The position numbers and the translations under genes were made by a program. From contig NZ_CP119988.1 in the NCBI RefSeq assembly GCF_029338515.1, positions 1,240,001-1,304,000 of the forward strand: DNA of 64,000 nt. The letters run 5' to 3'. Below are positions 1 to 64,000 of this stretch, one piece after another (positions within the stretch are counted from its first letter, which is position 1; each line of letters opens with the position of its first letter). Origin of the DNA: Haloglomus litoreum. Lineage in GTDB: Archaea; Halobacteriota; Halobacteria; Halobacteriales; Haloarculaceae. The notes under the pieces were generated by a model. The model was not told the DNA's origin. It worked only from the letters and a program-made list of their open reading frames with translations, and searched no databases.

Positions 1-637
1 GACCGACTTCGGTGATCCACGGATTCTCTCGAAGGTTCGACGGGCAGTCAGTGGCGAGATGGCTGAAGTCGTCGACCTATGGGAAGCGTTCCAGCGGGCG
101 ATCAGTATGGAGATCGAACTCGCCTCGAATCTTACGTCGGCTATCAAACCGATGAGCAAGATCTACGAACTCTGGTGTCTCAGTCTTCTCGATCGTCTCC
201 TCACCGATATCGTCGGTACCGACGGCACACGTCCCGAGTCGCTGTCGGGGGTGTTCGAATACGGATCCTCGGTCAAACTCTACTACAATCGGTCAATCGC
301 CACCCACAGTAACTTCCTCTGGCCCGGGATGGGAATCAGCCCAGGCGCGCCTGATTTTGCGCTCGAAGCTGATGGCGAGCTCGTCTGGGTCGGTGACGCG
401 AAATACAAGACCTGGCGGACGCTTGACCTGGATGACTACCGACGCTTCATCACGTATCTCGTGGATCTGGTTCCCGAGGCCGAGACTGGTACGATCCTGT
501 ACATCGATGATTCCTCTGGGTCGTTCCGTCGTGAACAGGATTTCCAGGCGTTTTCGATCGAGCACATAGCTGCGCGTCCGCGGACAAAGTCACAGTCTTC
601 CGGATTCTTGCGCGAGAAATTTGAACGGTTGCTATAG
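1..637 (+). CDS. PD-(D/E)XK nuclease-like protein, C-terminal part
   Basis: The reading frame is already open at base 2 and runs into the first ATG (59), so the 5' end lies outside the window. The visible 211 residues carry a Y-E-x-W-C helix followed by a PDF segment and, 14 residues later, VGDAKYK: the P-D...D-x-K arrangement of PD-(D/E)XK nucleases. Counting from the ATG, D99 and D113/K115 are the likely metal and catalytic residues. The overall pattern (YELWCL helix, nuclease core, short tail) resembles the C-terminal nuclease of DUF2357/McrC-like restriction proteins, in which an upstream motor gene usually supplies the ATPase; that gene would lie before this window. Role in DNA cleavage is inferred from motif order only. 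Confidence 0.6.
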   Translation, partial: TDFGDPRILSKVRRAVSGEMAEVVDLWEAFQRAISMEIELASNLTSAIKPMSKIYELWCLSLLDRLLTDIVGTDGTRPESLSGVFEYGSSVKLYYNRSIATHSNFLWPGMGISPGAPDFALEADGELVWVGDAKYKTWRTLDLDDYRRFITYLVDLVPEAETGTILYIDDSSGSFRREQDFQAFSIEHIAARPRTKSQSSGFLREKFERLL

Positions 638-844
638 GCCCTCAATTGGAACTTGATGAGAGAATAGGTCACTATCGGACCGTACCCGGGACTTATCCTG
701 AAGTCTCCATCAGAGCTAGCCTCACGAAGTGCTGGCTTGACCGCGAGGAACTCGGCTAGCTCGAGGAGACTGCCGCCCGGGCGGACTGAGAGCACGAGAT
801 CACCATCCAACTCATGGGATGGTGTGGGCTCCGAGCGGACGGGG

Positions 845-940
845 AACGTATCGAGTCACGACCTCCGACGCCCCTGGGCGACGTATCATCTCGTCGAGCG
901 GCGGGCCAATGTCCGGACGATGATAGCCGTCGGTAGGTGA
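845..940 (+). pseudogene. Tyrosine recombinase remnant (last 31 codons)
   Basis: The frame encodes SSHDLRRPWATYHLVE and then VRTMIAV, the HxxR helix and following helix of a tyrosine recombinase, and ends at a TGA. Almost the same stretch occurs at the end of the larger integrase fragment near 32.8 kb, which supports a shared origin. Upstream in 638-844 the frame encodes no recognisable recombinase sequence and the nucleophilic tyrosine region is absent, so this is a leftover of a lost integrative element. Nothing else is seen in 638-1006. Confidence 0.6.
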
Positions 941-1006
941 TCTGATTACTCTGCTAGCGAGCCGTATCTCGCAGAGCCGGCCGAGAGTCGAATCGGGAAG
1001 GCGCTG

Positions 1007-1870
1007 TCATCCTGCTTCGGTGTCTTCGTCCTGCTGTATCTGCCACCATTCTCCCTGCTCCATCGACGCCGCAGCGCGAAGCGAGATAGTGTCTCTGTTT
1101 CCTCTCTCTTTCGTGGTGATATCGGCAAAAGCACCGACCTGGCCGGCGTCTCTTGCATTCTCGTCAGCCCCCGACTTGAGACCTGGAGCGCCGGGCTCAA
1201 AGAATCCCCTTTCGATAAGTTCCGTCTTGACCTTCTGTCCCAGTTTCATCTTCCCGGGAACTAGCCCAGCTGCTCGAGAGAGATACTTGAACGTCGGATC
1301 CTCAGCCAGCCGGTCCGCCTCTTCGTCCCGACGGCGGTATCGTCGCTCATAGTCGACAATGACTTCAATGACCAGAAGCGCAATTCCCTCGATTCGTTTC
1401 CGATTCCCGAAGGCAGTCAGATCCAATAACAGCATTCCGCGAACAGCCTCCGCCTGGAGATGTCTAGGAATATCCAATTGGCTACAATACGCCTGCGTAA
1501 TCCGTTTCTTGTCGATATTCGCTAGCCGGGATGCCTGGTTTCCGTCCGACGGATGTCGGCCTTCCTGATGCAGTGCGAGCCGGGTCTCAGGGACCTTGAA
1601 ACGGGCAAACTGACTCGACTTCTTCCGTTCCGCCTCTACTCCGATCGATGTCGCTCCGATAGGTTCGTAGCCGACAGACCATGGACTCAACTCTGTCTCC
1701 CACGCCGCCGGTAGCTCACCATCTACACTATCCGACGTGTCCCGGCCCCGGTAGTCCAGAGTCGGCTGGTCATCATCGGACTCATCTAGCCACTGGATAC
1801 GGTCGATATCTTCCTCAGGCGCGACTGCTTCGTCTTCATCCAACTGTCGCACCCGAACGATCCGACGCAT
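1007..1870 (-). CDS. Protein with TFB/cyclin-fold-like helical region
   Basis: 287 residues. The first 40 are acidic and probably disordered. Residues about 40-100 form a conserved-looking block (DYRGRDTSDSVDGELPAAW...), and residues 120-180 read as a helical bundle (ITQAYCSQLDIP, LLLDLTAFGNRKRIEGIALL, VIDYERRYRR-type) that resembles one cyclin box of TFB-like proteins or the haloarchaeal protein annotated as RNA polymerase epsilon subunit. The tail (residues 190-287) is charged. No zinc ribbon, nuclease motif or P-loop is visible. A role in transcription is possible but rests on fold impression only. It stands alone, with about 550 bases of non-coding AT-richer DNA upstream. Confidence 0.5.
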   Translation of the reverse strand: MRRIVRVRQLDEDEAVAPEEDIDRIQWLDESDDDQPTLDYRGRDTSDSVDGELPAAWETELSPWSVGYEPIGATSIGVEAERKKSSQFARFKVPETRLALHQEGRHPSDGNQASRLANIDKKRITQAYCSQLDIPRHLQAEAVRGMLLLDLTAFGNRKRIEGIALLVIEVIVDYERRYRRRDEEADRLAEDPTFKYLSRAAGLVPGKMKLGQKVKTELIERGFFEPGAPGLKSGADENARDAGQVGAFADITTKERGNRDTISLRAAASMEQGEWWQIQQDEDTEAG

Positions 1871-2427
1871 CTGAGACGGGGTTCCATACGGGAGCTTATC
1901 AGCCTATGTGTGAACGGAAGACCCCTTTTGGCCACGTATATCATTGAGTAACTTACCAAATGCTTATTTGATAGTTATTATTTATATGTACTTCCGCAAC
2001 AATACCATCACGTGAGGGAGGCGGTCGGCGACGGCCAGCGGCCGATGCCGGCTCTGCCAATCCGGTGAATCATTCTGATTCGGCTCGTTTCGAACTCCGA
2101 TTTGACTTGTCGCAATAATGCGACAGATGTTCTGTCCATTGGAATTCGAAGCGACCCTCATTCGCTTAGCGTACAGTATCGTACGCGCTCTGCGCCCGGG
2201 TGATGTAACCCTTAGGCGCTTCGGAGCAAAGCGGATCGTCCCGACACAATCCGATTCTGAGTGGTGAGACGTTGATTGCGTCTCTTGCCATACCAGGTCG
2301 GCACGGATTTTGGAGTGGCAGGTTGCCTGGAGAATCCTGACCGCTGCCCTCGATTGTAATGCTCTGTACGGCCGCTGGCGAGTGGCAACGCTGGCCAGCG
2401 CTGGCAGGGCATTGGAGAGCCATTACC
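1871..2427. other. Divergent intergenic region with a 7-bp hairpin
   Basis: No convincing gene. AT-rich blocks at 1935-1990 could hold TATA boxes for either side. A perfect inverted repeat, TGTCGCA-ataa-TGCGACA, lies at 2108-2125, and a 12-bp palindrome CGCTGGCCAGCG at 2389-2400 sits just before the start of the next gene. Both could be operators. The reverse-strand ORFs here overlap the coding strand of the downstream genes and look like shadows. Confidence 0.4.
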
Positions 2428-2796
2428 ATGAGCACAAAGAGCCTCAGTTCTGATCCGAGCCCGCCGACGATTACAAACCACGCTGCTGACCAGTGGGAAG
2501 ATCGAGCGCCCGTCGACACCCCTGAGCCGCTGGTAACAGCCATCCACGATGCGTTCGAAGTAGATAGCCAGGTCAACGGCGATACGGCCTATTATCACCC
2601 CGCTTACGACCTGCTGCTGGTCATCAAGTCCTGGCGAGTGGTGACGGTACTGTACGCTGACCACGACCGGATGGACACGACAAGCATGCAGGCTTGTGAG
2701 TGTGGTTGTCTGACCGATATCTTCGAACACGATGCGTGCCCCCGTTGCGGCGACCCGGTCGAGAAAACCATCACGATGACCGGGGGGTGGTCCTGA
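2428..2796 (+). CDS. Small protein with C-terminal zinc ribbon
   Basis: 122 residues from the ATG at 2428; a longer in-frame start at 2359 would add 23 residues of low-complexity sequence over the palindromic upstream region and is less likely. The N-terminal two thirds (DQWEDRAPVDTPEPL... and a hydrophobic strand LLLVIKSWRVVTVLYAD) look like a compact alpha/beta domain. The C-terminus has CECGC followed by CPRCG, enough cysteines for one zinc ribbon. The stop overlaps the start of the next gene (TGATG), so the two are translationally coupled. Function unknown. Confidence 0.65.
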   Translation: MSTKSLSSDPSPPTITNHAADQWEDRAPVDTPEPLVTAIHDAFEVDSQVNGDTAYYHPAYDLLLVIKSWRVVTVLYADHDRMDTTSMQACECGCLTDIFEHDACPRCGDPVEKTITMTGGWS

Positions 2797-3101
2797 TGGC
2801 AGTGCGAGAAGGCCGGACGCGTCTCGACGAGATGAACGGTTCAGGTGACAACGTGTTCGTCATCGCAACGGTGACCCACATCCAAGATCTGAACAGCGCC
2901 AAGCCCTATCAGAAGGGGCTTCTCCGGGATGGATCGATGTCGGCCGGCGATGTCCGGCCGTTCGTGGTCTACGATCCGGATATCCGGCTTGAGAAGGGGA
3001 CCCGATACAAGATGAACGGGTTCGATCATCCGTACGAGCCCTACGAGGAGATCCAACTGCTGCTCGGTGAGGACGCGTACGTGGAGGTCTGCGAGACGTG
3101 A
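2796..3101 (+). CDS. Small protein, OB-fold-like
   Basis: 101 residues, starting at the ATG that overlaps the previous stop; a purine-rich GGGGGG tract lies just upstream. The sequence alternates short hydrophobic strands (VFVIATVTHIQDL, FVVYDP, RYKMNGFDH, EEIQLLLGEDAYVEV) in a way that resembles an OB-fold, as in RPA-type single-strand binding proteins, but no diagnostic motif was found. Paired with the zinc-ribbon protein in one operon; a nucleic-acid-binding role is an inference. Confidence 0.6.
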   Translation: MAVREGRTRLDEMNGSGDNVFVIATVTHIQDLNSAKPYQKGLLRDGSMSAGDVRPFVVYDPDIRLEKGTRYKMNGFDHPYEPYEEIQLLLGEDAYVEVCET

Positions 3102-3148
3102 GGGGTCACTACCCCCCTTTTCGTCAACAATCCGGAGGCGGTCTTGGA

Positions 3149-3282
3149 CTAGCACACAACTAGGAGCGATAGCCCTAGGACTGAGGAAGCCTAGGAACTG
3201 CTCCAAACTAGACTACTGACTTGCTGAGTGGTTTTACTAGGTTGAATTCGTCCTAGACTAGTTGAACTAGGTAAAGGGCTAG
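3149..3282. repeat. Cluster of ten CTAG sites
   Basis: CTAG occurs at 3149, 3160, 3175, 3191, 3208, 3237, 3253, 3258, 3267 and 3279, mostly as ACTAGG or CCTAGG/A. The tetranucleotide is usually scarce in haloarchaeal DNA, so ten copies in 134 bases is a marked local excess. The cluster fills the gap between the coupled gene pair and the next gene, just before an AT-rich promoter-like stretch (3300-3345). It may be a binding array or iteron-like region. Confidence 0.6.
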
Positions 3283-3371
3283 GCTAAATCTCTCAAACAC
3301 TGGATGTTCGAAATTTGTTCCAAATTTTACAGAAATATTTATGTCGGTGGGGTTCCGACTTGGCATCGAGG

Positions 3372-3950
3372 ATGGCGACGAATGCTCACTCCCCCTCGGC
3401 CCAGTCCAGCTCGCGACTCATCGACAACGTGGTCGTCTTCAATGCTCGACAGCACAACTGGCGTCCTTGCGTAGAGGGTCCTACAGACGCCAATGCTCAT
3501 CGCAGCGTGAATGTTGGTCAGCCTTGGCACGGAATCAAACAGCATGCCATGAACCGAGAACTGCACCCTCGGACGATCCCGAAGGGTGCGCTGATTATTG
3601 CGCGGCGGACGACACGGGGCGACGGCTCTGCCCCCCACGGGACGCTCGGCCTCTGGAAATACCACGGGTATGCCCCAGTCACTGACCAGTCTGAAACACC
3701 ATGGCCTGAGACCTACGACTACGTCCTTTACGCGCGGGAACTGCAGACTGTCGAGCGGGAGTTCGCGCGTCCCTTCAACGCGCGCTTCGGTGAGGGTGGC
3801 CTGTTCCACCAGGCCAAGCTCATGCGAAGCGTAACGCGCCTAACGCGTGCAGATGCTCGAGCGTACCTTGGGCAACTCGTCGAGCACAGAGGTATGTCAA
3901 AATCCGCACAGCGGTTCCTCGATAAGTTGCTTGAGCGCCAACCGGAGTGA
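3372..3950 (+). CDS. Hypothetical protein, possibly PUA/EVE-like
   Basis: 192 residues from the ATG at 3372; an upstream TTG-type extension to 3315 would run through the AT-rich TATA-like stretch at 3325-3345 and is rejected. The centre (IPKGALIIARR, GTLGLWKYHGYAP, TYDYVLYARELQTVEREF) resembles the strand pattern of PUA/EVE domains that bind modified bases, but this is weak. The last 50 residues are helical and basic (RLTRADARAYLGQLVEHRGM). No catalytic motif is seen. It ends 55 bases before the polymerase gene on the other strand. Confidence 0.5.
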   Translation: MATNAHSPSAQSSSRLIDNVVVFNARQHNWRPCVEGPTDANAHRSVNVGQPWHGIKQHAMNRELHPRTIPKGALIIARRTTRGDGSAPHGTLGLWKYHGYAPVTDQSETPWPETYDYVLYARELQTVEREFARPFNARFGEGGLFHQAKLMRSVTRLTRADARAYLGQLVEHRGMSKSAQRFLDKLLERQPE

Positions 3951-4005
3951 CTGGTAGGTGCCGCACCCGCACATCGATTATCGCCGCTAACCGAGATGAC
4001 AGAGC

Positions 4006-6111
4006 TCAATACGTCCGAAGACTCGCATCCGAGCGGTCCGCCAGGTACGCCTCAATATCTGATTCCCGCCATCCCGTCGGGGAGAGGACACTCTCAGCTG
4101 CTCGGAGTAGTCGTTCCCGGTAGAACGAGGCATCATATGCGGTCTCGGCAGTGACTTCGAACGCCAACCGAACTCGATCGCGCGAATGTGTCGCGTCGTT
4201 GGCGACGAGGTACTCGATGGATTCGCCCGGATGGACGCCGATACCCTGAGACTCAGCGCGCCGCAACGCCGATACCGACCGCGTGCGCTGCTCGTACTCC
4301 TCGAGCGGTTTCGAGACTCGCTGGGTGATGAGCAGTTCTCTCGCGTCGACTGCGCCCCGGTTGAGTTCATCCAGCCGTCGTTGGAGAATGTCGCACACCG
4401 CCTGCGGCTCACGGTGTTCCGAGTACGTCTGGATAAATCCACGTTGCACGCGGTCGACGTACGCTGAGGTGGAGCGCTGTCGACACTCGATGCCGCGATA
4501 CTTGTAGCGATCGTTGATACCTGCCTCTTTGCCGAAGTACTTCGTGAGCGCGCCCGCATCCGAGGTCCGCTGTGGAACGAACGCGATCCAGTCGTACGCC
4601 GCCTCGTGTTCGAGGTCGATTGCAATTGCCTCGCTGACTGTCTCGCAAACTTCTTCGAGCGGTGTCTGCTCGCGGTCGGCCATCGCGGTCACCCAAAGGC
4701 TGTCGACGATGCCGTGGACCACACGCCAGCCGTTCGCTTCGAGGAGCTCCTTCGCGTCGAGGAGGATCTCCCGGGCGACCGCATTGATCGCCTCGTGGCA
4801 CTCGATACGACCGAACTTGGCGTTGCTGAACCCCTGGTACCCGAAGCAGGAGACGAGGATCCACTTCAGTGCCGCCGAGCGTCCCTGAAGCGCCTGCTCT
4901 CGCTCGAGGTCATCGACGGTCTGTAGTTCGGCCTTGATCGCGGCCCGGTCGTCGATAATCGGCTTTAGCACATCCGCGAGATAGCCCCGTTCGTCGCAGA
5001 TCGAATAGTCCAGCCCTGGCACGTCGTCGCTGGTGTGACAGTCACAGCAGACCGTCTCCGGGCTGATGTTCCGTGTCACCATGATATTCGGATACATCGA
5101 CGAGAAATCGAGTTCGTGGACGTCCTCGTGGATGCCGACCTCGGGCTCGAAGGTGAACCCGCCGCGGTCGGCCTCGTGGAGCGTGCGCATCGATTTGAAG
5201 AATTCATGTCGCCAGGAGTTCCACGGCACGCGGACGTCCCGCTCGCGCGCCTCGCGAATCTGGATGGCGGTGAGGATATTCCCGATGGAGGCCCAGCCGA
5301 GCTCCTGGAGTGGCTTCCCCGAGCGCTCGACGAGATCGAGACAGCCCGCCAGATTCGTCTCCGACCACATGAACGAGTGTTGCTCGTTGATGAGAACCCG
5401 TCCGGGGACGGAATAGCGGGCTGGTGAGTGGCCGACCTGTCCGTAGCTCGTATAGGTCGACCGCCCCGCTCGTTGCTGGTAGCCCGGGCGCCGCCCCAGC
5501 TGGAACGACCGATTGCAGACACGGTCGGCCAGCTCGAACAGTCGGGGGACGAGCGCTGCTGCACTCACGACCAGAATATCCGGGTCGGTCCGGTGGAGGC
5601 GTCGGGTAACCGTCTCGATGATGGTGTCGGGGCCCTCAATCACCTGCTCGCCGACGGTCAGCCGTGGCAACGGGTTGGTCGCCAGGTCGGCCTCGGTCGC
5701 GGCCAGCCGGAGGCATTCGAGCTCGCGGGTCTCGGTGGGCGTCGGCTCGGTCCCCGTCTCCAGACAGTAGCGGAACTCCGGCGAGAGGTCCACGTCGAAC
5801 AACCGGTAGGCGCCTGGCCGGTCCCACTGTTGGATCTGTCGGGCTACGTCGGTAATCGCTCCAACGTCGGTCACATCGACGCGGAGCATCGGGGCGGCCT
5901 CGTGCCGGAAGCCCGGACGGTGGTGGGTACGGGCGGTCGCTGCAACTTGCGGGTGAGTGCGAAGATGCGGCCGGATATCGTCTAGGGATCCGCCCTCAGC
6001 GTGGACACAGATCGTGGGCGTGTAGTCGGCAACCCGTTCGGCGGTCACGCCGTCGGGGGTGACCCGCCAGACCAGCACCGCTCCGTCCTGAAAGTCAATC
6101 TTCAGAACCAT
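4006..6111 (-). CDS. polB: Family B DNA polymerase, exonuclease-degenerate
   Basis: 701 residues. Polymerase motif A is DFSSMYPNI (335-343), motif B is KWILVSCFGYQG (416-428, the K...YG helix) and motif C is HGIVDS (466-471). Motif C keeps the second aspartate of the usual D-T-D but has valine and isoleucine before it. The N-terminal third aligns in position with the exonuclease domain, yet the D-x-E of exo motif I is not visible (FDVDLSPEFRY) and later exo motifs are not recognisable, so proofreading is probably lost. The start at 6111 gives a natural N-terminus (MVLKIDF); the frame stays open to 6534 but that part is antisense-like and overlaps two genes. The stop-start order with the next two genes suggests an operon read from 7049 down. 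Likely replicates or repairs the element. Confidence 0.85.
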   Translation of the reverse strand: MVLKIDFQDGAVLVWRVTPDGVTAERVADYTPTICVHAEGGSLDDIRPHLRTHPQVAATARTHHRPGFRHEAAPMLRVDVTDVGAITDVARQIQQWDRPGAYRLFDVDLSPEFRYCLETGTEPTPTETRELECLRLAATEADLATNPLPRLTVGEQVIEGPDTIIETVTRRLHRTDPDILVVSAAALVPRLFELADRVCNRSFQLGRRPGYQQRAGRSTYTSYGQVGHSPARYSVPGRVLINEQHSFMWSETNLAGCLDLVERSGKPLQELGWASIGNILTAIQIREARERDVRVPWNSWRHEFFKSMRTLHEADRGGFTFEPEVGIHEDVHELDFSSMYPNIMVTRNISPETVCCDCHTSDDVPGLDYSICDERGYLADVLKPIIDDRAAIKAELQTVDDLEREQALQGRSAALKWILVSCFGYQGFSNAKFGRIECHEAINAVAREILLDAKELLEANGWRVVHGIVDSLWVTAMADREQTPLEEVCETVSEAIAIDLEHEAAYDWIAFVPQRTSDAGALTKYFGKEAGINDRYKYRGIECRQRSTSAYVDRVQRGFIQTYSEHREPQAVCDILQRRLDELNRGAVDARELLITQRVSKPLEEYEQRTRSVSALRRAESQGIGVHPGESIEYLVANDATHSRDRVRLAFEVTAETAYDASFYRERLLRAAESVLSPTGWRESDIEAYLADRSDASLRTY

Positions 6112-6376
6112 CCTCACCGTGGACCGCTTCCAGGGCGGTGAGCTGCTCTTCGAGGGTTGCGATGCGAGCTTGCTGGGCCAGCAGCATCGAGAGGAAGACG
6201 GGGAACAGCGGTTCGTCATGATTGAGATAGCCGGCGGCATCGGCGTGCTGTCGGGCGTCCGCCCACAGCTGGTCGTAGTGGCCCTGCTCCCGGCGGCGGA
6301 GCCCCCTTCGATACGGCTGCCAGCGCTCCTCCAGCCCGCGGAGGCGGTCACGGTACGTCGGATTAGTACGCCCCAA
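6095..6376 (-). CDS. Small conserved haloarchaeal protein (DUF8156-like)
   Basis: 93 residues, TTG start at 6376 (MGRTNPTYRD) overlapping the end of the RecA-like gene, and a 17-base overlap with the start of polB. The sequence is a basic N-terminal helix (RDRLRGLEERWQPYRRGLRRRE), a conserved-looking HADAAGYLNHD loop and a C-terminal coiled coil (QQARIATLEEQLTALE). This pattern resembles a small protein often seen beside polB and RecA-like genes in haloarchaea. Its position and coupling suggest an accessory factor of the polymerase. Function not known. Confidence 0.65.
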   Translation of the reverse strand: MGRTNPTYRDRLRGLEERWQPYRRGLRRREQGHYDQLWADARQHADAAGYLNHDEPLFPVFLSMLLAQQARIATLEEQLTALEAVHGEDGSED

Positions 6377-7049
6377 CGCTCGCCACCTCCGTCGTGTCCG
6401 CTACGGCCGTCGCCCGCTCGGCAAGCACCTCGCCCCAGAACGCCAGCGTTGTCTGGAGGTACTGACCATCCCGGTAGACCAGCGTCTCGAATCCCGAGCC
6501 GGTGAACCGCGGCCCGAACTGCGTCTGCTCGCATGCAATCGTCTCTGCGGCGACATCCGCAATCGGTCGAGAAAGTTCGTCGGCGGCCGCTCGTGTGACG
6601 AGGACCGGCACGTCGTGGTCTGTCGCGATCGCTGCCAGGTCGTGCGCTACCTCGCGACAGAGTTCCGCGCCATCCAGGCCCTGAAGGTCCTCAGCGCGGT
6701 ACTGATGGTCCACGACGGGGACGACGACCAGTGCCACGTCGCCAGCTGCGTCGACAAGCCGCTCACGAAGCGTCTGGACCAGGCTGTAGTGCTGGTAGGG
6801 GGTGAATCCGCGGGCGACACTGATGCGTCCCAAGAGGCGGCGACTCGGAGCCAGCCGCCCGAGGGCGGCAGTCGTCGCCCGCCCCTTGCTGTCGACCCAG
6901 AGGGCCGCTCCATCGGTCACCAGCAGGTGGTCCAGCACGAGCGACTGGAGGGGGCCCGGTGCAGTGTCGGTCTCGAGTAGTGTGACGCCGGCTTCGAGTG
7001 TGGGGAGGGCCGGCGTCTCCGGTGGCTGCGGTGATGGTGCAGACTGCAT
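6363..7049 (-). CDS. RecA/RadA-fold protein lacking the Walker A motif
   Basis: 228 residues from the ATG at 7049; an in-frame start at 7133 would add 28 basic residues and cross the TTTCCAG motif region. The core reads WVDSKGRATTAALGRLAP, RRLLGRISVARGFTPYQHYSL and VALVVVPVVDHQYRA, the same order as the strand-helix elements of RadA/RadB after the P-loop (D-x-x-G, ARAFT-x-x-Q, hydrophobic Walker B strand). No GxxxxGK(T/S) is present, so ATP binding is doubtful. It heads the operon with the DUF8156-like gene and polB. It probably supports the polymerase or recombination rather than acting as a motor. Confidence 0.65.
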   Translation of the reverse strand: MQSAPSPQPPETPALPTLEAGVTLLETDTAPGPLQSLVLDHLLVTDGAALWVDSKGRATTAALGRLAPSRRLLGRISVARGFTPYQHYSLVQTLRERLVDAAGDVALVVVPVVDHQYRAEDLQGLDGAELCREVAHDLAAIATDHDVPVLVTRAAADELSRPIADVAAETIACEQTQFGPRFTGSGFETLVYRDGQYLQTTLAFWGEVLAERATAVADTTEVASVGAY

Positions 7050-7092
7050 ACCACAACGACGGTGTGGGGGCTGGATAAGCCGTACCGGGGTC

Positions 7093-7186
7093 TTTCCAGG
7101 TTTCCAGAAGCTACGGCGACCGCCAGATTTCACCTGTCTCGAGCCCTTCTGGCGTTGCTGTGGGGGCTTTCCAGAACGGTTTCCAG
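7093..7186. repeat. Four TTTCCAG half-sites downstream of orc1
   Basis: TTTCCAG occurs at 7093, 7101, 7168 and 7180, all in the same orientation, in the gap between the RecA-like gene start and the orc1 stop. The same heptamer (or its complement CTGGAAA) recurs upstream of each orc1 gene in the window. They may be Orc1 binding sites or operators for the polB operon that starts at 7049. Confidence 0.5.
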
Positions 7187-7225
7187 ATAGGGCGTGGGGC
7201 GAGGCTACTTTCCGTCCCGTGAGGG

Positions 7226-8230
7226 CTACCCGTCTATCAGGTAGGTCCGGGCGCGGCCCTTGCCCTCGGCCCGGATAAGGTTGTAGTGGGCCATCTTCTG
7301 GAGATAGTTCCGGACCGTTCGGTTGGTTCGTGGCTCATCGATACGGTCGCGGTAGGCTTCGTAGAGAGCTGGGGGCCGGAGCTCTTCTTCCTCGGCGAGA
7401 ATGTTGTAGAGGATCTGCTGGTGCTCGTTGAGCTTCTCCACCGTCGATTCGGTGATGTTTGCCTGGGCTCGGGGAATCGCGATGTCGAGGATGTCGTCGG
7501 TGATGCGCGGGACCTCCCGCCGCTCAGCTTCACGCGCGGCTGCCCGCAGAATCCCGATTGCGACCCGCGCGTCACCGGCGGCCGTGTCTGCGATACGTTC
7601 CAGTTCCGGCCGTTCGATCGCACCTTCTTCCAGTCCCCAGCGGACTCGGGCCTCGAGAATCGACACGATTTGCTCGAGACCGTATTTCTCGAAGCGGACG
7701 CGGCGGGCACTCTGGAGGCGACTGACGACCCGGTCATCAAGCCGACCGAACAGGTCCTCCTCCCGATTCGCAATCAGGATCATCGAGAGGCCATCAATCG
7801 AATAGAGGTCGTACAGCACCCGCGTGTCCTCGAGCTGGTCGACCTCATCTAGGACGACAACGTAGGGCGGGCCGTCGTAGTCCCGGAGCCGTTCAAGTAA
7901 CTCGTCGTGGGCAGTCGATTGCCGGTGGATATCAAGCGTCTCCCCGATTCCATCGAGGATGCGGTAGAGGGTCCGGAAGCGGGAGTAATCTTGCCAGCAG
8001 TTCACCCGCTGGTACTCGATATCGAGGACAGCCTCCCGGAGTCGCTCGAGCGTGAACTGAGCACAGCACGTTTTCCCCACGCCCGAGGGTCCAACCAGCA
8101 ACGCCGTCTCGGCGGGTTCGCCATCGGTTATTGGCTCGAGTGCGTTCGAGAGGGCGTTGAGTTCCGGGTTCCGATGCTCGACCTCCCGCGGGACCCACTC
8201 CGCTTGCAGGACACGAGCATCTTCGATCAT
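7226..8230 (-). CDS. orc1: Orc1/Cdc6 replication initiator (copy A)
   Basis: 334 residues, short for the family because the usual N-terminal extension is reduced. AAA+ Walker A is GPSGVGKT (47-54), Walker B is VVVLDEVDQL (124-133), sensor 1 region LIANREED near 152-159, arginine-finger region SRLQSARRVRF. The C-terminal winged-helix domain begins about residue 255 (LNEHQQILYNIL) and ends with NRTVRNYLQKMAHYNLI. Orc1/Cdc6 proteins recognise origin recognition boxes and load the MCM helicase. A perfect inverted repeat lies 46 bases upstream, which suggests origin function or self-regulation. It is divergent from copy B, about 36% similar by eye. Confidence 0.9.
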   Translation of the reverse strand: MIEDARVLQAEWVPREVEHRNPELNALSNALEPITDGEPAETALLVGPSGVGKTCCAQFTLERLREAVLDIEYQRVNCWQDYSRFRTLYRILDGIGETLDIHRQSTAHDELLERLRDYDGPPYVVVLDEVDQLEDTRVLYDLYSIDGLSMILIANREEDLFGRLDDRVVSRLQSARRVRFEKYGLEQIVSILEARVRWGLEEGAIERPELERIADTAAGDARVAIGILRAAAREAERREVPRITDDILDIAIPRAQANITESTVEKLNEHQQILYNILAEEEELRPPALYEAYRDRIDEPRTNRTVRNYLQKMAHYNLIRAEGKGRARTYLIDG

Positions 8231-8275
8231 CTACCACGTCCCTCTGACGGGAGCGGGATAAGTAGAAGGGGGTCA

Positions 8276-8332
8276 TTTCCAGAAATTCCACTTGTGACTG
8301 GACGGTTGCTCTGGAAGTGGAATTTCTGGAAA
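8276..8332. promoter_or_regulatory. 18-bp inverted repeat, candidate origin or operator
   Basis: Arms TTTCCAGAAATTCCACTT (8276-8293) and AAGTGGAATTTCTGGAAA (8315-8332) are perfect complements around a 21-base spacer. It sits between orc1 copy A (start 8230) and the small gene at 8376. The right arm continues as TGGAAACGA, which resembles the dyad core of haloarchaeal origin recognition boxes, although the following G-string is not in the usual orientation. Confidence 0.6.
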
Positions 8333-8375
8333 CGACCCTCCTAGGGCCATATGATCGTGGTTCCTGCCCATCGGT

Positions 8376-8603
8376 ATGGGATCCGTTCAGACAGAACTGG
8401 AACGTATCGCCCGGCGCCGCATCCGGCAGGCAGTCGCCCGGACGCCGGCCGGCTGCCAGACACTTCCACTTGACACCCTCGCCGAGGAAGCTGCCCTGGA
8501 GCCGTCGGTCGTGGCTGCACTCGTGAGCCGGATGGACCTTGAGGTCAAGATTACGGGTCTCGCCGCGGACCTCGATTCGAGCCGGCAGGAAGCCGATGCG
8601 TGA
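8376..8603 (+). CDS. Small HTH-like protein
   Basis: 75 residues. The sequence is helical, with a possible helix-turn-helix (LDTLAEEAALEPSVVAALVSRM) and an acidic tail. The start ATG at 8376 lies just downstream of the long inverted repeat. Its end overlaps the start of a 34-residue zinc-finger gene, so both are likely co-transcribed. It could be a regulator of the flanking orc1 genes; no family was recognised. Confidence 0.45.
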   Translation: MGSVQTELERIARRRIRQAVARTPAGCQTLPLDTLAEEAALEPSVVAALVSRMDLEVKITGLAADLDSSRQEADA

Positions 8604-8700
8604 GCGCTGTCCGGAGTGTGGGACGCAGCGCCTGGCCCCACAGGAAGGGTGCCAGCGGTGCCCGGCCTGTGGTTGGAGCGAGTGTGGCGGGGGCCGGTGA
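8596..8700 (+). CDS. 34-residue CPxCG zinc-finger protein
   Basis: The ATG at 8596 overlaps the previous gene by 8 bases. The product reads MRERCPECGTQRLAP, then CQRCPACGWSEC and ends GGGR. Four to six cysteines (C5, C8, C22, C25 with C19 and C30) make a two-knuckle zinc site typical of very small haloarchaeal zinc-finger proteins, which act in regulation. The high cysteine density in an otherwise cysteine-poor proteome supports real coding. Confidence 0.5.
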   Translation: MRERCPECGTQRLAPQEGCQRCPACGWSECGGGR

Positions 8701-8805
8701 CACTGAGTTCTCGCGCGACAGGGTCGACGCCCGATAGCGCAGGTCGCTTGCTGTTGTCTTCCTCGAGCAGCCTGGTCGGTGCGCTGTCTGGCAGGCGTCG
8801 GCTCC

Positions 8806-8819
8806 GGAATTTCTGGAAA
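8806..8819 (+). promoter_or_regulatory. GGAATTTCTGGAAA box upstream of orc1 copy B
   Basis: The 14 bases GGAATTTCTGGAAA are identical to part of the right arm of the inverted repeat at 8315-8332. The box ends 47 bases before the orc1 copy B start codon. Shared placement before two orc1 genes points to an Orc1 binding site or operator. Confidence 0.5.
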
Positions 8820-8866
8820 GCACCCGACTCTGCCTAAGTACCCGGCCCAGATACCAGTCGGTCGGC

Positions 8867-9871
8867 ATGATAACCGATGCTCGCGTCCTGGATACGGACT
8901 TCGTCCCCAGTGACATCCTCCACCGACATGACGAGCTCAATGCGCTGAGTCAATCGCTGGCGTTGCCGCTCGAACAGCACTATGGCGATCGCTCGTATGT
9001 CTTCGGCCCCTCCGGGTCGGGGAAGACCTGTCTTGCGCGCTACCTCCTGCACACGCTTCGGGAGACCCATCCGAAGATTTCGACGCAGTATATCAACGCC
9101 TGGCACCACCACGCTCCCTTTGCGTTCCTCTTCCAGCTCGTCGACGGCGTTGGACCAACCCACGATATCGATGAGCGGTCCACCAGTCATGACGAACTGC
9201 TCAATCGAGTTCGGGAACGCGATGAGGAGCTCTACGTGGTCGTCATCGACGAGGCCGACCAGTTGGACGACCCGCAACTGTTGTATCATCTCAACCGCAT
9301 GGCACACCTCCATCTCATCTTTGTCGCGAATCAGGAGGAACAGTTCTTCGCGACGCTTGATGACCGACTCTTCTCACGCCTCAGCGTCGGTGAGCGGGTT
9401 CATCTGGACCGGTATAGCGACGACGAGATTCAGGCGATTCTGGAACGCCGGGCCACAGCCGGGCTGGAGCTGAACGTGGCCCCGGCCCCGATTCGCGAGC
9501 AGATCGCAGCGCTGGCCGACGGCGACGCCCGGTGTGCCATCGAGATGCTGAAAGTGGCCGCCCGGACAGCGCGGGCGGCCGGTCATACCCAGATTACAAC
9601 GGGAGATGTGATCCAGGCGGAAACGACGGCTCGTGAGAACCTCCGGCAGAAGACGGTCTCGAAGTTGACGCGACATCAGCGGGTGCTGTATGAGATCCTG
9701 CAGGCAGCTGACGAGCCTGTTCCGATGGGGACAGTCAGTGAGGAGTATCGGCACCGAGTAAGCAACCCGAAGACTCGGCAGACCCTCAGGCGGTATCTCA
9801 AGAAGCTCGCGAGCTACAATCTGGTCACGATCGAGGGCGCGACGAGCGGCCGGACGTACGCGGCGGTGTAA
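8867..9871 (+). CDS. orc1: Orc1/Cdc6 replication initiator (copy B)
   Basis: 334 residues, collinear with copy A. Walker A is GPSGSGKT (47-54), Walker B VVVIDEADQL (124-133), sensor 1 LIFVANQEE, then the lid region (ILERRATAGLELNVAP) and a winged-helix C-terminus (LTRHQRVLYEILQAA... TRQTLRRYLKKLASYNLV). It begins MITDARVLDTDFVP, like the MIEDARVLQAEWVP of copy A, which supports the start. The pair of short Orc1 proteins with a polymerase operon resembles plasmid or island replicons rather than a main chromosomal origin. The EVE-like gene follows after 42 bases. Confidence 0.9.
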   Translation: MITDARVLDTDFVPSDILHRHDELNALSQSLALPLEQHYGDRSYVFGPSGSGKTCLARYLLHTLRETHPKISTQYINAWHHHAPFAFLFQLVDGVGPTHDIDERSTSHDELLNRVRERDEELYVVVIDEADQLDDPQLLYHLNRMAHLHLIFVANQEEQFFATLDDRLFSRLSVGERVHLDRYSDDEIQAILERRATAGLELNVAPAPIREQIAALADGDARCAIEMLKVAARTARAAGHTQITTGDVIQAETTARENLRQKTVSKLTRHQRVLYEILQAADEPVPMGTVSEEYRHRVSNPKTRQTLRRYLKKLASYNLVTIEGATSGRTYAAV

Positions 9872-9913
9872 TCTGGGGGCAATCTTTTCTCGGTTCGGGA
9901 TGGGAGCTGGGAT

Positions 9914-10381
9914 ATGACGCTCTGGCTCATCCCGGTCGATGAGGCCTCCTACCGGCGCACGCTTGCCCAACCGGTTGACCTCTCGGATTGGGCGGACCGG
10001 CCGCCTGCGTTCCCTGAGTCCGCCCGTGTCTGGGGCGTTCGGACCGATCCCGAACAGGGCTCCTGGGAGCGCAACAAGCGCAGTCTCGAGCGAATGGCGC
10101 CGGGCGACCCGTTGTTGATCTACCGGAACTCGGACAGTCGGTATACTGCGACGGGGCGAATCGGGCCGATGACCCACACGGAGTACATCCGGGACATGTA
10201 CTGGGATGGAGGCCCGGCGCTGGACGTGTTCGTCGTCGAGGACTACGATGACTCGGTTGCTGTCGCGCCTGAGGCGGTCAATCGACTGCTGGAGTACAAG
10301 GACGGGTTCTGGCCGCAGGGGCTCTGGGGGGTAAGTGACGACCGGCCGACTGAGAAGGTGGTCGAGGAGTTCGATATCTGA
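9914..10381 (+). CDS. EVE/PUA-like domain protein
   Basis: 155 residues, one domain. RVWGVRTDPEQGSWERNKRSLERMAPGDPLLIYRNSDSRYTATGRIG gives the strand-helix-strand core of EVE/PUA proteins: a start strand with W, a G-D-x-x-L-I-Y turn and a G-x-I-G strand. EVE domains bind modified bases and are found in McrBC-type and other defence proteins as well as in RNA-modification readers. No catalytic motif is seen. It follows orc1 copy B on the same strand and may be co-transcribed. A modified-DNA reader is a reasonable inference. Confidence 0.55.
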   Translation: MTLWLIPVDEASYRRTLAQPVDLSDWADRPPAFPESARVWGVRTDPEQGSWERNKRSLERMAPGDPLLIYRNSDSRYTATGRIGPMTHTEYIRDMYWDGGPALDVFVVEDYDDSVAVAPEAVNRLLEYKDGFWPQGLWGVSDDRPTEKVVEEFDI

Positions 10382-10539
10382 ACGGAGGCCATCCCCGGAT
10401 TTCTCCTCGCTACTTGCATCGTCCGGTGCCTAGGGGACGACGCGTCACTCTACACCTACGGAATCTTTCATCCGGCGACTCGGGAGGCCAGCCAAAGGTA
10501 GCCTTTTCCCCGCGCCGCAAATATCTGGAGTAAGCCTGT

Positions 10540-11430
10540 ATGCCGTCTGGTCTACGAAGTGTTGAGTTGGTGGAAATGGGGGTGGAGAGTCGCGATGCAG
10601 ACGTGCAACAGGCAGACCACGTCGTCGGCGTTGACGAGTCTGGAAACGGCGGCGGAGGGCCATTCGTGATGGTCGCGGTGCAGTGTCCCCGCGAGCGAGG
10701 CGAAGATCTGGCAGAACTGCTGATCGACTTGGACCTTCAGCCCTGGAAAAACAAATCCAGCTCCACCCCACCCGGAATGACCAATGCCGATCTCTCGAGT
10801 CGAGTTCGGGACCTAATCGACGCGTTTCGAGAGCTTCCAGTCACGTGGCACGCCGTAGCGGGCTGGGGCGACTACAACAAAGATCAACGTGGAATGATCG
10901 CCTGTATAGTCACCAGTAAGGCGATGACTGGTGGCTCTGATGGCGAGATCCCCGAGTACACTGGACCAGCGACACTCCTCCATGACGGGGGGCGGCATAT
11001 GTATGGGACACAGCAGATCGAACTCCGTAGAGCTGCGGCACGGCAGTTCAGCGGATTCGGTGACCGAATTACGCCTCTCTATCTCTCGAATCTAAAACGA
11101 GGGGATAAGACATATCCCGAGATCACCGCCGCCGACTACATTGCTGGATACCTGAATAGCCAAATTCCCGAGAGCGGCATCGAGGGGCTTGGATGTGACG
11201 TCCAGCGAATTGATAATTCGTGGCGGGCCTCCGATGAAGCCCCGACGACGCTGTACCAGCTACGCACTCGGAATCGGCGCCGCCAGCTCACGAAAGAGGA
11301 CCGTGCTGCCGCCTGGATCGAAGGACGCCGGCCACCTGAGGAGGGGGCGTGGAACGAGCAACCGCTCGAGTCGCTGGCGGACAGGCTCTGCTCGGAGACG
11401 GTACGGAACTATCTACTGGATGAATTATAG
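10540..11430 (+). CDS. RNase H-fold-like protein (DUF3800-like)
   Basis: 296 residues. Residues 29-48 read VGVDESGNGGGGPFVMVAVQ, the D-E-S-G-N start strand shared by DUF3800 and close to the D-E-x-G-x-G of RNase HII. Later blocks (LLHDGGRHMYG, ITPLYLSNLKRGDKTYPEITAADYIAGYLNSQI) match the second half of DUF3800, where an aspartate before the A-D-Y-I-A-G helix completes the acidic cluster. D32 and the D of AADYIAG are likely metal ligands. DUF3800 proteins are often found on mobile and defence DNA, and nuclease activity is suspected. The ATG at 10540 was taken; one at 10576 is also possible. Confidence 0.55.
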   Translation: MPSGLRSVELVEMGVESRDADVQQADHVVGVDESGNGGGGPFVMVAVQCPRERGEDLAELLIDLDLQPWKNKSSSTPPGMTNADLSSRVRDLIDAFRELPVTWHAVAGWGDYNKDQRGMIACIVTSKAMTGGSDGEIPEYTGPATLLHDGGRHMYGTQQIELRRAAARQFSGFGDRITPLYLSNLKRGDKTYPEITAADYIAGYLNSQIPESGIEGLGCDVQRIDNSWRASDEAPTTLYQLRTRNRRRQLTKEDRAAAWIEGRRPPEEGAWNEQPLESLADRLCSETVRNYLLDEL

Positions 11431-11597
11431 ATAGTGAAAACCTCCGGACGTCGACACACGTGCGCTGTGACCACACGTGCTTCCCAGGGTAGTCCCCGCC
11501 ACAAAGGCAAGGGCCTACCCTGCGTCCTCACCCCAACATAGCTCAGCAGCAGGAATAAGTTTTTACCAGTTTAATCCAGGATGTCCGTGTCCAGTTA

Positions 11598-11878
11598 TCC
11601 CGGGATATATGGAACCAGTTAACCTGGTAATAGGGGGAGCCAACAAACCGGGATGACCGGGACCCGTAGGACGTGGAGATGTGGGGACGTGGGTGGGCGG
11701 AATCTCTTGCGGACAATCGGCAATGGCTGTCTGAAACTAACGATAGCGACTCGTACGTCGGATTTCAGAGCATAGATGGACAGAACTGCATGCACGCCGC
11801 TCGCTCCTCAAGAAACTCCGGGATCATATGGAACCGCACATCCCAGGATATATGATGTCGGATGTCCCGGGATTAATG
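11598..11878. repeat. Three TCCCGGGATATATG-type boxes
   Basis: TCCCGGGATATATG at 11598, TCCCAGGATATATG at 11841 and TCCCGGGATTAATG at 11865 differ at one or two bases. Related shorter forms (ccaggatgtcc, ccgggatgaccggg) lie nearby at 11573-11660. The boxes occupy the 460-base gap 11431-11892, which has no convincing gene, and the last ends 14 bases before the start codon at 11893. They look like operators for that gene. Confidence 0.5.
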
Positions 11879-11892
11879 GGTGCACTACTTGC

Positions 11893-12201
11893 ATGGAGCC
11901 TGAACTGCGACGCGGGGTCGAACTCCGTCTCAAAGGGCATCTCTACGAGATCGGCAAGACGAATGATGTGGTTCTCGGTGGTCGGCAGGGCTATCCCCGA
12001 GCCAAGCAGGGCTATGAGCGCACGCTCCGGGAGGTGGCTGATTGCGCTGATCCAGATACACTGGACCGGGTCGCGGCGTATATCAAGGATGAGATGAGTG
12101 AAACCGGTGAGCGCCCATCGAATCGAAGCGTTCGCAGGGCTGCTCGACAAATCGTTTCTGAAGCAGGCTACCCCGCGAGTGCCTATCTCAATCGGGCATA
12201 G
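11893..12201 (+). CDS. Small basic protein, possibly the ligand of upstream boxes
   Basis: 102 residues from the ATG at 11893; an ORF start at 11776 would add a cysteine- and proline-rich segment that overlaps the repeat boxes, so it was rejected. The product is helical and mixed-charge (RRGVELRLKGHLYEIGKTNDVVLGG, TLDRVAAYIKDEM, RSVRRAARQIVSEAG). It could be DNA-binding, but no known HTH family was recognised. Its promoter region contains three near-identical boxes, so it is likely a regulated gene. Confidence 0.5.
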   Translation: MEPELRRGVELRLKGHLYEIGKTNDVVLGGRQGYPRAKQGYERTLREVADCADPDTLDRVAAYIKDEMSETGERPSNRSVRRAARQIVSEAGYPASAYLNRA

Positions 12202-12424
12202 AGCGTTCTCTTCAAATTCTCCGGTGAACTCTCGGTCTGAGCAAGGCCCGAGGGCTGAGCTAATCACGAACTGAATCACCGCTGATTCGCCCACAACAGT
12301 TCGTCGTCAACTGTTGGGTCCGTTCGGTGAACCCACCACCACGGCGTCCTATGTGGTGATATATTCAGTTGACGAATGGTGGCAAGGAATATGGTGCCCC
12401 AAATCAACAAATGCCACCTGAGCG

Positions 12425-13375
12425 ATGGTCCAGCCAGATGTTCCGAATGATCTCGTCCAAGATTTTGCGTCCCAGATCGAAGACCAACTAAAAAACGAGT
12501 ATGACGAGTACGGACCTGGGACCGAGGAAGAATTCATCGACGATGTCGTCGATCTGCTGGACAACATCTGGGCTACAGACGGAACACAGTACCTCATCCA
12601 TTCGAAAAGCAAGGAACTCCACCAGTCACCATATATCTCATTCTACGGTATCAACAACTTCCCGAGAAAATACATCGAACTCGGTGATATCCTAGTCATC
12701 GTCAATTTTCACCTCGGAAATCGCGTCATTCACCGACAGGGGTTCATTTCTCAAGTCAAATGCATCCGGAATTCCGATAAGGGGTATGCGACGTGGGAGG
12801 TAGACAAGACCCAGTTCCACTTCGTGAAGGAGCGGCCCAAATTCTGCCTGCAGTTCGACCCGCAAGCAGGTCCCTACGACCTCTCGGAGACCACGCAAAC
12901 CTTCCTGAACTGTTCCTTCGTCAGTGATGTCCACCGCCCGTTCCTCTACGCTCCAGCGGATATGGATGAGTTCATGCGAGAGATGGCGAACGAGCACCGA
13001 TTCAACTACGGTCTCAATCCCCCATCCCCGCAGCGGTATCTTCTAACCACACTGAAGCGCCTGATCAGGCGCCGATACGGTACCGAATACGAGTCTGCGT
13101 CACCAGAATTCGACCTCATCAAGGATATCTACCGATACGGAAATCTCGGCTCCAGTACCACGCGGAACAAGATCACCGACGGGGGCCAGGTCAGCGATGA
13201 TGGTGCTGGCTTCGGAATCATCGAGCTGACCGTTCTCGATGATGATTCACTGGTCTATGATGCCGATATTCAGCGGGAGGCTAGCTCGGTGGATCCTGAG
13301 GAACGTGCCAACATCGGGTTCCGGGTCGCTGAACTGATCGGCCAGAAGGAGTACGATGGGCCGACTCTCTATTGA
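12425..13375 (+). CDS. Hypothetical protein, 316 aa
   Basis: Not recognised. The N-terminal 65 residues are acidic helices (DFASQIEDQLKNEYDEYG, EEEFIDDVVDLLDNIW). Residues 80-140 contain strands (YIELGDILVIVNFHLG, VIHRQGFISQVKCIR) in which G-x-x-x-Q-V-K resembles the last part of a nuclease core, but no paired aspartate is convincing. The C-terminal half (residues 190-316) is mixed. Codon use is like its neighbours. It stands alone, 200 bases after the previous gene, in a stretch of defence-like genes. Confidence 0.55.
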   Translation: MVQPDVPNDLVQDFASQIEDQLKNEYDEYGPGTEEEFIDDVVDLLDNIWATDGTQYLIHSKSKELHQSPYISFYGINNFPRKYIELGDILVIVNFHLGNRVIHRQGFISQVKCIRNSDKGYATWEVDKTQFHFVKERPKFCLQFDPQAGPYDLSETTQTFLNCSFVSDVHRPFLYAPADMDEFMREMANEHRFNYGLNPPSPQRYLLTTLKRLIRRRYGTEYESASPEFDLIKDIYRYGNLGSSTTRNKITDGGQVSDDGAGFGIIELTVLDDDSLVYDADIQREASSVDPEERANIGFRVAELIGQKEYDGPTLY

Positions 13376-13454
13376 GTAAATCTGTGGCTGTGCCATTCGA
13401 AAATCTCCTCTGGGAGGACTGCTGGTTACACCTGGCGTGAACTGGCCAATCGTC

Positions 13455-13925
13455 TCACCCCTCCTCCGTCGGCACGTACACCCGCTTCAACGGTACCATG
13501 GCCTTGTACTCCTGGTCGAGGTCGGGGTAGTGCTCTAGGAGGAGCTCGATGAATCCGTCCCGGTCGCGCAGTGTCACGGTGCGGCTGTGGTTTCTGACCT
13601 CGCGTCGGGCGGGCGTGGTGTAGCCGCCGGTCGAGACGTACAGCCCTTTCTCGCCCTCGTTGATGGTGCCGAGGAACCGTCCGAGCGCTTGATTGCCGAC
13701 CGCACTCGTCGTGTGTTTGACCTGGACCTTGATCTGGGGTTCCTCGAAGCCCAGCGCATCCGGGTGGGCGATGACGTCGACGCCGTAGTCCGGGCCCTTC
13801 GCGGTCGTCTGTGCGGTGTAGTCCATCGCCCGCAACACGGCGGCGACCAGCTCCTCGAGGTCGCGGGGATCGATATTGGCGATGATGTCGGAGATGCGCT
13901 CCTCCGCACGCGATTCGACCTCCTG
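13455..13925 (-). pseudogene. Mrr-type restriction nuclease, 5'-truncated
   Basis: The frame encodes DPRDLEELVAAVLRAMDY, GPDYGVDVIAHPD and QIKVQVKHTTSAVGNQALGRF: the Mrr_cat core with the D-V-D...Q-x-K active site. It is open upstream to 14012 without any ATG, GTG or TTG before the helix, and the sequence before about 13925 no longer resembles a protein. The N-terminal DNA-binding part is therefore missing. Type IV Mrr enzymes cut modified DNA. The catalytic residues remain, so a short product from the internal ATG (13838) would still lack the first helix of the fold. Confidence 0.6.
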
Positions 13926-13971
13926 GACGGCAGTTGTTGTCGCCCGTCCGGACCATCCACGCGGTGTCTGG

Positions 13972-14385
13972 TTACAATCCTCGTCTGAGAATCCTCTTGA
14001 TGTTCTCCCGTTCTAACTCTCGTTTACTTTTCCGCTCCTTCTTGGATTTCGTTCCCTTCAGTACTGGGTTGACTCGGGTACCGTCGCGCAACCTGGGTGC
14101 GGTGGTGTCGGTCCGATTTGACTCTGTTCCCTTCTGTCTGTTCTCGCGCTCTTCGTCGACCCATTCGTAGAAGCCATGGAAATAGATGATTTCCTCGCCG
14201 TTGATTGGGCTCGAAATATGACTATGACCATTCCCAGCGTAGCGGATTACGACTTTCTCTCCAGGAACTCCTCCCGGTACATGGACGATTCCGTTCCTCG
14301 GAGTGATGGCTAGCGGTCGGCCACTTCTAGAAATCCTATCAATCTTGACTTGAGCAAACTGTCCTTGGTCGAGCTTCTCGTACAT
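13972..14385 (-). CDS. TRAM-domain protein with basic tail
   Basis: 137 residues. Residues 8-55 read FAQVKIDRISRSGRPLAI and VHVPGGVPGEKVVIRYAG, the pattern of a TRAM domain (a small beta barrel that binds RNA), with the P-G-E-x-V turn intact. The C-terminal 60 residues are very basic and repetitive (KGTKSKKERKSKRELERENIKRILRRGL), likely an RNA- or DNA-binding tail. Stand-alone TRAM proteins are common in haloarchaea and act as RNA-binding or chaperone-like factors. The region 14386-14669 upstream contains nothing recognisable. Confidence 0.65.
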   Translation of the reverse strand: MYEKLDQGQFAQVKIDRISRSGRPLAITPRNGIVHVPGGVPGEKVVIRYAGNGHSHISSPINGEEIIYFHGFYEWVDEERENRQKGTESNRTDTTAPRLRDGTRVNPVLKGTKSKKERKSKRELERENIKRILRRGL

Positions 14386-14669
14386 TGGCCATGGTACGAT
14401 GTAACACTATATGGCTATTTCTTACTTCCACAGTATCGGCAGGCTCTCTACCGTCTGGATAATCCCTTCGAGAAATGCAACCTTGACCCCCGGCCAGCGG
14501 TGCCCAGGTTGCACGCCGCTCAGTCTCTCAGCCACGTTAATGGCTGAGGCCCACAGCCTGTCCAGATTCGATATTCTGTTGCTGAGTGGTTCAGTAGAGC
14601 CGCTACATCGAGACTACGATCTTTGGCGAAACGCGGTAAAACGCGACAGAGCCACTCACCCGGTAGAGA

Positions 14670-17600
14670 TTACATTCCGATTGTAGCCTGCTCCTCCAAC
14701 CCGCCCCAGTCCCGTGTTTCCTCTTCCGTAATTACCATCCAACAGATGAGTTGGATGTCCTCCTCGCGAATCCGGGGTTTGGGGTCCGGGCTCTCGAACG
14801 GCTCCAGCCCTAGTTCCTCGACCTTCTCGACGAATAGGTTCGACTTCTCCACTGGCCCGAGCCCATCGTCGTTGTAGATCTCACGGAACTCGCGCTGTTC
14901 CCGGCGGCTGAGCGGCGCCCCGACGGACTTGCGGGCCCGTTCGGCACCGTCCAGGTCGGTATTGGTCGGCGCGTGCTCGGACAGGTGCTCCTCGACCTCC
15001 CGGAGTATCTTCGGGACATCCGGCTGGACGTTCCGTGGGTCGACCTGATGCTGCCACTGGCTGAAGATGTCCCCGCGGGCTTCCTCCCAGGCATCATAGA
15101 CGCCACCACGGGCCTCGTCCGGGAGCTGGCGCTCGGTTCCTGGGTCGCATTCGATACGCTTCAGACAGCCCAGCGTGTCGCGAACCAGCGGGTCGTCCTC
15201 CTCGTCGTCGGGTTCGCCCTCGGTGGATTCGTCGTAGTCCGCGGGGACGAACCGCAGGTAGATCTCCTCCCCGATTCGGGCGCAGAAGAAGAAGCCAGGA
15301 TGGTCGCCGTACATCCCGGAGCCTGCTGCCCAGGGGAGTGAGGTCACCCGCTCCTCGTGGTCAGCGAGCCCGTTCCGGAGTTCCTGGCGGTACTCCTCGC
15401 CAGAGTACGCCGCGGCCTCCTTGCCGCCCTGTTCGTACGCGTCAGGGTCCTCGCTCTGCAGGGCCTCGATATCGGCCTTCTTGTCGGAGTAGTTCCGGTC
15501 GACGGTCTCCATGTCGGGGAAGATGCCGCCGTCCTCGCCGATGGTGCGGGCCGCCTGCGTGAGCTTCTGGCGGACTCGGTGCTCGAGGCCGAGTAGGTCG
15601 TCGAGCCGGTCTTCGGGGAAGACGCAGTGTGGGAAGATCTCGTCGTGAGGCGAGTTGACGCGGTCGATACGGCCGTTGCGCTGGACGACCCGCATCGGGT
15701 TCCACGGCAGGTCGTAGTTGATGACGTTCCGGGCGTCCTGCAGGTTGACACCCTGGCCGAGCACGTCCGTCGCGATGAGGATGTCGTAGTCGTCGGTCGC
15801 CCCTTCTGGGGCGTCGGTCGAGCTCGGTGCGAACCCGTGGACAGCATCTTCGCGTGTCACGCCGTCGACGGAGCCGTCGCCGGTAACGGCCGCGATACGG
15901 CCCTCGTAACAGGAGAGCTCCTCATCCTTGGTGACGGCTTCCTGCAGGTAGTCGAGCACCCACTGGACGGTGTCTTTGTAGTAGGAGAAAATCAGCACCT
16001 TCCGGTTCCGCCGGAAGGCCGCGTCGAACATCGCCTCCTCGGTGGTCCCCGCCCGTGCATCATCCCGCGCGTCGGACACGATGTCGTGGAGGGTATCACG
16101 GAGTGCGTGGAGCTTCTCGTCGTCATCCCTGGTTACTTCCGCGGCGCGGTCCCGCCAGTACCGAAGAATCTCGAGGTCGTTCTCGAGGTCGGCACGGAAC
16201 TGCTCAGGGTTCGCGTCCTCGTCGGTCAGCTGCCGGGCGTTCACCTCGCCGTCGCCGACGCTGTCGAACGCCTCCTCGAACCCCTCGTCGCTGTCCATCT
16301 CGACCCACTCGTCGATGGCGTCCGCGTCGGGGGCGTACCCCTCCTCCAACAGCCCGAGCGCGACCTCGTTCTGCGCGACCATCCGCTCGAGTGTGTTCGC
16401 GAACGCGTATGACGAGGACTCAAACCGCTTGAGCAGCCCCGTCCGGAGCAGCCCCACCAGCGACAGCTCGGAGCCGTCGTCTTCTCCTTCGAGATAGTAC
16501 GAGGGTCGGTAACGAGCCAGCTTCAGCTCGGACTCGTCGATGTCCTCGCCGGCCGCCAGCCCCTCAGCGATGTCCTGGAAGAAGTCGTCCCCGAACGTGT
16601 TGTCGAAGTCATAATCGATGCGACGCGGGCGCTGTTCGGGGAAGTCGACGTAGATGTAGCCTCCTTCGCCATCCGGGAGCCGTGCCTGGTCGTAGTTGTC
16701 CTTGATGAACCGGCGGGTCCGCCGGACAGTCGTCTGGTCGAGTACGTCGAACAGCGACTCCGGGTTCAGCTCCGAGGGGTCCTCGGACTGGGCGCTCTTG
16801 AAGCGGTCGCGGAGGGAGCGAATCCCGTCGTCGGCGAACGCCGCGTCATTCCTGATGAAGTAGCGCAGCAGGTAGTAGAGGTCCCACAGCGAGTTGTTCA
16901 CCGGCGTTGCGGTGAGCATCACCACATCTTTCGGCGGCGTCCCGCGCAGGAGTTGTCGGAGGGCCTGTGACTGCTGCGTGTTCGGATTCCGGAAGGCGTG
17001 AGCCTCGTCCAGCACAACCATCTGGTAGTCCTCGATCTTTTGGTCGAGATACACCGAGTCGCCGCCGAGCTTCTGCTCGTTCCGGAGCTGACTGTACGAG
17101 ATGACCTCGAAGAAGAAGTTCCACTCCGCCCGCACCCGCTTCCACATCCCGTCCCGGAGGTACGCCGGCGCCACGACGAGCGCACGCTGGCGGTTCTGCT
17201 GGACGGTCTGTTCCAGCAGCTTCCCGCCGATGTAGGTCTTGCCGAGCCCGACCTCGTCGGCGACGATGACGCCGCCGCGTTCCTCGAGGAAGCGCTGTGC
17301 CCGCAGCTTCCCATCCTCTTGGAAGTTCGCGAGTTCGATCTCTCCGTCTCCGTCGTCGCCCTCGGCTTTGAGTTCCTCGCCGTAGCGCTCGTAGAGCACC
17401 CGGAGGTAGATGATGTACGGGTCGAATGGCTCGAACCGCTCCTCGTACAGCGCGGCGAGGTCGTAGGGCTCGCTCTCGGCCCAGAGATCCTCGAACCACT
17501 CGCTCACGTCCTCGGTCACCTGCGGCTGGTAGGCGCCGAGGTTGAGCTCCAGGTTCGAGTTCAGCCCCGCACCCGTGAAGTTCGAGGACCCCGCGACGAC

Positions 17601-18074
17601 GCCCTGGTGCCCCTCGTCGAACAGGTACGCCTTCCCGTGGACGAACCCGCCCTCGTGGCGTCGCACCTCGACGGCGTCCGAACGGAGCCAGTCCACGAGC
17701 TCCCGGAGTCCTTCGTCGACGTTCTCGGAGAACCCGAGCAGGTCCCGGTCCCGCTGGAGGTCATCGTCCAGCGACTGCAGCACCTCGTCAACCTGTTCCT
17801 GGTTGTACTGCTCGTCGTCCAGCGGGTCGCCGGGCTGGCGCCACTCCTCGCGGTCCTCATCGTTAGGTTGGGCGCCGATGAGCAGGCGCACGTCGCCGAC
17901 CTCCTCCAGCCCTTCCCGGACGGAGAAGTACCCCCGCGGGTTGAAGTAGCCCGTCACCACGTCGAGATCCGGTGAATCGCGCAACTCTGCCCCGAGTCCC
18001 GACAGGTAGCTGTTTATCGCGGCGGTGAGGGTGTTACCACCACGATTATCGACGAACTGTGGCCGTTCAGTCAT
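14670..18074 (-). CDS. PLD-like plus SNF2 helicase (restriction-system motor)
   Basis: 1134 residues from the ATG at 18074, which overlaps the methylase stop by 8 bases; an ORF start at 18173 would lie inside the methylase gene. Residues 20-180 form a phospholipase D-like domain: HGKAYLF (146-152) followed by GSSN (162-165) is one HKD motif. The helicase has DEVGLGKT (273-280), VVLDEAHAF (353-361), TATPVNNS, and a C-terminal lobe with ATDVLGQGVNLQ and VVQRNGRIDR. PLD-SNF2 helicases of this size accompany Eco57I-like methylases in haloarchaeal restriction islands and resemble, but are not clearly equal to, DrmD of DISARM. Predicted to move along and cut unmodified DNA. Its partner methylase is broken. 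Confidence 0.8.
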   Translation of the reverse strand: MTERPQFVDNRGGNTLTAAINSYLSGLGAELRDSPDLDVVTGYFNPRGYFSVREGLEEVGDVRLLIGAQPNDEDREEWRQPGDPLDDEQYNQEQVDEVLQSLDDDLQRDRDLLGFSENVDEGLRELVDWLRSDAVEVRRHEGGFVHGKAYLFDEGHQGVVAGSSNFTGAGLNSNLELNLGAYQPQVTEDVSEWFEDLWAESEPYDLAALYEERFEPFDPYIIYLRVLYERYGEELKAEGDDGDGEIELANFQEDGKLRAQRFLEERGGVIVADEVGLGKTYIGGKLLEQTVQQNRQRALVVAPAYLRDGMWKRVRAEWNFFFEVISYSQLRNEQKLGGDSVYLDQKIEDYQMVVLDEAHAFRNPNTQQSQALRQLLRGTPPKDVVMLTATPVNNSLWDLYYLLRYFIRNDAAFADDGIRSLRDRFKSAQSEDPSELNPESLFDVLDQTTVRRTRRFIKDNYDQARLPDGEGGYIYVDFPEQRPRRIDYDFDNTFGDDFFQDIAEGLAAGEDIDESELKLARYRPSYYLEGEDDGSELSLVGLLRTGLLKRFESSSYAFANTLERMVAQNEVALGLLEEGYAPDADAIDEWVEMDSDEGFEEAFDSVGDGEVNARQLTDEDANPEQFRADLENDLEILRYWRDRAAEVTRDDDEKLHALRDTLHDIVSDARDDARAGTTEEAMFDAAFRRNRKVLIFSYYKDTVQWVLDYLQEAVTKDEELSCYEGRIAAVTGDGSVDGVTREDAVHGFAPSSTDAPEGATDDYDILIATDVLGQGVNLQDARNVINYDLPWNPMRVVQRNGRIDRVNSPHDEIFPHCVFPEDRLDDLLGLEHRVRQKLTQAARTIGEDGGIFPDMETVDRNYSDKKADIEALQSEDPDAYEQGGKEAAAYSGEEYRQELRNGLADHEERVTSLPWAAGSGMYGDHPGFFFCARIGEEIYLRFVPADYDESTEGEPDDEEDDPLVRDTLGCLKRIECDPGTERQLPDEARGGVYDAWEEARGDIFSQWQHQVDPRNVQPDVPKILREVEEHLSEHAPTNTDLDGAERARKSVGAPLSRREQREFREIYNDDGLGPVEKSNLFVEKVEELGLEPFESPDPKPRIREEDIQLICWMVITEEETRDWGGLEEQATIGM

Positions 18075-21000
18075 CGTCTTGTTCTGTGTGAACGACTTCC
18101 GCGGAATCACTTGCAGCCAGTTCCCGGATTCGGTCCCGAAGATTTTCCGAGGCCGCATTTTCTGTGAAGTCACTGAGAACCGTGTCGAGGTCCTCCCGTT
18201 CTAGGTCATAACCTTTCGCGACGAGAGCCTCGATTTGGGCACGGATTTCCTCTTCATCAACTGAATTATAGCCGGTGTTACTCGGGACGGGCCGCCCTCC
18301 AGGAAGTGTTTCTATTCCTCCCCGTTGGGTCAACTCCGCGGCCAATTCCGCCGCCTGCTTGATTTCGTCGCCACCCCAGTTCGGGATGGGCAGATTGTTT
18401 ATCATCGGCGCGTTCATATGTCGGTCGACGATTCGGCGCAGCCACCAGTCGCAAGTGAAGCTATTAAAGTAAGCTAGTAGAGCGAGCTGTTCCTCAACAG
18501 ACGTTCCAGACTCGTGTTCGACGGCGTGAATATATCCCTTACAGTAGACGAAACCCCTCTCGGGGAGCATCGTCGAGATCAGCGTTCTGGTGTTGTCGTT
18601 CATCGTGACATAGCGGAACGTCACAGTCGGATGCTCCACCGAGAAACTGATTTCGCCGTCCGACTTCACCATATCATCCTCCTCCTCATACAGTTCTTCG
18701 GGATCCACAAACCGCCGAAATTCCTTCTCCTCGTTTATTTGGAACTGGTCGACGCTTCGGGTCATGAACACTCTCCAATGGTGGGGCTCTCGTTCGCTGT
18801 TTGAGAGATCGCTGTGAGGGCCATATCCGGTAAAATCCCAGCGGGCGTCGTGCTTCCCTTTGAACCAGCCATCCTCTTGCGAGAGCCGGTGTCGCTGTTC
18901 CATTTTCGGGAAGACATCACGCGCACCGCTGTTATCGAACCATGGGACAACCAGCCGATTTTCGGTCGTCAGGTTCGCTAAGTCGTCGTATGAGAGGTGA
19001 ATTGAGTTCGAGAGAGATATCTCATCAATTGCCTCTTCCCGTTCGATAGCCGGCCAGACATAGGCCCCTGGTTCCTCCTCTTCCGGCGACGTGGTGATGA
19101 GGACAATCATATACCGATGTTCCACGTTCTCGAAAATCCATCCGCCACGATTCCTCGCCTGTAGGACAGTCGCCTCAGCATCTTTGAGAAGGCGTCGCCG
19201 TAACTGCTTCCACCCCCCTAGCACGAGACACTGGCGAGGCAGGACATACCCGAGTTCGCCTTCATCATTCAATAAGTCCGTTGAGCGCTCCACAAACAGC
19301 TTGGCGTAATCGTAGTGACCGCGCCCCTGGTCCTTGAACGAACTCCCAACGTACTCTTGATATTGCTCGCGCTGGAGCTGCTCTCGTTCCTCCTCTTTGG
19401 CTTGTTGTGGATACTTTTCCCGGAGTTCGTCCATGTGGTCCTCGCGGCGCGAGGCAGGGATGGTGTTGAGACCGGGATGCCGCGTAACCCAGAACTGCTA
19501 AGGTTCGAATCGGACTTTGTCCCATGGCGGGTTACCGACAATAGTGTCGAACCCCGAACGATTCCCCTCAAACACCTCTGGGAACGCAGTTGGGAAGTGG
19601 AACACGTCAAACGGCTCCAGCACATCCTGTGCGTCCTCATGCGTTGATAGGCCCCCTGGGTCGTCGATGCTCGTGTCAGTGGCGAGTTCCGTGTTAATAT
19701 CTTCGTCGATGCGAGCCGCGGTAAGGATGTCCAGACGTGCGCGTACGGGGGCAAGCGAATCGTCGATGCGATCCCGCGTAGCGCGGGCCTCCTGCACCTT
19801 CTCCGCGCTCGTGTCCGAGACGTTCTTAGCCTTCTGAATCTCGTCGTCGAGCTCGTCGATGATACCGGAACCGCTGTCGAAGTTACCCAGCGTCACCTGG
19901 TCCTCTTCCATCCCGAGTTCGTCGCTCACCTCTCCCAGCGTACCGACGCCGACGAGTGCGTCGCCAGACTGGAGGTTGTAATCGAGGAACGTCAGTGGAA
20001 GCCCAGGGACGAACGTGTGGACCCAGAGAGAGAGCCGTGCGAGTTCCGTGGCAAGCTCATTAATGTCTACGCCGTAGATGCAACGCCGGGCGATTTGCCG
20101 CCGGAGGAGCTGACTGCGCTCGATGTCGGGCGTGTATTCCTCGTCCTCGAAGGCGGCCTCGGCGGCGTTCTTCAGGTTGTCCAGTTCCTCCTCAACGCCG
20201 GTGAGAGTGGTCTCCTGCAGGTAGTTCCGGAACGCTTTCTCGATACGGTCGACGGCGCCGACGAGGAAGTGGCCAGAACCCATCGCGATGTCCGCAGTGC
20301 GGAAGTCAAAGAACGCGTCTGCGGCGGCGGCGTCGCCCTCTTCTTGCCGGATGCGGTCGATTCGGTCGAGATGGTCCTCCAGCGCAGGGTCCAGCGAGTA
20401 ATCGAGGAGGTGCTCGACGAACCGCGTCTTCGTGTAGTACGTGCCGGTGGCCTTTCGCTCGCCGGACTGGCCGTGGAGGTACACCTGCCCCTCCGCGATG
20501 ACGACCTCGTCGGCATCCTCGGCCGGGACGTACTGCTCGTTGCCGTCTGCGGTTTCGGTGGTGAGGTCTTGGTCGGCAACGGAGAGCTCGGACTCCAGCA
20601 AGCCCTCGTAGATGACGCCGAACTCGCGGACCCCGACGTTCCGGAAGTCGACCGGGCCCTCCCAGCCGTCGGGCGTCTCGTCGATGAGGAGGGCTTCGAG
20701 GGCGGGCCCGAACTTCGCATCCGTGAGTTCGACTTCCGAGAGCTGGTAGCCGGCTTCGGTCCAGTCCTTGTTTTTCGAGAGTAGTCGACCATCGTAGGCA
20801 GGCAGGCCCATCGTCGAAGACCCCTCGTGGATGGCCGTGGTGAGCGTCATCACCTCGTCCCAGAGTGTGGTGAGGTTCTCGTCGTACGCCATCCCGTCGT
20901 CGATGTCCCGGGCCTTCTGCTTGATCGAGTACTTGTCGTACTGGTTGTTGCGGTAGCGCGGGAGGAACCGCTCGTCCTCGGCGTAGGCGACGAACAGCAG

Positions 21001-22074
21001 CCGGTACAGTAGCACCAGCGTCATCCGGTAGGTTTCGTCGAGGTCGTCCTTGTCCGGGTCGTCGAGGTCGCGGGCCTCGGCCAGTGCCTCGGCCAGTTGC
21101 GGGACCACATCGTCGTAGATGCGCTCGCGGAGGCGCTCGCCCAGCCCAGTGGCGTACTCCTTCGAGTCCTCCATGATTTCGTGGAGGCTGCCACCCTCCT
21201 GGAGCGCGTCACCGGAGAAGAGAAGCCAAAGATAGGCCGCCTGCTCGTCGTCGAGGAGGCGCGTGTTCACCTCAACGTAGGTGTCGGTCTGGCCCCGGGA
21301 GCCGAAGCCGGCCTCCGGGTTCGTCGTGTAGAGCCGGAGCTGGTCGCCCGAGCTGCCGATGACGTAGTCGAGATTGCGCTGCTCGGCCTGGCGGAGGGCA
21401 TAGGCAACCGGCGAGTCGCCGACGAAGCGGTCCTGCTTGTGCTCGAACGACTCCTCTTCTTCGAGGAACACCGCGACGGCAGATTCGCGACCGTCTTCGG
21501 TGTGTTTGAGAACGTAGCTGTGGTCGGTGTCGCGCTCGATGGTGTAGTTGAGGCCTTCAAGCAGCTCGCGGGGGTCGTCCGCCAGGGCGTTCTGGGCGCG
21601 CTCGGCGGCGTCGGCCCAGTCGTCCCGATTGGGGACACCCTCGGTCAGTTCGTGCGTCGAGAGGAGTCCCTGGTTGTGGAGCCCAGCGAGGTCGTCGGAG
21701 AGCTGCGGGATGGTGTCTTTCAGGAAGCTCCGGGCCGAACTGCCGCTCGGCTTGTCGAGGGCTGCCTCGCAGACGCGTTGGGCCTGCCCCGCATCGATAT
21801 CACGGAACACCATCGGCTCCTCACCACTGGGGCCACAGAGGCCGACCCTGGCACCGCCATACTGCGCGACGATGAGCACCGGCGAGACACGGCCATCCCT
21901 GCGATCCGTGTACGTCGTCTGGAGGAACTCCATGGTGGGCTCGCCGTCAGATTCCGTGACGACGATTTCGAGTCTGTTCCCACTCCCCTCCCCCAGGTAG
22001 ACTTCACACGCGGCACCCGTGCGATCTGATTCCCACGGGATAGCGTCCCCATCTAATAAAAATTCGCCCGACAT
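18067..22074 (-). pseudogene. Eco57I-like N6-adenine methylase, in-frame amber
   Basis: Intact in frame apart from one TAG. From the ATG at 22074 the frame gives 858 codons ending ...GNPPWDKVRFEP, a TAG at 19498-19500, and then continues without shift through QFWVTRHPGLNTIP to the stop at 18067 (1335 codons in all). The methylase motifs are before the stop: DIAMGSGHFLVG (motif I) and NPPW (motif IV, catalytic). The second part, with an ATG at 19434, would hold the target-recognition region and is separately readable. A single CAG to TAG change at codon 859 explains the split. The start at 22074 has a TATA-like box at 22099-22106. The pair with the PLD helicase forms a restriction-modification-like system; it is inactive unless the stop is read through or the halves assemble. 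Confidence 0.75.
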
Positions 22075-22244
22075 GAGACGGGCGACGTATTGACTGGACA
22101 AATATGTGTGGGTCGGTGGAGTCGTAGTATTGAGATTGAGCGGTAATAGCAAGAGTCTCTGGCAGCAGTCGGCTTGGCCTTGGTCATACTAACTACAGTT
22201 TCAGCTACTCACCTGGTAACCGATTCAGCAGATCCGACTGCCTC

Positions 22245-22770
22245 CTACCGCGGTGGCCACCAGTCCAGTGCCGCGTTGTGCTGCTCGATATGTTCATCAG
22301 CCACCAGAGACAGTTCTTCTACTTTCTCCCCGTGTCGCCCGGTCAAGGAGCGCTGGAGTGACTCACTCGCCGTCTCGAATTCCGGGTTGAGCCAGATGCG
22401 TCCGGATTCATCGAAGGTCCAGAGGCCGGCGTCAAAGGCCACGTGATGGGTCCAGTCCAGCAGGACGACGTTCTCGATATCTTCGGCCAGCTGCTGATGG
22501 TCTGCCCGGCTGAGGATATGCGAGACGGTAAGCAGGTCCGCGTGTTCGATTCCAGAGAGCGGGCAGCGGTGCTCGAACCGTTCGAAGACGGCGCGTCTGA
22601 ACTCGGCGCTCACGTGCACCTGCGTTCGGCGTGATTCCGAGAGCGTTCCCGACGTATCCTCAGGGTTGTCTCGTTCTGCCCTTTAGGCGATGTCCAGGAG
22701 TCGAACCTTGACGATCCTGGTTGTGGGACGGTATCTGGGTCGGCCGCATATTGGAAGAGCGCCTCCTTAA
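22245..22770 (-). pseudogene. HNH endonuclease, 3' fragment (copy 1)
   Basis: The last 124 codons encode CPLSGIEHADLLTVSHI, DIENVVLLDWTHHVAFDAGLW and the tail of the HNH proteins at 30.8 and 37.5 kb with very few differences. Upstream of 22620 the frame is broken by a TAA, while short nucleotide similarity to the full copies (for example the GGGACGGTATCTGG stretch) continues to about 22770. The N-terminal half is gone. This marks an old copy of the same repeated cassette. Confidence 0.7.
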
Positions 22771-22888
22771 CCATGGACGGATGTGAAGCAAAGAGTCAGT
22801 TCGTGATACCTGCTCAATTCGCACACTGATAGCTCCAGGACTATCATTGAGAAGGTATATGTTCCTTCCACAACATTTCTCCTCACGC

Positions 22889-23437
22889 ATGGTAACTTAT
22901 CTCATCTCTGACTTCCACTTCGGTGATAAGTGGATACAATCATGCCGCCGAGATTTTGATACAGTAGAGCAGATGAACACCCATCTCAAGTCACGCTGTC
23001 TGGCCGTCGTCGACGAATCCGATGAGCTCGTATTTCTCGGCGATATTATCGGCAAAAATGGAGATGAGAACGAAGCATGGACATGGTGGGGTGAACTTCC
23101 AATTGACATCTGGGTAGCAGGCAATCATGACCCGTTCGAACGGTCGGAATTCTCCGACCTTCCACTTCCGCTACACGCTGAATATTCGTTTGCTGCCAAC
23201 GGGTTCGAATTCCATTGCTGTCACAAGCCGAGTCAGCTCCCTGATGATTACGAGGGATGGGGAATCTACGGTCACAAGCACAATGAGAATCCCGAGGAGT
23301 ATCCGTTCCTGGATCAGGAATCCAGCAGAATCAATCTTTCAGCGTCCATGATTAATTATGAACCCGTCTCCATAGATGAAATTATATCGTACATCGAAAC
23401 GGAAGAAAGCTATACTACTCGACTGGATACCGGCTGA
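22889..23437 (+). CDS. Metallophosphoesterase
   Basis: 182 residues from the ATG at 22889. Calcineurin-like motifs are in order: SDFHFGD (motif I, D-x-H), GDIIGKN (motif II, G-D), GNHD (motif III), CCHKP and GHKH (metal histidines). The 14-residue extension to the ATG at 22847 adds basic, unrelated sequence. The length is that of a single-domain phosphoesterase (YfcE/MJ0936 type), with phosphodiester cleavage expected, but the substrate is unknown. The gene stands alone between the HNH remnant and the phosphorelay operon, which converges on it. Confidence 0.75.
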   Translation: MVTYLISDFHFGDKWIQSCRRDFDTVEQMNTHLKSRCLAVVDESDELVFLGDIIGKNGDENEAWTWWGELPIDIWVAGNHDPFERSEFSDLPLPLHAEYSFAANGFEFHCCHKPSQLPDDYEGWGIYGHKHNENPEEYPFLDQESSRINLSASMINYEPVSIDEIISYIETEESYTTRLDTG

Positions 23438-23535
23438 AGTACCCCTCTTGGAGCGGTCGTAACCGTATCACTCAGGGGGAGTAGGAATCTATGCCCCATC
23501 CAGCATGTATAATCATAGGTACTACTCTCCCCCTG

Positions 23536-24363
23536 CTATTCATCGCCAAGAAATCTTTTTGTCCCGTTTCCGCGAAGTTCTGTCGTCTCTCGAGGGACAT
23601 GTTCTAACTCTCCATCTGCATGAATATACCACCATTCTGGGAGCATCGATAGCCCCCCCTGTGGGTTTGGGCTGAAACACTCTTCCGGAAAGTTAGGTAA
23701 TCCGTCTATCGCGCCTTCCAAATCATCGGGCCATGATATATCTGCGGAATGTTGGCGCAGAATGAGGTAAGTAGCTCCAGCGATATCCATCGGGGGCGTT
23801 GGGATTCGTGGCAGATCTGGATAGTCATCGTACAACCGTCCCTGATCAGGAATATCGTAGGCTTGCTCTAAGATATCTATATCGATAGCACGGGGGGTAT
23901 GTTGAACGTGAAAGACTGGATGATCTGGTTGTGGTTCCCACTCGAAGTCGAAATGGAAACCATGCCGAATCTCTGCAGGAATCTTTCCTGATTCTTGGTC
24001 TCGTTCGCCCGTTATCTTGAGATAGGTGATTCGAGCGGTCGACTTTTCGATTACGAATTTCGGCTCACCTTCTTGATCGGGTTCACGAACTCCCACCTTT
24101 TGCTCGAATCGGGCACAGATATGAAGTCGGTGAACGTCGGAATTAGAGGGGTACGCCATACCCGTGAATCTGTGAAATGAACCAGGAGGGCTGATTATCT
24201 CAACTAAATTTTTCTTCGAATCGAAATCCATATCGACCGGCTCACCACTCCCTGGCACAGAGGGGCCAACGACATTATCGAGGTTACCGAAATAGGTACT
24301 GAAGCAGCTGAAAATCTCGCCAGCGTACCCTTCAGTGGTGGGATCAATTCGAGACCAACTCAT
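23536..24363 (-). CDS. Third gene of phosphorelay operon, unknown
   Basis: 275 residues, not recognised. It begins 6 bases after the stop of the receiver gene, so it is the last gene of the same operon. The sequence is rich in beta-strand-like segments (DVHRLHICARFEQKVGV, TARITYLKITGERD, GFHFDFEWEPQPDHPVFHVQHTP), many aromatics and histidines, and a proline-rich middle. No membrane segment, nuclease or P-loop is seen. By position it is a candidate effector or sensor whose activity could be controlled by the kinase and receiver. The H-x-D/E patterns (F-D-F-E-W, H-V-Q-H) could bind metal. Confidence 0.5.
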   Translation of the reverse strand: MSWSRIDPTTEGYAGEIFSCFSTYFGNLDNVVGPSVPGSGEPVDMDFDSKKNLVEIISPPGSFHRFTGMAYPSNSDVHRLHICARFEQKVGVREPDQEGEPKFVIEKSTARITYLKITGERDQESGKIPAEIRHGFHFDFEWEPQPDHPVFHVQHTPRAIDIDILEQAYDIPDQGRLYDDYPDLPRIPTPPMDIAGATYLILRQHSADISWPDDLEGAIDGLPNFPEECFSPNPQGGLSMLPEWWYIHADGELEHVPRETTELRGNGTKRFLGDE

Positions 24364-24369
24364 GTTTCT

Positions 24370-25461
24370 CTACTTCATCATCCAGGGTTTGTACTCAGCG
24401 TGCTTTGCGACGCTAACCCGGGATCTACTTGCGCCCATCGGGAGCCACCCCCCAGGGTTCTTGGAGTGTGCCTCACAGACCGGTTCCTCCATCATAACAC
24501 CGTAGAATCGCGCTTCGTGGTCGCCACCCTTTTCGCGGTCCTGGCATGTTGATTGACTAATCTCGTCACACCCGAATCGCTCGAAGAACTCACTTCCATC
24601 CGGCAACCCGTCGTCTTCTGGTGTCAAATTGTTCGCTCGAATTTGGTCGATTTTCGGTTTCCACCACCATTTGCCTGCACCACTGAATGGTCCTTGATAA
24701 AGTGCGTCAGTAAGCGGCTCATGATACTGCTCGTCTTCGATGAACGTTTGGTGGTCAACGTTTAGGTAGGCAGCAGTCGCTATCGGGTTTAATAGAGCGC
24801 CAGGGAATTTCAGCAGTTCGTTATAAATCCAATAACCTAGAAGCGTGATAAATCGACGATCAAACTCGTCTTCTGTGGCATCGGGATCTGCCCCAACGAT
24901 TGTTCTCGGGTTACCCCAGGCATACTGATCCATCTGTGATCGGACTGTTTCGTCCGCGCGTAATATCTCTGGAATGGGGGAAGTCGATTCGCTTTCCTTT
25001 AGCTCCAAGTACGCATCGCGAATCTCTCTAAATCCTCGGGCAACGTTTGCTGTCTCGCTTGCCAGCCATTCAATATCCTTACTCGGATCGAATTTGATTA
25101 CGTCCTCTTCGTATTCTTCGATTCGTCGTTTTGCCTCGTCTTCATCTTTCCGTTCACGGTGATAGATACAGAGTGGAATGTTTTCATCACTACACATCTG
25201 CCGAACATCTTGTCTCCGGACATCGTGTTCATAATATCCGCGTAGATTCTGATCCAAGACGACGAGTAGAGGATAAGTGGGATCTTGGATTTCCTCTTTG
25301 AGCGGTTCCAAAACATCAGGTGCTTCAATTAGCGTGTCTGGGTCAAATTCTTCAATTTGAAGGTCGCTACCCTCCGTTGCAGCCTCAAATCCGGTTTTAA
25401 ATCTGTCACTCCTCTCTTTCACGTCCTCGAACAAGACGATACGTCTATCGTCAAGCGTCAT
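24370..25461 (-). CDS. Receiver-domain protein with unknown C-terminal domain
   Basis: 363 residues. Residues 1-130 fit a response-regulator receiver: acidic pair E12/D13 (VLFEDVKE), phospho-acceptor D70 (LLVVLDQNL), and K123 (VIKFDPSK), in the right spacing for a CheY fold. Residues 140-363 are a separate domain with aromatic-rich loops and conserved-looking C, H residues (CQDREKGGDHEARFYG, CEAHSKNPGGW), possibly a metal-binding or enzymatic effector; not recognised. The start codon overlaps the kinase stop (ATGA), so the two are translationally coupled. Phosphotransfer from the kinase to D70 is a direct inference. Confidence 0.6.
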   Translation of the reverse strand: MTLDDRRIVLFEDVKERSDRFKTGFEAATEGSDLQIEEFDPDTLIEAPDVLEPLKEEIQDPTYPLLVVLDQNLRGYYEHDVRRQDVRQMCSDENIPLCIYHRERKDEDEAKRRIEEYEEDVIKFDPSKDIEWLASETANVARGFREIRDAYLELKESESTSPIPEILRADETVRSQMDQYAWGNPRTIVGADPDATEDEFDRRFITLLGYWIYNELLKFPGALLNPIATAAYLNVDHQTFIEDEQYHEPLTDALYQGPFSGAGKWWWKPKIDQIRANNLTPEDDGLPDGSEFFERFGCDEISQSTCQDREKGGDHEARFYGVMMEEPVCEAHSKNPGGWLPMGASRSRVSVAKHAEYKPWMMK

Positions 25462-27677
25462 AGTGGATACCGTACCTCGAAGGCCGTGCTATATGCCTCT
25501 GGCGCTGCGACCAACTCTATCTCCCCGTCCACATTATCTACGACTCGTTTGACAATGTACAGGCCTAACCCAGCGCCGACGCTTTCCGGACCTCCTGAAT
25601 CCGTGGTCGAGTACAGCGGATCGAAAATCCGGTCCTCCTCTTCCTCAGGGATACCAGTTCCGTTATCGATGACACGTAGCTTATGGGTATCTGAGGTATT
25701 CTCAGCTTCGAACCGGATTTTGTTCCCTTCAGGTGGTGCTGATTCTTCGGAGACGGCCTTAATCGCGTTCGTCAACAGGTTTGTGAGTACCCCAGAATAG
25801 AGTGCCACATTCATTTCTGGTCCGGATAGATCGAATTCAATCTCATTCTCTATTTCGATGTTATAAGCGGACAATCTCGATTCGAAGCGGTTGACTACGT
25901 GTCGTACTTGCGATTTAGGATTAATTTCCGACTCCTCTTGGCTCGAGAGCCTTTCCATGAAGTTTTCCGCATACCCGAGATGGCTTCTGAAGTCCGACAC
26001 GAGGCGTTCCGTCTCATCAATTGTCTCTTGCAAATTCTCGCTCCGCTCTTTTTCCGGAATCGACCTCCACTGACGCAAGAGCTCCTCTGCGTTATCGAGA
26101 ATATTCGACGACTCATGGCTCATGAAGGCCGTGACCGCACCGAGGAGATTCATCGACTCGACCGCTTCACGCGCTTCGCGTTCGGCCTGTACAGACTCGG
26201 TGGCAACCTCTTCTATTTCTCTTACCTCAGATACGAGCTCCTCCTTATCATCTGGGTCAATACCGGTGCTCCGTTCGATATCTTCGATTGTGGACTGAGT
26301 CTGTTCCCCGAGCTCTGAGCGCTTTCGCTCAGCTCGTTCTATCCGCTGCCGTTTCTGCTCTTGTTTATTGACAATCGACAGGCCCTCAATTGCTCCGCGT
26401 ATGATGGTCTGCAGTTGATTGAAGCCTTCGTTCTCAATGAACCCCTGTCGATCCATCGCAGGGACGAGCCGTTCCGGTTGTTCTTGGTCGCCACCACGAT
26501 AGCTGGACACGTTCACCGCCCCCAGAAGGTTGCGCTTTCCTGGAAGCGCAAGCTGGGCTCGAGGAACACTGATGTTTAATTCATTCTCAGGGAACAGGCG
26601 CTCCGTTATCGGCGATCGCCACTCTCGCTCACGTCGGGCCTGCGATTCAGAGAGATTCAACCAATCGTTCTCTCTATCACCGTAGGGTGGCATCCGGAAT
26701 CCCTTATCAATGACTCGCACGCCGCCGTTCTCTTTTAACCACGAGGGGACTGAGCGACCGTCTAGCGTTTCCATACCGCGAAACTGCCCCTGGCTCATGT
26801 CGAAGTATCTAATTTCTCCATTCAAATGCGAAATATATGTCTCGTTGAGAGTATACGTAAATTCCCGGTTCTTGTCCGCATTATTCTGGTGTTTGAACCG
26901 GTAGAGCACCGTATCTCCATCAAGTTCGATTTCAACTAGCGATGTCCAACGGTCATAGATTTCCTTAGCGGGGCTCTGAGCAACGCTCCCTTCTCCAGGG
27001 GGGGCAAAATAGACAGAAAAGCCGGGGTCGCCCTCAGCATCCTCGCTGACTACCTCCGACGGCTCCGGTTCGTACGGGGCAGAAACGATATCCAACACCT
27101 CTCCAGATGCCTCTTTGAGTTTCTCCTGTGACCAGTCTTCGCGAAGGTCCGTTATCTGGAGTGTCGTCCCCTCATCATCGCTGCTCGCATCGTCGTACAG
27201 GCGATACTCGATTTCCATCTCTCGGAGGCCAGATCCGCTCTCGAATTCCCGCCAGTCGAACTCGGCGACCAAACGCCGGTACTCGTCTTCGGTCGGATCC
27301 TTGGCAACTGATTCGAGTTCTAACTCTAGTCCCAGATTACGAACTGCGAAGCGGCCGACGCCCTTGGACCCTGTAACCTCGCGACCGTAGCGTCGTGATT
27401 CCGGATTGCGGCTTCGATTCGATGTCGCTATCGTCATCCAGTTTTCGCTGAACTCCCGCTCCGTCATCCCATGCCCGTCGTCCTTGACGACTAGCGTCTC
27501 GTTCTCGTTTTCAAGCCAGATGTTGCACTTGGTGGCATCGGCGTCGTATGCGTTTTTGATGAGTTCTGTAAGTGCAACTTGGGTTGATGCGATGAGCCGT
27601 TCGCCGAGTTCGGAGAGCAACTGGCTATCGCTAGAGAAACGGGCCTGCTCCCGAGTAATGAGCCCAGATTGCGCCAT
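25458..27677 (-). CDS. Sensor kinase with two GHKL ATPase domains
   Basis: 739 residues from the ATG at 27677; an ORF start at 27722 would lie upstream of the TATA box at 27704-27715. Residues 25-120 are a MutL/Hsp90-like ATPase: E38..N42, DDGHGM (66-71), GSKGVGRFA (103-111). A coiled coil (RERAERKRSELGEQ...) follows near residue 450. The C-terminal part has a possible H-box (FMSHESSNILDNAEELL), then N-box LLTNAIKA, G1 DNGTGIPEEE and G2 GAGLGLYIVKRV of a histidine-kinase ATPase. No membrane segment is present, so the signal is cytoplasmic. Two ATPase domains in one protein are unusual. It heads a three-gene operon. Confidence 0.75.
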   Translation of the reverse strand: MAQSGLITREQARFSSDSQLLSELGERLIASTQVALTELIKNAYDADATKCNIWLENENETLVVKDDGHGMTEREFSENWMTIATSNRSRNPESRRYGREVTGSKGVGRFAVRNLGLELELESVAKDPTEDEYRRLVAEFDWREFESGSGLREMEIEYRLYDDASSDDEGTTLQITDLREDWSQEKLKEASGEVLDIVSAPYEPEPSEVVSEDAEGDPGFSVYFAPPGEGSVAQSPAKEIYDRWTSLVEIELDGDTVLYRFKHQNNADKNREFTYTLNETYISHLNGEIRYFDMSQGQFRGMETLDGRSVPSWLKENGGVRVIDKGFRMPPYGDRENDWLNLSESQARREREWRSPITERLFPENELNISVPRAQLALPGKRNLLGAVNVSSYRGGDQEQPERLVPAMDRQGFIENEGFNQLQTIIRGAIEGLSIVNKQEQKRQRIERAERKRSELGEQTQSTIEDIERSTGIDPDDKEELVSEVREIEEVATESVQAEREAREAVESMNLLGAVTAFMSHESSNILDNAEELLRQWRSIPEKERSENLQETIDETERLVSDFRSHLGYAENFMERLSSQEESEINPKSQVRHVVNRFESRLSAYNIEIENEIEFDLSGPEMNVALYSGVLTNLLTNAIKAVSEESAPPEGNKIRFEAENTSDTHKLRVIDNGTGIPEEEEDRIFDPLYSTTDSGGPESVGAGLGLYIVKRVVDNVDGEIELVAAPEAYSTAFEVRYPL

Positions 27678-27703
27678 GGTTAGTTGACCGACCTTGCTGG
27701 CGG

Positions 27704-27715
27704 CTATATAAATAG
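27704..27715 (-). promoter_or_regulatory. TATA box of the phosphorelay operon
   Basis: CTATATAAATAG at 27704-27715, centred about 32 bases upstream of the ATG at 27677. This spacing suggests a leader of only a few bases and decides the start codon against the longer frame. Confidence 0.6.
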
Positions 27716-27843
27716 CTTTCACCCGGACGGGATTCTCTCACTGTCCTTTGTCTGAATCTCTCAGATGGGTCTCCGGTCACACCCCCTATCCAGTCTTTTC
27801 CGTTACTGTACTAGGGACACAGACCCGCTCAATCTCACGAACC

Positions 27844-29955
27844 CTATTCGAGGCCGAGTATGTCTCGAACGGTATCGTCTAGCCTCGAGGAAACATCTTC
27901 GACGTCCTGTCCACTATCAAGTCCCTCACAAAGGTCGGAATATGCTGCTGCCAGCCGTTTGGCTTCGTCCCTCGGCAATTCCCTTGTGTCGATTATGGGG
28001 ACGTCCTTGAGCTCGTTTGGTTCGATTTTATGTAGCCCACGGGCGTACGTCCGTCCACTCCGCTTCGTGATTTCATCGGCGACGCTGCTGTTCAAGTATG
28101 CCAACAACGCCTCTACCTCCGTATCGTCGAACCCATCGAGTGTGATATTGTGGAGGTTGTTCAGGGTCCGGATATCAGCCCCATTTCGGATGAACCGAAA
28201 TCCATCCTTGCTCATGTACGTGGCCACGATGTCCGGGGTTGCCCGCCAATCAACCGCGTACCAGGGGTCACGGTTGTCAGCTAAGTAACTTTTGTCAGCC
28301 CCAATCTCACGTCCGTGGTCGAGATACGACTGTAACGCTTCGTCCTCAACGTTTCTGAGCTTCTCATCGTCATCATAGCAGTAGAGCAGCCACACTTCGT
28401 CACCACCCTCTCTCCGCGACTCCCAGTGATCGTCGGTGAACTCCAGCTGTTTGAACCCACTCGTCCGGCGGATGAGCCTCGCGAGGTGAGACCGGTCGAG
28501 GTTCCACTCTTCAACCTCGCTCTGAGTCAAACAAAAGTAGTCGTTCTTTCCAGTCGCGATACCGCGTTTGATATCCGCCACCTGACGGAAGGGGGTCAGT
28601 CCCGGAATTGAATCCACCTCCTCCGGGTTGACGTAGTTCCGCCAGTCGTTTTCAACTAACAGTTCATGCTGGGCAGCTCGATTCACCAGGCCGAACTCGG
28701 TCTCCCCCGTCATCGCGCCGTCGACGGCGGCAAGGAGCGTCTCGACGGCGGGCCATTCGTCTACCTTGATGAACGCTGTATCGTGGTCATCACCAATCGC
28801 CCGCTTTTCGAGTAGAGTGATGCAGGGCATGACGTCTGCAGCCCCAAACACCGGCGTGTCCAAATCGAGGAAGACGAACGCCTGAATCGCAAAACGGTCG
28901 AGCAGAAACGCTCGGAGGGTCTCTCCATAAACGGTATCGAAGAACCGGGACGGAGTGATGAATGCCATCCGCCCCCCTTGCCCAAGGAACTGCTCGGAAT
29001 GGGCGAAAAAGTACGCGAACAGCGGCGACTGGCCAGTGATGGAGACCCCTGCCTCTGCATCGAGGATTCTATTGTACCGGCCGCGGCCCTCGTCAAGAGC
29101 GTGGCTCCGAGAGTACGGCGGATTGGCGACAATCGCATCTACTTCGGGAATCCGTTTCGGGTTCCGCTGGTCGAGACGCGTCGACGAGCCATCGACGAAG
29201 GTATCCATATAGTCCGAGTGATGAAAGTTCGGCGACCCATCCCCATTCTCGAGCTTCAACCCTGCAGAGGCCATGACGATCGCTAAAGCGTTTACATCCA
29301 CGCCCCACATCTCAGTTACCTTGCTGGGCTCCGGGGCTGCCTGCTTCTCGTCGTACATGCAGGCAGTCAACACGCCAGCGCCGATGCCCGGATCGAGCAC
29401 CTCATCATCGCCAGCAGTCACGGCCCAGGCGGCCATGAATTCGCCCACGTGCCGGGGGGTACGGAACTGCCCTCGTTCCCGGCGAATTTCGGGCGGAACG
29501 AGGTTTTCGAATAGCTCGCCGATTGCATCTGTGGGCATTTCGAGGCCACGAACGTGCTTTCGGGTATCCAACAGAGGGGCGAACAACTCCGCGTCGATTC
29601 CCTTGACAAGGGTATCGAGCGGGTTCTCGCTGAATGCTTCGTCATCGGTCTCTGCCCCGGCCTGAATCAATTCTGCGTAGATATCGTCGGTCTCAGCGAG
29701 CGGCTCCAGTGCTTCCGATTCCTCCTGATAAATCTGATAGAGCGTAGACTTCAGCAACCGGTTGAAGGCCGCGAGATTGCACATGAGTCGGTCCGGATTT
29801 CCGGCCCCAGTGACACCGAAGTCGGCCATCCAGTCGTTCACTGACGCTGTCCGGTCGTCGGGAAACTGGAGGTATTCGTAGATTTCACTCCCGACATCCC
29901 TTATTTCACCCTCTATCTCCTCTATTCCGTCCGGAGGTGACAGCTGACGGCTCAT
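27844..29955 (-). CDS. N6-adenine DNA methylase with specificity region
   Basis: 703 residues. Motif I is DPGIGAG (188-194), a histidine- and aspartate-rich turn follows, and NPPY at 278-281 is the catalytic motif IV. An N-terminal helical region (residues 60-180, with RRERGQFRTPRHVGEFMA) resembles the type I HsdM/Eco57I N-terminus. Residues 400-703 probably recognise the target (GLTPFRQVADIKRGIATGKNDYF, a TRD-like start). No nuclease or motor gene is adjacent, so this is either an orphan methylase or a self-contained type IIG-like enzyme that has lost its nuclease domain. Product N6-methyladenine is expected. Confidence 0.75.
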   Translation of the reverse strand: MSRQLSPPDGIEEIEGEIRDVGSEIYEYLQFPDDRTASVNDWMADFGVTGAGNPDRLMCNLAAFNRLLKSTLYQIYQEESEALEPLAETDDIYAELIQAGAETDDEAFSENPLDTLVKGIDAELFAPLLDTRKHVRGLEMPTDAIGELFENLVPPEIRRERGQFRTPRHVGEFMAAWAVTAGDDEVLDPGIGAGVLTACMYDEKQAAPEPSKVTEMWGVDVNALAIVMASAGLKLENGDGSPNFHHSDYMDTFVDGSSTRLDQRNPKRIPEVDAIVANPPYSRSHALDEGRGRYNRILDAEAGVSITGQSPLFAYFFAHSEQFLGQGGRMAFITPSRFFDTVYGETLRAFLLDRFAIQAFVFLDLDTPVFGAADVMPCITLLEKRAIGDDHDTAFIKVDEWPAVETLLAAVDGAMTGETEFGLVNRAAQHELLVENDWRNYVNPEEVDSIPGLTPFRQVADIKRGIATGKNDYFCLTQSEVEEWNLDRSHLARLIRRTSGFKQLEFTDDHWESRREGGDEVWLLYCYDDDEKLRNVEDEALQSYLDHGREIGADKSYLADNRDPWYAVDWRATPDIVATYMSKDGFRFIRNGADIRTLNNLHNITLDGFDDTEVEALLAYLNSSVADEITKRSGRTYARGLHKIEPNELKDVPIIDTRELPRDEAKRLAAAYSDLCEGLDSGQDVEDVSSRLDDTVRDILGLE

Positions 29956-30384
29956 CTTAGCTGGTGGTTGGTCGGCCCCAATGGTGCATGGATAGAGTAG
30001 TTTGACTGTCGGCGCTCCACATCTTCAACCTATCCAACCCGCTTGGAGTCCTGCACTCGCCATGATTTAACCTGGAAAGCAAGGTTAGATTTGCAACGGG
30101 TAACCGGACCGATCTGAAAGCTGTGCCCCTTAAATCGGCGGATTTCGTTCCGTCCGCGCCTCCTGAAACAGATCGAGAGAGGTATGTTTTGATAGAGTCA
30201 CCTGAATCGAAGGTGGCCTCCGGTCGGTGCTCCTCAGGATACACGACTACATACTACTAGGGGGGCATGATAAACCTCCGGAGACGTGCCCTTAGCAAGG
30301 TACCGGCAGTGTTGATCCGGAACAACAGGGGTGCTTGCCCTCTTACCACTGTTACAGTGGCAGTACCATCTCTTAATTGAGCTA

Positions 30385-30590
30385 TCAGCACTCATGCTCG
30401 CGAAGCCGTTCGCGAGTCCCCATTACCCCACAGGCCGGGCACTGCTCGATAGGCGCGCCGAGGTCCGGCGCCCGCTCTCGCAGTACGGCGCGCAACTCGT
30501 CGCGGACTTCAGCATTCCGGGTAAGTCGACTCGCCTTCCGGACTCGCGCCCGGACGAACTGCCAATCCGGCCGGGATCGAGTTCGCTCAT
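30385..30590 (-). pseudogene. Zinc-finger protein copy with frameshift
   Basis: The ATG at 30590 (MSELD) and the body (PDWQFVRARVRKASRLTR... CPACGVMGTRERLREHEC) are in different frames because one base is missing near 30570 compared with the intact copies at 37078 and 40111. The CPACG...H-x-x-C finger itself is preserved. An in-frame start further upstream would begin with unrelated sequence, so the gene is taken as broken. Confidence 0.65.
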
Positions 30591-30690
30591 GCGAACACCT
30601 TGCCAGGCTCCTCACATCCCTCGGCGTGCCTGCCCCCACGCCGGAGCTCGCACAAGTTCTCGCACGTACTCCCACAGCCGAGGCCCCGGC
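30587..30690 (-). pseudogene. C2HC mini-finger copy, degenerate
   Basis: Ends GCEEPGKVFA, like the intact 40-residue protein at 40314, and overlaps the next start by ATGA. The first cysteine of the CLGCG pair is glycine here (RGLGCG), the following segment has extra cysteines, and no start codon was found, so it is probably not functional. Confidence 0.45.
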
Positions 30691-30752
30691 GAAATGCCCG
30701 CCTACCAACGACGTTGAGATCCATCCCACGAGGCCCCTATCCGAGACGACGC

Positions 30753-31697
30753 CTACCGCGGTGGCCACCAATCCAGTGCCGCGTTGTGCTGCTCGATATG
30801 TTCATCAGCCACCAGGGACAGCTCCTCTACTTTCTCCCCGTGTCGGCCGGTCAACGAGAGTTGGAGTGACTCACTCGTAGTCTCGAACTCCGGGTTGAGC
30901 CATATCCGTCCGGATTCATCGAAGGTCCAGAGCCCGGCGTCGAAGGCCATGTGATGGGTCCAGTCCAGCAGGACGACGTTCTCGATATCTTCGGCCAGCT
31001 GCTGGTGGTCGGCCCGGCCGAGGATATGCGAGACGGTAAGCAGGTCCGCGTGTTCGATGCCAGAGAGCGGGCAGCGGTGCTCGAACCGTTCGAAGACGGC
31101 CCGTCTGAACTCGGCGCTCACGTGCACCTGCGTCCGGCGCGATTCCGAGAGCGTCCCGGACGTGTCCTCACTCGCTCCGCCTCGGTCTGCCGGCTGTGTC
31201 CCGGAGTCAGTGGCCGTTGGTTGCGGGACGGTATCTGGTTCCGTCGCATACTGGAACACTGCGTCCCAATCATCGACGTATTTGGCGAGTGGCCCCGAGT
31301 ACTGGCCGTCGCCTTCGATCCAGATCTTCTGGTCGCCTTTGGAGTAGGTCTCCTCCTCGATCAGGTGTTGGGTGAGGAAGATGAAATGGTGCTCGTCGGG
31401 GTCGAACTCGTGTTTGTCCCAGACGTCGAGCGTGATGTTGACGACCGCTCGCTCGGAGCCCTGCTCGATTTTCTCGACTTCGCGGTTGTAGCGATGCCAG
31501 ATGTGCTTCTGGCCCTGTTCGTTTTCGTACTCGCGACTTTTGCCTTCGGAGTACCGGACCTTCCCGATGACGCCGGGGTCCTCCCCGAGCTGGAAGTGGA
31601 AGATGCGGCCGTCGAGATCCGTATCGATGTAGACCCCTCGCTCTCGGGCTTGTTGCTCCAAAAGTGCCAGCCAGTCCTTCGTCGCTTGCGGTGGCAT
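30753..31697 (-). CDS. HNH endonuclease (copy 2)
   Basis: 314 residues from the ATG at 31697, the start conserved in the copy at 38407. The C-terminal domain (residues 200-265) reads CPLSG, LLTVSHILGRADHQQ, DIENVVLLDWTHHMAFDAGLW: the C...H...N...H pattern of the HNH_2 family, with C209, H224, N240 and H248/H249. The N-terminal 150 residues form a separate domain (YIDTDLDGRIFHFQLGEDP, AVVNITLDVWDKHEFD) of unknown role, then a low-complexity linker. Non-specific or modification-dependent DNA cleavage is expected for HNH_2 proteins. Nearly identical to copy 3. Confidence 0.75.
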   Translation of the reverse strand: MPPQATKDWLALLEQQARERGVYIDTDLDGRIFHFQLGEDPGVIGKVRYSEGKSREYENEQGQKHIWHRYNREVEKIEQGSERAVVNITLDVWDKHEFDPDEHHFIFLTQHLIEEETYSKGDQKIWIEGDGQYSGPLAKYVDDWDAVFQYATEPDTVPQPTATDSGTQPADRGGASEDTSGTLSESRRTQVHVSAEFRRAVFERFEHRCPLSGIEHADLLTVSHILGRADHQQLAEDIENVVLLDWTHHMAFDAGLWTFDESGRIWLNPEFETTSESLQLSLTGRHGEKVEELSLVADEHIEQHNAALDWWPPR

Positions 31698-31870
31698 TGC
31701 TGTGTGGTCCGGCGGGAGGTTCATTTCAGTACCGGGCCAGTCGGCTCTACGGCCTTCACCAAGCGAGGTGACCTACTTTGAAACGACCGGGTGGAGAGCT
31801 GTCGAACAGCAGTCTTAGCTGCTCTTGTGGGCGATGTGAGTAAGCACATGGATTAAGTGCCGAACGTTGC

Positions 31871-32035
31871 CTACGACTTGGTATGGGCACGGAGCCACGA
31901 GACGTGGGCGACTTCGAGGGCGTCGAGCCTGCCGCCCACCCTGTTGTTCCCGAAGGTGTTCTCCGTGGCATCAACGATCTCGCTGCTGGTCGGACGGTCA
32001 GCAACGCAGAACTCGACGACAGCCTCAAGTTCTAA
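31871..32035 (-). pseudogene. Possible winged-helix fragment
   Basis: The minus frame encodes ELEAVVEFCVADRPTSSEIV followed by a helix and RVGGRLDALEVAHVSWL, which reads like an HTH domain with its recognition helix. No start codon fits and the upstream sequence is broken by the orc1 fragment that begins at 32106. The rest of 31698-32105 contains nothing recognisable. Confidence 0.3.
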
Positions 32036-32105
32036 TCCCGGGGCTGCTGAGTGCCCCGGATTTCGCTCTCTGACAACTAACGGCGCCTCATTCTTCCCGC
32101 CGAGT

Positions 32106-32483
32106 ATGTACGTCGACGGCTGGCGCAGCGGGACCGAGTACAAGGTGCTTGAGCCGTTGCTCCATCGGCTGGGCTTACGGGCACAAGTCAAGCGCAGCGT
32201 CGCCCACGACGAGTTCCACGAGCTCGTCCGGCAGCATCATGAGCCGTTCGTCGTCGTCCTGGACGAGGTCGACCGGCTGGAGGCGCAGACGCTGCTGCGC
32301 GAACTCATCGAGCATTCCGAGGCGGTTGTGGTCGCGATTACGACCGACGCCGACCGCTGGGTCGGCACGCTCGAGCCACGCCTGCAGTCTCGGGTGACCG
32401 ACCTCCGGCCGCTGGCGGTCGATGCCTACGACACCGAGACGCTGGCGGATATCCTCAGCCCCCGGGCCGCGCGGGCGTTGGCT
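32106..32483 (+). pseudogene. Orc1/Cdc6 internal fragment
   Basis: The frame encodes YVDGWRSGTEYKVLEPLLHR, then SVAHDEFHELV and VVVLDEVDRLEAQTLL (Walker B), an LQSRVTDLRPL arginine-finger region and DILSPRAARALAGG, all collinear with the middle of Orc1 copies A and B. Walker A and the winged helix are missing. The frame runs straight on into an integrase fragment. Confidence 0.7.
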
Positions 32484-32504
32484 GGTGGCGTGGGGCGCGC
32501 TGGG

Positions 32505-32860
32505 GGTGGCGAGTTGCGCTGGAGTGAGGTCGGCGAGTGCTGGTTCCTCGAGGTCCGGGCCAAGAACACCGCTGGGGGTGGGCCGACGGTTCGAGACGCC
32601 TGGATGCTCGAGCCGGTCGAGGCCAACGTGCGGCGGGTCTCACGGGAGCGTGGGCGGGGGAGTGGCGCGTCGTGGGTGCAGGCTTCGAAATCGAGTGTGC
32701 GCCGGTGGGTGACGGCGGCCGCTGGGGAGGTGGCCGAGGACGCCAGCCAGCCCGAGCGGTGGCGTGAGGTCAGCAGTCACGACCTTCGGCGGTCGTGGGC
32801 GACGTACCATCTTGTCGAGCGGCAGACGACGTCCGGACGATGATGGCCATCGGGTGGGGG
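32505..32860 (+). pseudogene. Tyrosine recombinase C-terminal fragment
   Basis: The frame encodes LRWSEVGECWFLEVRAKNT (second half of the catalytic domain), WVQASKSSVRRWVTAA and SSHDLRRSWATYHLVERQ (the HxxR helix), after which one missing base throws VRTMMAIG out of frame. The first catalytic arginine region and the tyrosine are absent. It is fused in frame to the orc1 fragment, and the same end fragment occurs at 845-940. Confidence 0.65.
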
Positions 32861-32902
32861 AGTGAGTAACCTCTCCATCAGACGTTCGTAGCATCCTTTT
32901 TT

Positions 32903-35611
32903 GTGAATGGACAGTGGCCTTCTGGCATGGCATCGGGGCCGGTGAACGAGGATATCGTTGGAGAGGGGGCTGGCCAGATTGAGGTTGTGGACAAGGTGAT
33001 ATTTTATCTGCTATTCGCGACGCCCGGGGCCTCACTGAGGCACCCAAGCGACGCCGTTTCAGATAAAAATCGGGTTGTAAGTAAGCATCTGTTCACAACT
33101 ACAGAGCGGTCTAAATATGCAGTAGCCATCGCAGTGTTATCTCTGGCGATATGGACGGCGCTATCGATAGCGATACCCATTGACTGGCCAGTACCCTCAT
33201 TTGGAACTCAACTTGCCGCCTCAGCCGGATTGTTCGTCGTCGCAAGTTCTATTGCATGCGTAATAGGAATAGATGGGGGCCATTCCAACCTCTCGTTCAT
33301 CGACAGTTCTGATCGCCCCGACATGTTTGACCAGATTGCGACATTTATTGTTTCAGCACCGCTCTTGTTTAGAAATGCTGCGGGTGGATTTGTTGTGGGT
33401 GCATCGATCTCTGTTATTCTTTTCCCTATCGGTCTGGAACAATTTGCCAGTGGAATTGTACTCATCTCGATTATTTCGGCCACGCTGTTTGGCGCGTGTT
33501 GGGTTCTCCCGTTTACATTCATATCTGGGGAGGTAGACAAACTCGATGAGTGGTATTCTGTTTTTGAGCGGTACGAGAAACTACACGAAGACGCTCAAAC
33601 ACTGGAGCAGCAGTTTGATGGAGACATCACCATTGAGACAGCCGAGTTCAATCCGCGACAGTTCGAGAACTTCGATGGTGCCCGTCGGGTGGTCACACGA
33701 TTTGAAACCCTCGTCGATGCGTATGACCGGCTTCTGGAGCTCCGAACACAGCGAGCAGAGATGTCTTCGTCTGGTGATTCAAATCTCGCTACGACCCTCA
33801 TTGAGAGCTACGTACAGTCGTATGATGATGCCGAGAGCGCCACCGAAAGTGTCGATGCACTCGAGGCATGGCTAGACTCGCTCGACAGCTACGCGAGCAC
33901 ATATCAGGATGCCCAGCGCACGGCCTCGGAAACCGGCTTCTCGGAGCATTTCGCTGAAGCGGTTACGTCGCCAGACGCGATTTCAGAGCTGTCATCGCCC
34001 GAGGAGGTGCAAGCAGAAGGACAACGCGCCAGCGAGTGGGTCCACCTCTATCGTGAGTATGCACGGGTAGCAGCGCTGCTCGCTTCAAACACCGACGCCC
34101 CGAGGGGGCGTGAGCTGACCGCAATCGATGGGATTGGAGAGCAGCGTGCTGAAGCGCTGTCCGAAGTGGGGATTACGGATGGCAGTGACCTCTCTACCGT
34201 TGCTCTCTCGACGCTCGTGGACGTCGGTGATATCGGCGAAATCACCGCCTCAAAACTGCAGGCCCGGGCTAAAGGCACGATACATTCGATCCACATCGAG
34301 GACCTTCCAGGCGTCGGCTCAGAGACAGCGCGGGCGTTACGCTCGACTGGCTTCCATACCCTCGAATCGATTGCCGAGAGTTCCGAAGCCGAACTGGCAG
34401 AGGTCCCTGGAATCGGCTCGGCCAAAGCGTCGCATCTGAAAGCGACCGTCGAGTTCGTTCTGGGAGACGGTGTTCCCGAGTCGCATCGGCAACGGGTGAC
34501 CGAGCAATATCGTCCCTCGACGACCAATCTCCAGCGGGCCAAATCAGGCCTCGGCCAACTGCGGGCATGGGTTCAGGCGCACGAACGGTATTTTGACCTC
34601 CGGCTCAAGGCCTACCAGAGTGGCTCGAAGCTTCCCAGCCCGGCGGGGCAGACGGTCCCGTTCTCAGTGGCTGACGCCGCACCCTGGACCTGCACGACGG
34701 TCGGCGACGCACAAGCGGCGCTTGACGAGCTTGACACGGTAATTACGTCACTCGGGCAGTACCAGACCGCGCGGAATCGGCTTGAGGCAGTGAGTGCTGA
34801 ATCCTCGGACGGGGCGGCATCCGAGATACTGCAGGCAGTGGAGACCCAGCTTTGGACGGCCGAGTTGCCTGACGAGCTCCCCGCGATATCCGCACGTCTG
34901 GCGACTGCTGAGCGTCATCTCGACCTCGGCCGCGAGGTGATCAACGCGATGGAGCAGTATCCAGACTACCCGTTCGACAGCCTTGTTGAGGCACTGATTT
35001 CGTCGGTCGAATCCGAGTCGCGGGCCGAGGACTCTGTGGCGGAGCTTCGCACCCTCGTTGAGAGCTCGGTGCAGGTCCTCGAGTATCTTCAGACGGTCGA
35101 CCCCACCCACCCCGCAATTGAGGCCGAGCAGTGGCAGCGGACGATTCGCACGGCGCTCGAGGAGCGGTTCCCGGATTCCGTGATTCCGGTTCAGAAGCAG
35201 GTGCAGCGGCTCAAATCCTCCCGCTGGACCCGAACGCAACTCAACGACCTCGATTGGGCTGAGTTCGAGGTGATTATTGCAGCCCTGTTCGACGCCCGTG
35301 GATACGAGACCGAAGTGACCGCCGGGACGAAAGACCTCGGCGTCGACGTGTGGGCCGAGGCTGGCGACGAACGGATCGCGATTCAGGCAAAGCACTTCAC
35401 GGACGGGAATACCGTTGGCCGGGAAACGCTGCAGAAGCTCTCGAGTACGCTCGCGAAAGGCGATGCAGACCGGGCGATCGTGGTGACCAGTTCGTCCTTC
35501 GCGTCGACAGCCGAGCAATATGCGGCGGACTTCCCGCAGGGGCTCGAACTGATGGACGGGGATGACCTGCTTCGGGCGCTGAGCGAATCTGGCGTGCCGC
35601 CGCCTGTCTAA
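32903..35611 (+). CDS. Membrane-anchored HhH-Mrr nuclease
   Basis: 902 residues; the ATG at 32927 is an alternative. Four hydrophobic segments near residues 72-93, 101-123, 160-178 and 183-206 should place the N-terminus in the membrane. Residues 210-400 are acidic helices, probably coiled coil. Residues 405-520 contain repeated helix-hairpin-helix motifs (AIDGIGEQRAEAL, DLPGVGSETARAL, EVPGIGSAKASHL), which bind DNA. A second helical stretch follows, then an Mrr_cat nuclease (about 785-895): LDWAEFEVIIAALF, GVDVWAEAGDERIAIQAKHF. The D...Q-A-K active site is intact. A membrane-bound type IV-like nuclease could cut incoming DNA at the cell surface. It is flanked by orc1 fragments. Confidence 0.75.
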   Translation: MNGQWPSGMASGPVNEDIVGEGAGQIEVVDKVIFYLLFATPGASLRHPSDAVSDKNRVVSKHLFTTTERSKYAVAIAVLSLAIWTALSIAIPIDWPVPSFGTQLAASAGLFVVASSIACVIGIDGGHSNLSFIDSSDRPDMFDQIATFIVSAPLLFRNAAGGFVVGASISVILFPIGLEQFASGIVLISIISATLFGACWVLPFTFISGEVDKLDEWYSVFERYEKLHEDAQTLEQQFDGDITIETAEFNPRQFENFDGARRVVTRFETLVDAYDRLLELRTQRAEMSSSGDSNLATTLIESYVQSYDDAESATESVDALEAWLDSLDSYASTYQDAQRTASETGFSEHFAEAVTSPDAISELSSPEEVQAEGQRASEWVHLYREYARVAALLASNTDAPRGRELTAIDGIGEQRAEALSEVGITDGSDLSTVALSTLVDVGDIGEITASKLQARAKGTIHSIHIEDLPGVGSETARALRSTGFHTLESIAESSEAELAEVPGIGSAKASHLKATVEFVLGDGVPESHRQRVTEQYRPSTTNLQRAKSGLGQLRAWVQAHERYFDLRLKAYQSGSKLPSPAGQTVPFSVADAAPWTCTTVGDAQAALDELDTVITSLGQYQTARNRLEAVSAESSDGAASEILQAVETQLWTAELPDELPAISARLATAERHLDLGREVINAMEQYPDYPFDSLVEALISSVESESRAEDSVAELRTLVESSVQVLEYLQTVDPTHPAIEAEQWQRTIRTALEERFPDSVIPVQKQVQRLKSSRWTRTQLNDLDWAEFEVIIAALFDARGYETEVTAGTKDLGVDVWAEAGDERIAIQAKHFTDGNTVGRETLQKLSSTLAKGDADRAIVVTSSSFASTAEQYAADFPQGLELMDGDDLLRALSESGVPPPV

Positions 35612-35612
35612 G

Positions 35613-35909
35613 TTGAACGTCCGGCCCAGAAGTACTGATTGCTGGTATTTTTCTCCATCCTATCCAACACCCGACGCCCTCGCGCAAGTACTCCTCGGCC
35701 GCCGCTTCGGGTATGGCGACCAGCAGACGCCGCACGACCGACCGCAATTCCGTCCCAACCTTGTCTGGGTCCTCCTGGACCGCTCCGGGAGCGACCAGCC
35801 GATTGCCACGCTCAAGGCGCTGGCCGCAGCGAAAGAATCTGGAAATCTGGAAATTGACGACATAGCGTTATATCAGCCGCCAGTGTTCGACCCGACCCGG
35901 GGACAGTGA
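35613..35909 (+). CDS. Possible fragment of an unknown gene
   Basis: 98 codons. From codon 20 on, third positions are mostly G or C and the product (DALAQVLLGRRFGYG, NLVWVLLDRSGSDQPIATLKALAAAK) looks like a real protein. The first 19 residues do not. The stop overlaps the orc1 remnant start (TGATG), like a former operon. Possibly the 3' end of a gene lost by rearrangement. Not recognised. Confidence 0.35.
   Translation: MNVRPRSTDCWYFSPSYPTPDALAQVLLGRRFGYGDQQTPHDRPQFRPNLVWVLLDRSGSDQPIATLKALAAAKESGNLEIDDIALYQPPVFDPTRGQ
35839..35853 (+). promoter_or_regulatory. Tandem CTGGAAA boxes before orc1 remnant
   Basis: CTGGAAATCTGGAAA at 35839-35853 contains two copies of the heptamer seen before orc1 copies A and B. 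It ends 55 bases before the orc1 remnant ATG (35909), the same placement as at copy B. Confidence 0.45.
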
Positions 35910-36090
35910 TGATCCGTGATGCCAGCTATCTCGACCGCGAGTGGGTCCCCGAGGACCTCCAGCATCGCAACGCAGAGAAGAATGCCCCCCGCAGCGCGCT
36001 GAGCCCGCTCGTCGACGATAGCAGTTGGAGTGCGCTCGGGCAGGTACTCATCAAGGGGCCCTCCGGGGCCGGGAAGACCGCACTCTCGCC
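35909..36090 (+). pseudogene. Orc1/Cdc6 N-terminal fragment
   Basis: Begins MIRDASYLDREWVPEDLQHR, like copies A and B, and contains Walker A GPSGAGKT. After about 60 codons (near ALSPY) the similarity ends; the frame continues to 36232 with unrelated sequence. Walker B, sensor and winged-helix parts are absent. The fragment complements the internal orc1 fragment at 32106-32483. The gap to 36305 holds nothing else recognisable. Confidence 0.7.
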
Positions 36091-36305
36091 GTACAGCGGG
36101 CTACACTCGGCGGGGACGCTGAAGCGCCCGTATGCCACGTCCATTGTCGTCGCACAGATTTCGCACATTGTGTCCGATTGGTGCATACCATTTTTGTCGA
36201 CATATCGCCCTACAACGGGTCCGACTGGGTAGGGTACACCTCACTGCCCCCTCACCTGACGGCACGAGGAGGCGGGAGGCCGTTGCCCCACGGCAACGAA
36301 GCCCC

Positions 36306-36836
36306 CTACGGGTTCAGGAACAGGACCGACCCCAGCACGGAGAGTCCCACGATGGACAGAATCGTATAGGCAGCCACCTGTGCATCGTAAACGCCGGGCT
36401 CACGATTCCCGAAGTGCTGGTGCTTCTTGAACACCAACTCAAAGAGCGTGACCCCCCCGGAGAGGGCGTTCTCGATAATCGAAGCGAGCCGGCTCGCCAG
36501 TTCGGCCAATTGCCCCACCTCCGCCTCCACAGGAGAGGCGGAGTCCGAGGGGTCACCATCCCTGCTCGCCTGGAACAGACCCGGAAGCCCGAGGAGGCCA
36601 CCGATGATGGCAACGATTCCTGCAAGCACGACGAACTCCTCGAAGACCGGTTTGGCCCGGAGGAATGGGAGGTTGAACGGCTCATGCGGGAGAACGACAT
36701 AGAACAACAGTAGGGCTCCGCCGAAGCCCCACACGATTGCAGCCTGCGGCCTGAGCCCTTCGGCCAGGCAATACAGGATCAGGACGGCCATGATTCCCAG
36801 TATCGCACCGTCTTGAGCGAGTGCTTCCAGTAGCAC
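36306..36836 (-). CDS. Small membrane protein
   Basis: 176 residues with about four hydrophobic segments: GIMAVLILYCLAEGL (13-27), AAIVWGFGGALLLFYVVL (32-49), VVLAGIVAIIGGLLGLPGLF (68-87) and YTILSIVGLSVLGSVLF (156-173). A 60-residue soluble stretch (SASPVEAEVGQLAELASRLA) lies between the third and fourth. A TATA-like TTTATAT at 36872-36878 lies about 39 bases upstream of the start. Function unknown; it could be a pore-forming or membrane-stress partner of nearby defence genes, but nothing shows that. Confidence 0.6.
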   Translation of the reverse strand: MLLEALAQDGAILGIMAVLILYCLAEGLRPQAAIVWGFGGALLLFYVVLPHEPFNLPFLRAKPVFEEFVVLAGIVAIIGGLLGLPGLFQASRDGDPSDSASPVEAEVGQLAELASRLASIIENALSGGVTLFELVFKKHQHFGNREPGVYDAQVAAYTILSIVGLSVLGSVLFLNP

Positions 36837-37077
36837 GGGTTCTCCCCAGACCGATTCAAGGGGTATGCGTGTTTATATCTAACGTGGTAAATCTCCGGGG
36901 CTTTTTGCCGCCGATGTCCACGCTACGCGCCGCCTTCATCGCCGGTGGCACCGGCACCAGCACCGGAATCAGTAGCTCCGAGTCGTCATGCTCGGCCTGG
37001 AACGCACCACAAATCGCCAGAGCGGTGTGTCGCTCGGCCGCGGACCGTGTCGGCTGGGTATAGCCACTCAGTTTCCA

Positions 37078-37299
37078 TCATGCCCGCCCCCGCGTGCAGT
37101 CATGCTGCTCGAGCCGCTCCCGTGTCCCGAGCACCCCACATGCCGGGCACTGCTCGATGGGCGCGCCGAGGTCCGGTGCCAGCTCACCCAGCACGGCCCG
37201 CAACTCGTCGCGGGCCTCGGGATGGCGCGTGAGCCGACTGGCCTTCCGGACCCGTGCCCGGACGAACTGCCAGTCCGGCTCGGGCTCGAGCTCACTCAT
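37078..37299 (-). CDS. CPACG zinc-finger protein (copy 3)
   Basis: 73 residues from the ATG at 37299 that overlaps the upstream finger gene (ATGA). MSELEPEPDWQFVRARVRKA is followed by a second helix (RDELRAVLGEL) and CPACG...RLEQHDC, a C2HC zinc knuckle. The basic first helix suggests DNA or RNA contact. It differs from the 40111 copy mainly in the last ten residues. It belongs to the cassette with an HNH nuclease. Confidence 0.65.
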   Translation of the reverse strand: MSELEPEPDWQFVRARVRKASRLTRHPEARDELRAVLGELAPDLGAPIEQCPACGVLGTRERLEQHDCTRGRA

Positions 37300-37478
37300 G
37301 CGAATACCTCGCCGGGCTCCTCGCAGCCCTCGGCGTGGGCGTCCCCACGCCGGAGTTCGCGCACGCTCTCGAATTCGGCGCCGCAGCCGAGGCACCAGCG
37401 AATTACCTCTCCTCCCAACGAGATCCAGAATAATGCCACGAGCCCCTTCCCAGAGACGACGCCTACCGCGGCGGCCAC
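37296..37478 (-). CDS. C2HC mini-finger (copy 3), start uncertain
   Basis: The last 36 residues (IRWCLGCGAEFESVRELRRG... HAEGCEEPGEVFA) match the 40-residue finger protein at 40314, with all zinc ligands present. The ATG of that gene is not conserved; the ATG at 37478 lies inside the HNH gene, and an internal GTG is also possible. It may be translated by coupling to HNH. Confidence 0.4.
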   Translation of the reverse strand: MAAAVGVVSGKGLVALFWISLGGEVIRWCLGCGAEFESVRELRRGDAHAEGCEEPGEVFA

Positions 37479-38407
37479 CAGTCCAGTGCCGCGTTGTGCT
37501 GCTCGATATGTTCATCAGCCACCAGGGACAGCTCCTCTACTTTCTCCCCGTGTCGCCCGGTCAAGGAGCGCTGGAGTGACTCACTCGCCGTCTCAAACTC
37601 TGGGTTGAGCCAGATGCGTCCGGATTCATCGAAGGTCCAAAGGCCGGCGTCGAAGGCCATGTGATGGGTCCAGTCCAGCAGGACAACGTTCTCGATATCT
37701 TCGGCCAGCTGCTGATGGTCGGCCCGACCGAGGATATGCGAGACCGTGAGCAGGTCCGCGTGTTCGATTCCAGACAGCGGGCAGCGGTGCTCGAACCGTT
37801 CGAAGACGGCCCGTCTGAACTCGGTGCTCACGTGCACCTGCGTCCGGCGCGATTCCGAGAGCGTCCCGGACGTGTCCTCGCGCACTCCGCCCTGGTCTGC
37901 CGGCTGCGTCTCGGAGTCAGTGGCCGTTGGTTGCGGGACGGTATCTGGCTCCGTCGCATACTGGAACACTGCGTCCCAATCATCGACGTATTTGCCGAGT
38001 GGGCCAGAGTACTGGCCCTCGCCTTCGATCCAGATCTTCTGGTCGCCTTTGGAGTAGGTCTCCTCCTCGATTAGCTGCTGGGTGAGGAAGATGAAATGGT
38101 GCTCGTCCGGGTCGAACTCGTGCTTGTCCCAGACGTCGAGCGTGATGTTGACGACCGCTCGTTCAGCGCCCTGCTCGATCGCTTCGACCTCTCGGTTGTA
38201 TCGATGCCAGATGTGCTTCTGGCCCTGTTCGTTCTCGTACTCGCGGCTCTTTGCCTCAGAGTACCGGACCTTCCCAATCACTCCTGGGTCCTCCCCGAGC
38301 TGGAAGTGGAAGATGCGTCCGTCGATGTCGGTGTCGATGTAGACTCCTCGCTCTCGGGCTTGTTGTTCCAATAGCGACAGCCAGTCCTTCGTCGCTTGCG
38401 GTGGCAT
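37463..38407 (-). CDS. HNH endonuclease (copy 3)
   Basis: 314 residues, same length and start (MPPQATKDWLSLLEQQ) as copy 2 and differing at only a few percent of residues. The HNH_2 core is intact: CPLSG, SHILGRAD, ENVVLLDWTHHMAFD. The two copies differ mostly in the linker (residues 165-185) and in single charged residues of the N-terminal domain, so they diverged recently. Coupled to the two finger genes downstream. Confidence 0.75.
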   Translation of the reverse strand: MPPQATKDWLSLLEQQARERGVYIDTDIDGRIFHFQLGEDPGVIGKVRYSEAKSREYENEQGQKHIWHRYNREVEAIEQGAERAVVNITLDVWDKHEFDPDEHHFIFLTQQLIEEETYSKGDQKIWIEGEGQYSGPLGKYVDDWDAVFQYATEPDTVPQPTATDSETQPADQGGVREDTSGTLSESRRTQVHVSTEFRRAVFERFEHRCPLSGIEHADLLTVSHILGRADHQQLAEDIENVVLLDWTHHMAFDAGLWTFDESGRIWLNPEFETASESLQRSLTGRHGEKVEELSLVADEHIEQHNAALDWWPPR

Positions 38408-38869
38408 TGGCGTGTAGTCCGGTGGAGGGGTAATTGCAGTACCGGGGCAGTCAGTTCTTCGACGTTCACCAATCTAAGAGTCCTCGTTGAGATTCACCAT
38501 CTCGGCCCGCCTAGAACCATCGCCGGACTGGTATGCTACCCCCACCGTATCCAAGGCCCTGTACCGATATCTGCGGGTAGTTTCAGCACTCGAGACGTCC
38601 TTTGTCACCGTTATGTCTGACGCTTTACTTTCACCGCACTTACCCACTACTTACCAGGATTTAGTCCGCATGTACTTATGCGAAGCCGTGACAAGTGAGT
38701 TAACGTACGGATTCGTCCGATAAGATTGGACGATGCCAGAAGACATATACGAGCAAATCCCGAACCTATTTACCCGCTCCAGACTGGGTGACAGGTAATC
38801 GGGAGTCAGGCAATCAAGACGGCTGGCCACCGTCCGGACATGAGGTGTCCAGAACCGGCCACCAGGGGA
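38408..38869. other. Intergenic region, no gene seen
   Basis: The stretch between the HNH copy and the Panacea-like gene has no convincing reading frame. It probably holds divergent promoters; no strong repeat was found. The short ORFs on either strand have no recognisable product. Confidence 0.4.
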
Positions 38870-39373
38870 ATGTCAATCCACGTAAATGAGGATAATGGCC
38901 TCGATGAGGAAGCGCACTACATCGGAGGCATCATCAAACGAGTCGGTGAGTTCTCCAACAGGTCATTAGAAGGTCGAAAGAAATTCCAGAAGACCATCTA
39001 CCTCATCCAAGCCGCTGGTATCGACCTGGGGTATGAGTATAACTGGTACGTCCATGGCCCCTACTCCCCCGAACTTGCAAGAGTCGGGTACCGGCTGGAA
39101 GAGATGTATGAAGATGTCTCGCCGACGAAATTCTCTGATGAGGAGATTGAAGGACGATTCCAGGAGGTACTCCAGTTCCTGGATCCGATAAAAGACGATG
39201 TGGAGAAGCTTGAGGCAGCTGCCTCGCTACACTGGCTTTCGGAGAACAACGAGGATTTGCCCCACGACATCTTAATCGACTATCTGCTTGAAGAGGAAAA
39301 ATCTCATCTAGACCTCACGCCTGAAGACTGCGAGGCTCTGTGGGATGGGATGGCTACTCTGAATATCGTCTGA
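38870..39373 (+). CDS. Panacea/YwgA-like protein (possible antitoxin)
   Basis: 167 residues from the ATG at 38870 (an ATG at 38840 adds ten residues). The core GRKKFQKTIYLIQAAGIDLG, YEYNWYVHGPYSPELARVGY matches the SocA/Panacea and YwgA-type pattern: K-x-x-K-x-x-Y helix, then the H-G-P-Y-S motif. In the known Panacea system this domain neutralises very diverse toxins encoded next to it. The following gene starts 6 bases after the stop and encodes a membrane protein, so the two are likely an operon. Antitoxin function is an inference from this context. Confidence 0.55.
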   Translation: MSIHVNEDNGLDEEAHYIGGIIKRVGEFSNRSLEGRKKFQKTIYLIQAAGIDLGYEYNWYVHGPYSPELARVGYRLEEMYEDVSPTKFSDEEIEGRFQEVLQFLDPIKDDVEKLEAAASLHWLSENNEDLPHDILIDYLLEEEKSHLDLTPEDCEALWDGMATLNIV

Positions 39374-39379
39374 TTACGG

Positions 39380-39958
39380 ATGCTGAATTACGGGTCATTC
39401 TTCCTGACTGCAGCTTCGATTTCTGCAGTGCTACTGGGAATCTGTGTTTCCCTGAGAAATAATTCGTTTTCCAGTCTCTTAGACCCAAATGTCGATAATG
39501 TAAAGGTAGAGAACAAGAACTATGACGAAGTACTGAAGCGTTCCGCGAAGTACTCAACATTTGCTGGAGCAGCATTCGTCGTTAGCACTATCATGGGTTC
39601 TCTCTCATTTCTTCTCACTCACTCTCTCCTCTCGAGAAATCCAACCACGCTATGGCAATTGACTATATTCAATTCGGCACTGTTCATTATCGGGATCCTA
39701 TGTCTAGGTTGGGCCCTGATATTTGATTATACAACCGTTCAATCGCCGATTTCATTTGAGTTGACGTGGCCACCAATCGATTTTAATCCACCTGAGCATG
39801 ATGGAAGCTCTCGTCCAGACACAGTTCCAGTAGATGAAGATACGGATTCCCCAGATTCCCCATCGAGAGACCAGGCAGGTTCCGAAGGACTGGATCTTGA
39901 TGGGCCGTCAAGTGACCGAGATGGGGGTACTGAACACAACAGTCCCGACACAGAGTGA
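39380..39958 (+). CDS. Membrane protein with acidic tail (possible toxin)
   Basis: 192 residues. Three hydrophobic segments are visible: FFLTAASISAVLLGICVSL (7-25), FAGAAFVVSTIMGSLSFLL (61-79) and FNSALFIIGILCLGWALIF (96-114). The last 65 residues are disordered and rich in D, S, P and E (SSRPDTVPVDEDTDSPDSPS). It is directly downstream of the Panacea-like gene. Codon use is more AT-rich than the island average. Membrane effectors are common partners of Panacea antitoxins, but no toxin family is recognised. Confidence 0.55.
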   Translation: MLNYGSFFLTAASISAVLLGICVSLRNNSFSSLLDPNVDNVKVENKNYDEVLKRSAKYSTFAGAAFVVSTIMGSLSFLLTHSLLSRNPTTLWQLTIFNSALFIIGILCLGWALIFDYTTVQSPISFELTWPPIDFNPPEHDGSSRPDTVPVDEDTDSPDSPSRDQAGSEGLDLDGPSSDRDGGTEHNSPDTE

Positions 39959-40110
39959 TTCTGAGGTGTGTTGCAGGATTAGTTGTTAGAAGGGGCCACG
40001 GGAACGCTGACGAGAAACTCTCCCGGATACACTAGTAGCTGTATAGTCGGCAGTGGGGCCGGAATACGTTGCATCAATCGAAACAGCCGCAGTGACCAGC
40101 TCAGTCAGTC

Positions 40111-40317
40111 TCAGCAGCTATGCTCCCGCAGTCGCTCCCGCGTCCCCAGCACACCACAGGCTGGACACTGCTCGATGGGTGCCCCGAGGTCCGGCGCCAG
40201 CTCACCCAACACGGCTCGCAGCTCGTCACGCGCTTCAGGATGCCGCGTGAGCCGGCTCGCCTTCCGGACCCGCGCTCGGACGAACTGCCAATCCGGTTCG
40301 GGCTCGAGCTCGCTCAT
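40111..40317 (-). CDS. CPACG zinc-finger protein (intact form)
   Basis: 68 residues; MSELEPEPDWQFVRARVRKA, helix RDELRAVLGEL, then CPACGVLGTRERLREHSC. Last gene of a three-gene operon in which each start overlaps the previous stop by ATGA. Both cassette copies at 30.4 and 37.1 kb derive from this or a common ancestor. No enzyme motif. Likely nucleic-acid-binding. Confidence 0.65.
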   Translation of the reverse strand: MSELEPEPDWQFVRARVRKASRLTRHPEARDELRAVLGELAPDLGAPIEQCPACGVLGTRERLREHSC

Positions 40318-40436
40318 GCGAACACCTCGCCGGGCTCCTCGCAGCCCTCGGCGTGCCTCTCGCCGCGTCGGAGTTCGCGCACGCTCTCGAATTCGGCGCC
40401 ACAGCCCAGGCACCGCGCCATCGCATCGGCGCTCAT
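40314..40436 (-). CDS. 40-residue C2HC zinc-finger protein
   Basis: ATG at 40436 overlaps the upstream stop and its own stop overlaps the next start. The product is MSADAMARCLGCGAEFESV, ELRRGERHAEGCEEPGEVFA, with a C-x2-C...H-x4-C knuckle. All zinc ligands are present, and the reading frame is preserved in the degenerate copy at 30587 and the copy at 37296, which supports real coding. Confidence 0.6.
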   Translation of the reverse strand: MSADAMARCLGCGAEFESVRELRRGERHAEGCEEPGEVFA

Positions 40437-40699
40437 GCGCTCCCCTCCACGAGCGCATCGGCCGCCGTCGGCTCAGACTCGGTCCAGCCCCGGCGTGCGG
40501 CCACGTACGCCTTCCACTCGGCGACGCTCCGCTGATTCAGGTTCTCCCGGTGCTCGATGCGGTCGTCCCGAACCACGACGATCTCACCGGTCGCGGTGTT
40601 CAGATGATGCCATGCGCCCTCGGCGTCCGGGCGGCCCTGGATACAGAGCCACTTCGGACGCCCCGCAACGACTTTGTCGCTGAAGAGTCGAGTTGCCAT
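40433..40699 (-). CDS. Small protein heading the finger operon
   Basis: 88 residues. MATRLFSDKVVAGRPKWLCIQG and GAWHHLNTATGEIVVVRDDRIEH look like a small beta-rich domain, followed by a basic helix (RSVAEWKAYVAARRGW). No cysteine pairs. Its stop overlaps the next start by four bases, so it is co-translated with the two fingers. It is divergent from the winged-helix gene at 40856. Unrecognised. Confidence 0.55.
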   Translation of the reverse strand: MATRLFSDKVVAGRPKWLCIQGRPDAEGAWHHLNTATGEIVVVRDDRIEHRENLNQRSVAEWKAYVAARRGWTESEPTAADALVEGSA

Positions 40700-40827
40700 T
40701 GCTGTATTGTTCGGAACGTCGGCCTCGTCGCGCTGGGACGCGGCGGGGAATCCGGCGTTTCGTCTAAATTCCCCCGCAAGAGGCGTCTGTTCCTATCCGG
40801 TAGACACAGCGCGAGCCGCATAAACTT

Positions 40828-40841
40828 TTTGCAATTGCAAA
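40828..40841. promoter_or_regulatory. 14-bp palindrome TTTGCAATTGCAAA
   Basis: A perfect palindrome 14 bases before the ATG at 40856, next to a TATA-like TAAACTTTTT. Well placed as the operator for the winged-helix gene, and possibly its own binding site. Confidence 0.5.
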
Positions 40842-40855
40842 CATTAGGGCGCTCT

Positions 40856-41089
40856 ATGGGACAGGGAAAAAGGACCGTCAAAGATGAAGAGATAATCTCG
40901 GCGATGGACGAGGAAGGAGAGCCTGCCTACACTACCAGCGAAGTTGCCGGGATGGTCGAGATGAGTACTGAGGGAGTGAGGAACCGCTTGAACCAGCTGG
41001 AGCGTGAGGATATGGTCTGTTCGAAGAAACCGAGCCCGAGGACCGTTATCTGGTGGCTCCCCCAGAATCAGGATACGTTTTCGGCGTAA
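40856..41089 (+). CDS. Winged-helix transcription regulator
   Basis: 77 residues from the ATG at 40856. YTTSEVAGMVEMSTEGVRNR is a helix-turn-helix, then NQLEREDMVCSKKPSPRTVIWWL forms the wing. The product is related to the regulator at 41068 on the other strand (both have S-E-x-A, T-E-G-x-R, KKP...RTVI). The longer frame that begins at 39983 crosses several unrelated regions and is rejected. The palindrome upstream suggests autoregulation. The genes converge and overlap by 22 bases. Confidence 0.6.
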   Translation: MGQGKRTVKDEEIISAMDEEGEPAYTTSEVAGMVEMSTEGVRNRLNQLEREDMVCSKKPSPRTVIWWLPQNQDTFSA

Positions 41090-41316
41090 TACTCTCTCCC
41101 AGCAGAGGTGACCCAGTAAATCACAGTCCGCTGTCCGGGCTTCTTTCTCGATAGAAGCCCTCTGTCGACCAGATTATTCATCTGGTGGCGTGCGCCTTCA
41201 GTCGTAACATCTAGCTCTTCAGCAATCTCTGAGGCGACGAATGCAGGATCCGGGGACACGACGAAGTGCCGGAGAATATCGATATCCGTGATCTCTGGTT
41301 CTGGTCCCCTTGTCAC
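41068..41316 (-). CDS. Winged-helix transcription regulator
   Basis: 82 residues: MTRGPEPEITDIDILRHFVV, then VASEIAEELDVTTEGARHQM (helix-turn-helix) and LSRKKPGQRTVIYWVTSAGR (wing). Complete and typical of small haloarchaeal wHTH proteins. Its 3' end overlaps that of its paralog at 40856-41089 by 22 bases. Probably regulates the finger operon or the adjacent mobile element. Confidence 0.65.
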   Translation of the reverse strand: MTRGPEPEITDIDILRHFVVSPDPAFVASEIAEELDVTTEGARHQMNNLVDRGLLSRKKPGQRTVIYWVTSAGREYYAENVS

Positions 41317-41672
41317 ACCCGTATTTGAAGACTGGCGCTAAAATATCCCGCCCATGATATTCTTCTTGCTTGTACCAAAGGTTAAGTGGGTTGCCGCTTA
41401 CGTCAGAGTCGAAGCGGCCGACCCACCGGACGTTGCTCACCAGCGGGCACCCCCGGCGGGGCCACGCCGCTTGACCACCCATGACCACAGTCACCGCGCG
41501 CCGGCACGACCATCGGCGCCCGCCTGCAGGCCCACTTTCGGAAAGGGTCCGTGTTGGAAAGGTATCCGGGGTAGCAATTCGCTCACGTCCGAAATCGGCA
41601 TCTGAGCGAAACTTCGGTCACTTCCAACACCGCGCACCGAGCCTTACCACCCCACCCGCGCATCCAACTGGT
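41317..41672. other. Left boundary region of the mobile element, no gene
   Basis: No convincing reading frame in the 356 bases before 41673. A 9-bp inverted repeat GTGTTGGAA (41551-41559) / TTCCAACAC (41622-41630) with a 62-base spacer lies before the first small gene. The region may contain a promoter or one end of the integrated element. Confidence 0.35.
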
Positions 41673-41945
41673 ATGGCACAGCGCCACCCTGACCGTGTCC
41701 ACCCGTTCCTGGACGTGGCGGCGGATGCCGTCGCGGCCGAGCGGGAGTACCGGGCCGCCGAGCAGTCCCTCGAAGAGGCCCAGCACGAGCTGCTGGCCGA
41801 GCTCAAGCGAGCGAAAGACCAGCAGCTGCTGAGCGAGGGCGACGTGAGCGTCATCGAGACGTACATCTCGGCGGGCGCGTTCGACCGGGCCCGCGAAGCC
41901 TACCGCGAGCGCGTGGCTGTCGGTCACGACACTGACGCACTGTGA
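41673..41945 (+). CDS. Small coiled-coil protein
   Basis: 90 residues from the ATG at 41673. The sequence is almost fully helical with heptad-like pattern (AAEREYRAAEQSLEEAQHEL, LLAELKRAKDQQLLSEGDV). No catalytic or zinc motif. First gene of the train of small genes on the left side of the integrase. Unknown function. Confidence 0.5.
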   Translation: MAQRHPDRVHPFLDVAADAVAAEREYRAAEQSLEEAQHELLAELKRAKDQQLLSEGDVSVIETYISAGAFDRAREAYRERVAVGHDTDAL

Positions 41946-42036
41946 GCCAACCACCCGTGGTCCCACTGGAGCGCGCCCAATCTGTCCAAAACCCGGCGCG
42001 CTCCGGTCCGGACCACGGTTCCCTAGCAAGAGAACC

Positions 42037-42267
42037 ATGGAAACCCTAGCCAACACGACGGAAGAACGTACCGACGCCGAACCGACCGCGGATACCGAGT
42101 ACCGGCTGCGCTGGTACGTGGCCGACCTGCCCCACTACACCGGCTGGACGGACGATTTCGGGGTCATCGAGAACCTCCACGACCAGTACCAGCACGACCC
42201 CACGCACCCGGGCCATGACTACGCCATCGAGCGCCGCGAGGCCGTCCGCGGGGGTGGTCAGCGATGA
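42037..42267 (+). CDS. Small hypothetical protein
   Basis: 76 residues, ATG at 42037. The middle (YRLRWYVADLPHYTGWTDDFGVIENL) may form strands; no motif was recognised. Its stop overlaps the next start by four bases, so it belongs to the coupled train of small genes. Confidence 0.5.
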   Translation: METLANTTEERTDAEPTADTEYRLRWYVADLPHYTGWTDDFGVIENLHDQYQHDPTHPGHDYAIERREAVRGGGQR

Positions 42268-42707
42268 TCGACCCGCTGGCAGCCTTCAACGAGGCACTGG
42301 AGACGGCCGAGCACTACGCCGACGAAGCGACTGAGGACCCTGAGTTGCCGGCCCGCTACGCGGGGGCCTTCGTGCGCATCGCCGAGCACCTGAAGACCGC
42401 CAACGGCAACCACGTCCGGGTCACCAGCGAGACCTGGGAGCGCCTCGAGTGGGCGGCCCTCGAGGACGAATCGTTCGAGGATGTCATCCAGCGGCATCTC
42501 TCGACACTGCCGGGCCCGAACGAGTGGGCGTGTACGCACTGTGGCGACCCCGCGGCCGCGCCTGGCGCCCACCACGAGACGAACGACCTGGTGATCTGGC
42601 AACTCGCCGTCGAGGCCAGCGACCACTACCGCCCCGACGCGTTCTGTAGCCAGCGGTGCTTCCGCGAGCACCTGGCCGACCTCGCGGGCACGGAGGCCCA
42701 GCGATGA
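42264..42707 (+). CDS. Protein with C-terminal zinc finger
   Basis: 147 residues. The first half is helical (AAFNEALETAEHYADEATED, AFVRIAEHLKTA). The second half holds CTHCGDPAAAPGAHH and FCSQRCFREHLADL, a four-cysteine zinc site reminiscent of the treble-clef fingers of mobile elements. Coupled to both neighbours by ATGA overlaps. DNA-binding is likely but no family is assigned. Confidence 0.55.
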   Translation: MIDPLAAFNEALETAEHYADEATEDPELPARYAGAFVRIAEHLKTANGNHVRVTSETWERLEWAALEDESFEDVIQRHLSTLPGPNEWACTHCGDPAAAPGAHHETNDLVIWQLAVEASDHYRPDAFCSQRCFREHLADLAGTEAQR

Positions 42708-42976
42708 GCGCCCGGACCATCGACGGCGTCCGGCGCCGCGTCACCGAGCGCGACGAGCAGCTGCTGGCCTACCTCGCGCGTGTCGACCTGGCGCTGCCGC
42801 CGAAGGTCCTGTATCATAACGTGACCGCCGACACGGCGCTGTCCTGCACCGAGCGGACGCTGAAGCGCCGGCTGGCCGTCCTCGACGCGCTCGGCCTGAC
42901 CGAGCTCGTCCCCGAGACGGACGGGTACCGCCGCATCACGGCCGACGGTCGCGAGCGCGTGGAGGGCGAGCGATGA
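42704..42976 (+). CDS. Winged-helix protein
   Basis: 90 residues from the ATG at 42704; a longer start at 42656 lies in the preceding gene. RVTERDEQLLAYLARVDLAL, SCTERTLKRRLAVLDALGL and DGYRRITADGRERV form a helix-turn-helix with wing, and the terminal R-x-T-x-x-G-R is common in haloarchaeal wHTH regulators. Co-translated in the small-gene train; candidate regulator of the element. Confidence 0.6.
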   Translation: MSARTIDGVRRRVTERDEQLLAYLARVDLALPPKVLYHNVTADTALSCTERTLKRRLAVLDALGLTELVPETDGYRRITADGRERVEGER

Positions 42977-43092
42977 GCACCCTGCTGGCCTTCCTGCTGG
43001 CCACTGCGGCCGGTGTCTCGATACTGGCGTTCATGGCCGGCATCGCCATGGTCGCGGTCATCACCGTGCGGACGCTCGGGGGTGCGTGGTGA
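42973..43092 (+). CDS. 39-residue membrane miniprotein
   Basis: The ATG at 42973 overlaps the previous stop, and the stop overlaps the next start. The product MSTLLAFLLATAAGVSILAF, MAGIAMVAVITVRTLGGAW is one or two hydrophobic segments with almost no charge. Its exact ATGA fit on both sides makes it a probable gene despite its size. Confidence 0.5.
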   Translation: MSTLLAFLLATAAGVSILAFMAGIAMVAVITVRTLGGAW

Positions 43093-43349
43093 TGGGCGGC
43101 GACGCCGACACCCACGCCGTCCCCGATGCACACCGCATCACTGCGGCGCCACACGGGGAGGCCATCCTCCAGTCTATCGCCGCGGATGGCACGGCCCTCG
43201 ACTGGGACGAGCGGTTCGGCCGGCAGCACTATCGCTGCTCGTGCGGCGAGACGTTCGATGACCGCCATGCCCGCCGCCAGATCGTCGAGCATCTCGCAGA
43301 GGTCGGCGTCCTCGAGTGGGACGCCATCGACGAGGGGGTGGTTCGGTGA
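43092..43349 (+). CDS. Small protein with one zinc-knuckle-like motif
   Basis: 85 residues from the ATG at 43092. RFGRQHYRCSCGETFDDRHA gives a C-x-C and possible histidine ligand (the later R-x-I-V-E-H-L) like a short zinc knuckle. The start overlaps the miniprotein stop. Part of the small-gene train. Role unknown. Confidence 0.5.
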   Translation: MGGDADTHAVPDAHRITAAPHGEAILQSIAADGTALDWDERFGRQHYRCSCGETFDDRHARRQIVEHLAEVGVLEWDAIDEGVVR

Positions 43350-43954
43350 TGGGGGACACCACCCAGTCCAGCCTGGAGTGGCCGCCGGGATTCGAACGCA
43401 CGCCGCCCGCCGACCGCGAGCCGTACCCCCACGGGTTCCGAGTCTCCCGGGCCGAGGCGTTCGACGGAATCCTCGCCGAGCTCGAGCTGATGGGCGCGGT
43501 CAACATCCGCATCGAGACCGCCGCGCCACACACCCAGGCGCACCCCCACCGGCCGTACGCCGACCGGGACCCCGCGGACCCCGGCGTCGTGGTCTACTGT
43601 GACCTGGACGGCCAGGGCGTCGCGTTCCCGTGTGACCGGTGGGACAACCTCCGGGATAACGCCCGGGCCATCGCGAAGTACCTCGACGCGAAACGCGCGC
43701 TGGACCGGTACGGCGTCCAGACGGTGGGTTCGGAATTCGAGACCCAGGCCCTGCCCGGGCCCGACGAGGCGGTCGCCACGGGCCCGCCGCCCCACGAAGT
43801 GCTCGGGGTCGCCCCCGACGCCCCGGCGGCCGTCATCGAGGCGGCCGCCCGCGCGAAGAAGAAAGAAACCCACCCCGACAACGGCGGTTCCACCGAGGCA
43901 TTCCAGCGTATCGTCAGCGCCGAAGAGCAGCTCCTCGAGGACTCCCAGCCATGA
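43349..43954 (+). CDS. J-domain protein
   Basis: 201 residues from the ATG at 43349, which overlaps the previous stop. Residues about 146-195 read HEVLGVAPDAPAAVIEAAAR, then KKKETHPDNGGSTEAFQRI: a J-domain with the HPD motif that stimulates Hsp70 (DnaK). The first 140 residues are not recognised (VYCDLDGQGVAFPCDRWDNL, AIAKYLDAKRALDRYGVQTV). J-domain proteins on mobile elements can recruit the host DnaK for replication or capsid work; here it lies in the small-gene train. The fold call rests on one motif, but spacing is right. Confidence 0.6.
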   Translation: MGDTTQSSLEWPPGFERTPPADREPYPHGFRVSRAEAFDGILAELELMGAVNIRIETAAPHTQAHPHRPYADRDPADPGVVVYCDLDGQGVAFPCDRWDNLRDNARAIAKYLDAKRALDRYGVQTVGSEFETQALPGPDEAVATGPPPHEVLGVAPDAPAAVIEAAARAKKKETHPDNGGSTEAFQRIVSAEEQLLEDSQP

Positions 43955-44163
43955 CACAGACCTCACTCCAGAAGCGATCCGACGAGACCGGCCACGAGTA
44001 CGTCCGCCGGAACAAAGAAGAGCTCGCACAGATCCTCCATCACGGCTCGACGCTTGACGTCCGAGCGTATGCCTTTGCCCTGCTGAACCACTACGGCACC
44101 GAGCGCGATATCGAGGAGGTGAAACGTGAACTCGATGCGCTCCAGCGGGGTGAGCTGCCGTGA
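43951..44163 (+). CDS. Small hypothetical protein
   Basis: 70 residues, four-base overlap with the J-domain gene. Helical (EYVRRNKEELAQILHHGSTL, YGTERDIEEVKRELDALQRG). The stop lies 5 bases before the stop of the integrase on the opposite strand, so this ends the left train. No function recognised. Confidence 0.5.
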   Translation: MTQTSLQKRSDETGHEYVRRNKEELAQILHHGSTLDVRAYAFALLNHYGTERDIEEVKRELDALQRGELP

Positions 44164-44168
44164 CCCGC

Positions 44169-45416
44169 TCAGGACTCGAACTCCTGCAGCGCGTCGCGGA
44201 ACCGCTTCGCGTCGTCGGCGAGCTCGGGGCGTTCGTCGAGGACGGTCAGGAGGTCCTGGGCGTTCTCGACGGTATCGAGGACGGCAGGGTCATCGCGGAT
44301 GAGCCGCATCACCGCAGTTCGGAGATCCTCCTCACGCTCCCGCATCGTATCGGCCGCGCCGGGGTCGGTCGCCTGCCCACACCAGACACAGAACTCCTCG
44401 TGGCTCGGGGTCTGCTTGTCACAGCGCGGGCAGGTGACGGCCTTCTCGTCGGTCTCGTCTTCGCGTTCGATTTCGAGGCCATGCGCTTCGGCCAGCGCAT
44501 CGTCGGCGGCATCCCCGAAGACGGCGATGTATCGGGAGGCCGCGTCACTGCCCCGCGACCAGCCGTGATGGTCCTCGAGCGTGGCCTGGTTGACGCCCTT
44601 CGAGGCGAGATAGGAGGCGCTGCTCTTGCGGAAGTTCGTCAGCGTGACGGGCTTGTTGACGTCCGCGCGGTCGGCCGCCCGCCGGAGGATCTTCGTGAAG
44701 TTGTTGTAGCTCATGGCCTCGGCCGCCGAGAGCTTCGACCAGAGCGGGTCCGTGGCCGCCCCGCTGGGGTGTTCGGTGAGCCACTGCTGGAGGTAGGGGA
44801 CCGACGGGATGAGCGTGACCGTCCGCTGGCCGTTCTTGCCCTGCACGGTGATCTGGAGCCCGTGCCGGTGGTCGGTCACGTCCCCGACGTCGAGGTCGCG
44901 AAACTCCCCACTCCGGCAGCCGGCGTCCCACGCGACAGCGATGATGGCCCGGTCACGCGGATTCGAACAGGCCTCGAGCATCGGGACGATATCGGCCTCC
45001 CAGTGGAGCATCTGGCTGGGTTCGGGCGCCGGGTCGTAGGTCGAACTCGTGCTCGAGGGAACCCAATCCAGCGCGTCGGGGACCTCGCCGTCACCGACCG
45101 TTCGCTTGCCGAACGCCCGCAGGGCCAGCCGGTAGTCCCGGTTGGTCTCCTCGTTGTCGTAGGTGGAGTTGATCCAGCGGACGATGGTCTCGGCCTGGGC
45201 GCGGTCCTCGCGCGCGGCGGCGATGTCGCCGACCTCCTCGCCCATGATGGTGCAGTGGCGGAGGAGCTTCTCGTGGCGATAGTCCGAGTACTCGGACTTG
45301 AGCAGGAACAGCTGGTCGGAGAACGCGAGCAGGGCCTCTCGGTCGGTATCGCTGAGGTCATCGCTGGTCTCGATGCGGTCGCGGAGCACGTCGATAGTCT
45401 CCCGAGGATCGGCCAT
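44169..45416 (-). CDS. Tyrosine integrase with C-terminal zinc ribbon
   Basis: 415 residues from the ATG at 45416; the frame continues upstream to 45611 but there it crosses the TATA box (45435-45450) and an inverted repeat. SAM-like N-terminal domain at residues 1-120. Catalytic part: AWDAGCRSGEFRDLDVGDV (first Arg), TLTNFRKSSASYLASKG (HxxR position, with N-F-R here), GWSRGSDAASRYIAVFG (Tyr nucleophile in SRYI). A zinc ribbon (CPRCDKQTPSHEEFCVWCG) and a coiled C-terminus follow. Catalyses element integration and excision. The zinc ribbon is typical of haloarchaeal plasmid and provirus integrases. It lies between two outward-facing gene trains. Confidence 0.85.
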   Translation of the reverse strand: MADPRETIDVLRDRIETSDDLSDTDREALLAFSDQLFLLKSEYSDYRHEKLLRHCTIMGEEVGDIAAAREDRAQAETIVRWINSTYDNEETNRDYRLALRAFGKRTVGDGEVPDALDWVPSSTSSTYDPAPEPSQMLHWEADIVPMLEACSNPRDRAIIAVAWDAGCRSGEFRDLDVGDVTDHRHGLQITVQGKNGQRTVTLIPSVPYLQQWLTEHPSGAATDPLWSKLSAAEAMSYNNFTKILRRAADRADVNKPVTLTNFRKSSASYLASKGVNQATLEDHHGWSRGSDAASRYIAVFGDAADDALAEAHGLEIEREDETDEKAVTCPRCDKQTPSHEEFCVWCGQATDPGAADTMREREEDLRTAVMRLIRDDPAVLDTVENAQDLLTVLDERPELADDAKRFRDALQEFES

Positions 45417-45449
45417 GTACACACCCCCGGGTTCATGTATATTATAAGT

Positions 45450-45510
45450 AGGGATGTGGACAACAGGTTGGTAGCCCCCTACCGGCTTGGAAGATTTTGT
45501 CCACATCCCT
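45450..45510. promoter_or_regulatory. 14-bp inverted repeat upstream of the integrase
   Basis: AGGGATGTGGACAA (45450-45463) and TTGTCCACATCCCT (45497-45510) are perfect complements with a 33-base spacer. They lie 34 bases upstream of the integrase ATG and overlap its TATA region, and before the right-hand gene train (start 45575). Could be an operator controlling integrase and train, or recombinase arm sites. Confidence 0.6.
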
Positions 45511-45574
45511 TGTACAAAAGGCCACCAGCCACAGCTGTTGGTGACCACGCGAACAGTAATAGGGGTGGTGCCGC

Positions 45575-45802
45575 GTGAGCGCCGAGCGCCAGCGCGGCCC
45601 CGATGGCCCACAGCCGGCGTGCAACCGGACCGGCTCGAACTGGTCGCGTGAGACCGCGACCGGCGGCCTGCTCGCCTTCCATCCGCCGTGCCAGCGGTGC
45701 TTCCCCGAGGACGGGCCCGGCGAGGGCGACCCCGTCATCCGGGCGCGGGGCACCGCCGGCAACCGACTCCACCGCCCGGCTGAAGACGGGGGTGCGGACT
45801 GA
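45575..45802 (+). CDS. Small zinc-site protein heading the right train
   Basis: 75 residues with a GTG start at 45575. Contains a first cysteine (QPACNRTG) and HPPCQRCFPEDG, a likely four-ligand zinc site with a histidine. No ATG fits. Its stop overlaps the following ATG by one base, so coupling supports its reality. Function unknown. Confidence 0.45.
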   Translation: MSAERQRGPDGPQPACNRTGSNWSRETATGGLLAFHPPCQRCFPEDGPGEGDPVIRARGTAGNRLHRPAEDGGAD

Positions 45803-46242
45803 TGGCGGCGACCGACGCCACGCCCGACGGCGCCGTCCTCGCGACGTACTTCCCCGACGATGCGGATTTCCGGGCCGCAACCGAGCCCCGGACCCTGCCC
45901 GCCAGCTGGCGCGCTCCTCGTTTCGACCGCGCCGACCGGAACGCGACCGAGCACGTCGGCTACGCCGTGCTCATGGTCCGGGGCCGGTTCCGCGGGCTCG
46001 ATGGGGACCGCGGGCTCATCCGCGTGCTGTACGTCGACCGCGATGTTTCGCGGACCTGGTATCAGGACTACGAGGCCCACTACGACGGCGCCGGGTATCG
46101 GCCTCGCGCGAGCCAGTGGGCCTGTACCCGCGCGTTCGCCGGCGCCTTCGGCGGGGCCGGCGACCCCGTCGCGGGTGCGGAGGCCGAGGTGCTGGCGCGG
46201 CTGCTCGCCGAGCAGTACGACCTCGACGGAGGTGACACCTGA
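45802..46242 (+). CDS. Hypothetical protein
   Basis: 146 residues, ATG at 45802. Contains strands (GYAVLMVRGRFRGLDGDRGL, IRVLYVDRDVSRTWYQDYEA) and a C-terminal helix. No zinc site or catalytic motif. Overlaps the previous and next gene by one base each. Unrecognised. Confidence 0.5.
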   Translation: MAATDATPDGAVLATYFPDDADFRAATEPRTLPASWRAPRFDRADRNATEHVGYAVLMVRGRFRGLDGDRGLIRVLYVDRDVSRTWYQDYEAHYDGAGYRPRASQWACTRAFAGAFGGAGDPVAGAEAEVLARLLAEQYDLDGGDT

Positions 46243-47117
46243 TGCCCGAGCGTCCGTCTCGCGAGGGGTTCGGCACCAGCCTCACCGAGCTGTTCCCGGG
46301 CGGTGCCCCAGTCGGCGAGGTCACCGCGCCCCGCCGACTGCTCCGCCATCTCGCCGACCTGGGCCAGCGGTTCGATAGCCACAGCGAGGCGATTCACATC
46401 GGGTGGAGTGAGCACGGCCTCTCGGCGTACGCCTCGAACGCGGGCAACTACCTCGCCTGCCTGATTCACGTCCCGGAGCACCGGTGTGGCGTGCCGACCA
46501 GTGGCCGCGTCGGCACCGTCGCGGTCGAGGGCGAGGACCTCGGCACGCTCGCCTCGATGGCCCGGCGCCGCACCACCGACCAGGAGGGTGTCAGCACCCG
46601 CCTGGAATTCGGCGACGAGGCTCTCTCGGTCCGAACGACCGACTCACAGTACGGCGGCACGATGCCGGCAGTGGCACGAACTGACGGCCAGCGTGCCGAC
46701 TTCGCTCGTATCGCCGGCGAGGCCAGCGAGCGGGCGATCGTCTCGGTGTACGATCTCGGGTACCAGCGGACCCAGGCTGAGCAGGCAGCCGAGGCGGTCA
46801 CGCGTGCTGTTCTCGTCACCGATGGTCGCGGCGCTCGGCTCGGTATCTGGGACAGCGATGACGAGCAGCTGGTCGAGACGGATATCGACGGCAGTGCCAG
46901 CGAGCCCGCGCTGGCCGCCTACCAGCACGAGCCCATCGGCGAGTTGCTCGACCTCGTCCCGACCGGCAAGCGGGCCCGCCAGTACTGGTACTGGGATGAC
47001 TCGCATCCCCTGCTGGCCTGGGGATTCGATGAGCATATCCAGGTCGTCGCGACGGTCGCACCGCTGCTGGAGTTGCCGGACGGGACGCTGGAGGGCCTGG
47101 CCGGGGGTGAGGCGTGA
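46242..47117 (+). CDS. Possible sliding-clamp-like protein
   Basis: 291 residues. Two regions resemble PCNA subdomains by pattern: RRLLRHLADLGQRFDSHSEA followed by IHIGWSEHGLSAYASNAGNY (helix then strands with E-x-G-L-S-A), and DFARIAGEASERAIVSVYDL plus HPLLAWGFDEHIQVVATVAP near the C-terminus (PCNA ends with P-L-x-I and A-P). No PIP-box can be assessed. A DNA clamp supplied by a mobile element is plausible, but this is a shape-based guess. It is followed directly by the Dam methylase gene. Confidence 0.4.
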   Translation: MPERPSREGFGTSLTELFPGGAPVGEVTAPRRLLRHLADLGQRFDSHSEAIHIGWSEHGLSAYASNAGNYLACLIHVPEHRCGVPTSGRVGTVAVEGEDLGTLASMARRRTTDQEGVSTRLEFGDEALSVRTTDSQYGGTMPAVARTDGQRADFARIAGEASERAIVSVYDLGYQRTQAEQAAEAVTRAVLVTDGRGARLGIWDSDDEQLVETDIDGSASEPALAAYQHEPIGELLDLVPTGKRARQYWYWDDSHPLLAWGFDEHIQVVATVAPLLELPDGTLEGLAGGEA

Positions 47118-47962
47118 TGGCGCTGAGTGCGTTCCCGTATGTCGGCGGGAAGACGCGGCTCGTCGACTGGGTGACCGACCACCTGCCCAACCACACCACG
47201 TACGTCGAGCCCTTCGGCGGCAGCGCGGCGGTCCTGCTGAACAAGCCCCGGAGTGCGATCGAGGTCTACAACGACCTGGACCGGGACCTCGTCCAGTTCT
47301 TCGAGGTCGCCCGCGACCGGCCCGAGGAGCTCATCCAGTGGGCCCGCCGGACGCCGTTCAGCGAAGAGCTCCACGCCGAGTATGTCCAGGACTTCTACGA
47401 GGGCGAGCGGCCCGACGACCCGATCGCACGAGCGGGCCGGTTCCTCTTCCTGCGGTACAGCCAGTTCGGTGGGAAGTACAACAGCCCGCGGGGCTTCAAG
47501 CGGGATTCGATTGCGACGCTCTCGAGCGAGGCCTCAGCGTGGGCGAACGTCCCCGAGCACATCGAGGCGACCTGCGAGCGGCTGCAGGGCGTCTCGATTC
47601 AGCACAACTCCTTCCGAGCCGTCATCGAGCGGTACGATTCCCCGAGTACGGTCTTCTACTGTGACCCGCCGTATCTCGACAAGGAGCGCACCTACCGTGT
47701 CGATGGCTTCGAACACGCGGGGCTCGCGGAGGCACTGACGGATATCGAGGGGTACGGGCTGGTCTCGTATACCGACCGGCCCGAGGACCTGTACACGGAC
47801 TGGGAGGAAGTCACCCGCGAATACAACCACGACAGCGGGAAGGACGACGGCCGCACGAAGGAAGTCACCGAGCGGCTACTCTGTAACTTCGACCCCGAGT
47901 ACGCGCCCACGTTCGTCGACGCCAGCCAGCAGACCCTGACGGAGGTGTCGCCTGATGCGTGA
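47117..47962 (+). CDS. Dam-type (D12 class) N6-adenine methylase
   Basis: 281 residues from the ATG at 47117, overlapping the previous stop. FPYVGGKTRLVDW (motif X, AdoMet-binding start), TYVEPFGGSAAVLLNK (motif I) and VFYCDPPYLDKERTY (motif IV, D-P-P-Y) are in the order of the D12/Dam family. Length is usual. Target probably a short adenine site; the specificity cannot be read. Mobile elements carry such enzymes to escape host restriction. It overlaps the next gene by 8 bases. Confidence 0.85.
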   Translation: MALSAFPYVGGKTRLVDWVTDHLPNHTTYVEPFGGSAAVLLNKPRSAIEVYNDLDRDLVQFFEVARDRPEELIQWARRTPFSEELHAEYVQDFYEGERPDDPIARAGRFLFLRYSQFGGKYNSPRGFKRDSIATLSSEASAWANVPEHIEATCERLQGVSIQHNSFRAVIERYDSPSTVFYCDPPYLDKERTYRVDGFEHAGLAEALTDIEGYGLVSYTDRPEDLYTDWEEVTREYNHDSGKDDGRTKEVTERLLCNFDPEYAPTFVDASQQTLTEVSPDA

Positions 47963-48623
47963 CTGGCGCGAGCCGCGGTTCACCAGCGACCGCGAGGGGA
48001 ATGCCGAGACGCCCTGCCCGGTCTGCGACGGGGTTTCGGACTTCGTGTATCGCTGTTCCGAGTGTGGCGCCGACCTGTGTGCGGACTACGGTGGGGGCAC
48101 CGAGGACCTCGCGACGGCTCGAGACGAGCCCGCGCGCTTCCTGGACGTCTCGCTCGAGCGCGGGGCCTACGTCGACGAGCCCGAGGCCATGCCGCCAAAG
48201 CAGAAGCTCCAGCAACGCATCCGCGGGCTCCGGACCGTCGAACAGGTCCAGCGGTACCTCGAGGCGGAGCTCGCACTTGAGCGGCCCGAGTGCCCGCGGC
48301 AGGCCGTCATCGGCGCGCTCAATCGCCAGAAGGCTGCGCTCGAAGGTGACGATTCAACGACCGGCGAGACGGCCGCCAGTCCGTCGCTGAACACGTCGGA
48401 CACGAGCGCAGCCCGTCAGTCGGCTGCCACCGATGGCGGTACGACGCCGGCGAGCAGCGATTCATGGCCCAGCCTGTGTGCGCACGCCCCCGACGCGGAC
48501 TACGCGATCGACGCAGCCGCCGGCGAGCGCGTCCTCTGGTGTCGTGCGTGTGCGGATTACGTCGCGCGGGTCGATGCGGACGGGGCGGTGATCGAGCGCG
48601 CCGCGCCCGAGGGTGGTGGCTGA
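47955..48623 (+). CDS. Protein with two zinc sites
   Basis: 222 residues. N-terminal zinc ribbon CPVCDGVSDFVYRCSECGAD (residues 21-40), then a helical middle (KLQQRIRGLRTVEQVQRYLE), a low-complexity linker and a second pair with LCAHAPDA and VLWCRACADYVA. Overlaps its neighbours. Likely DNA- or protein-binding; not recognised. Confidence 0.55.
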   Translation: MRDWREPRFTSDREGNAETPCPVCDGVSDFVYRCSECGADLCADYGGGTEDLATARDEPARFLDVSLERGAYVDEPEAMPPKQKLQQRIRGLRTVEQVQRYLEAELALERPECPRQAVIGALNRQKAALEGDDSTTGETAASPSLNTSDTSAARQSAATDGGTTPASSDSWPSLCAHAPDADYAIDAAAGERVLWCRACADYVARVDADGAVIERAAPEGGG

Positions 48624-50254
48624 TGGCGCTGGTCGAGACGGCGCCGCACGAAGTGAAGGGTCACCTCGTCTACACCGAGCACGGTGCCGACCCGTACTGG
48701 CTGCTCGGCAAGCTCCTCATCGAGGGGCTGGGTGGCTACGCCGGGAACGTGGAGGTCCCCGTCGACGGGGAGACCTGGGAGGTCATGATGACCGACACCG
48801 ACGGCGGGCTCGCACCCCGCGAGGAGGATCCCGTCGACGAGCCGCTCAAGGAGTGGCAAATCAAAGCCCGCGGCGCCGGCGAGCACAACCGCCGCAAGGT
48901 CACGTTCGAGGTCAAGCCCCGGTGGAGCGGGCTCGAGGCCTACGAGAGCGGGAAACAGGTCTCCACGCCGTTCGACCACGACGACGGGCCGGACGAGGGC
49001 GTCGCCGTGCACGCCCAGGGGTCGAATCTGGAGCCCGACGCGTACCCCGGGCTGCTGTGGGAGTTCGTCCAGAGGCTTGCCGACGAGGCTGGGATGGATG
49101 TGAGCCCGCACTACTTCTCGGCGCTGCACGAGTGGTCGAGCATCTACGAGTACGAGCGCTACGTCCGGGTCCGCCGCGGGATGGCGAAGAAGTACATCTC
49201 GAACGACGGCATCATGCGGCGGCTGCTGATGCTCTGTGCCGACGAGCGCGGGTCGAAGGCCGAGCTCAAGATCGACAACGAGGACGTCGTCGGGTACAAC
49301 CACCGGCTCATTCTGCCTCGAGGCGATGCCCAGCGACTCATCGATGGGCACACCGCCGGGAAGCAGCTCAAGCACTACCATCCGAAGCACGTCCGGGACT
49401 CCGAGGATGAAGGCGCCGCCGAGGATCCGCTGTACCATCCGAAGGTCGGGGCGCTCGCCCGGAAGTCGCTCGACGGGTCGGCGTGGTCGTGGGGCGAGCG
49501 GGATGCCCTGCGGGACGAGCTCGAGGAGCTCATCCTCAACACGCTGCGCTGGTCGGGGATCCCGGTGAAGCCGGATGCGACGACGTTCATCGCCGACGAC
49601 CATTTCACGCCCCAGGCGACCGATGGCGATGTCCGGCTGTACGACGACCCGACGCCCCAGATCGAGGCCGAGCAGGAGGCGCTGGTGGTGACGGCGCTCC
49701 GGTCGATGACCGACGCCGACGCCGACCTCCTCGAGCAGCTCGTCGCACGTGGTGAGGGGCAGGACTACCGCCAGCTGGCCGACGGCGCCGGGCGGTCGAT
49801 CTCGACGTTGTATCGCGCGCTCGAGCGGATGGGTGGCATCCTCGAGAGCGACGGCGGCGAGATTCGGTTCGGCTCCCGGAAGCTCGCCGAGCGGGTCAAG
49901 GCCATCGTCGAGTCCGCCGAGCACCACATTCGGAATGCGACGAGTCGGGCGGCCCAGCTGGTCGCGATGGACGAGCGCCGCGCCGAGTCGAGCGCCTTCC
50001 AGGAGTGGCTCAACGAGTACGCCGTCGAGGTCCTGCAGCGGAACCACGAGGGCCGGGTCCGGGTTCGGATCGACACCGTGCTCTCGGACCTGCAGGCCGA
50101 CCACTACCCCACCGTCTCACAGGCACTGCTCGAGGGCTACTCGGCCTGGGTCCAGGACGGCCACGACGCCGCGGCGTTCCGCAACATGCTCGTCGACTGG
50201 AAGAACCGCGGTCAGTCGATGACCTCGAAGGCCGGGAAGTTCCTCGCTGAGTGA
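48623..50254 (+). CDS. Large conserved element protein with HTH
   Basis: 543 residues from the ATG at 48623, which overlaps the previous stop. Begins MALVETAPHEVKGHLVYTEH, a sequence type I associate with haloarchaeal plasmids and proviruses (DUF7845-like). The middle has YERYVRVRRGMAKKYISNDG and RRLLMLCADERG. Residues 370-430 contain a helix-turn-helix (DYRQLADGAGRSISTLYRAL, ERMGGILESDGGEIRF) with wing. The C-terminus is helical. A replication, partition or regulatory role is suggested by its place at the end of the train, but no catalytic motif supports one. Confidence 0.6.
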   Translation: MALVETAPHEVKGHLVYTEHGADPYWLLGKLLIEGLGGYAGNVEVPVDGETWEVMMTDTDGGLAPREEDPVDEPLKEWQIKARGAGEHNRRKVTFEVKPRWSGLEAYESGKQVSTPFDHDDGPDEGVAVHAQGSNLEPDAYPGLLWEFVQRLADEAGMDVSPHYFSALHEWSSIYEYERYVRVRRGMAKKYISNDGIMRRLLMLCADERGSKAELKIDNEDVVGYNHRLILPRGDAQRLIDGHTAGKQLKHYHPKHVRDSEDEGAAEDPLYHPKVGALARKSLDGSAWSWGERDALRDELEELILNTLRWSGIPVKPDATTFIADDHFTPQATDGDVRLYDDPTPQIEAEQEALVVTALRSMTDADADLLEQLVARGEGQDYRQLADGAGRSISTLYRALERMGGILESDGGEIRFGSRKLAERVKAIVESAEHHIRNATSRAAQLVAMDERRAESSAFQEWLNEYAVEVLQRNHEGRVRVRIDTVLSDLQADHYPTVSQALLEGYSAWVQDGHDAAAFRNMLVDWKNRGQSMTSKAGKFLAE

Positions 50255-50665
50255 CGGCTCGGTAGTGGCAACGCTGCGTCTTTGGCCATTTCATTTAAAT
50301 ACTGACTACTCATTCGCCCAATTGCACCTGTTCAGGTGCATCCCCCCAACCCCCCCACCCCGCTTTTCACCACCCTGTAGCCGCGCTGCTCGGTCGGGGC
50401 TGTTCCCGCCGGGCGGGAAAACCCCCTTAGGGAGTGTGCCTAAGGGCACTGGCTGGAAACCATACCCCGCACCGCTCAGCAAACTTCGGCTGTCTTCTAC
50501 TACTGCAGTCTAGCTCTGTTCTGTGCTATTACTGTAAGCCTGGACATCAGATCGAAACCTGGGTAAGGGGCCTTCTGACCTCCGATCTCAGCAATATCTG
50601 ATCAAAAACCATGTGAGGGCGATCGGGTTGTGGTTTTATTGTGACTCGTTGCCAGCACCCAGAAG
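50255..50665. other. Intergenic region with several hairpins
   Basis: No gene. Hairpins: TGCACCTG-TT-CAGGTGCA at 50323-50340, CCCGCC/GGCGGG at 50405-50417 and CCCTTAGG/CCTAAGGG at 50424-50446. The first two may end the upstream train, but T-runs typical of archaeal terminators are lacking. A TATA-like TTTTATTG at 50633-50640 lies about 30 bases before the dptF-like start. The region may mark the right edge of the mobile element. Confidence 0.4.
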
Positions 50666-52786
50666 ATGGACCGACGGGAGGAGGTGGTGTTCAATGCGCT
50701 CTTGGACTACTGCCAGCGCACCAACACAGAGACGGTGTCACAAGTCGATGTGCATAACGTCGGGCTCCCAGCGTTGGAGGATGCCTATCCTGACGTTGAT
50801 GCCTATGGTAGTCAACTCAAATCAGCAGTTCAGACGCTGATCAAGGAGGACGCTCTCGAAGTAACACCAGATAATGAGTATCGGCTGTCTGCCGATGCTG
50901 TCGAGCACACTGCTGAGCAGCCAACGCAAACCGCGACATCAACAAGAGAGCAATCAGAGACAGACGAGGCTAAAACGCCGACTGCAACCGAAACGAGCGG
51001 CGGGCCGACGCAGAAGCCACAGAACGAGACGAAGGCTCCACCCTCTTCAGACGAACCCTCCGAGCTGGAGACGAAGTCACTGTATGAGCTTCTCCGGTCA
51101 TGCCAGATGGGGGAAGCGGGGGCGATTGTCGGCGGGCACATTGACAAAAACGAGCTTCGAAAGGAGCTGTATATAGAGACGGCTGAAGACGACCTCCTCC
51201 GAGAGTTCTTTGTCGAAAACTACGCGAGAGACGGGAAACATCTCGTGATCACTGGCAGCGCAGGTGATGGGAAGAGCGCGCTGCTCTCACGAGCTTTCAA
51301 AGAGGCACAGTCGACCGACGTTGATCTGGAACCGGAGCATATCCACATGGACGCAACCGCGTCCCGTGGGAAGCATCAGACGTACGACGATACCCTTGCT
51401 GACTTTCTCGACGCGGTTTCGAAATGTCTCGATCAAGAAGCTGGGCCGCGAACCGGGCTCGCGATCAATCTGGGACTTGCAATCGATTTCTTCGAACGGC
51501 AGGGATACAAATCTGAATACGGCCAAGTCTGGGAGGCGATTGATGCCTGTCGAAATGAACCCCGATACGAGACTGATCAGGTAACTGTCCTGAACCTTGG
51601 CCACAGGTCGACGTACTCGACCGCCCCTGACGAACTCGGCAAGGGGCTCCTGTCGAAGATTGTGGAGAAATTCGCCTTTGATGACCCCGCGAGCCCGTTC
51701 TACCACGCCTACCAGCAAGCTAACGACCGCTGTCCCGCCGTTGATCACTGCCCTCTCCACTATAATGCTCGCCAGTTCACGGATCCAGAGATCAGAGAAG
51801 AAGTGGTCGAACTCATCGCTGCAACTGGTCTGATCAACAATATCTATCTGAACCCGCGGATGATTCTGGATCTCGTTTCTAAGATTATTGTCCCAGAATC
51901 GATGCAGCCGGTGCCTGATACCGATAATGAATGCCCTGTCGGCCGGTCGGCGAACTACGGCCGACAATTCGATCCGGATGTTGTAATCTGGAACGCGCTA
52001 TTCGAACGTCTTGGCACCCACGAGGACGGAAACCGTGGGCTGCTTGATCCGGCAGCCCAGGCTGAGAAGGCGACTGATGAAGAGATCCTTAGCTGGGGAG
52101 CCGGCCCGAGTGCCCTGAATCAGGCGCTTGATGATACCCCAGCACTGGAAGGCAAGCCGCTCGAAGCTCGTGCCAGAACCGCCCTGAGGAAAGAATACGT
52201 CTCTGGTGAATCAAACGTCCGTACGGCGCGGGACTGGTCGTGGTTTCAGGAATTCACTGGCGCCCTCACATTCTTTGATCCTCCGCAGGACAGATCTGGC
52301 GACCCGTACAAACAAGACGCCAGCAGTGCCGTCACGACCGTGACGAAGGCGCTCAAGGGGTGGACTGGACGATCCGACGAGACCGATGACTGGATCGAAT
52401 TCGTGGACGGAGTTCAGGGAGATTACAAATTCCTCTCGAAGTGGGAGAAACCAACGCCCAGTCTTGAAGCCTCGAAGTCTCAAACCCAGACGGAGACGAT
52501 ACCCGGGCAGCTTTGGATTGTGCTTCAGCCAGGGGGAGAGACGCTCGAGATCCCCGTCCCGATCACATTCGGATTGTACTTGCTGATGAAACGAATCAGC
52601 CGAGGATACAGACCCAATTCGCGTGATCTGGAGCGCTCGGAGGGCATCCGACTTATCCAATCCCGGCTGTCCGAATTCACTGACAAGAAAGATACGGTCC
52701 GTATTGAGAATAAGTCAGATGAGACGGTCCTCCGGCTCGAGCGCGACGCGTTCGAAACGATTCAGGTTCGTTCAGGTGAGCTGTAA
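50666..52786 (+). CDS. dptF: DptF-like ATPase
   Basis: 706 residues. Residues 1-75 look like a winged helix (EEVVFNALLDYCQRTNTETV). A disordered S/T/P/E-rich linker follows to about 140. The ATPase begins YIETAEDDLLREFFVENY, with Walker A GSAGDGKS (197-204); the S-G/A-G-D-G-K-S form and the preceding charged helix resemble DptF of the phosphorothioate restriction module. A Walker B near VLNLGHRST is uncertain. DptF acts with DptG and DptH to restrict DNA lacking phosphorothioate. It heads a three-gene operon with gaps of 2 bases and an overlap. Other ATPases of defence operons are an alternative. Confidence 0.55.
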   Translation: MDRREEVVFNALLDYCQRTNTETVSQVDVHNVGLPALEDAYPDVDAYGSQLKSAVQTLIKEDALEVTPDNEYRLSADAVEHTAEQPTQTATSTREQSETDEAKTPTATETSGGPTQKPQNETKAPPSSDEPSELETKSLYELLRSCQMGEAGAIVGGHIDKNELRKELYIETAEDDLLREFFVENYARDGKHLVITGSAGDGKSALLSRAFKEAQSTDVDLEPEHIHMDATASRGKHQTYDDTLADFLDAVSKCLDQEAGPRTGLAINLGLAIDFFERQGYKSEYGQVWEAIDACRNEPRYETDQVTVLNLGHRSTYSTAPDELGKGLLSKIVEKFAFDDPASPFYHAYQQANDRCPAVDHCPLHYNARQFTDPEIREEVVELIAATGLINNIYLNPRMILDLVSKIIVPESMQPVPDTDNECPVGRSANYGRQFDPDVVIWNALFERLGTHEDGNRGLLDPAAQAEKATDEEILSWGAGPSALNQALDDTPALEGKPLEARARTALRKEYVSGESNVRTARDWSWFQEFTGALTFFDPPQDRSGDPYKQDASSAVTTVTKALKGWTGRSDETDDWIEFVDGVQGDYKFLSKWEKPTPSLEASKSQTQTETIPGQLWIVLQPGGETLEIPVPITFGLYLLMKRISRGYRPNSRDLERSEGIRLIQSRLSEFTDKKDTVRIENKSDETVLRLERDAFETIQVRSGEL

Positions 52787-52788
52787 GT

Positions 52789-54219
52789 ATGTCACTGGAA
52801 CAAGATTCGACACCGGATTTCAAGGACTCGGTCAATCGGGTCCTTGAGGAGGCGTTTTTCCCCACATCCCCAGCAGCGACTCTCAGGGAGTCGATTTTCT
52901 CGGAGATTCTAGCTGGCGTACTCGGGGCCTCCCCTTCGACTGAAGATCTCGATGAACTCAGAGAGGCGATGGAGGCACATGAGGCCGTGCCAGATGAAGC
53001 GACAGCAGAGCAAATTTGGGAGGTGTTTGAGGCGTCATATACTACCACTGGCGAACGCGGCGCACGAGGCAAGAAGGCTAAACGGTACGTTCTGCCTTTC
53101 CACCCTTCTATAGCGAAGGCAATCAAGCCCAAGGAGACGCGCAACTGGGGGAAATGGTACCGGATGTTGATGACGGAGACGGATCCGGTGGCCCTCAACA
53201 CGTCACTGCATGACTCCTTTGTCACTCGTTTAGAGGAAATGGAGGCCTCGAATCTGTTCGAGCAGATCTTCATTGATGCTGCACACGAACTTCAGCCTGG
53301 CACTGCCAGCCAACAGGCGGATCCGGATCCGATCAAGCCATACGTAGCATCTTGCGCGACCCGATTTCAGGAGGATCTTCGAGTCTGGTTGGATGACGAG
53401 TACGACTCCCCAACGAACTGGCTCCAGTCGACCAAGGATCTGTTTTGTTTCCACTTCATGATGTACTATCTTCAGCTCTCAATCAATCTCCGAGCAGAAT
53501 TCCAGGCAGCTGCCGATGGAGAGTTGGAAACATTCGAACCGAGAATTAGAGAGATCTACTTCGGACTATGGGACGAGCGGGCGACTCATGATCGCCGATT
53601 CTCCAAGGAGTGGCGGGAACGCGACGACCAGGGGCTTGAGCGGTTCGTCTATGACTCGTGGGGACGTCTGGCTGCTCTACGTCTAATCAATGACGCTATC
53701 CCGGAGTCACAGACCTCTGCTGAGCAGCCTGTCTATACTCTCTCCGAAGCCGTGGAGGAACTCTCGGAGACACAACAACAGCAGTGCGCCGCTGAAATCG
53801 CTACTTTCGCAAACTTCGAGGATTCCGGGACGATGGACCTCCCGACAGCAGCTGTCCGGTTGGTTCATGCCGTTCGTCGGTATTACGAATCCCGCTCGAA
53901 ATCGAATCAGACGCCCATCAGCATGGGTGTCAATGTGATTCGACAGCTGGGCGAAGGCCAAGATCGCCGGTACTACAGAACACAGCGGAAGGTTGGGCCA
54001 ACACTTCGTCTTAATCGGAGTGCGCTACGGTTTTTCGCTCGACTATTCGCCTCGGGACAGGACGACAAGCACTACGAACAGTTCCTCGACTACTTGCGGC
54101 AACGGGGCATCTACCTCGACTCACAGTCGCAGAATGTTGCGCTCGAGGAACTAGACGAGATGGGGCTCATCGACCGACAGAGTGACAGCGGAGGTTCAGT
54201 TTATGTCAGGGCAATTTGA
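52789..54219 (+). CDS. dptG: DptG-like protein
   Basis: 476 residues, two bases after the dptF-like stop. The middle has LFCFHFMMYYLQLSINLRAE (an aromatic helix) and the C-terminus FLDYLRQRGIYLDSQSQNVA, LDEMGLIDRQSDSGGSVYVR, which resembles the end of DptG, where D-S-G-x-x-V-Y-V follows a helix. No catalytic motif is visible; DptG has no known activity and is required for restriction. Assignment rests on position and this pattern. Confidence 0.5.
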   Translation: MSLEQDSTPDFKDSVNRVLEEAFFPTSPAATLRESIFSEILAGVLGASPSTEDLDELREAMEAHEAVPDEATAEQIWEVFEASYTTTGERGARGKKAKRYVLPFHPSIAKAIKPKETRNWGKWYRMLMTETDPVALNTSLHDSFVTRLEEMEASNLFEQIFIDAAHELQPGTASQQADPDPIKPYVASCATRFQEDLRVWLDDEYDSPTNWLQSTKDLFCFHFMMYYLQLSINLRAEFQAAADGELETFEPRIREIYFGLWDERATHDRRFSKEWRERDDQGLERFVYDSWGRLAALRLINDAIPESQTSAEQPVYTLSEAVEELSETQQQQCAAEIATFANFEDSGTMDLPTAAVRLVHAVRRYYESRSKSNQTPISMGVNVIRQLGEGQDRRYYRTQRKVGPTLRLNRSALRFFARLFASGQDDKHYEQFLDYLRQRGIYLDSQSQNVALEELDEMGLIDRQSDSGGSVYVRAI

Positions 54220-57200
54220 AACGCAGTTAGCCGAATGGTTGCAGGAACGATTAGCTGAAAACCCGCCGCAGGCCGGCCAGAAACTGCTGGCTGAATTTCA
54301 TGACCCGGCGACTGCGGACGTCTTCGCCGACAGTCTTCAGAAACTTGCTGCAGCTGAGCCGCGCGAAATCCCTGGGTCGTCGGCTACGCTGCCGACCCTG
54401 ACTGTCGAAGACGGGGTGCCGCTATTCCTGGCACGAGTAGTACCCGAAGCGCCTGCAGACTCTCCAGCACACGTCATTACCCAGGGCTTCGCAACTCGGA
54501 TGCGGAATTTGGTCTCGGACTCCGCGCAAACGGACACACCGTTTGCCATGCTCATGGTACTGGAGTCTGATGCGACTCTGGACACGCTCGAGGCTTCTGA
54601 GAGTCTTTTTGGCGAAGAGGGCTCTCTGAACCTCACCTCGTTCCGCGAAAGCGTATTGGATCCGGAGACTTGCAGCTCAGAGCAGGGGAAAGCGCTTCTC
54701 AAGGCGCTTAACAAGGTACTCTCGTCTGATTCACTGTACAGCGAAGACGTAGAAGTACTGGACACTCTCTGCGAAATTCGGCTCGCAATCGATGAGGAGG
54801 ATGCAGACCGTCTCCCTGAGCTGATCGGAGAGTTACCAGGGTTCATCCGCGAGGATTACATTGAGTCGGACTGGTTCGATCAGACAACTCCTGAAGAGGA
54901 CCTCACAGACTCAGCTGCAGAATTCCTCGCCGACAATCAGACGCATGCCCGGCAGCTTCGTCGGGCGCACCGGACTGGTACCGATACAGCGTCAAAGCTG
55001 GACTCACAATACGAAGAGGGCTTTGTCCGAGGTGTTTTGGACCGGGCATCGTGGAAGGACACGTCGCACACGAGGGCTGCCAAGCATGAGATCAAGCGGA
55101 CGAGTCGACAATTCCGGACACTAGAGGTCGATGCTGCAGACACTCGGATCTACAGTCCCGTAGACGAAAGCGGTGTTCGTCGAGCCATCGTTGCGATTGC
55201 AGACGATGGCGAAGTCCGGCTGACAGCAGAGTTCTCTGCCGATCTGGACGATGTCCCCTATGAGTTTCTCGACAGCGATGGTAATGAGTCTGATCTGGCG
55301 ACTCTGAGTAAACGCGAAAACCGCCTCACTGCTCGGCTTGAAGGGCTTGCGAGTGATCGGCCATTCTACGGGCGGCTGCTGCTATATGTCGGCAACCAGA
55401 CAACACGCGGCACGCCGACGCATGAGTTCGACGTCGCAGTTGTGCCCTCGTGGATATTTGAGGCGACAAAGGACACTCCGTTCGATGTCGACGTCGAGGC
55501 AGAGACCCTCATTCGCCATGGGGATGAGGAAATCACGCTCCAGCCGCCACAGCGGCTTGACTTCGATTTCTCAGAGGAACAGACCGAAGTGACGGTGGCC
55601 GACGGTGATGAACGATCAGTCGAGTTCACTGGGTACCTAGTCATCAATCCATCGGCGCCTGATACGGTCGAACGAGTCAGCATACTCGTCGCTCCACCGG
55701 ATGAAATCCCGATTCGGATTACCTTCCTGACGGAGGTTTCCACAGCAGATACTGAGGAGATGATCTTCCCGCTAATGTTAGCGGGCATTGCCGAGCCAGA
55801 CCGCTGGGCAGGTGAGGCACTCCAGCTCCCTGAGTCGATCTCTATCGACACTAATCGAGGAGAGATCTACACTCCCACTGAGGAAGGCATCCGAATCGAG
55901 GAGGCGCCTTTAGAGATTATCCAAACAGAAGAGGAGATCATCCGGAGCCGCGAGGTCCAGCACCGGGTTATCGATTCCGAGGAGCTTCAGGCGGGACGTG
56001 TTGCCGACGGGACTGCACTCGAGGAGTTCCCGGAATTACAGCGGGCGTATGCGAGACTTCTCGAGCACTTCGACGACCGGAATCGGACGCCGTCGACAGA
56101 CCCCTGGGACGAAGAAACGAAGCGGCTCGTCGACGATGTCCTCACCGCGTACGAGGCGTCGATCGATGAGATCGGTGACACCCCCGACTTCAGCGACTAC
56201 ACCTCGATTCGAGGGCTCGGAACGATCCGGTCGACTGTCAGCAACCGGATTTGGCTCACCCCGTTCCATCCGGTGATGTTGGCATACGGCTACCGGATTG
56301 CCGCCTGGCGTGATGACACACTGGTCGCAAACGGGGCTGTTGGTGGATTCCGCTCCGAGCGGTTCCTTACTCGATTCAATCCGACCGGTCTGCTTCCGTA
56401 CATGGTCTCAGATGGGGCGGATAAGGAGCTGCTCCGTGGCTTGCTCTATGAGGAAAACCCGCTGTGGACGGTATACTCACCGATTGAGTCGCCCGGCTCA
56501 GTTACCCCACAGTATATGGAACGAGTAGTCCGTGACAAGCTGGATACGTTCATGCACTCGTTCCCGCTTCTGTTTGAGCTGCATGAGGGACGTAACTTCG
56601 TCATCAATCTGGTCAATATGGGGGATCTGCGCCCGGTGATCAAGGGGCTGTACGAGTTCTACAAGCGGGTGGAAAAGAGCCGATTCGAGCCCCCGCAGAT
56701 CTTGCTCCGGATCTATGGTGGTCCAGCGGAAGGTGAATCCTTAGACCGGTTCTTCGGCGATAGTGCCCAATCGCGGCTCCGAATCCAACTCGAGCAGAAA
56801 AATGACGAGGTTGTCGATCTACTACGGTCGAATCTGATGTATGTTCGTGAGGGCGAGTACAGCGAGGCAAACCACAAAGAAGCCCATATTACGCTCTTCC
56901 GGGGGCTGCTAACCGAGGATGCGGGCATTACTGAACTCGGTGATCTGCCGTCCGGAATGCTACTTGATGGGTTACTGCCACGGGAATCGATTGACGTCCA
57001 GTCTGGCGCCTCTGGGACAGTTTACTCCGTCGGATTTGGTGGTCATGGCGACGATGAGTCTCTGGTTGAATCCGTTGCAAGAGTCGCTAACACCCTGGAA
57101 GCCGGGCGCTTGAACAACAACTACCTCCCGGACCATACGCTCAAGAAGACGATCAAATCTGCCCATCGGGCCGACCTCGGGAAGCTCTGGGATGATTCGC

Positions 57201-59836
57201 TCTGGGTCGTCCACGTGCAGCCAAACGTCGGCCTTGAATTCTATATCGAATCCGATAGTGAGATCGGGGCTGGCGGCGGGATGGTCATGATCCACTACAA
57301 TGATCAATATGACACCTCGTCGCCGAACTACGATGTTATCACGTCGACGACCAAGCAGAACCCGTACTTGACGGCTCTGAAGCGGGCGCTCGATGAAGCT
57401 GATCTCGCCGGATATCTCGATGCAAGTACTGTCCTCTCGATGCTGATCGCTGTCGATGGTGAGCTGGCGCTCGACCTCCAGCAAAGCGACGACAAGGGCG
57501 TAATCGAGAAGGCTGGCTTCGTTGGCGGGCTTGCACTTAGCAAACAGCTTCTCGACGAAAATTCGGAGGGCTATACCTGGGTGCCGCTCAGTCTCAATGA
57601 GCTCTCACGCCATGACCGTGCAACCAGAGACGGCACTGACGGCCTATTGCAGTATACCGAGAGCGGTGCTGCGAGTGATGACATCTGCATGGTTGGCGTC
57701 CCAGATAATCTGGACGGCAACTCCATTCAGCTCTGGATCGTCGAGACGAAGGGCGGCACCTCGAGCCTCAAAAAAGGCCGCGAGCAGGTCGAAGGAGCGA
57801 TTTCGGAGCTGCGCTCGATCTTCCATCCCGATATCGATTACAGCGATGCCCAGCTCCTGTACTCTGAATTCGGCAAGACTGTGCTAGATGTCGCCAGAAG
57901 AATGGAGAGTTACGATGTGCTTGAAGAAGCCGAAGCTTCGACCATCGAAAGGAACGAAACAGCCCTAATGGAGGGCGATTTTGCTGTTGAGTTCCTCACG
58001 GATGCGACTGGGCATATCGGCGAGGTCATTCGGGTGCGGTCCGATACACTTGCCTGTGATGTCGATCTTAGCCATGAGGTCCGCACTATCAATGCACCGC
58101 TGAAAACGCTCAACCTGCTTGGGGAGGGGTCGGTAGCGGATGTCTTGCCTGATCTGAATCCGGATCAGCTCAGCCTCGATCTCCCTGCTCCAACAGAAGT
58201 ACAGGAAGGGGAGACAGCAACGCCAAGCACGGACACAGAAGCATCGGCTACCACATCCACCGCTTCTGAGGAGACAGCAGCCCCCCCTTCGACCGACCAT
58301 AGCAGTCATTCGGGTACCAATGAGGCGCCGGACGGATCAATTGAGACAGCTGAGCAGACTGGGGCCCAGGGCATGGCCACTGGCCCATCTGATCCTGCTC
58401 AGAATGGGGGTGGACGAACAACTGACTCCGGATCAAGCAGCCAGGATCAATCGGGTGACCCCGATGAGACGTCCACTTCCGCAGCAGACGATGCGGTAGA
58501 GGCGACATCAGAACCGCCTGATAACGGGAAATCAGGATCCGCTCAGTCGACCGACGAACCCGGAGACAACGTCACGCCAACAGAGGCTTCATCGACAGCT
58601 GACCCGGAGCCCCAGCCAACTTCGGATACGGGCCAGGATGCCTCTTCTACCTCGAGCGAGGAAGCTGAGGTACTCCCGAGGGCCGGCACAGATGCCGACA
58701 GCATCCTGGCCGAGATGGAACAAAGTGAGGAACCGGAAGCAGATATCGACCGGAGCAAACTCGTTCAGGACCTCAAACGCGAGTTCGAGTCACTCGGAGT
58801 CCGGATCCATCCGCCAAACCCATCGAGTATTTCCATCGGACCGCGCAAGATCGGCGTCAACGTCCATCCCAAGGAGGGGCAGACGGTGGAGGGGATCATG
58901 CAGAAGCTCAATTCGCTCAGCGTTCATATCCAGGCTGAAGGTGATATTGTGGGCTCACCCAATCCTTCGAAGGGGGCTGTCCGTCTGGAGATCCCTCATT
59001 CAGAGCCGACGACTGTCTTCCTTCGTGACGGGATTGAGGCACTCCGGTCAGAGCTTGCCGAGCCGGTGACGATACCGCTGGGCGTTGACGTAGACAATCA
59101 GCATCACGCCCTTTCGATGCTCCAGGAGAAACATGCCCTTGTCGGGGGGGCGACGGGGTCCGGGAAGTCGAATTTCTTGAGCACGATCGTCGCCAACTTC
59201 GCAATCACGCACTCACCTGATGACCTCAAAATGAGTATTCTGGACCCCAAAGGGGTTGATTTCGGCCGCTTCGCCGACCTCCCGCATGTGGAGCGGGGCA
59301 CGTATCTCGACACGCCCGACGCCTGCACCGACCATCTGATTGAGCTGCTGAATACAGAACTCCCAGAACGCAAACAGCGGCTCCAAGAGAGTGGGTTTGC
59401 TTCTGTGAGCGAATTGAACGAGTATGCTGAGGAGATGGGCCATGAGCCGATGCCCTATCACGTAATCATCATTGACGAGTATGCCGATCTCATCATGTCT
59501 CTCGATGATAATGACGATGCGTTCGAGGAGGCGGTAACGCGACTCGCGCAGGTCGGTCGTGCCCACGGGTTCGTGATCTTCCTTGCTACGCAGCGACCCT
59601 CTGCCGATATCGTCTCGGGTAAAATCAAGGCCAACTTCCCCTGCCGGATCAGCTTCCGTCTCCCGTCCAACACTGACTCGCGGGTTATCTTGGATGAGCC
59701 AGGTGCTGAAGACTTGCAAGGGGCTGGTGATATGATCGTGCTGACACAAGATGGGAAGCTCCGTCTGCAGGGATATCGTCTCAGTCCGAAAGACGCGATC
59801 GCTATTCGGAAAGCCTACACCGACTCGGAAGAGTAG
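54203..59836 (+). CDS. dptH: DptH-like FtsK-type translocase with nuclease motif
   Basis: 1877 residues from the ATG at 54203, preceded by GGAGGT 8 bases upstream; a GTG at 54182 is less likely. It overlaps the previous gene by 17 bases. The long N-terminal part is not recognised. Near residue 1165-1185, VPDNLDGNSIQLWIVETKGG gives D...E-x-K of a PD-(D/E)XK nuclease. A disordered T/S/E/D-rich linker spans about 1330-1510. The C-terminal third is an FtsK/HerA-like motor: Walker A GATGSGKS (about 1648), Walker B VIIIDEYADL (about 1752), and ATQRPSADI. The two activities, translocation and cutting, fit a restriction complex with the two upstream proteins. Confidence 0.6.
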   Translation: MSGQFETQLAEWLQERLAENPPQAGQKLLAEFHDPATADVFADSLQKLAAAEPREIPGSSATLPTLTVEDGVPLFLARVVPEAPADSPAHVITQGFATRMRNLVSDSAQTDTPFAMLMVLESDATLDTLEASESLFGEEGSLNLTSFRESVLDPETCSSEQGKALLKALNKVLSSDSLYSEDVEVLDTLCEIRLAIDEEDADRLPELIGELPGFIREDYIESDWFDQTTPEEDLTDSAAEFLADNQTHARQLRRAHRTGTDTASKLDSQYEEGFVRGVLDRASWKDTSHTRAAKHEIKRTSRQFRTLEVDAADTRIYSPVDESGVRRAIVAIADDGEVRLTAEFSADLDDVPYEFLDSDGNESDLATLSKRENRLTARLEGLASDRPFYGRLLLYVGNQTTRGTPTHEFDVAVVPSWIFEATKDTPFDVDVEAETLIRHGDEEITLQPPQRLDFDFSEEQTEVTVADGDERSVEFTGYLVINPSAPDTVERVSILVAPPDEIPIRITFLTEVSTADTEEMIFPLMLAGIAEPDRWAGEALQLPESISIDTNRGEIYTPTEEGIRIEEAPLEIIQTEEEIIRSREVQHRVIDSEELQAGRVADGTALEEFPELQRAYARLLEHFDDRNRTPSTDPWDEETKRLVDDVLTAYEASIDEIGDTPDFSDYTSIRGLGTIRSTVSNRIWLTPFHPVMLAYGYRIAAWRDDTLVANGAVGGFRSERFLTRFNPTGLLPYMVSDGADKELLRGLLYEENPLWTVYSPIESPGSVTPQYMERVVRDKLDTFMHSFPLLFELHEGRNFVINLVNMGDLRPVIKGLYEFYKRVEKSRFEPPQILLRIYGGPAEGESLDRFFGDSAQSRLRIQLEQKNDEVVDLLRSNLMYVREGEYSEANHKEAHITLFRGLLTEDAGITELGDLPSGMLLDGLLPRESIDVQSGASGTVYSVGFGGHGDDESLVESVARVANTLEAGRLNNNYLPDHTLKKTIKSAHRADLGKLWDDSLWVVHVQPNVGLEFYIESDSEIGAGGGMVMIHYNDQYDTSSPNYDVITSTTKQNPYLTALKRALDEADLAGYLDASTVLSMLIAVDGELALDLQQSDDKGVIEKAGFVGGLALSKQLLDENSEGYTWVPLSLNELSRHDRATRDGTDGLLQYTESGAASDDICMVGVPDNLDGNSIQLWIVETKGGTSSLKKGREQVEGAISELRSIFHPDIDYSDAQLLYSEFGKTVLDVARRMESYDVLEEAEASTIERNETALMEGDFAVEFLTDATGHIGEVIRVRSDTLACDVDLSHEVRTINAPLKTLNLLGEGSVADVLPDLNPDQLSLDLPAPTEVQEGETATPSTDTEASATTSTASEETAAPPSTDHSSHSGTNEAPDGSIETAEQTGAQGMATGPSDPAQNGGGRTTDSGSSSQDQSGDPDETSTSAADDAVEATSEPPDNGKSGSAQSTDEPGDNVTPTEASSTADPEPQPTSDTGQDASSTSSEEAEVLPRAGTDADSILAEMEQSEEPEADIDRSKLVQDLKREFESLGVRIHPPNPSSISIGPRKIGVNVHPKEGQTVEGIMQKLNSLSVHIQAEGDIVGSPNPSKGAVRLEIPHSEPTTVFLRDGIEALRSELAEPVTIPLGVDVDNQHHALSMLQEKHALVGGATGSGKSNFLSTIVANFAITHSPDDLKMSILDPKGVDFGRFADLPHVERGTYLDTPDACTDHLIELLNTELPERKQRLQESGFASVSELNEYAEEMGHEPMPYHVIIIDEYADLIMSLDDNDDAFEEAVTRLAQVGRAHGFVIFLATQRPSADIVSGKIKANFPCRISFRLPSNTDSRVILDEPGAEDLQGAGDMIVLTQDGKLRLQGYRLSPKDAIAIRKAYTDSEE

Positions 59837-59922
59837 GTCCGCTTCTGATTCCATTACTCGCTTAGACTGTGGCGCGACCCCCACCAGTTGCGCCCGAGAT
59901 GTTACAGCTCCACGGCGATACT

Positions 59923-60120
59923 CCCGATGTGTTCACATCGGGTACTCGTGACCCCTGCAGATTGTGTTCACAATCGGAGGGTGCCGGGCGAAATCGGAGC
60001 GGTGTCGGTCCCGAGGCGAGGCCTAGTTGATAAGCAGATGGGGGTTCGAGTTTCTCGCGAGAATCGCGATGGGTGGGTTACCCCCGGTTGAGCGGTAGTT
60101 TCTAGGAGCCGTGTTCACAA
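59923..60120. repeat. Repeated TGTGTTCACA palindromes
   Basis: CCCGATGTGTTCACATCGGG (59923-59942) and GATTGTGTTCACAATC (59960-59975) share the core TGTGTTCACA and are centred exactly 35 bases apart. A third partial copy, GTGTTCACAA, is at 60111-60120, 10 bases before the ATG of the next gene. They look like operators. The rest of 59837-60130 holds nothing recognisable. Confidence 0.6.
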
Positions 60121-60130
60121 CCCCTTTTGT

Positions 60131-60370
60131 ATGGCACGTGACCGTATCGCGCTCCGTGCGACTGACGACCGAGAGAAGCTGCTCGACCAGGCGAAGGGGG
60201 CGCTCAACTGTGACTCCGACGCGGAGGTGATCGACGCCGCGCTCCGACACGCCGTCCAGTCCGTCGAGAATCTCGAAACTGTCAAGCGCGAGGTCTCGCC
60301 GGCACTCGCCGAGCGCCTGAGTACCGACGAGGTTCGGCTCACTCAGTACCCCCAAGTCCGCGTGGACTAA
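60131..60370 (+). CDS. Small regulator, ribbon-helix-helix-like (DUF7386-like)
   Basis: 79 residues. MARDRIALRATDDREKLLDQ has the short N-terminal strand and following helix, and SDAEVIDAALRHAVQSVENL the second helix, expected of ribbon-helix-helix proteins. Small haloarchaeal proteins of this look regulate plasmid genes. Three TGTTCACA boxes lie just upstream, so autoregulation is likely. Single gene, no partner in operon. Confidence 0.55.
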   Translation: MARDRIALRATDDREKLLDQAKGALNCDSDAEVIDAALRHAVQSVENLETVKREVSPALAERLSTDEVRLTQYPQVRVD

Positions 60371-60618
60371 GCAGACCTCTTCTCGAAAACCAGACCGGAT
60401 CCACGCAGACCGGCCTGAATAGGCAAATTACCCAGGGAATCAAGCGCGAGCAGATTTCCGGTGGAAGCGAGAATCTTGGGTTGAACCTAGGCCCGCATCC
60501 ACTTCTCCGTCCCTATCGATTTATCTAGATACTTGGAAGAGAAGGAACGGGCGTCGCTTTGAGTACACTTGGAGAATTCGGCGGCCGGCTTATTGTGATG
60601 CAACATCGTTGTGTCAAC

Positions 60619-61659
60619 ATGGAGGAATCGTCTGCAGAAATCGATGCCTACCTAGACGAGATTGATGCGTACGAATTCGAGGCGCTTGTAGCCAAAATCT
60701 GGGAAAAAGATGACTGGACGACATCCATAACGAGTGACTCTAACGATCGAGGGATTGACGTAGTCGCCCAGCGCGAAACGCCCACGTCACAGAAAGTCCT
60801 GATTCAAGCGAAGGCATGGAGCGAGGATAACAAGGTGGGTAGCGAAGAGGTCCGAAAGTACGCGACGTTGTATCAACAGGAAGAGGATGTGGACAGCGTC
60901 GTGATTGTAACCACAGGGTGGTTCACCTCGCAAGCGCAGGAGCTGGCGAGTGATTTAGAGGTTCGACTGGTCAACCGCGACGATCTACATCGGTTACTCT
61001 CCGAACTGGATGGGTTCAATGTCGATTCTATGGACACCCCTTCCACTCAGGACACTCTACCCGATTGGCTATCAGTGGATATTCGCGAGCACACGGAAGT
61101 ATACCAGCAGTTGGGGACCACTCGAAATGCGGATAAGGCGATCGACTTCGTCAACAAGATGGCTGAAAAAGAGAATATATCAGCCAGTGTGGGACCGGGG
61201 ATTCCCGAGGCAGAGGGCCATAGGGAGTGCACGAATTGTCGCAGAAATGAGGTCTACGGGTTCGAATTACTGAATGACGAAGGCTGGACGCAAATCAGGA
61301 AGTGCTTCGACTGTCGCCGTGAGTGGTTGCGAGCAAAAAATGAAGGTGTTGATTGGATGGTCCGACAGCCTTCTCCGTTCGATGAAAATCGTTACTCAAT
61401 GGGTTCTGACGGGAACATCGTTGCCCCAATTCAGAATAGCACACTGACCAAGTGTCCGATCTGTGGGGAGACTGATTGTATTTGGTTGAGTGACTCGGCC
61501 GAGAACTATGATTACATCGCCAAATGTGAGACGTGTAGCTCTGTTTGGGAACGGAATTCGAAACTTCTCCGGAAGGACCGCTGGGAGTGCATCGAAAGCG
61601 GAGTCGAAGCCGTGGAAATCGGGACCGTAATTGTGGAGTCAGAATTTCGAGATAGGTAG
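60619..61659 (+). CDS. Mrr-type nuclease with C-terminal zinc ribbons
   Basis: 346 residues from the ATG at 60619, chosen because MEESSAEIDAYLDEIDAYEF aligns with the start of the paralog at 63592; ATG 60598 and TTG 60559 are alternatives. Nuclease core: FEALVAKIWE, DRGIDVVAQRETP (D), KVLIQAKAWSEDNKVGSEEV (Q-A-K), then VVIVTTGWFTS. Residues about 210-330 hold two four-cysteine sites (CTNC...CFDC and CPIC...CETC). Expected to cut modified DNA (type IV restriction), with the zinc ribbons binding DNA. It is followed by a possible gene on the other strand. Confidence 0.7.
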   Translation: MEESSAEIDAYLDEIDAYEFEALVAKIWEKDDWTTSITSDSNDRGIDVVAQRETPTSQKVLIQAKAWSEDNKVGSEEVRKYATLYQQEEDVDSVVIVTTGWFTSQAQELASDLEVRLVNRDDLHRLLSELDGFNVDSMDTPSTQDTLPDWLSVDIREHTEVYQQLGTTRNADKAIDFVNKMAEKENISASVGPGIPEAEGHRECTNCRRNEVYGFELLNDEGWTQIRKCFDCRREWLRAKNEGVDWMVRQPSPFDENRYSMGSDGNIVAPIQNSTLTKCPICGETDCIWLSDSAENYDYIAKCETCSSVWERNSKLLRKDRWECIESGVEAVEIGTVIVESEFRDR

Positions 61660-61858
61660 ATTCGTTGATGCGAATGCGGAGCAGCTCGTCGACGAAGTCG
61701 AGCATGTCGCTGTCGAGCAGCGAAAGCACGGCGCCGAAGGCCAGTGTCGCACAGCAGCGTGGGGAAGGCACCGTCCCGCAGCCCATCGAGAGACTCGTAG
61801 GGCGCGTCCCGCATATCTCGACCTGCTCCGGCTTCAGCCACAGAATGTTCGTATCCAT
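61660..61858 (-). pseudogene. Possible 3'-truncated gene
   Basis: A TATA-like GTTTATATG precedes the ATG at 61858 by about 27 bases; the product begins MDTNILWLKPEQVEICGTRP and continues into a hydrophobic stretch (CATLAFGAVLSLLDSDML). Beyond 61660 the frame runs antisense to the Mrr gene, so the natural 3' end is missing. Weak call. The rest of 61660-61984 shows nothing. Confidence 0.3.
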
Positions 61859-61984
61859 CTGGCCCCGTGGCGTGCTGGGGTGCGGCATATAAACACCACC
61901 GGGCTCCAGGTTCTAGAACGTACGTTTCCCTCACCAGAAACGCACATCCTCAGTGGCCCGGTCAGCGAAGACAGCACAGAGCCG

Positions 61985-62359
61985 CTACTGCGAGCCGTAC
62001 CAGTACTCGTGCCGGTCGTCGGCCGTCGGGTAGACAAGGATGAGCAGCGGCACCGCGACCATCGTCCAGACCGTCGGCGAGAGGGTCGGAATCGGGTAGA
62101 AGGTCATGTAGAGGTAGATGCCCAGCCCCACGAGCGGCGCGAAGACGACCGTGGGGGCGACCGAGCCCAGTCGCGCCACGGTCGGCGAGCCGTCGAGGCC
62201 GTACGTGGCGGTCACGGAGGGCGCCGGCCACTCGATACTGAGCGAGACTGTCTCGGCATATCGCGCGTGGACGACGTAGTGGGCAGCTTCGTGGAGCGCG
62301 TAGGCCCCAGCGCACGCGATAAGATAGGCGACGATGAGGGTGAGGAGGTTCCAGACCAT
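61985..62359 (-). CDS. Small membrane HExxH protein
   Basis: 124 residues: MVWNLLTLIVAYLIACAGAY is a transmembrane segment that runs into LHEAAHYVVHARY, an H-E-x-x-H zinc motif (23-27) at a membrane boundary. Two further hydrophobic segments (VAPTVVFAPLVGLGIYLYMT and VWTMVAVPLLILVYP) follow. This resembles small site-2-type or M50-like membrane proteases, but the second metal-site motif is not evident. Function unproven. Confidence 0.5.
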   Translation of the reverse strand: MVWNLLTLIVAYLIACAGAYALHEAAHYVVHARYAETVSLSIEWPAPSVTATYGLDGSPTVARLGSVAPTVVFAPLVGLGIYLYMTFYPIPTLSPTVWTMVAVPLLILVYPTADDRHEYWYGSQ

Positions 62360-62671
62360 GGATATTCAGGAGGTACGAGGACGCTGCCACAGATTGAACG
62401 CTTCTACCGCGGCGGTTTCGACGCCCGTCCCGAGTGGAGGTCTCGGAAGGCTCCTCACGGACTCCCCAGCGCAGTGGCATGGCGCCGTGTCAGTACCGCG
62501 ACGGCGACAACGCCGAACAGGGCGGCCGCGAGCCGGACGCCGTCGAGACCCTCACAGGCTGACAAAATCGGCGTGGCCGATACAGAGGTTGTAGCCAGCA
62601 GGTGATTAGCCGAACGAACACCACAAGTAGTGGCAGCAACTGTCGGAGACATCAAGACGGGCATTTTGTTG
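62360..62671. other. Intergenic region, weak ORF only
   Basis: A minus-strand frame (62455-62664) could encode a 69-residue protein with one hydrophobic segment, but it has no supporting motif or promoter and is not called as a gene. Nothing else is seen. Confidence 0.3.
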
Positions 62672-63592
62672 TTAGATCCTTTCTCCGATTATGTTTTGGG
62701 CTTTAATCAGAAGTTCGTTAGCAGATATTGATATTATATACAACAGAACCAACCATATCTGATAGGAATGGAACGACCACGATATGAATGAATGGATGCT
62801 AGAAAGTAGAAGGGATATGATAGCAAGCCCCGCCAGAACATCTAAAACATTGTCTTCAGACTCATTAGCCACCTCAATTTCACTTTCTGGACTACCAGCA
62901 GCTTGCCATTCTTCTCCAGCTAGTTCAATTGGCACCCACCGACCATTTCTGAATTTGTATTCATGATTGCATGAACTACATTTCCCAATTCGAGTGTTGC
63001 TGTCCCAGCCGATCTGCCCATCATGACAATGAGAACATGGTTCGTTCGTATCAATTGACCTTTCAGACCAGCTCCGACCGCCACTAGAGCTGGTGCTATT
63101 GTTGTCTGGATTCCAGACACCCTTCTCGGCTGACTCAACTAGTCGTTTGACTTGCTCGCTCGGGACCTTTTCTTCACTACTAGCCAGTTGTGGTTTTAAA
63201 TCGAGATCCGCGTCCAGAATCAAGTCAATAAGTTTTTGACGATTTATTATATCAACATCAAGATCATTAGCCAATTCTTTTGCTGGTGATGTAGCCGTAC
63301 TCGTTGTAACTATTACGACACGGTCTACGTCGTCCTCCTGTTGATACAGTGTTCGGTATTTTCTAACCTGTCCACTATCGATTTTGTTCTCCTCACTATT
63401 TGCCTTGGCTTGTATCAGTACTTTCTCGTCAAATGGTGTATCTCGTCTGGCCACGACATCGATGCCCTTGTCTCTAGATTCCGGCTTTACTGTAGTCTCA
63501 TAGTCCAATTCTTCCCAAAGGTCCCCAATTAAATCCTCAAAAGATGAGGGATCTATTTGATCAAGAAATTTCTCAATCTCACTCCGGTCCAT
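62672..63592 (-). CDS. Mrr-type nuclease with zinc ribbon and membrane tail
   Basis: 306 residues. N-terminal nuclease: FEDLIGDLWEELDYE, DKGIDVVARRDTP, KVLIQAKANSEENKIDSGQV, VVIVTTSTATS, with D...Q-A-K active site as in the paralog at 60619. Residues about 185-210 form a zinc ribbon (CSHCHDG...CSSCNHEY). The last 60 residues hold two hydrophobic helices (VLAGLAIISLLLSSIHSFIS and IWLVLLYIISISANELLI), so the protein is probably anchored to the membrane by its C-terminus. The gene is visibly more AT-rich than its neighbours, which suggests recent transfer. A TATA box lies about 30 bases upstream, with two hairpins beyond it. Confidence 0.7.
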   Translation of the reverse strand: MDRSEIEKFLDQIDPSSFEDLIGDLWEELDYETTVKPESRDKGIDVVARRDTPFDEKVLIQAKANSEENKIDSGQVRKYRTLYQQEDDVDRVVIVTTSTATSPAKELANDLDVDIINRQKLIDLILDADLDLKPQLASSEEKVPSEQVKRLVESAEKGVWNPDNNSTSSSGGRSWSERSIDTNEPCSHCHDGQIGWDSNTRIGKCSSCNHEYKFRNGRWVPIELAGEEWQAAGSPESEIEVANESEDNVLDVLAGLAIISLLLSSIHSFISWSFHSYQIWLVLLYIISISANELLIKAQNIIGERI

Positions 63593-63617
63593 CTGACTAT
63601 TTGTCTATTTTCCCAGG

Positions 63618-63679
63618 TATAAATATATTCTCGGAATTGTCAATGTCGGTTGACATTTCATGCCACAAGATGGCATGAA
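63618..63679 (-). promoter_or_regulatory. TATA box and two hairpins of the Mrr gene
   Basis: TATAAATATA at 63618-63627 is centred about 30 bases from the start (63592). Upstream of it lie TGTCAA-tgtcgg-TTGACA (63638-63655) and TTCATGCCA-caaga-TGGCATGAA (63657-63679), both perfect inverted repeats. They are well placed for an activator or repressor. The rest of 63593-63828 holds no gene. Confidence 0.5.
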
Positions 63680-63828
63680 TACAGAACTTTGGACAATCGC
63701 TTGAACGAACGATATGCGCCCTGTATGCGGCACAGCAGTCAGAACCTATCACCGATTGAGGATTTCGACAGAGCCTCGCACATCCAATTCGAGGGCAATC
63801 GGCAGTGGACGCTGCTCCGACGAGTCGC

Positions 63829-64000
63829 TCACTCTCCCTCACACTCATCTCGGAGGTGCGAACCGAGATCGTCGATGAACTCCTCGCACCGAGGGCATTT
63901 CACCTTCTGTGGCGAGCCTCGCGAGTCGGGGCCTGAATCGCCGGTCGACATCCCGTATTCCTCTTCGAGTACGGTTCGAGCAGCATCGCGCCACGCCGGC
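63829..64000 (-). CDS. Zinc-finger protein, C-terminal part (5' end outside window)
   Basis: The frame is open to the window edge; it also has an internal ATG at 63951 (40 residues). The product ends KVKCPRCEEFIDDLGSHLRDECEGE, a C-x2-C...H-x4-C knuckle of the kind used in haloarchaeal regulators. The residues before the ATG (AWRDAARTVLEEEYG) also look like protein, so the true start may lie beyond 64000. The overlapping ORF 63597-63848 is taken as a shadow. Confidence 0.5.
   Translation of the reverse strand, partial: PAWRDAARTVLEEEYGMSTGDSGPDSRGSPQKVKCPRCEEFIDDLGSHLRDECEGE

Follow-up and report, generated by a model that had tools for sequence, protein, structure and literature searches.

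A 902-residue protein combining hydrophobic segments, HhH pairs and an Mrr domain

In the 64,000-nucleotide stretch of Haloglomus litoreum DNA analysed here (the window, positions 1240001-1304000 of a 4.70-Mb contig), the gene at 32903-35611 on the forward strand encodes a protein of 902 residues in which membrane segments, a helical linker, HhH pairs, a second helical region and an Mrr_cat nuclease domain follow one another. The frame begins with GTG and contains no internal stop, which agrees with a preliminary description that had placed all of these parts in one protein. Its exact start codon is uncertain, with other in-frame starts lying nearer the first membrane segment. The membrane domain (residues 73-205; 33119-33517, + strand), delimited by hydropathy, holds four hydrophobic segments (residues 73-91, 105-123, 160-178 and 184-202) with mean Kyte-Doolittle values of 2.0-2.4 and not a single charged residue. 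Four such segments within 135 residues occurred in 0 of 5000 shuffles of the 902-residue sequence, and the four N-terminal membrane segments described earlier are thereby borne out. The longest predicted loop is 36 residues, leaving almost no external part, and the charge distribution gives a weak hint of an N-in/C-in arrangement, in a topology derived from hydropathy only.

Behind the membrane domain comes an acidic linker with a net charge of -27 (residues 206-402; 33518-34108, +), whose helices appear in a low-confidence structural model, in line with the helical region first described. It leads into two (HhH)2 domains of a DNA-binding type (residues 403-518; 34109-34456, +), where Pfam finds HHH_5 in two stretches (E 3.3e-21) and HHH (PF00633) three times; they are similar to the HhH domains of RadA/Rad51 and of L32e. 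Three canonical hairpins can be seen by eye (GIG at about 410-412, GVG at about 470-472 and GIG at about 502-504), as had been reported, and the earlier count of three is slightly low because a degenerate fourth (VGDIG, about 442-446) completes the two (HhH)2 domains. A second helical region (residues 519-776; 34457-35230, +), recognised from alignments and from the low-confidence model, contributes its final ~65 residues to a conserved C-terminal module. The Mrr_cat domain itself (PF04471, residues 781-892; 35243-35578, +) is matched with an E value of 3.5e-27 and a score of 95.2 bits against a curated cut-off of 21. Its D...(E/Q)-x-K active site is complete, as first claimed, with D815 and Q828-A829-K830 (35345-35392, +) invariant or conserved in alignments, and the upstream E789 is present and conserved in relatives too. 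The single-sequence AlphaFold2 model is poor overall (mean pLDDT 40), its best part being the second HhH pair (about residues 460-520, block means 57-79). That the gene encodes an intact Mrr nuclease predicted to be anchored in the membrane is well supported by the sequence.

The gene lies on an element that has integrated at a tRNA-Thr gene. A 99,739-bp unit is present twice, head to tail, contig positions 1185736-1285488 being identical to 1285475-1385227, and a second, identical copy of the Mrr gene is found 99,739 bp downstream. The junction between the two copies is marked by a 14-bp att repeat, CCCCCTACCGGCTT (45475-45488, +), which is the 3' end of tRNA-Thr(CGT). The duplication may reflect two genuine integrations in tandem or may have arisen in assembly, and none of three congeneric genomes showed an empty integration site. 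Each unit carries genes for a tyrosine integrase, a Cdc6-like protein, a DNA polymerase B and a GHKL ATPase, together with defence-type genes (DndF- and DndH-like, a type IIG/DrmMI-like methylase, a PLD-SNF2 helicase and a TaqI-like methylase), HNH genes and five Mrr_cat proteins. In the window, the DndF-like protein and an 1884-residue DndH/HerA-like protein make up a Dnd-type restriction module at 50666-59836. The PLD-SNF2 helicase (1167 residues) and the type IIG/DrmMI-like methylase (884 residues) lie at 14670-22152, a pair that is either DISARM-like or HKD-Snf2. An N6-adenine DNA methylase with a TaqI-like specificity domain is encoded nearby (27844-29955, - strand).

The Mrr gene stands alone, with no partner gene, between two near-copies of an HNH_2 gene (30753-31724 and 37463-38407, both - strand) that form direct repeats of 82-90% identity. 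With the segment downstream of the HNH gene included, the direct repeats span 30388-31724 and 37096-38407, with a partial third at 40114-40413 (80-90% identity). Directly upstream of the Mrr gene, an open reading frame at 31857-32843 resembles the remains of a Cdc6-type ATPase joined to those of an integrase; its AAA match is weak and it is probably a pseudogene. At 38840-39958 are two adjacent small genes that may form a toxin-antitoxin-like pair: one is like part of DarG (PADLOC, 2.9e-8) and the product of the other has hydrophobic segments.

A shared nuclease module behind differing N-terminal parts

A search of 146 genomes from the family and 393 from the phylum gave no other whole-length match to the 902-residue protein, nor did a whole-protein search of named genomes find a relative, and for residues 1-398 the matches in other genomes were marginal at best (E 0.005-0.008). 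Close relatives of the nuclease module occur in 25 of 392 genomes of the order. What they share is the C-terminal ~190 residues, preceded by unrelated modules that differ between relatives; hhalign detected no homology among these N-terminal halves, in a single-sequence comparison that is a weak test. The search for homologs with the same order of parts, which the preliminary description had proposed, thus recovers the C-terminal module, whereas HhH repeats and membrane segments come together in this one genome. Such patchiness tells against a housekeeping or element-maintenance nuclease that would tether and process the element's DNA during recombination or segregation, as does the surrounding cluster of defence-type genes. 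This explanation draws on RmuC, in which the order of parts is identical (PMC1189080), on the RadA/Rad51-like HhH domains and on the Cdc6-like and DNA polymerase B genes that the element itself carries, and we consider it very unlikely.

The hydrophobic part varies even among the nearest relatives. A 650-residue paralogue on the same element (49% identity over residues 718-896) has three segments above threshold and probably a fourth, by eye, and lacks HhH. The nearest named relatives, WP_015323231.1 of Natronococcus occultus and WP_128909922.1 of Halorubrum sp. BOL3-1, are both plasmid-borne and share ~41-42% identity with the 902-residue protein over the C-terminal 226-241 residues; the former has five or more membrane segments without HhH and the latter HhH without membrane segments. 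We dropped the Halorubrum protein as a clean membrane-less homologue, since insertion sequences flank it: its frame is open from the end of an upstream IS701 and an IS4 gene overlaps the frame's end, so that truncation of the protein is possible. The impression, by eye, of a PH-like domain at its N terminus was likewise abandoned, as Pfam shows none. Among the other relatives, one (L198) has two membrane segments in front of the shared module, a 681-residue type has two with a ~160-residue region between them, and a third (L197, 1052 residues) carries soluble helical repeats instead and no membrane segment. Since close relatives (L197 and the Halorubrum protein) do without membrane segments, the module does not depend on anchoring.

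In five further relatives (L050-L053 and L200), a Tat-like start, called by eye and not by a prediction program, and a PQQ-type propeller precede the shared module, with or without a DnaJ domain, and in L200 a membrane segment follows the propeller ahead of the helical-nuclease part. These large proteins are encoded at L050 7701-10775, L051 4756-7572, L052 7502-10528, L053 8625-11765 (- strand) and L200 6997-9858, and three of them end in a DnaJ domain. A broad alignment of eight sequences had no stretch conserved enough for scanning. With a tighter alignment, the matches were limited to a fragment from Halobellus and one weak match in bacteria, and viral contigs yielded nothing. Mrr matches in phage records were weak only.

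How unusual a membrane-associated Mrr protein is can be judged from haloarchaeal Mrr_cat proteins at large. The anchored fraction is approximate, because the sample was enriched for relatives of the 902-residue protein and 25% of shuffled sequences score at a looser threshold of 1.6: in 65 of 121 open reading frames, one or more strongly hydrophobic segments (Kyte-Doolittle 1.9 or more) lie beyond the nuclease domain, and in 32 of 81 after reduction at 80%. The segment is C-terminal only in 56 of the 65, N-terminal only in 8 and at both ends in 1. To place anchored and unanchored proteins on the nuclease-domain tree, 15 changes of label are needed, at least 4 of them forced by strongly supported branches. 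The statement that most Mrr enzymes are soluble therefore fails in haloarchaea, where, with about half of the Mrr_cat frames examined carrying a segment, it gives no ground for surprise at an anchored one. A widespread haloarchaeal protein of ~456 residues, for example at L077 514-1878 (- strand), has an N-terminal Mrr_cat domain and a strongly hydrophobic segment in its C-terminal tail.

A proposed nuclease at the inner face of the membrane

We give even chances to the proposal that the 902-residue protein is a membrane-localised anti-virus nuclease, a defence system consisting of a single protein. It would lie against the cytoplasmic side of the cell membrane, held by its four N-terminal helices, which may also recognise a component of the host or viral envelope. 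The acidic helical stretches would keep the nuclease and both HhH pairs at a distance from the membrane; those pairs would grip the DNA backbone without sequence preference, and the C-terminal Mrr domain would cut DNA arriving at the membrane, whether a haloarchaeal virus genome during injection or some other DNA coming in. Self DNA would escape mainly because most of the chromosome lies away from the enzyme, a principle shown for the bacterial protein SNIPE (PD-lambda-1; Saxton et al. Nature 2026). Membrane localisation, a cytoplasmic orientation, binding and cutting of DNA, the trigger and action against viruses are all inferred.

Several observations favour this defence reading. First, an intact Mrr_cat domain, HhH pairs and four predicted segments are combined on an element with other defence-type genes. 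Second, a conserved nuclease behind apparently interchangeable N-terminal parts is also the pattern of SNIPE homologues. Third, putative anchors or envelope-facing modules recur (the 650-residue paralogue, the Natronococcus protein, L198, the 681-residue type and L200). Fourth, the nearest named relatives are plasmid-borne, and there are precedents in SNIPE (PMC13190303) and in a propeller-Mrr fusion (PMC9519451). Against it stand the membrane-less close relatives, the confinement of HhH plus segments to one genome and a topology read from hydropathy.

SNIPE is membrane-bound and cuts phage DNA during injection, and it becomes toxic to the host once its membrane helix is removed; its protection is direct and non-suicidal, and transformed plasmid DNA is not blocked (PMC13190303). 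Cutting of DNA where it enters the cell, as suggested in the preliminary description, has a direct precedent in SNIPE and is a plausible activity of the 902-residue protein, which may work like SNIPE. The plasmid-transformation assay suggested there could be misleading, given that SNIPE left plasmid transformation unhindered (PMC13190303). The same result weighs against a role in keeping out competing plasmids, related elements or mating partners in place of viruses, an explanation to which the integrated element and the plasmid-borne named relatives lend some colour and which we would be surprised to see confirmed. A different role for the membrane part is conceivable, namely that it transduces a signal: on sensing envelope damage or virus adsorption, it would release or activate the Mrr domain, which would cut any DNA, the chromosome included, in an abortive response. 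The large N-terminal modules of some relatives, likely to face outward (the Tat-like starts, the PQQ-type propellers and the membrane segment of L200), and the ~160 residues between the two segments of the 681-residue proteins fit such suicide. However, the 902-residue protein has almost no external part, and SNIPE, the closest architecture with data, is not suicidal, so that we regard this alternative as unlikely.

If the defence reading is true, archaea also tell self from foreign DNA by place, at the membrane, and not by sequence or modification, and they do so with another nuclease and another DNA-binding part than bacterial SNIPE, which would be a convergent defence strategy. It would also explain the frequency of hydrophobic segments in haloarchaeal Mrr-domain proteins. 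The gene is a defined candidate for testing in a tractable host. More tentatively, and at somewhat less than an even bet, we propose a haloarchaeal class of membrane guards of DNA entry, convergent with SNIPE, in which one conserved C-terminal Mrr module, borne on mobile elements, would be joined to interchangeable anchors and sensors (multi-helix membrane domains, Tat-exported propellers, DNA-holding HhH domains).

Comparison with known nucleases and defence systems

The nearest likeness is to SNIPE, which also combines, in a single protein, a variable N-terminal membrane-targeting region, a helical DNA-binding middle and a conserved C-terminal nuclease. In SNIPE homologues the nuclease is conserved and the N-terminal regions are highly variable, with one, two or no membrane segments, 34% having none predicted (PMC13190303); a poorly conserved N-terminus, membrane-targeting by hydropathy, before a conserved nuclease is found here as well. 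The differences are as clear. SNIPE contains GIY-YIG and DUF4041, neither of which has a Pfam match in the 902-residue protein, where Mrr_cat and HhH take their place; E. coli SNIPE has a single N-terminal membrane helix and not four; and SNIPE is a bacterial protein whose function has been shown, whereas ours is archaeal and known from sequence. Because GIY-YIG and DUF4041 are absent, the 902-residue protein is an architectural analogue of SNIPE and not a member of its family.

Type IV enzymes of the Mrr kind (H. volcanii HVO_0682, E. coli Mrr) share the catalytic domain family of the 902-residue protein and the residues of its active site, and the Mrr_cat domain matches PADLOC type IV models. 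Haloferax volcanii Mrr (HVO_0682) restricts methylated DNA (PMC4389544). The 902-residue protein could likewise cut foreign-methylated DNA anywhere in the cell, its membrane part being a detail of location. Yet it adds membrane and HhH modules and has no recognised Mrr-type N-terminal recognition domain (no Pfam match at E <= 1). HhH as a rule binds DNA non-specifically, and the adenine-type methylases on the same element would need to be tolerated. We find ordinary modification-directed restriction improbable and prefer the membrane-localised nuclease.

Other systems resemble parts of the plan. The antiphage protein of Vassallo et al. 2022, a beta-propeller-Mrr fusion (PMC9519451), unites an Mrr-family nuclease with a sensor-like module, and haloarchaeal relatives are propeller-fused too, but its Mrr domain is N-terminal, while that of the 902-residue protein is C-terminal and without a propeller. 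Zorya ZorD, an SNF2 helicase with an Mrr-like nuclease, is matched in its nuclease part only, the helicase being absent. RmuC shares the succession of membrane helix, coiled coil and PD-(D/E)XK nuclease (PMC1189080) and differs in its nuclease family (McrC-like, with no RmuC match here in Pfam at E <= 1), its single helix and the absence of reported HhH. COG4741 proteins, archaeal and membrane-associated, join an N-terminal helix to a PD-(D/E)XK nuclease and were proposed, from predicted function, to protect cells from DNA of foreign origin (Kosinski et al. 2005, PMC1189080); they differ in having a YraN-like minimal nuclease, one helix and no reported HhH.
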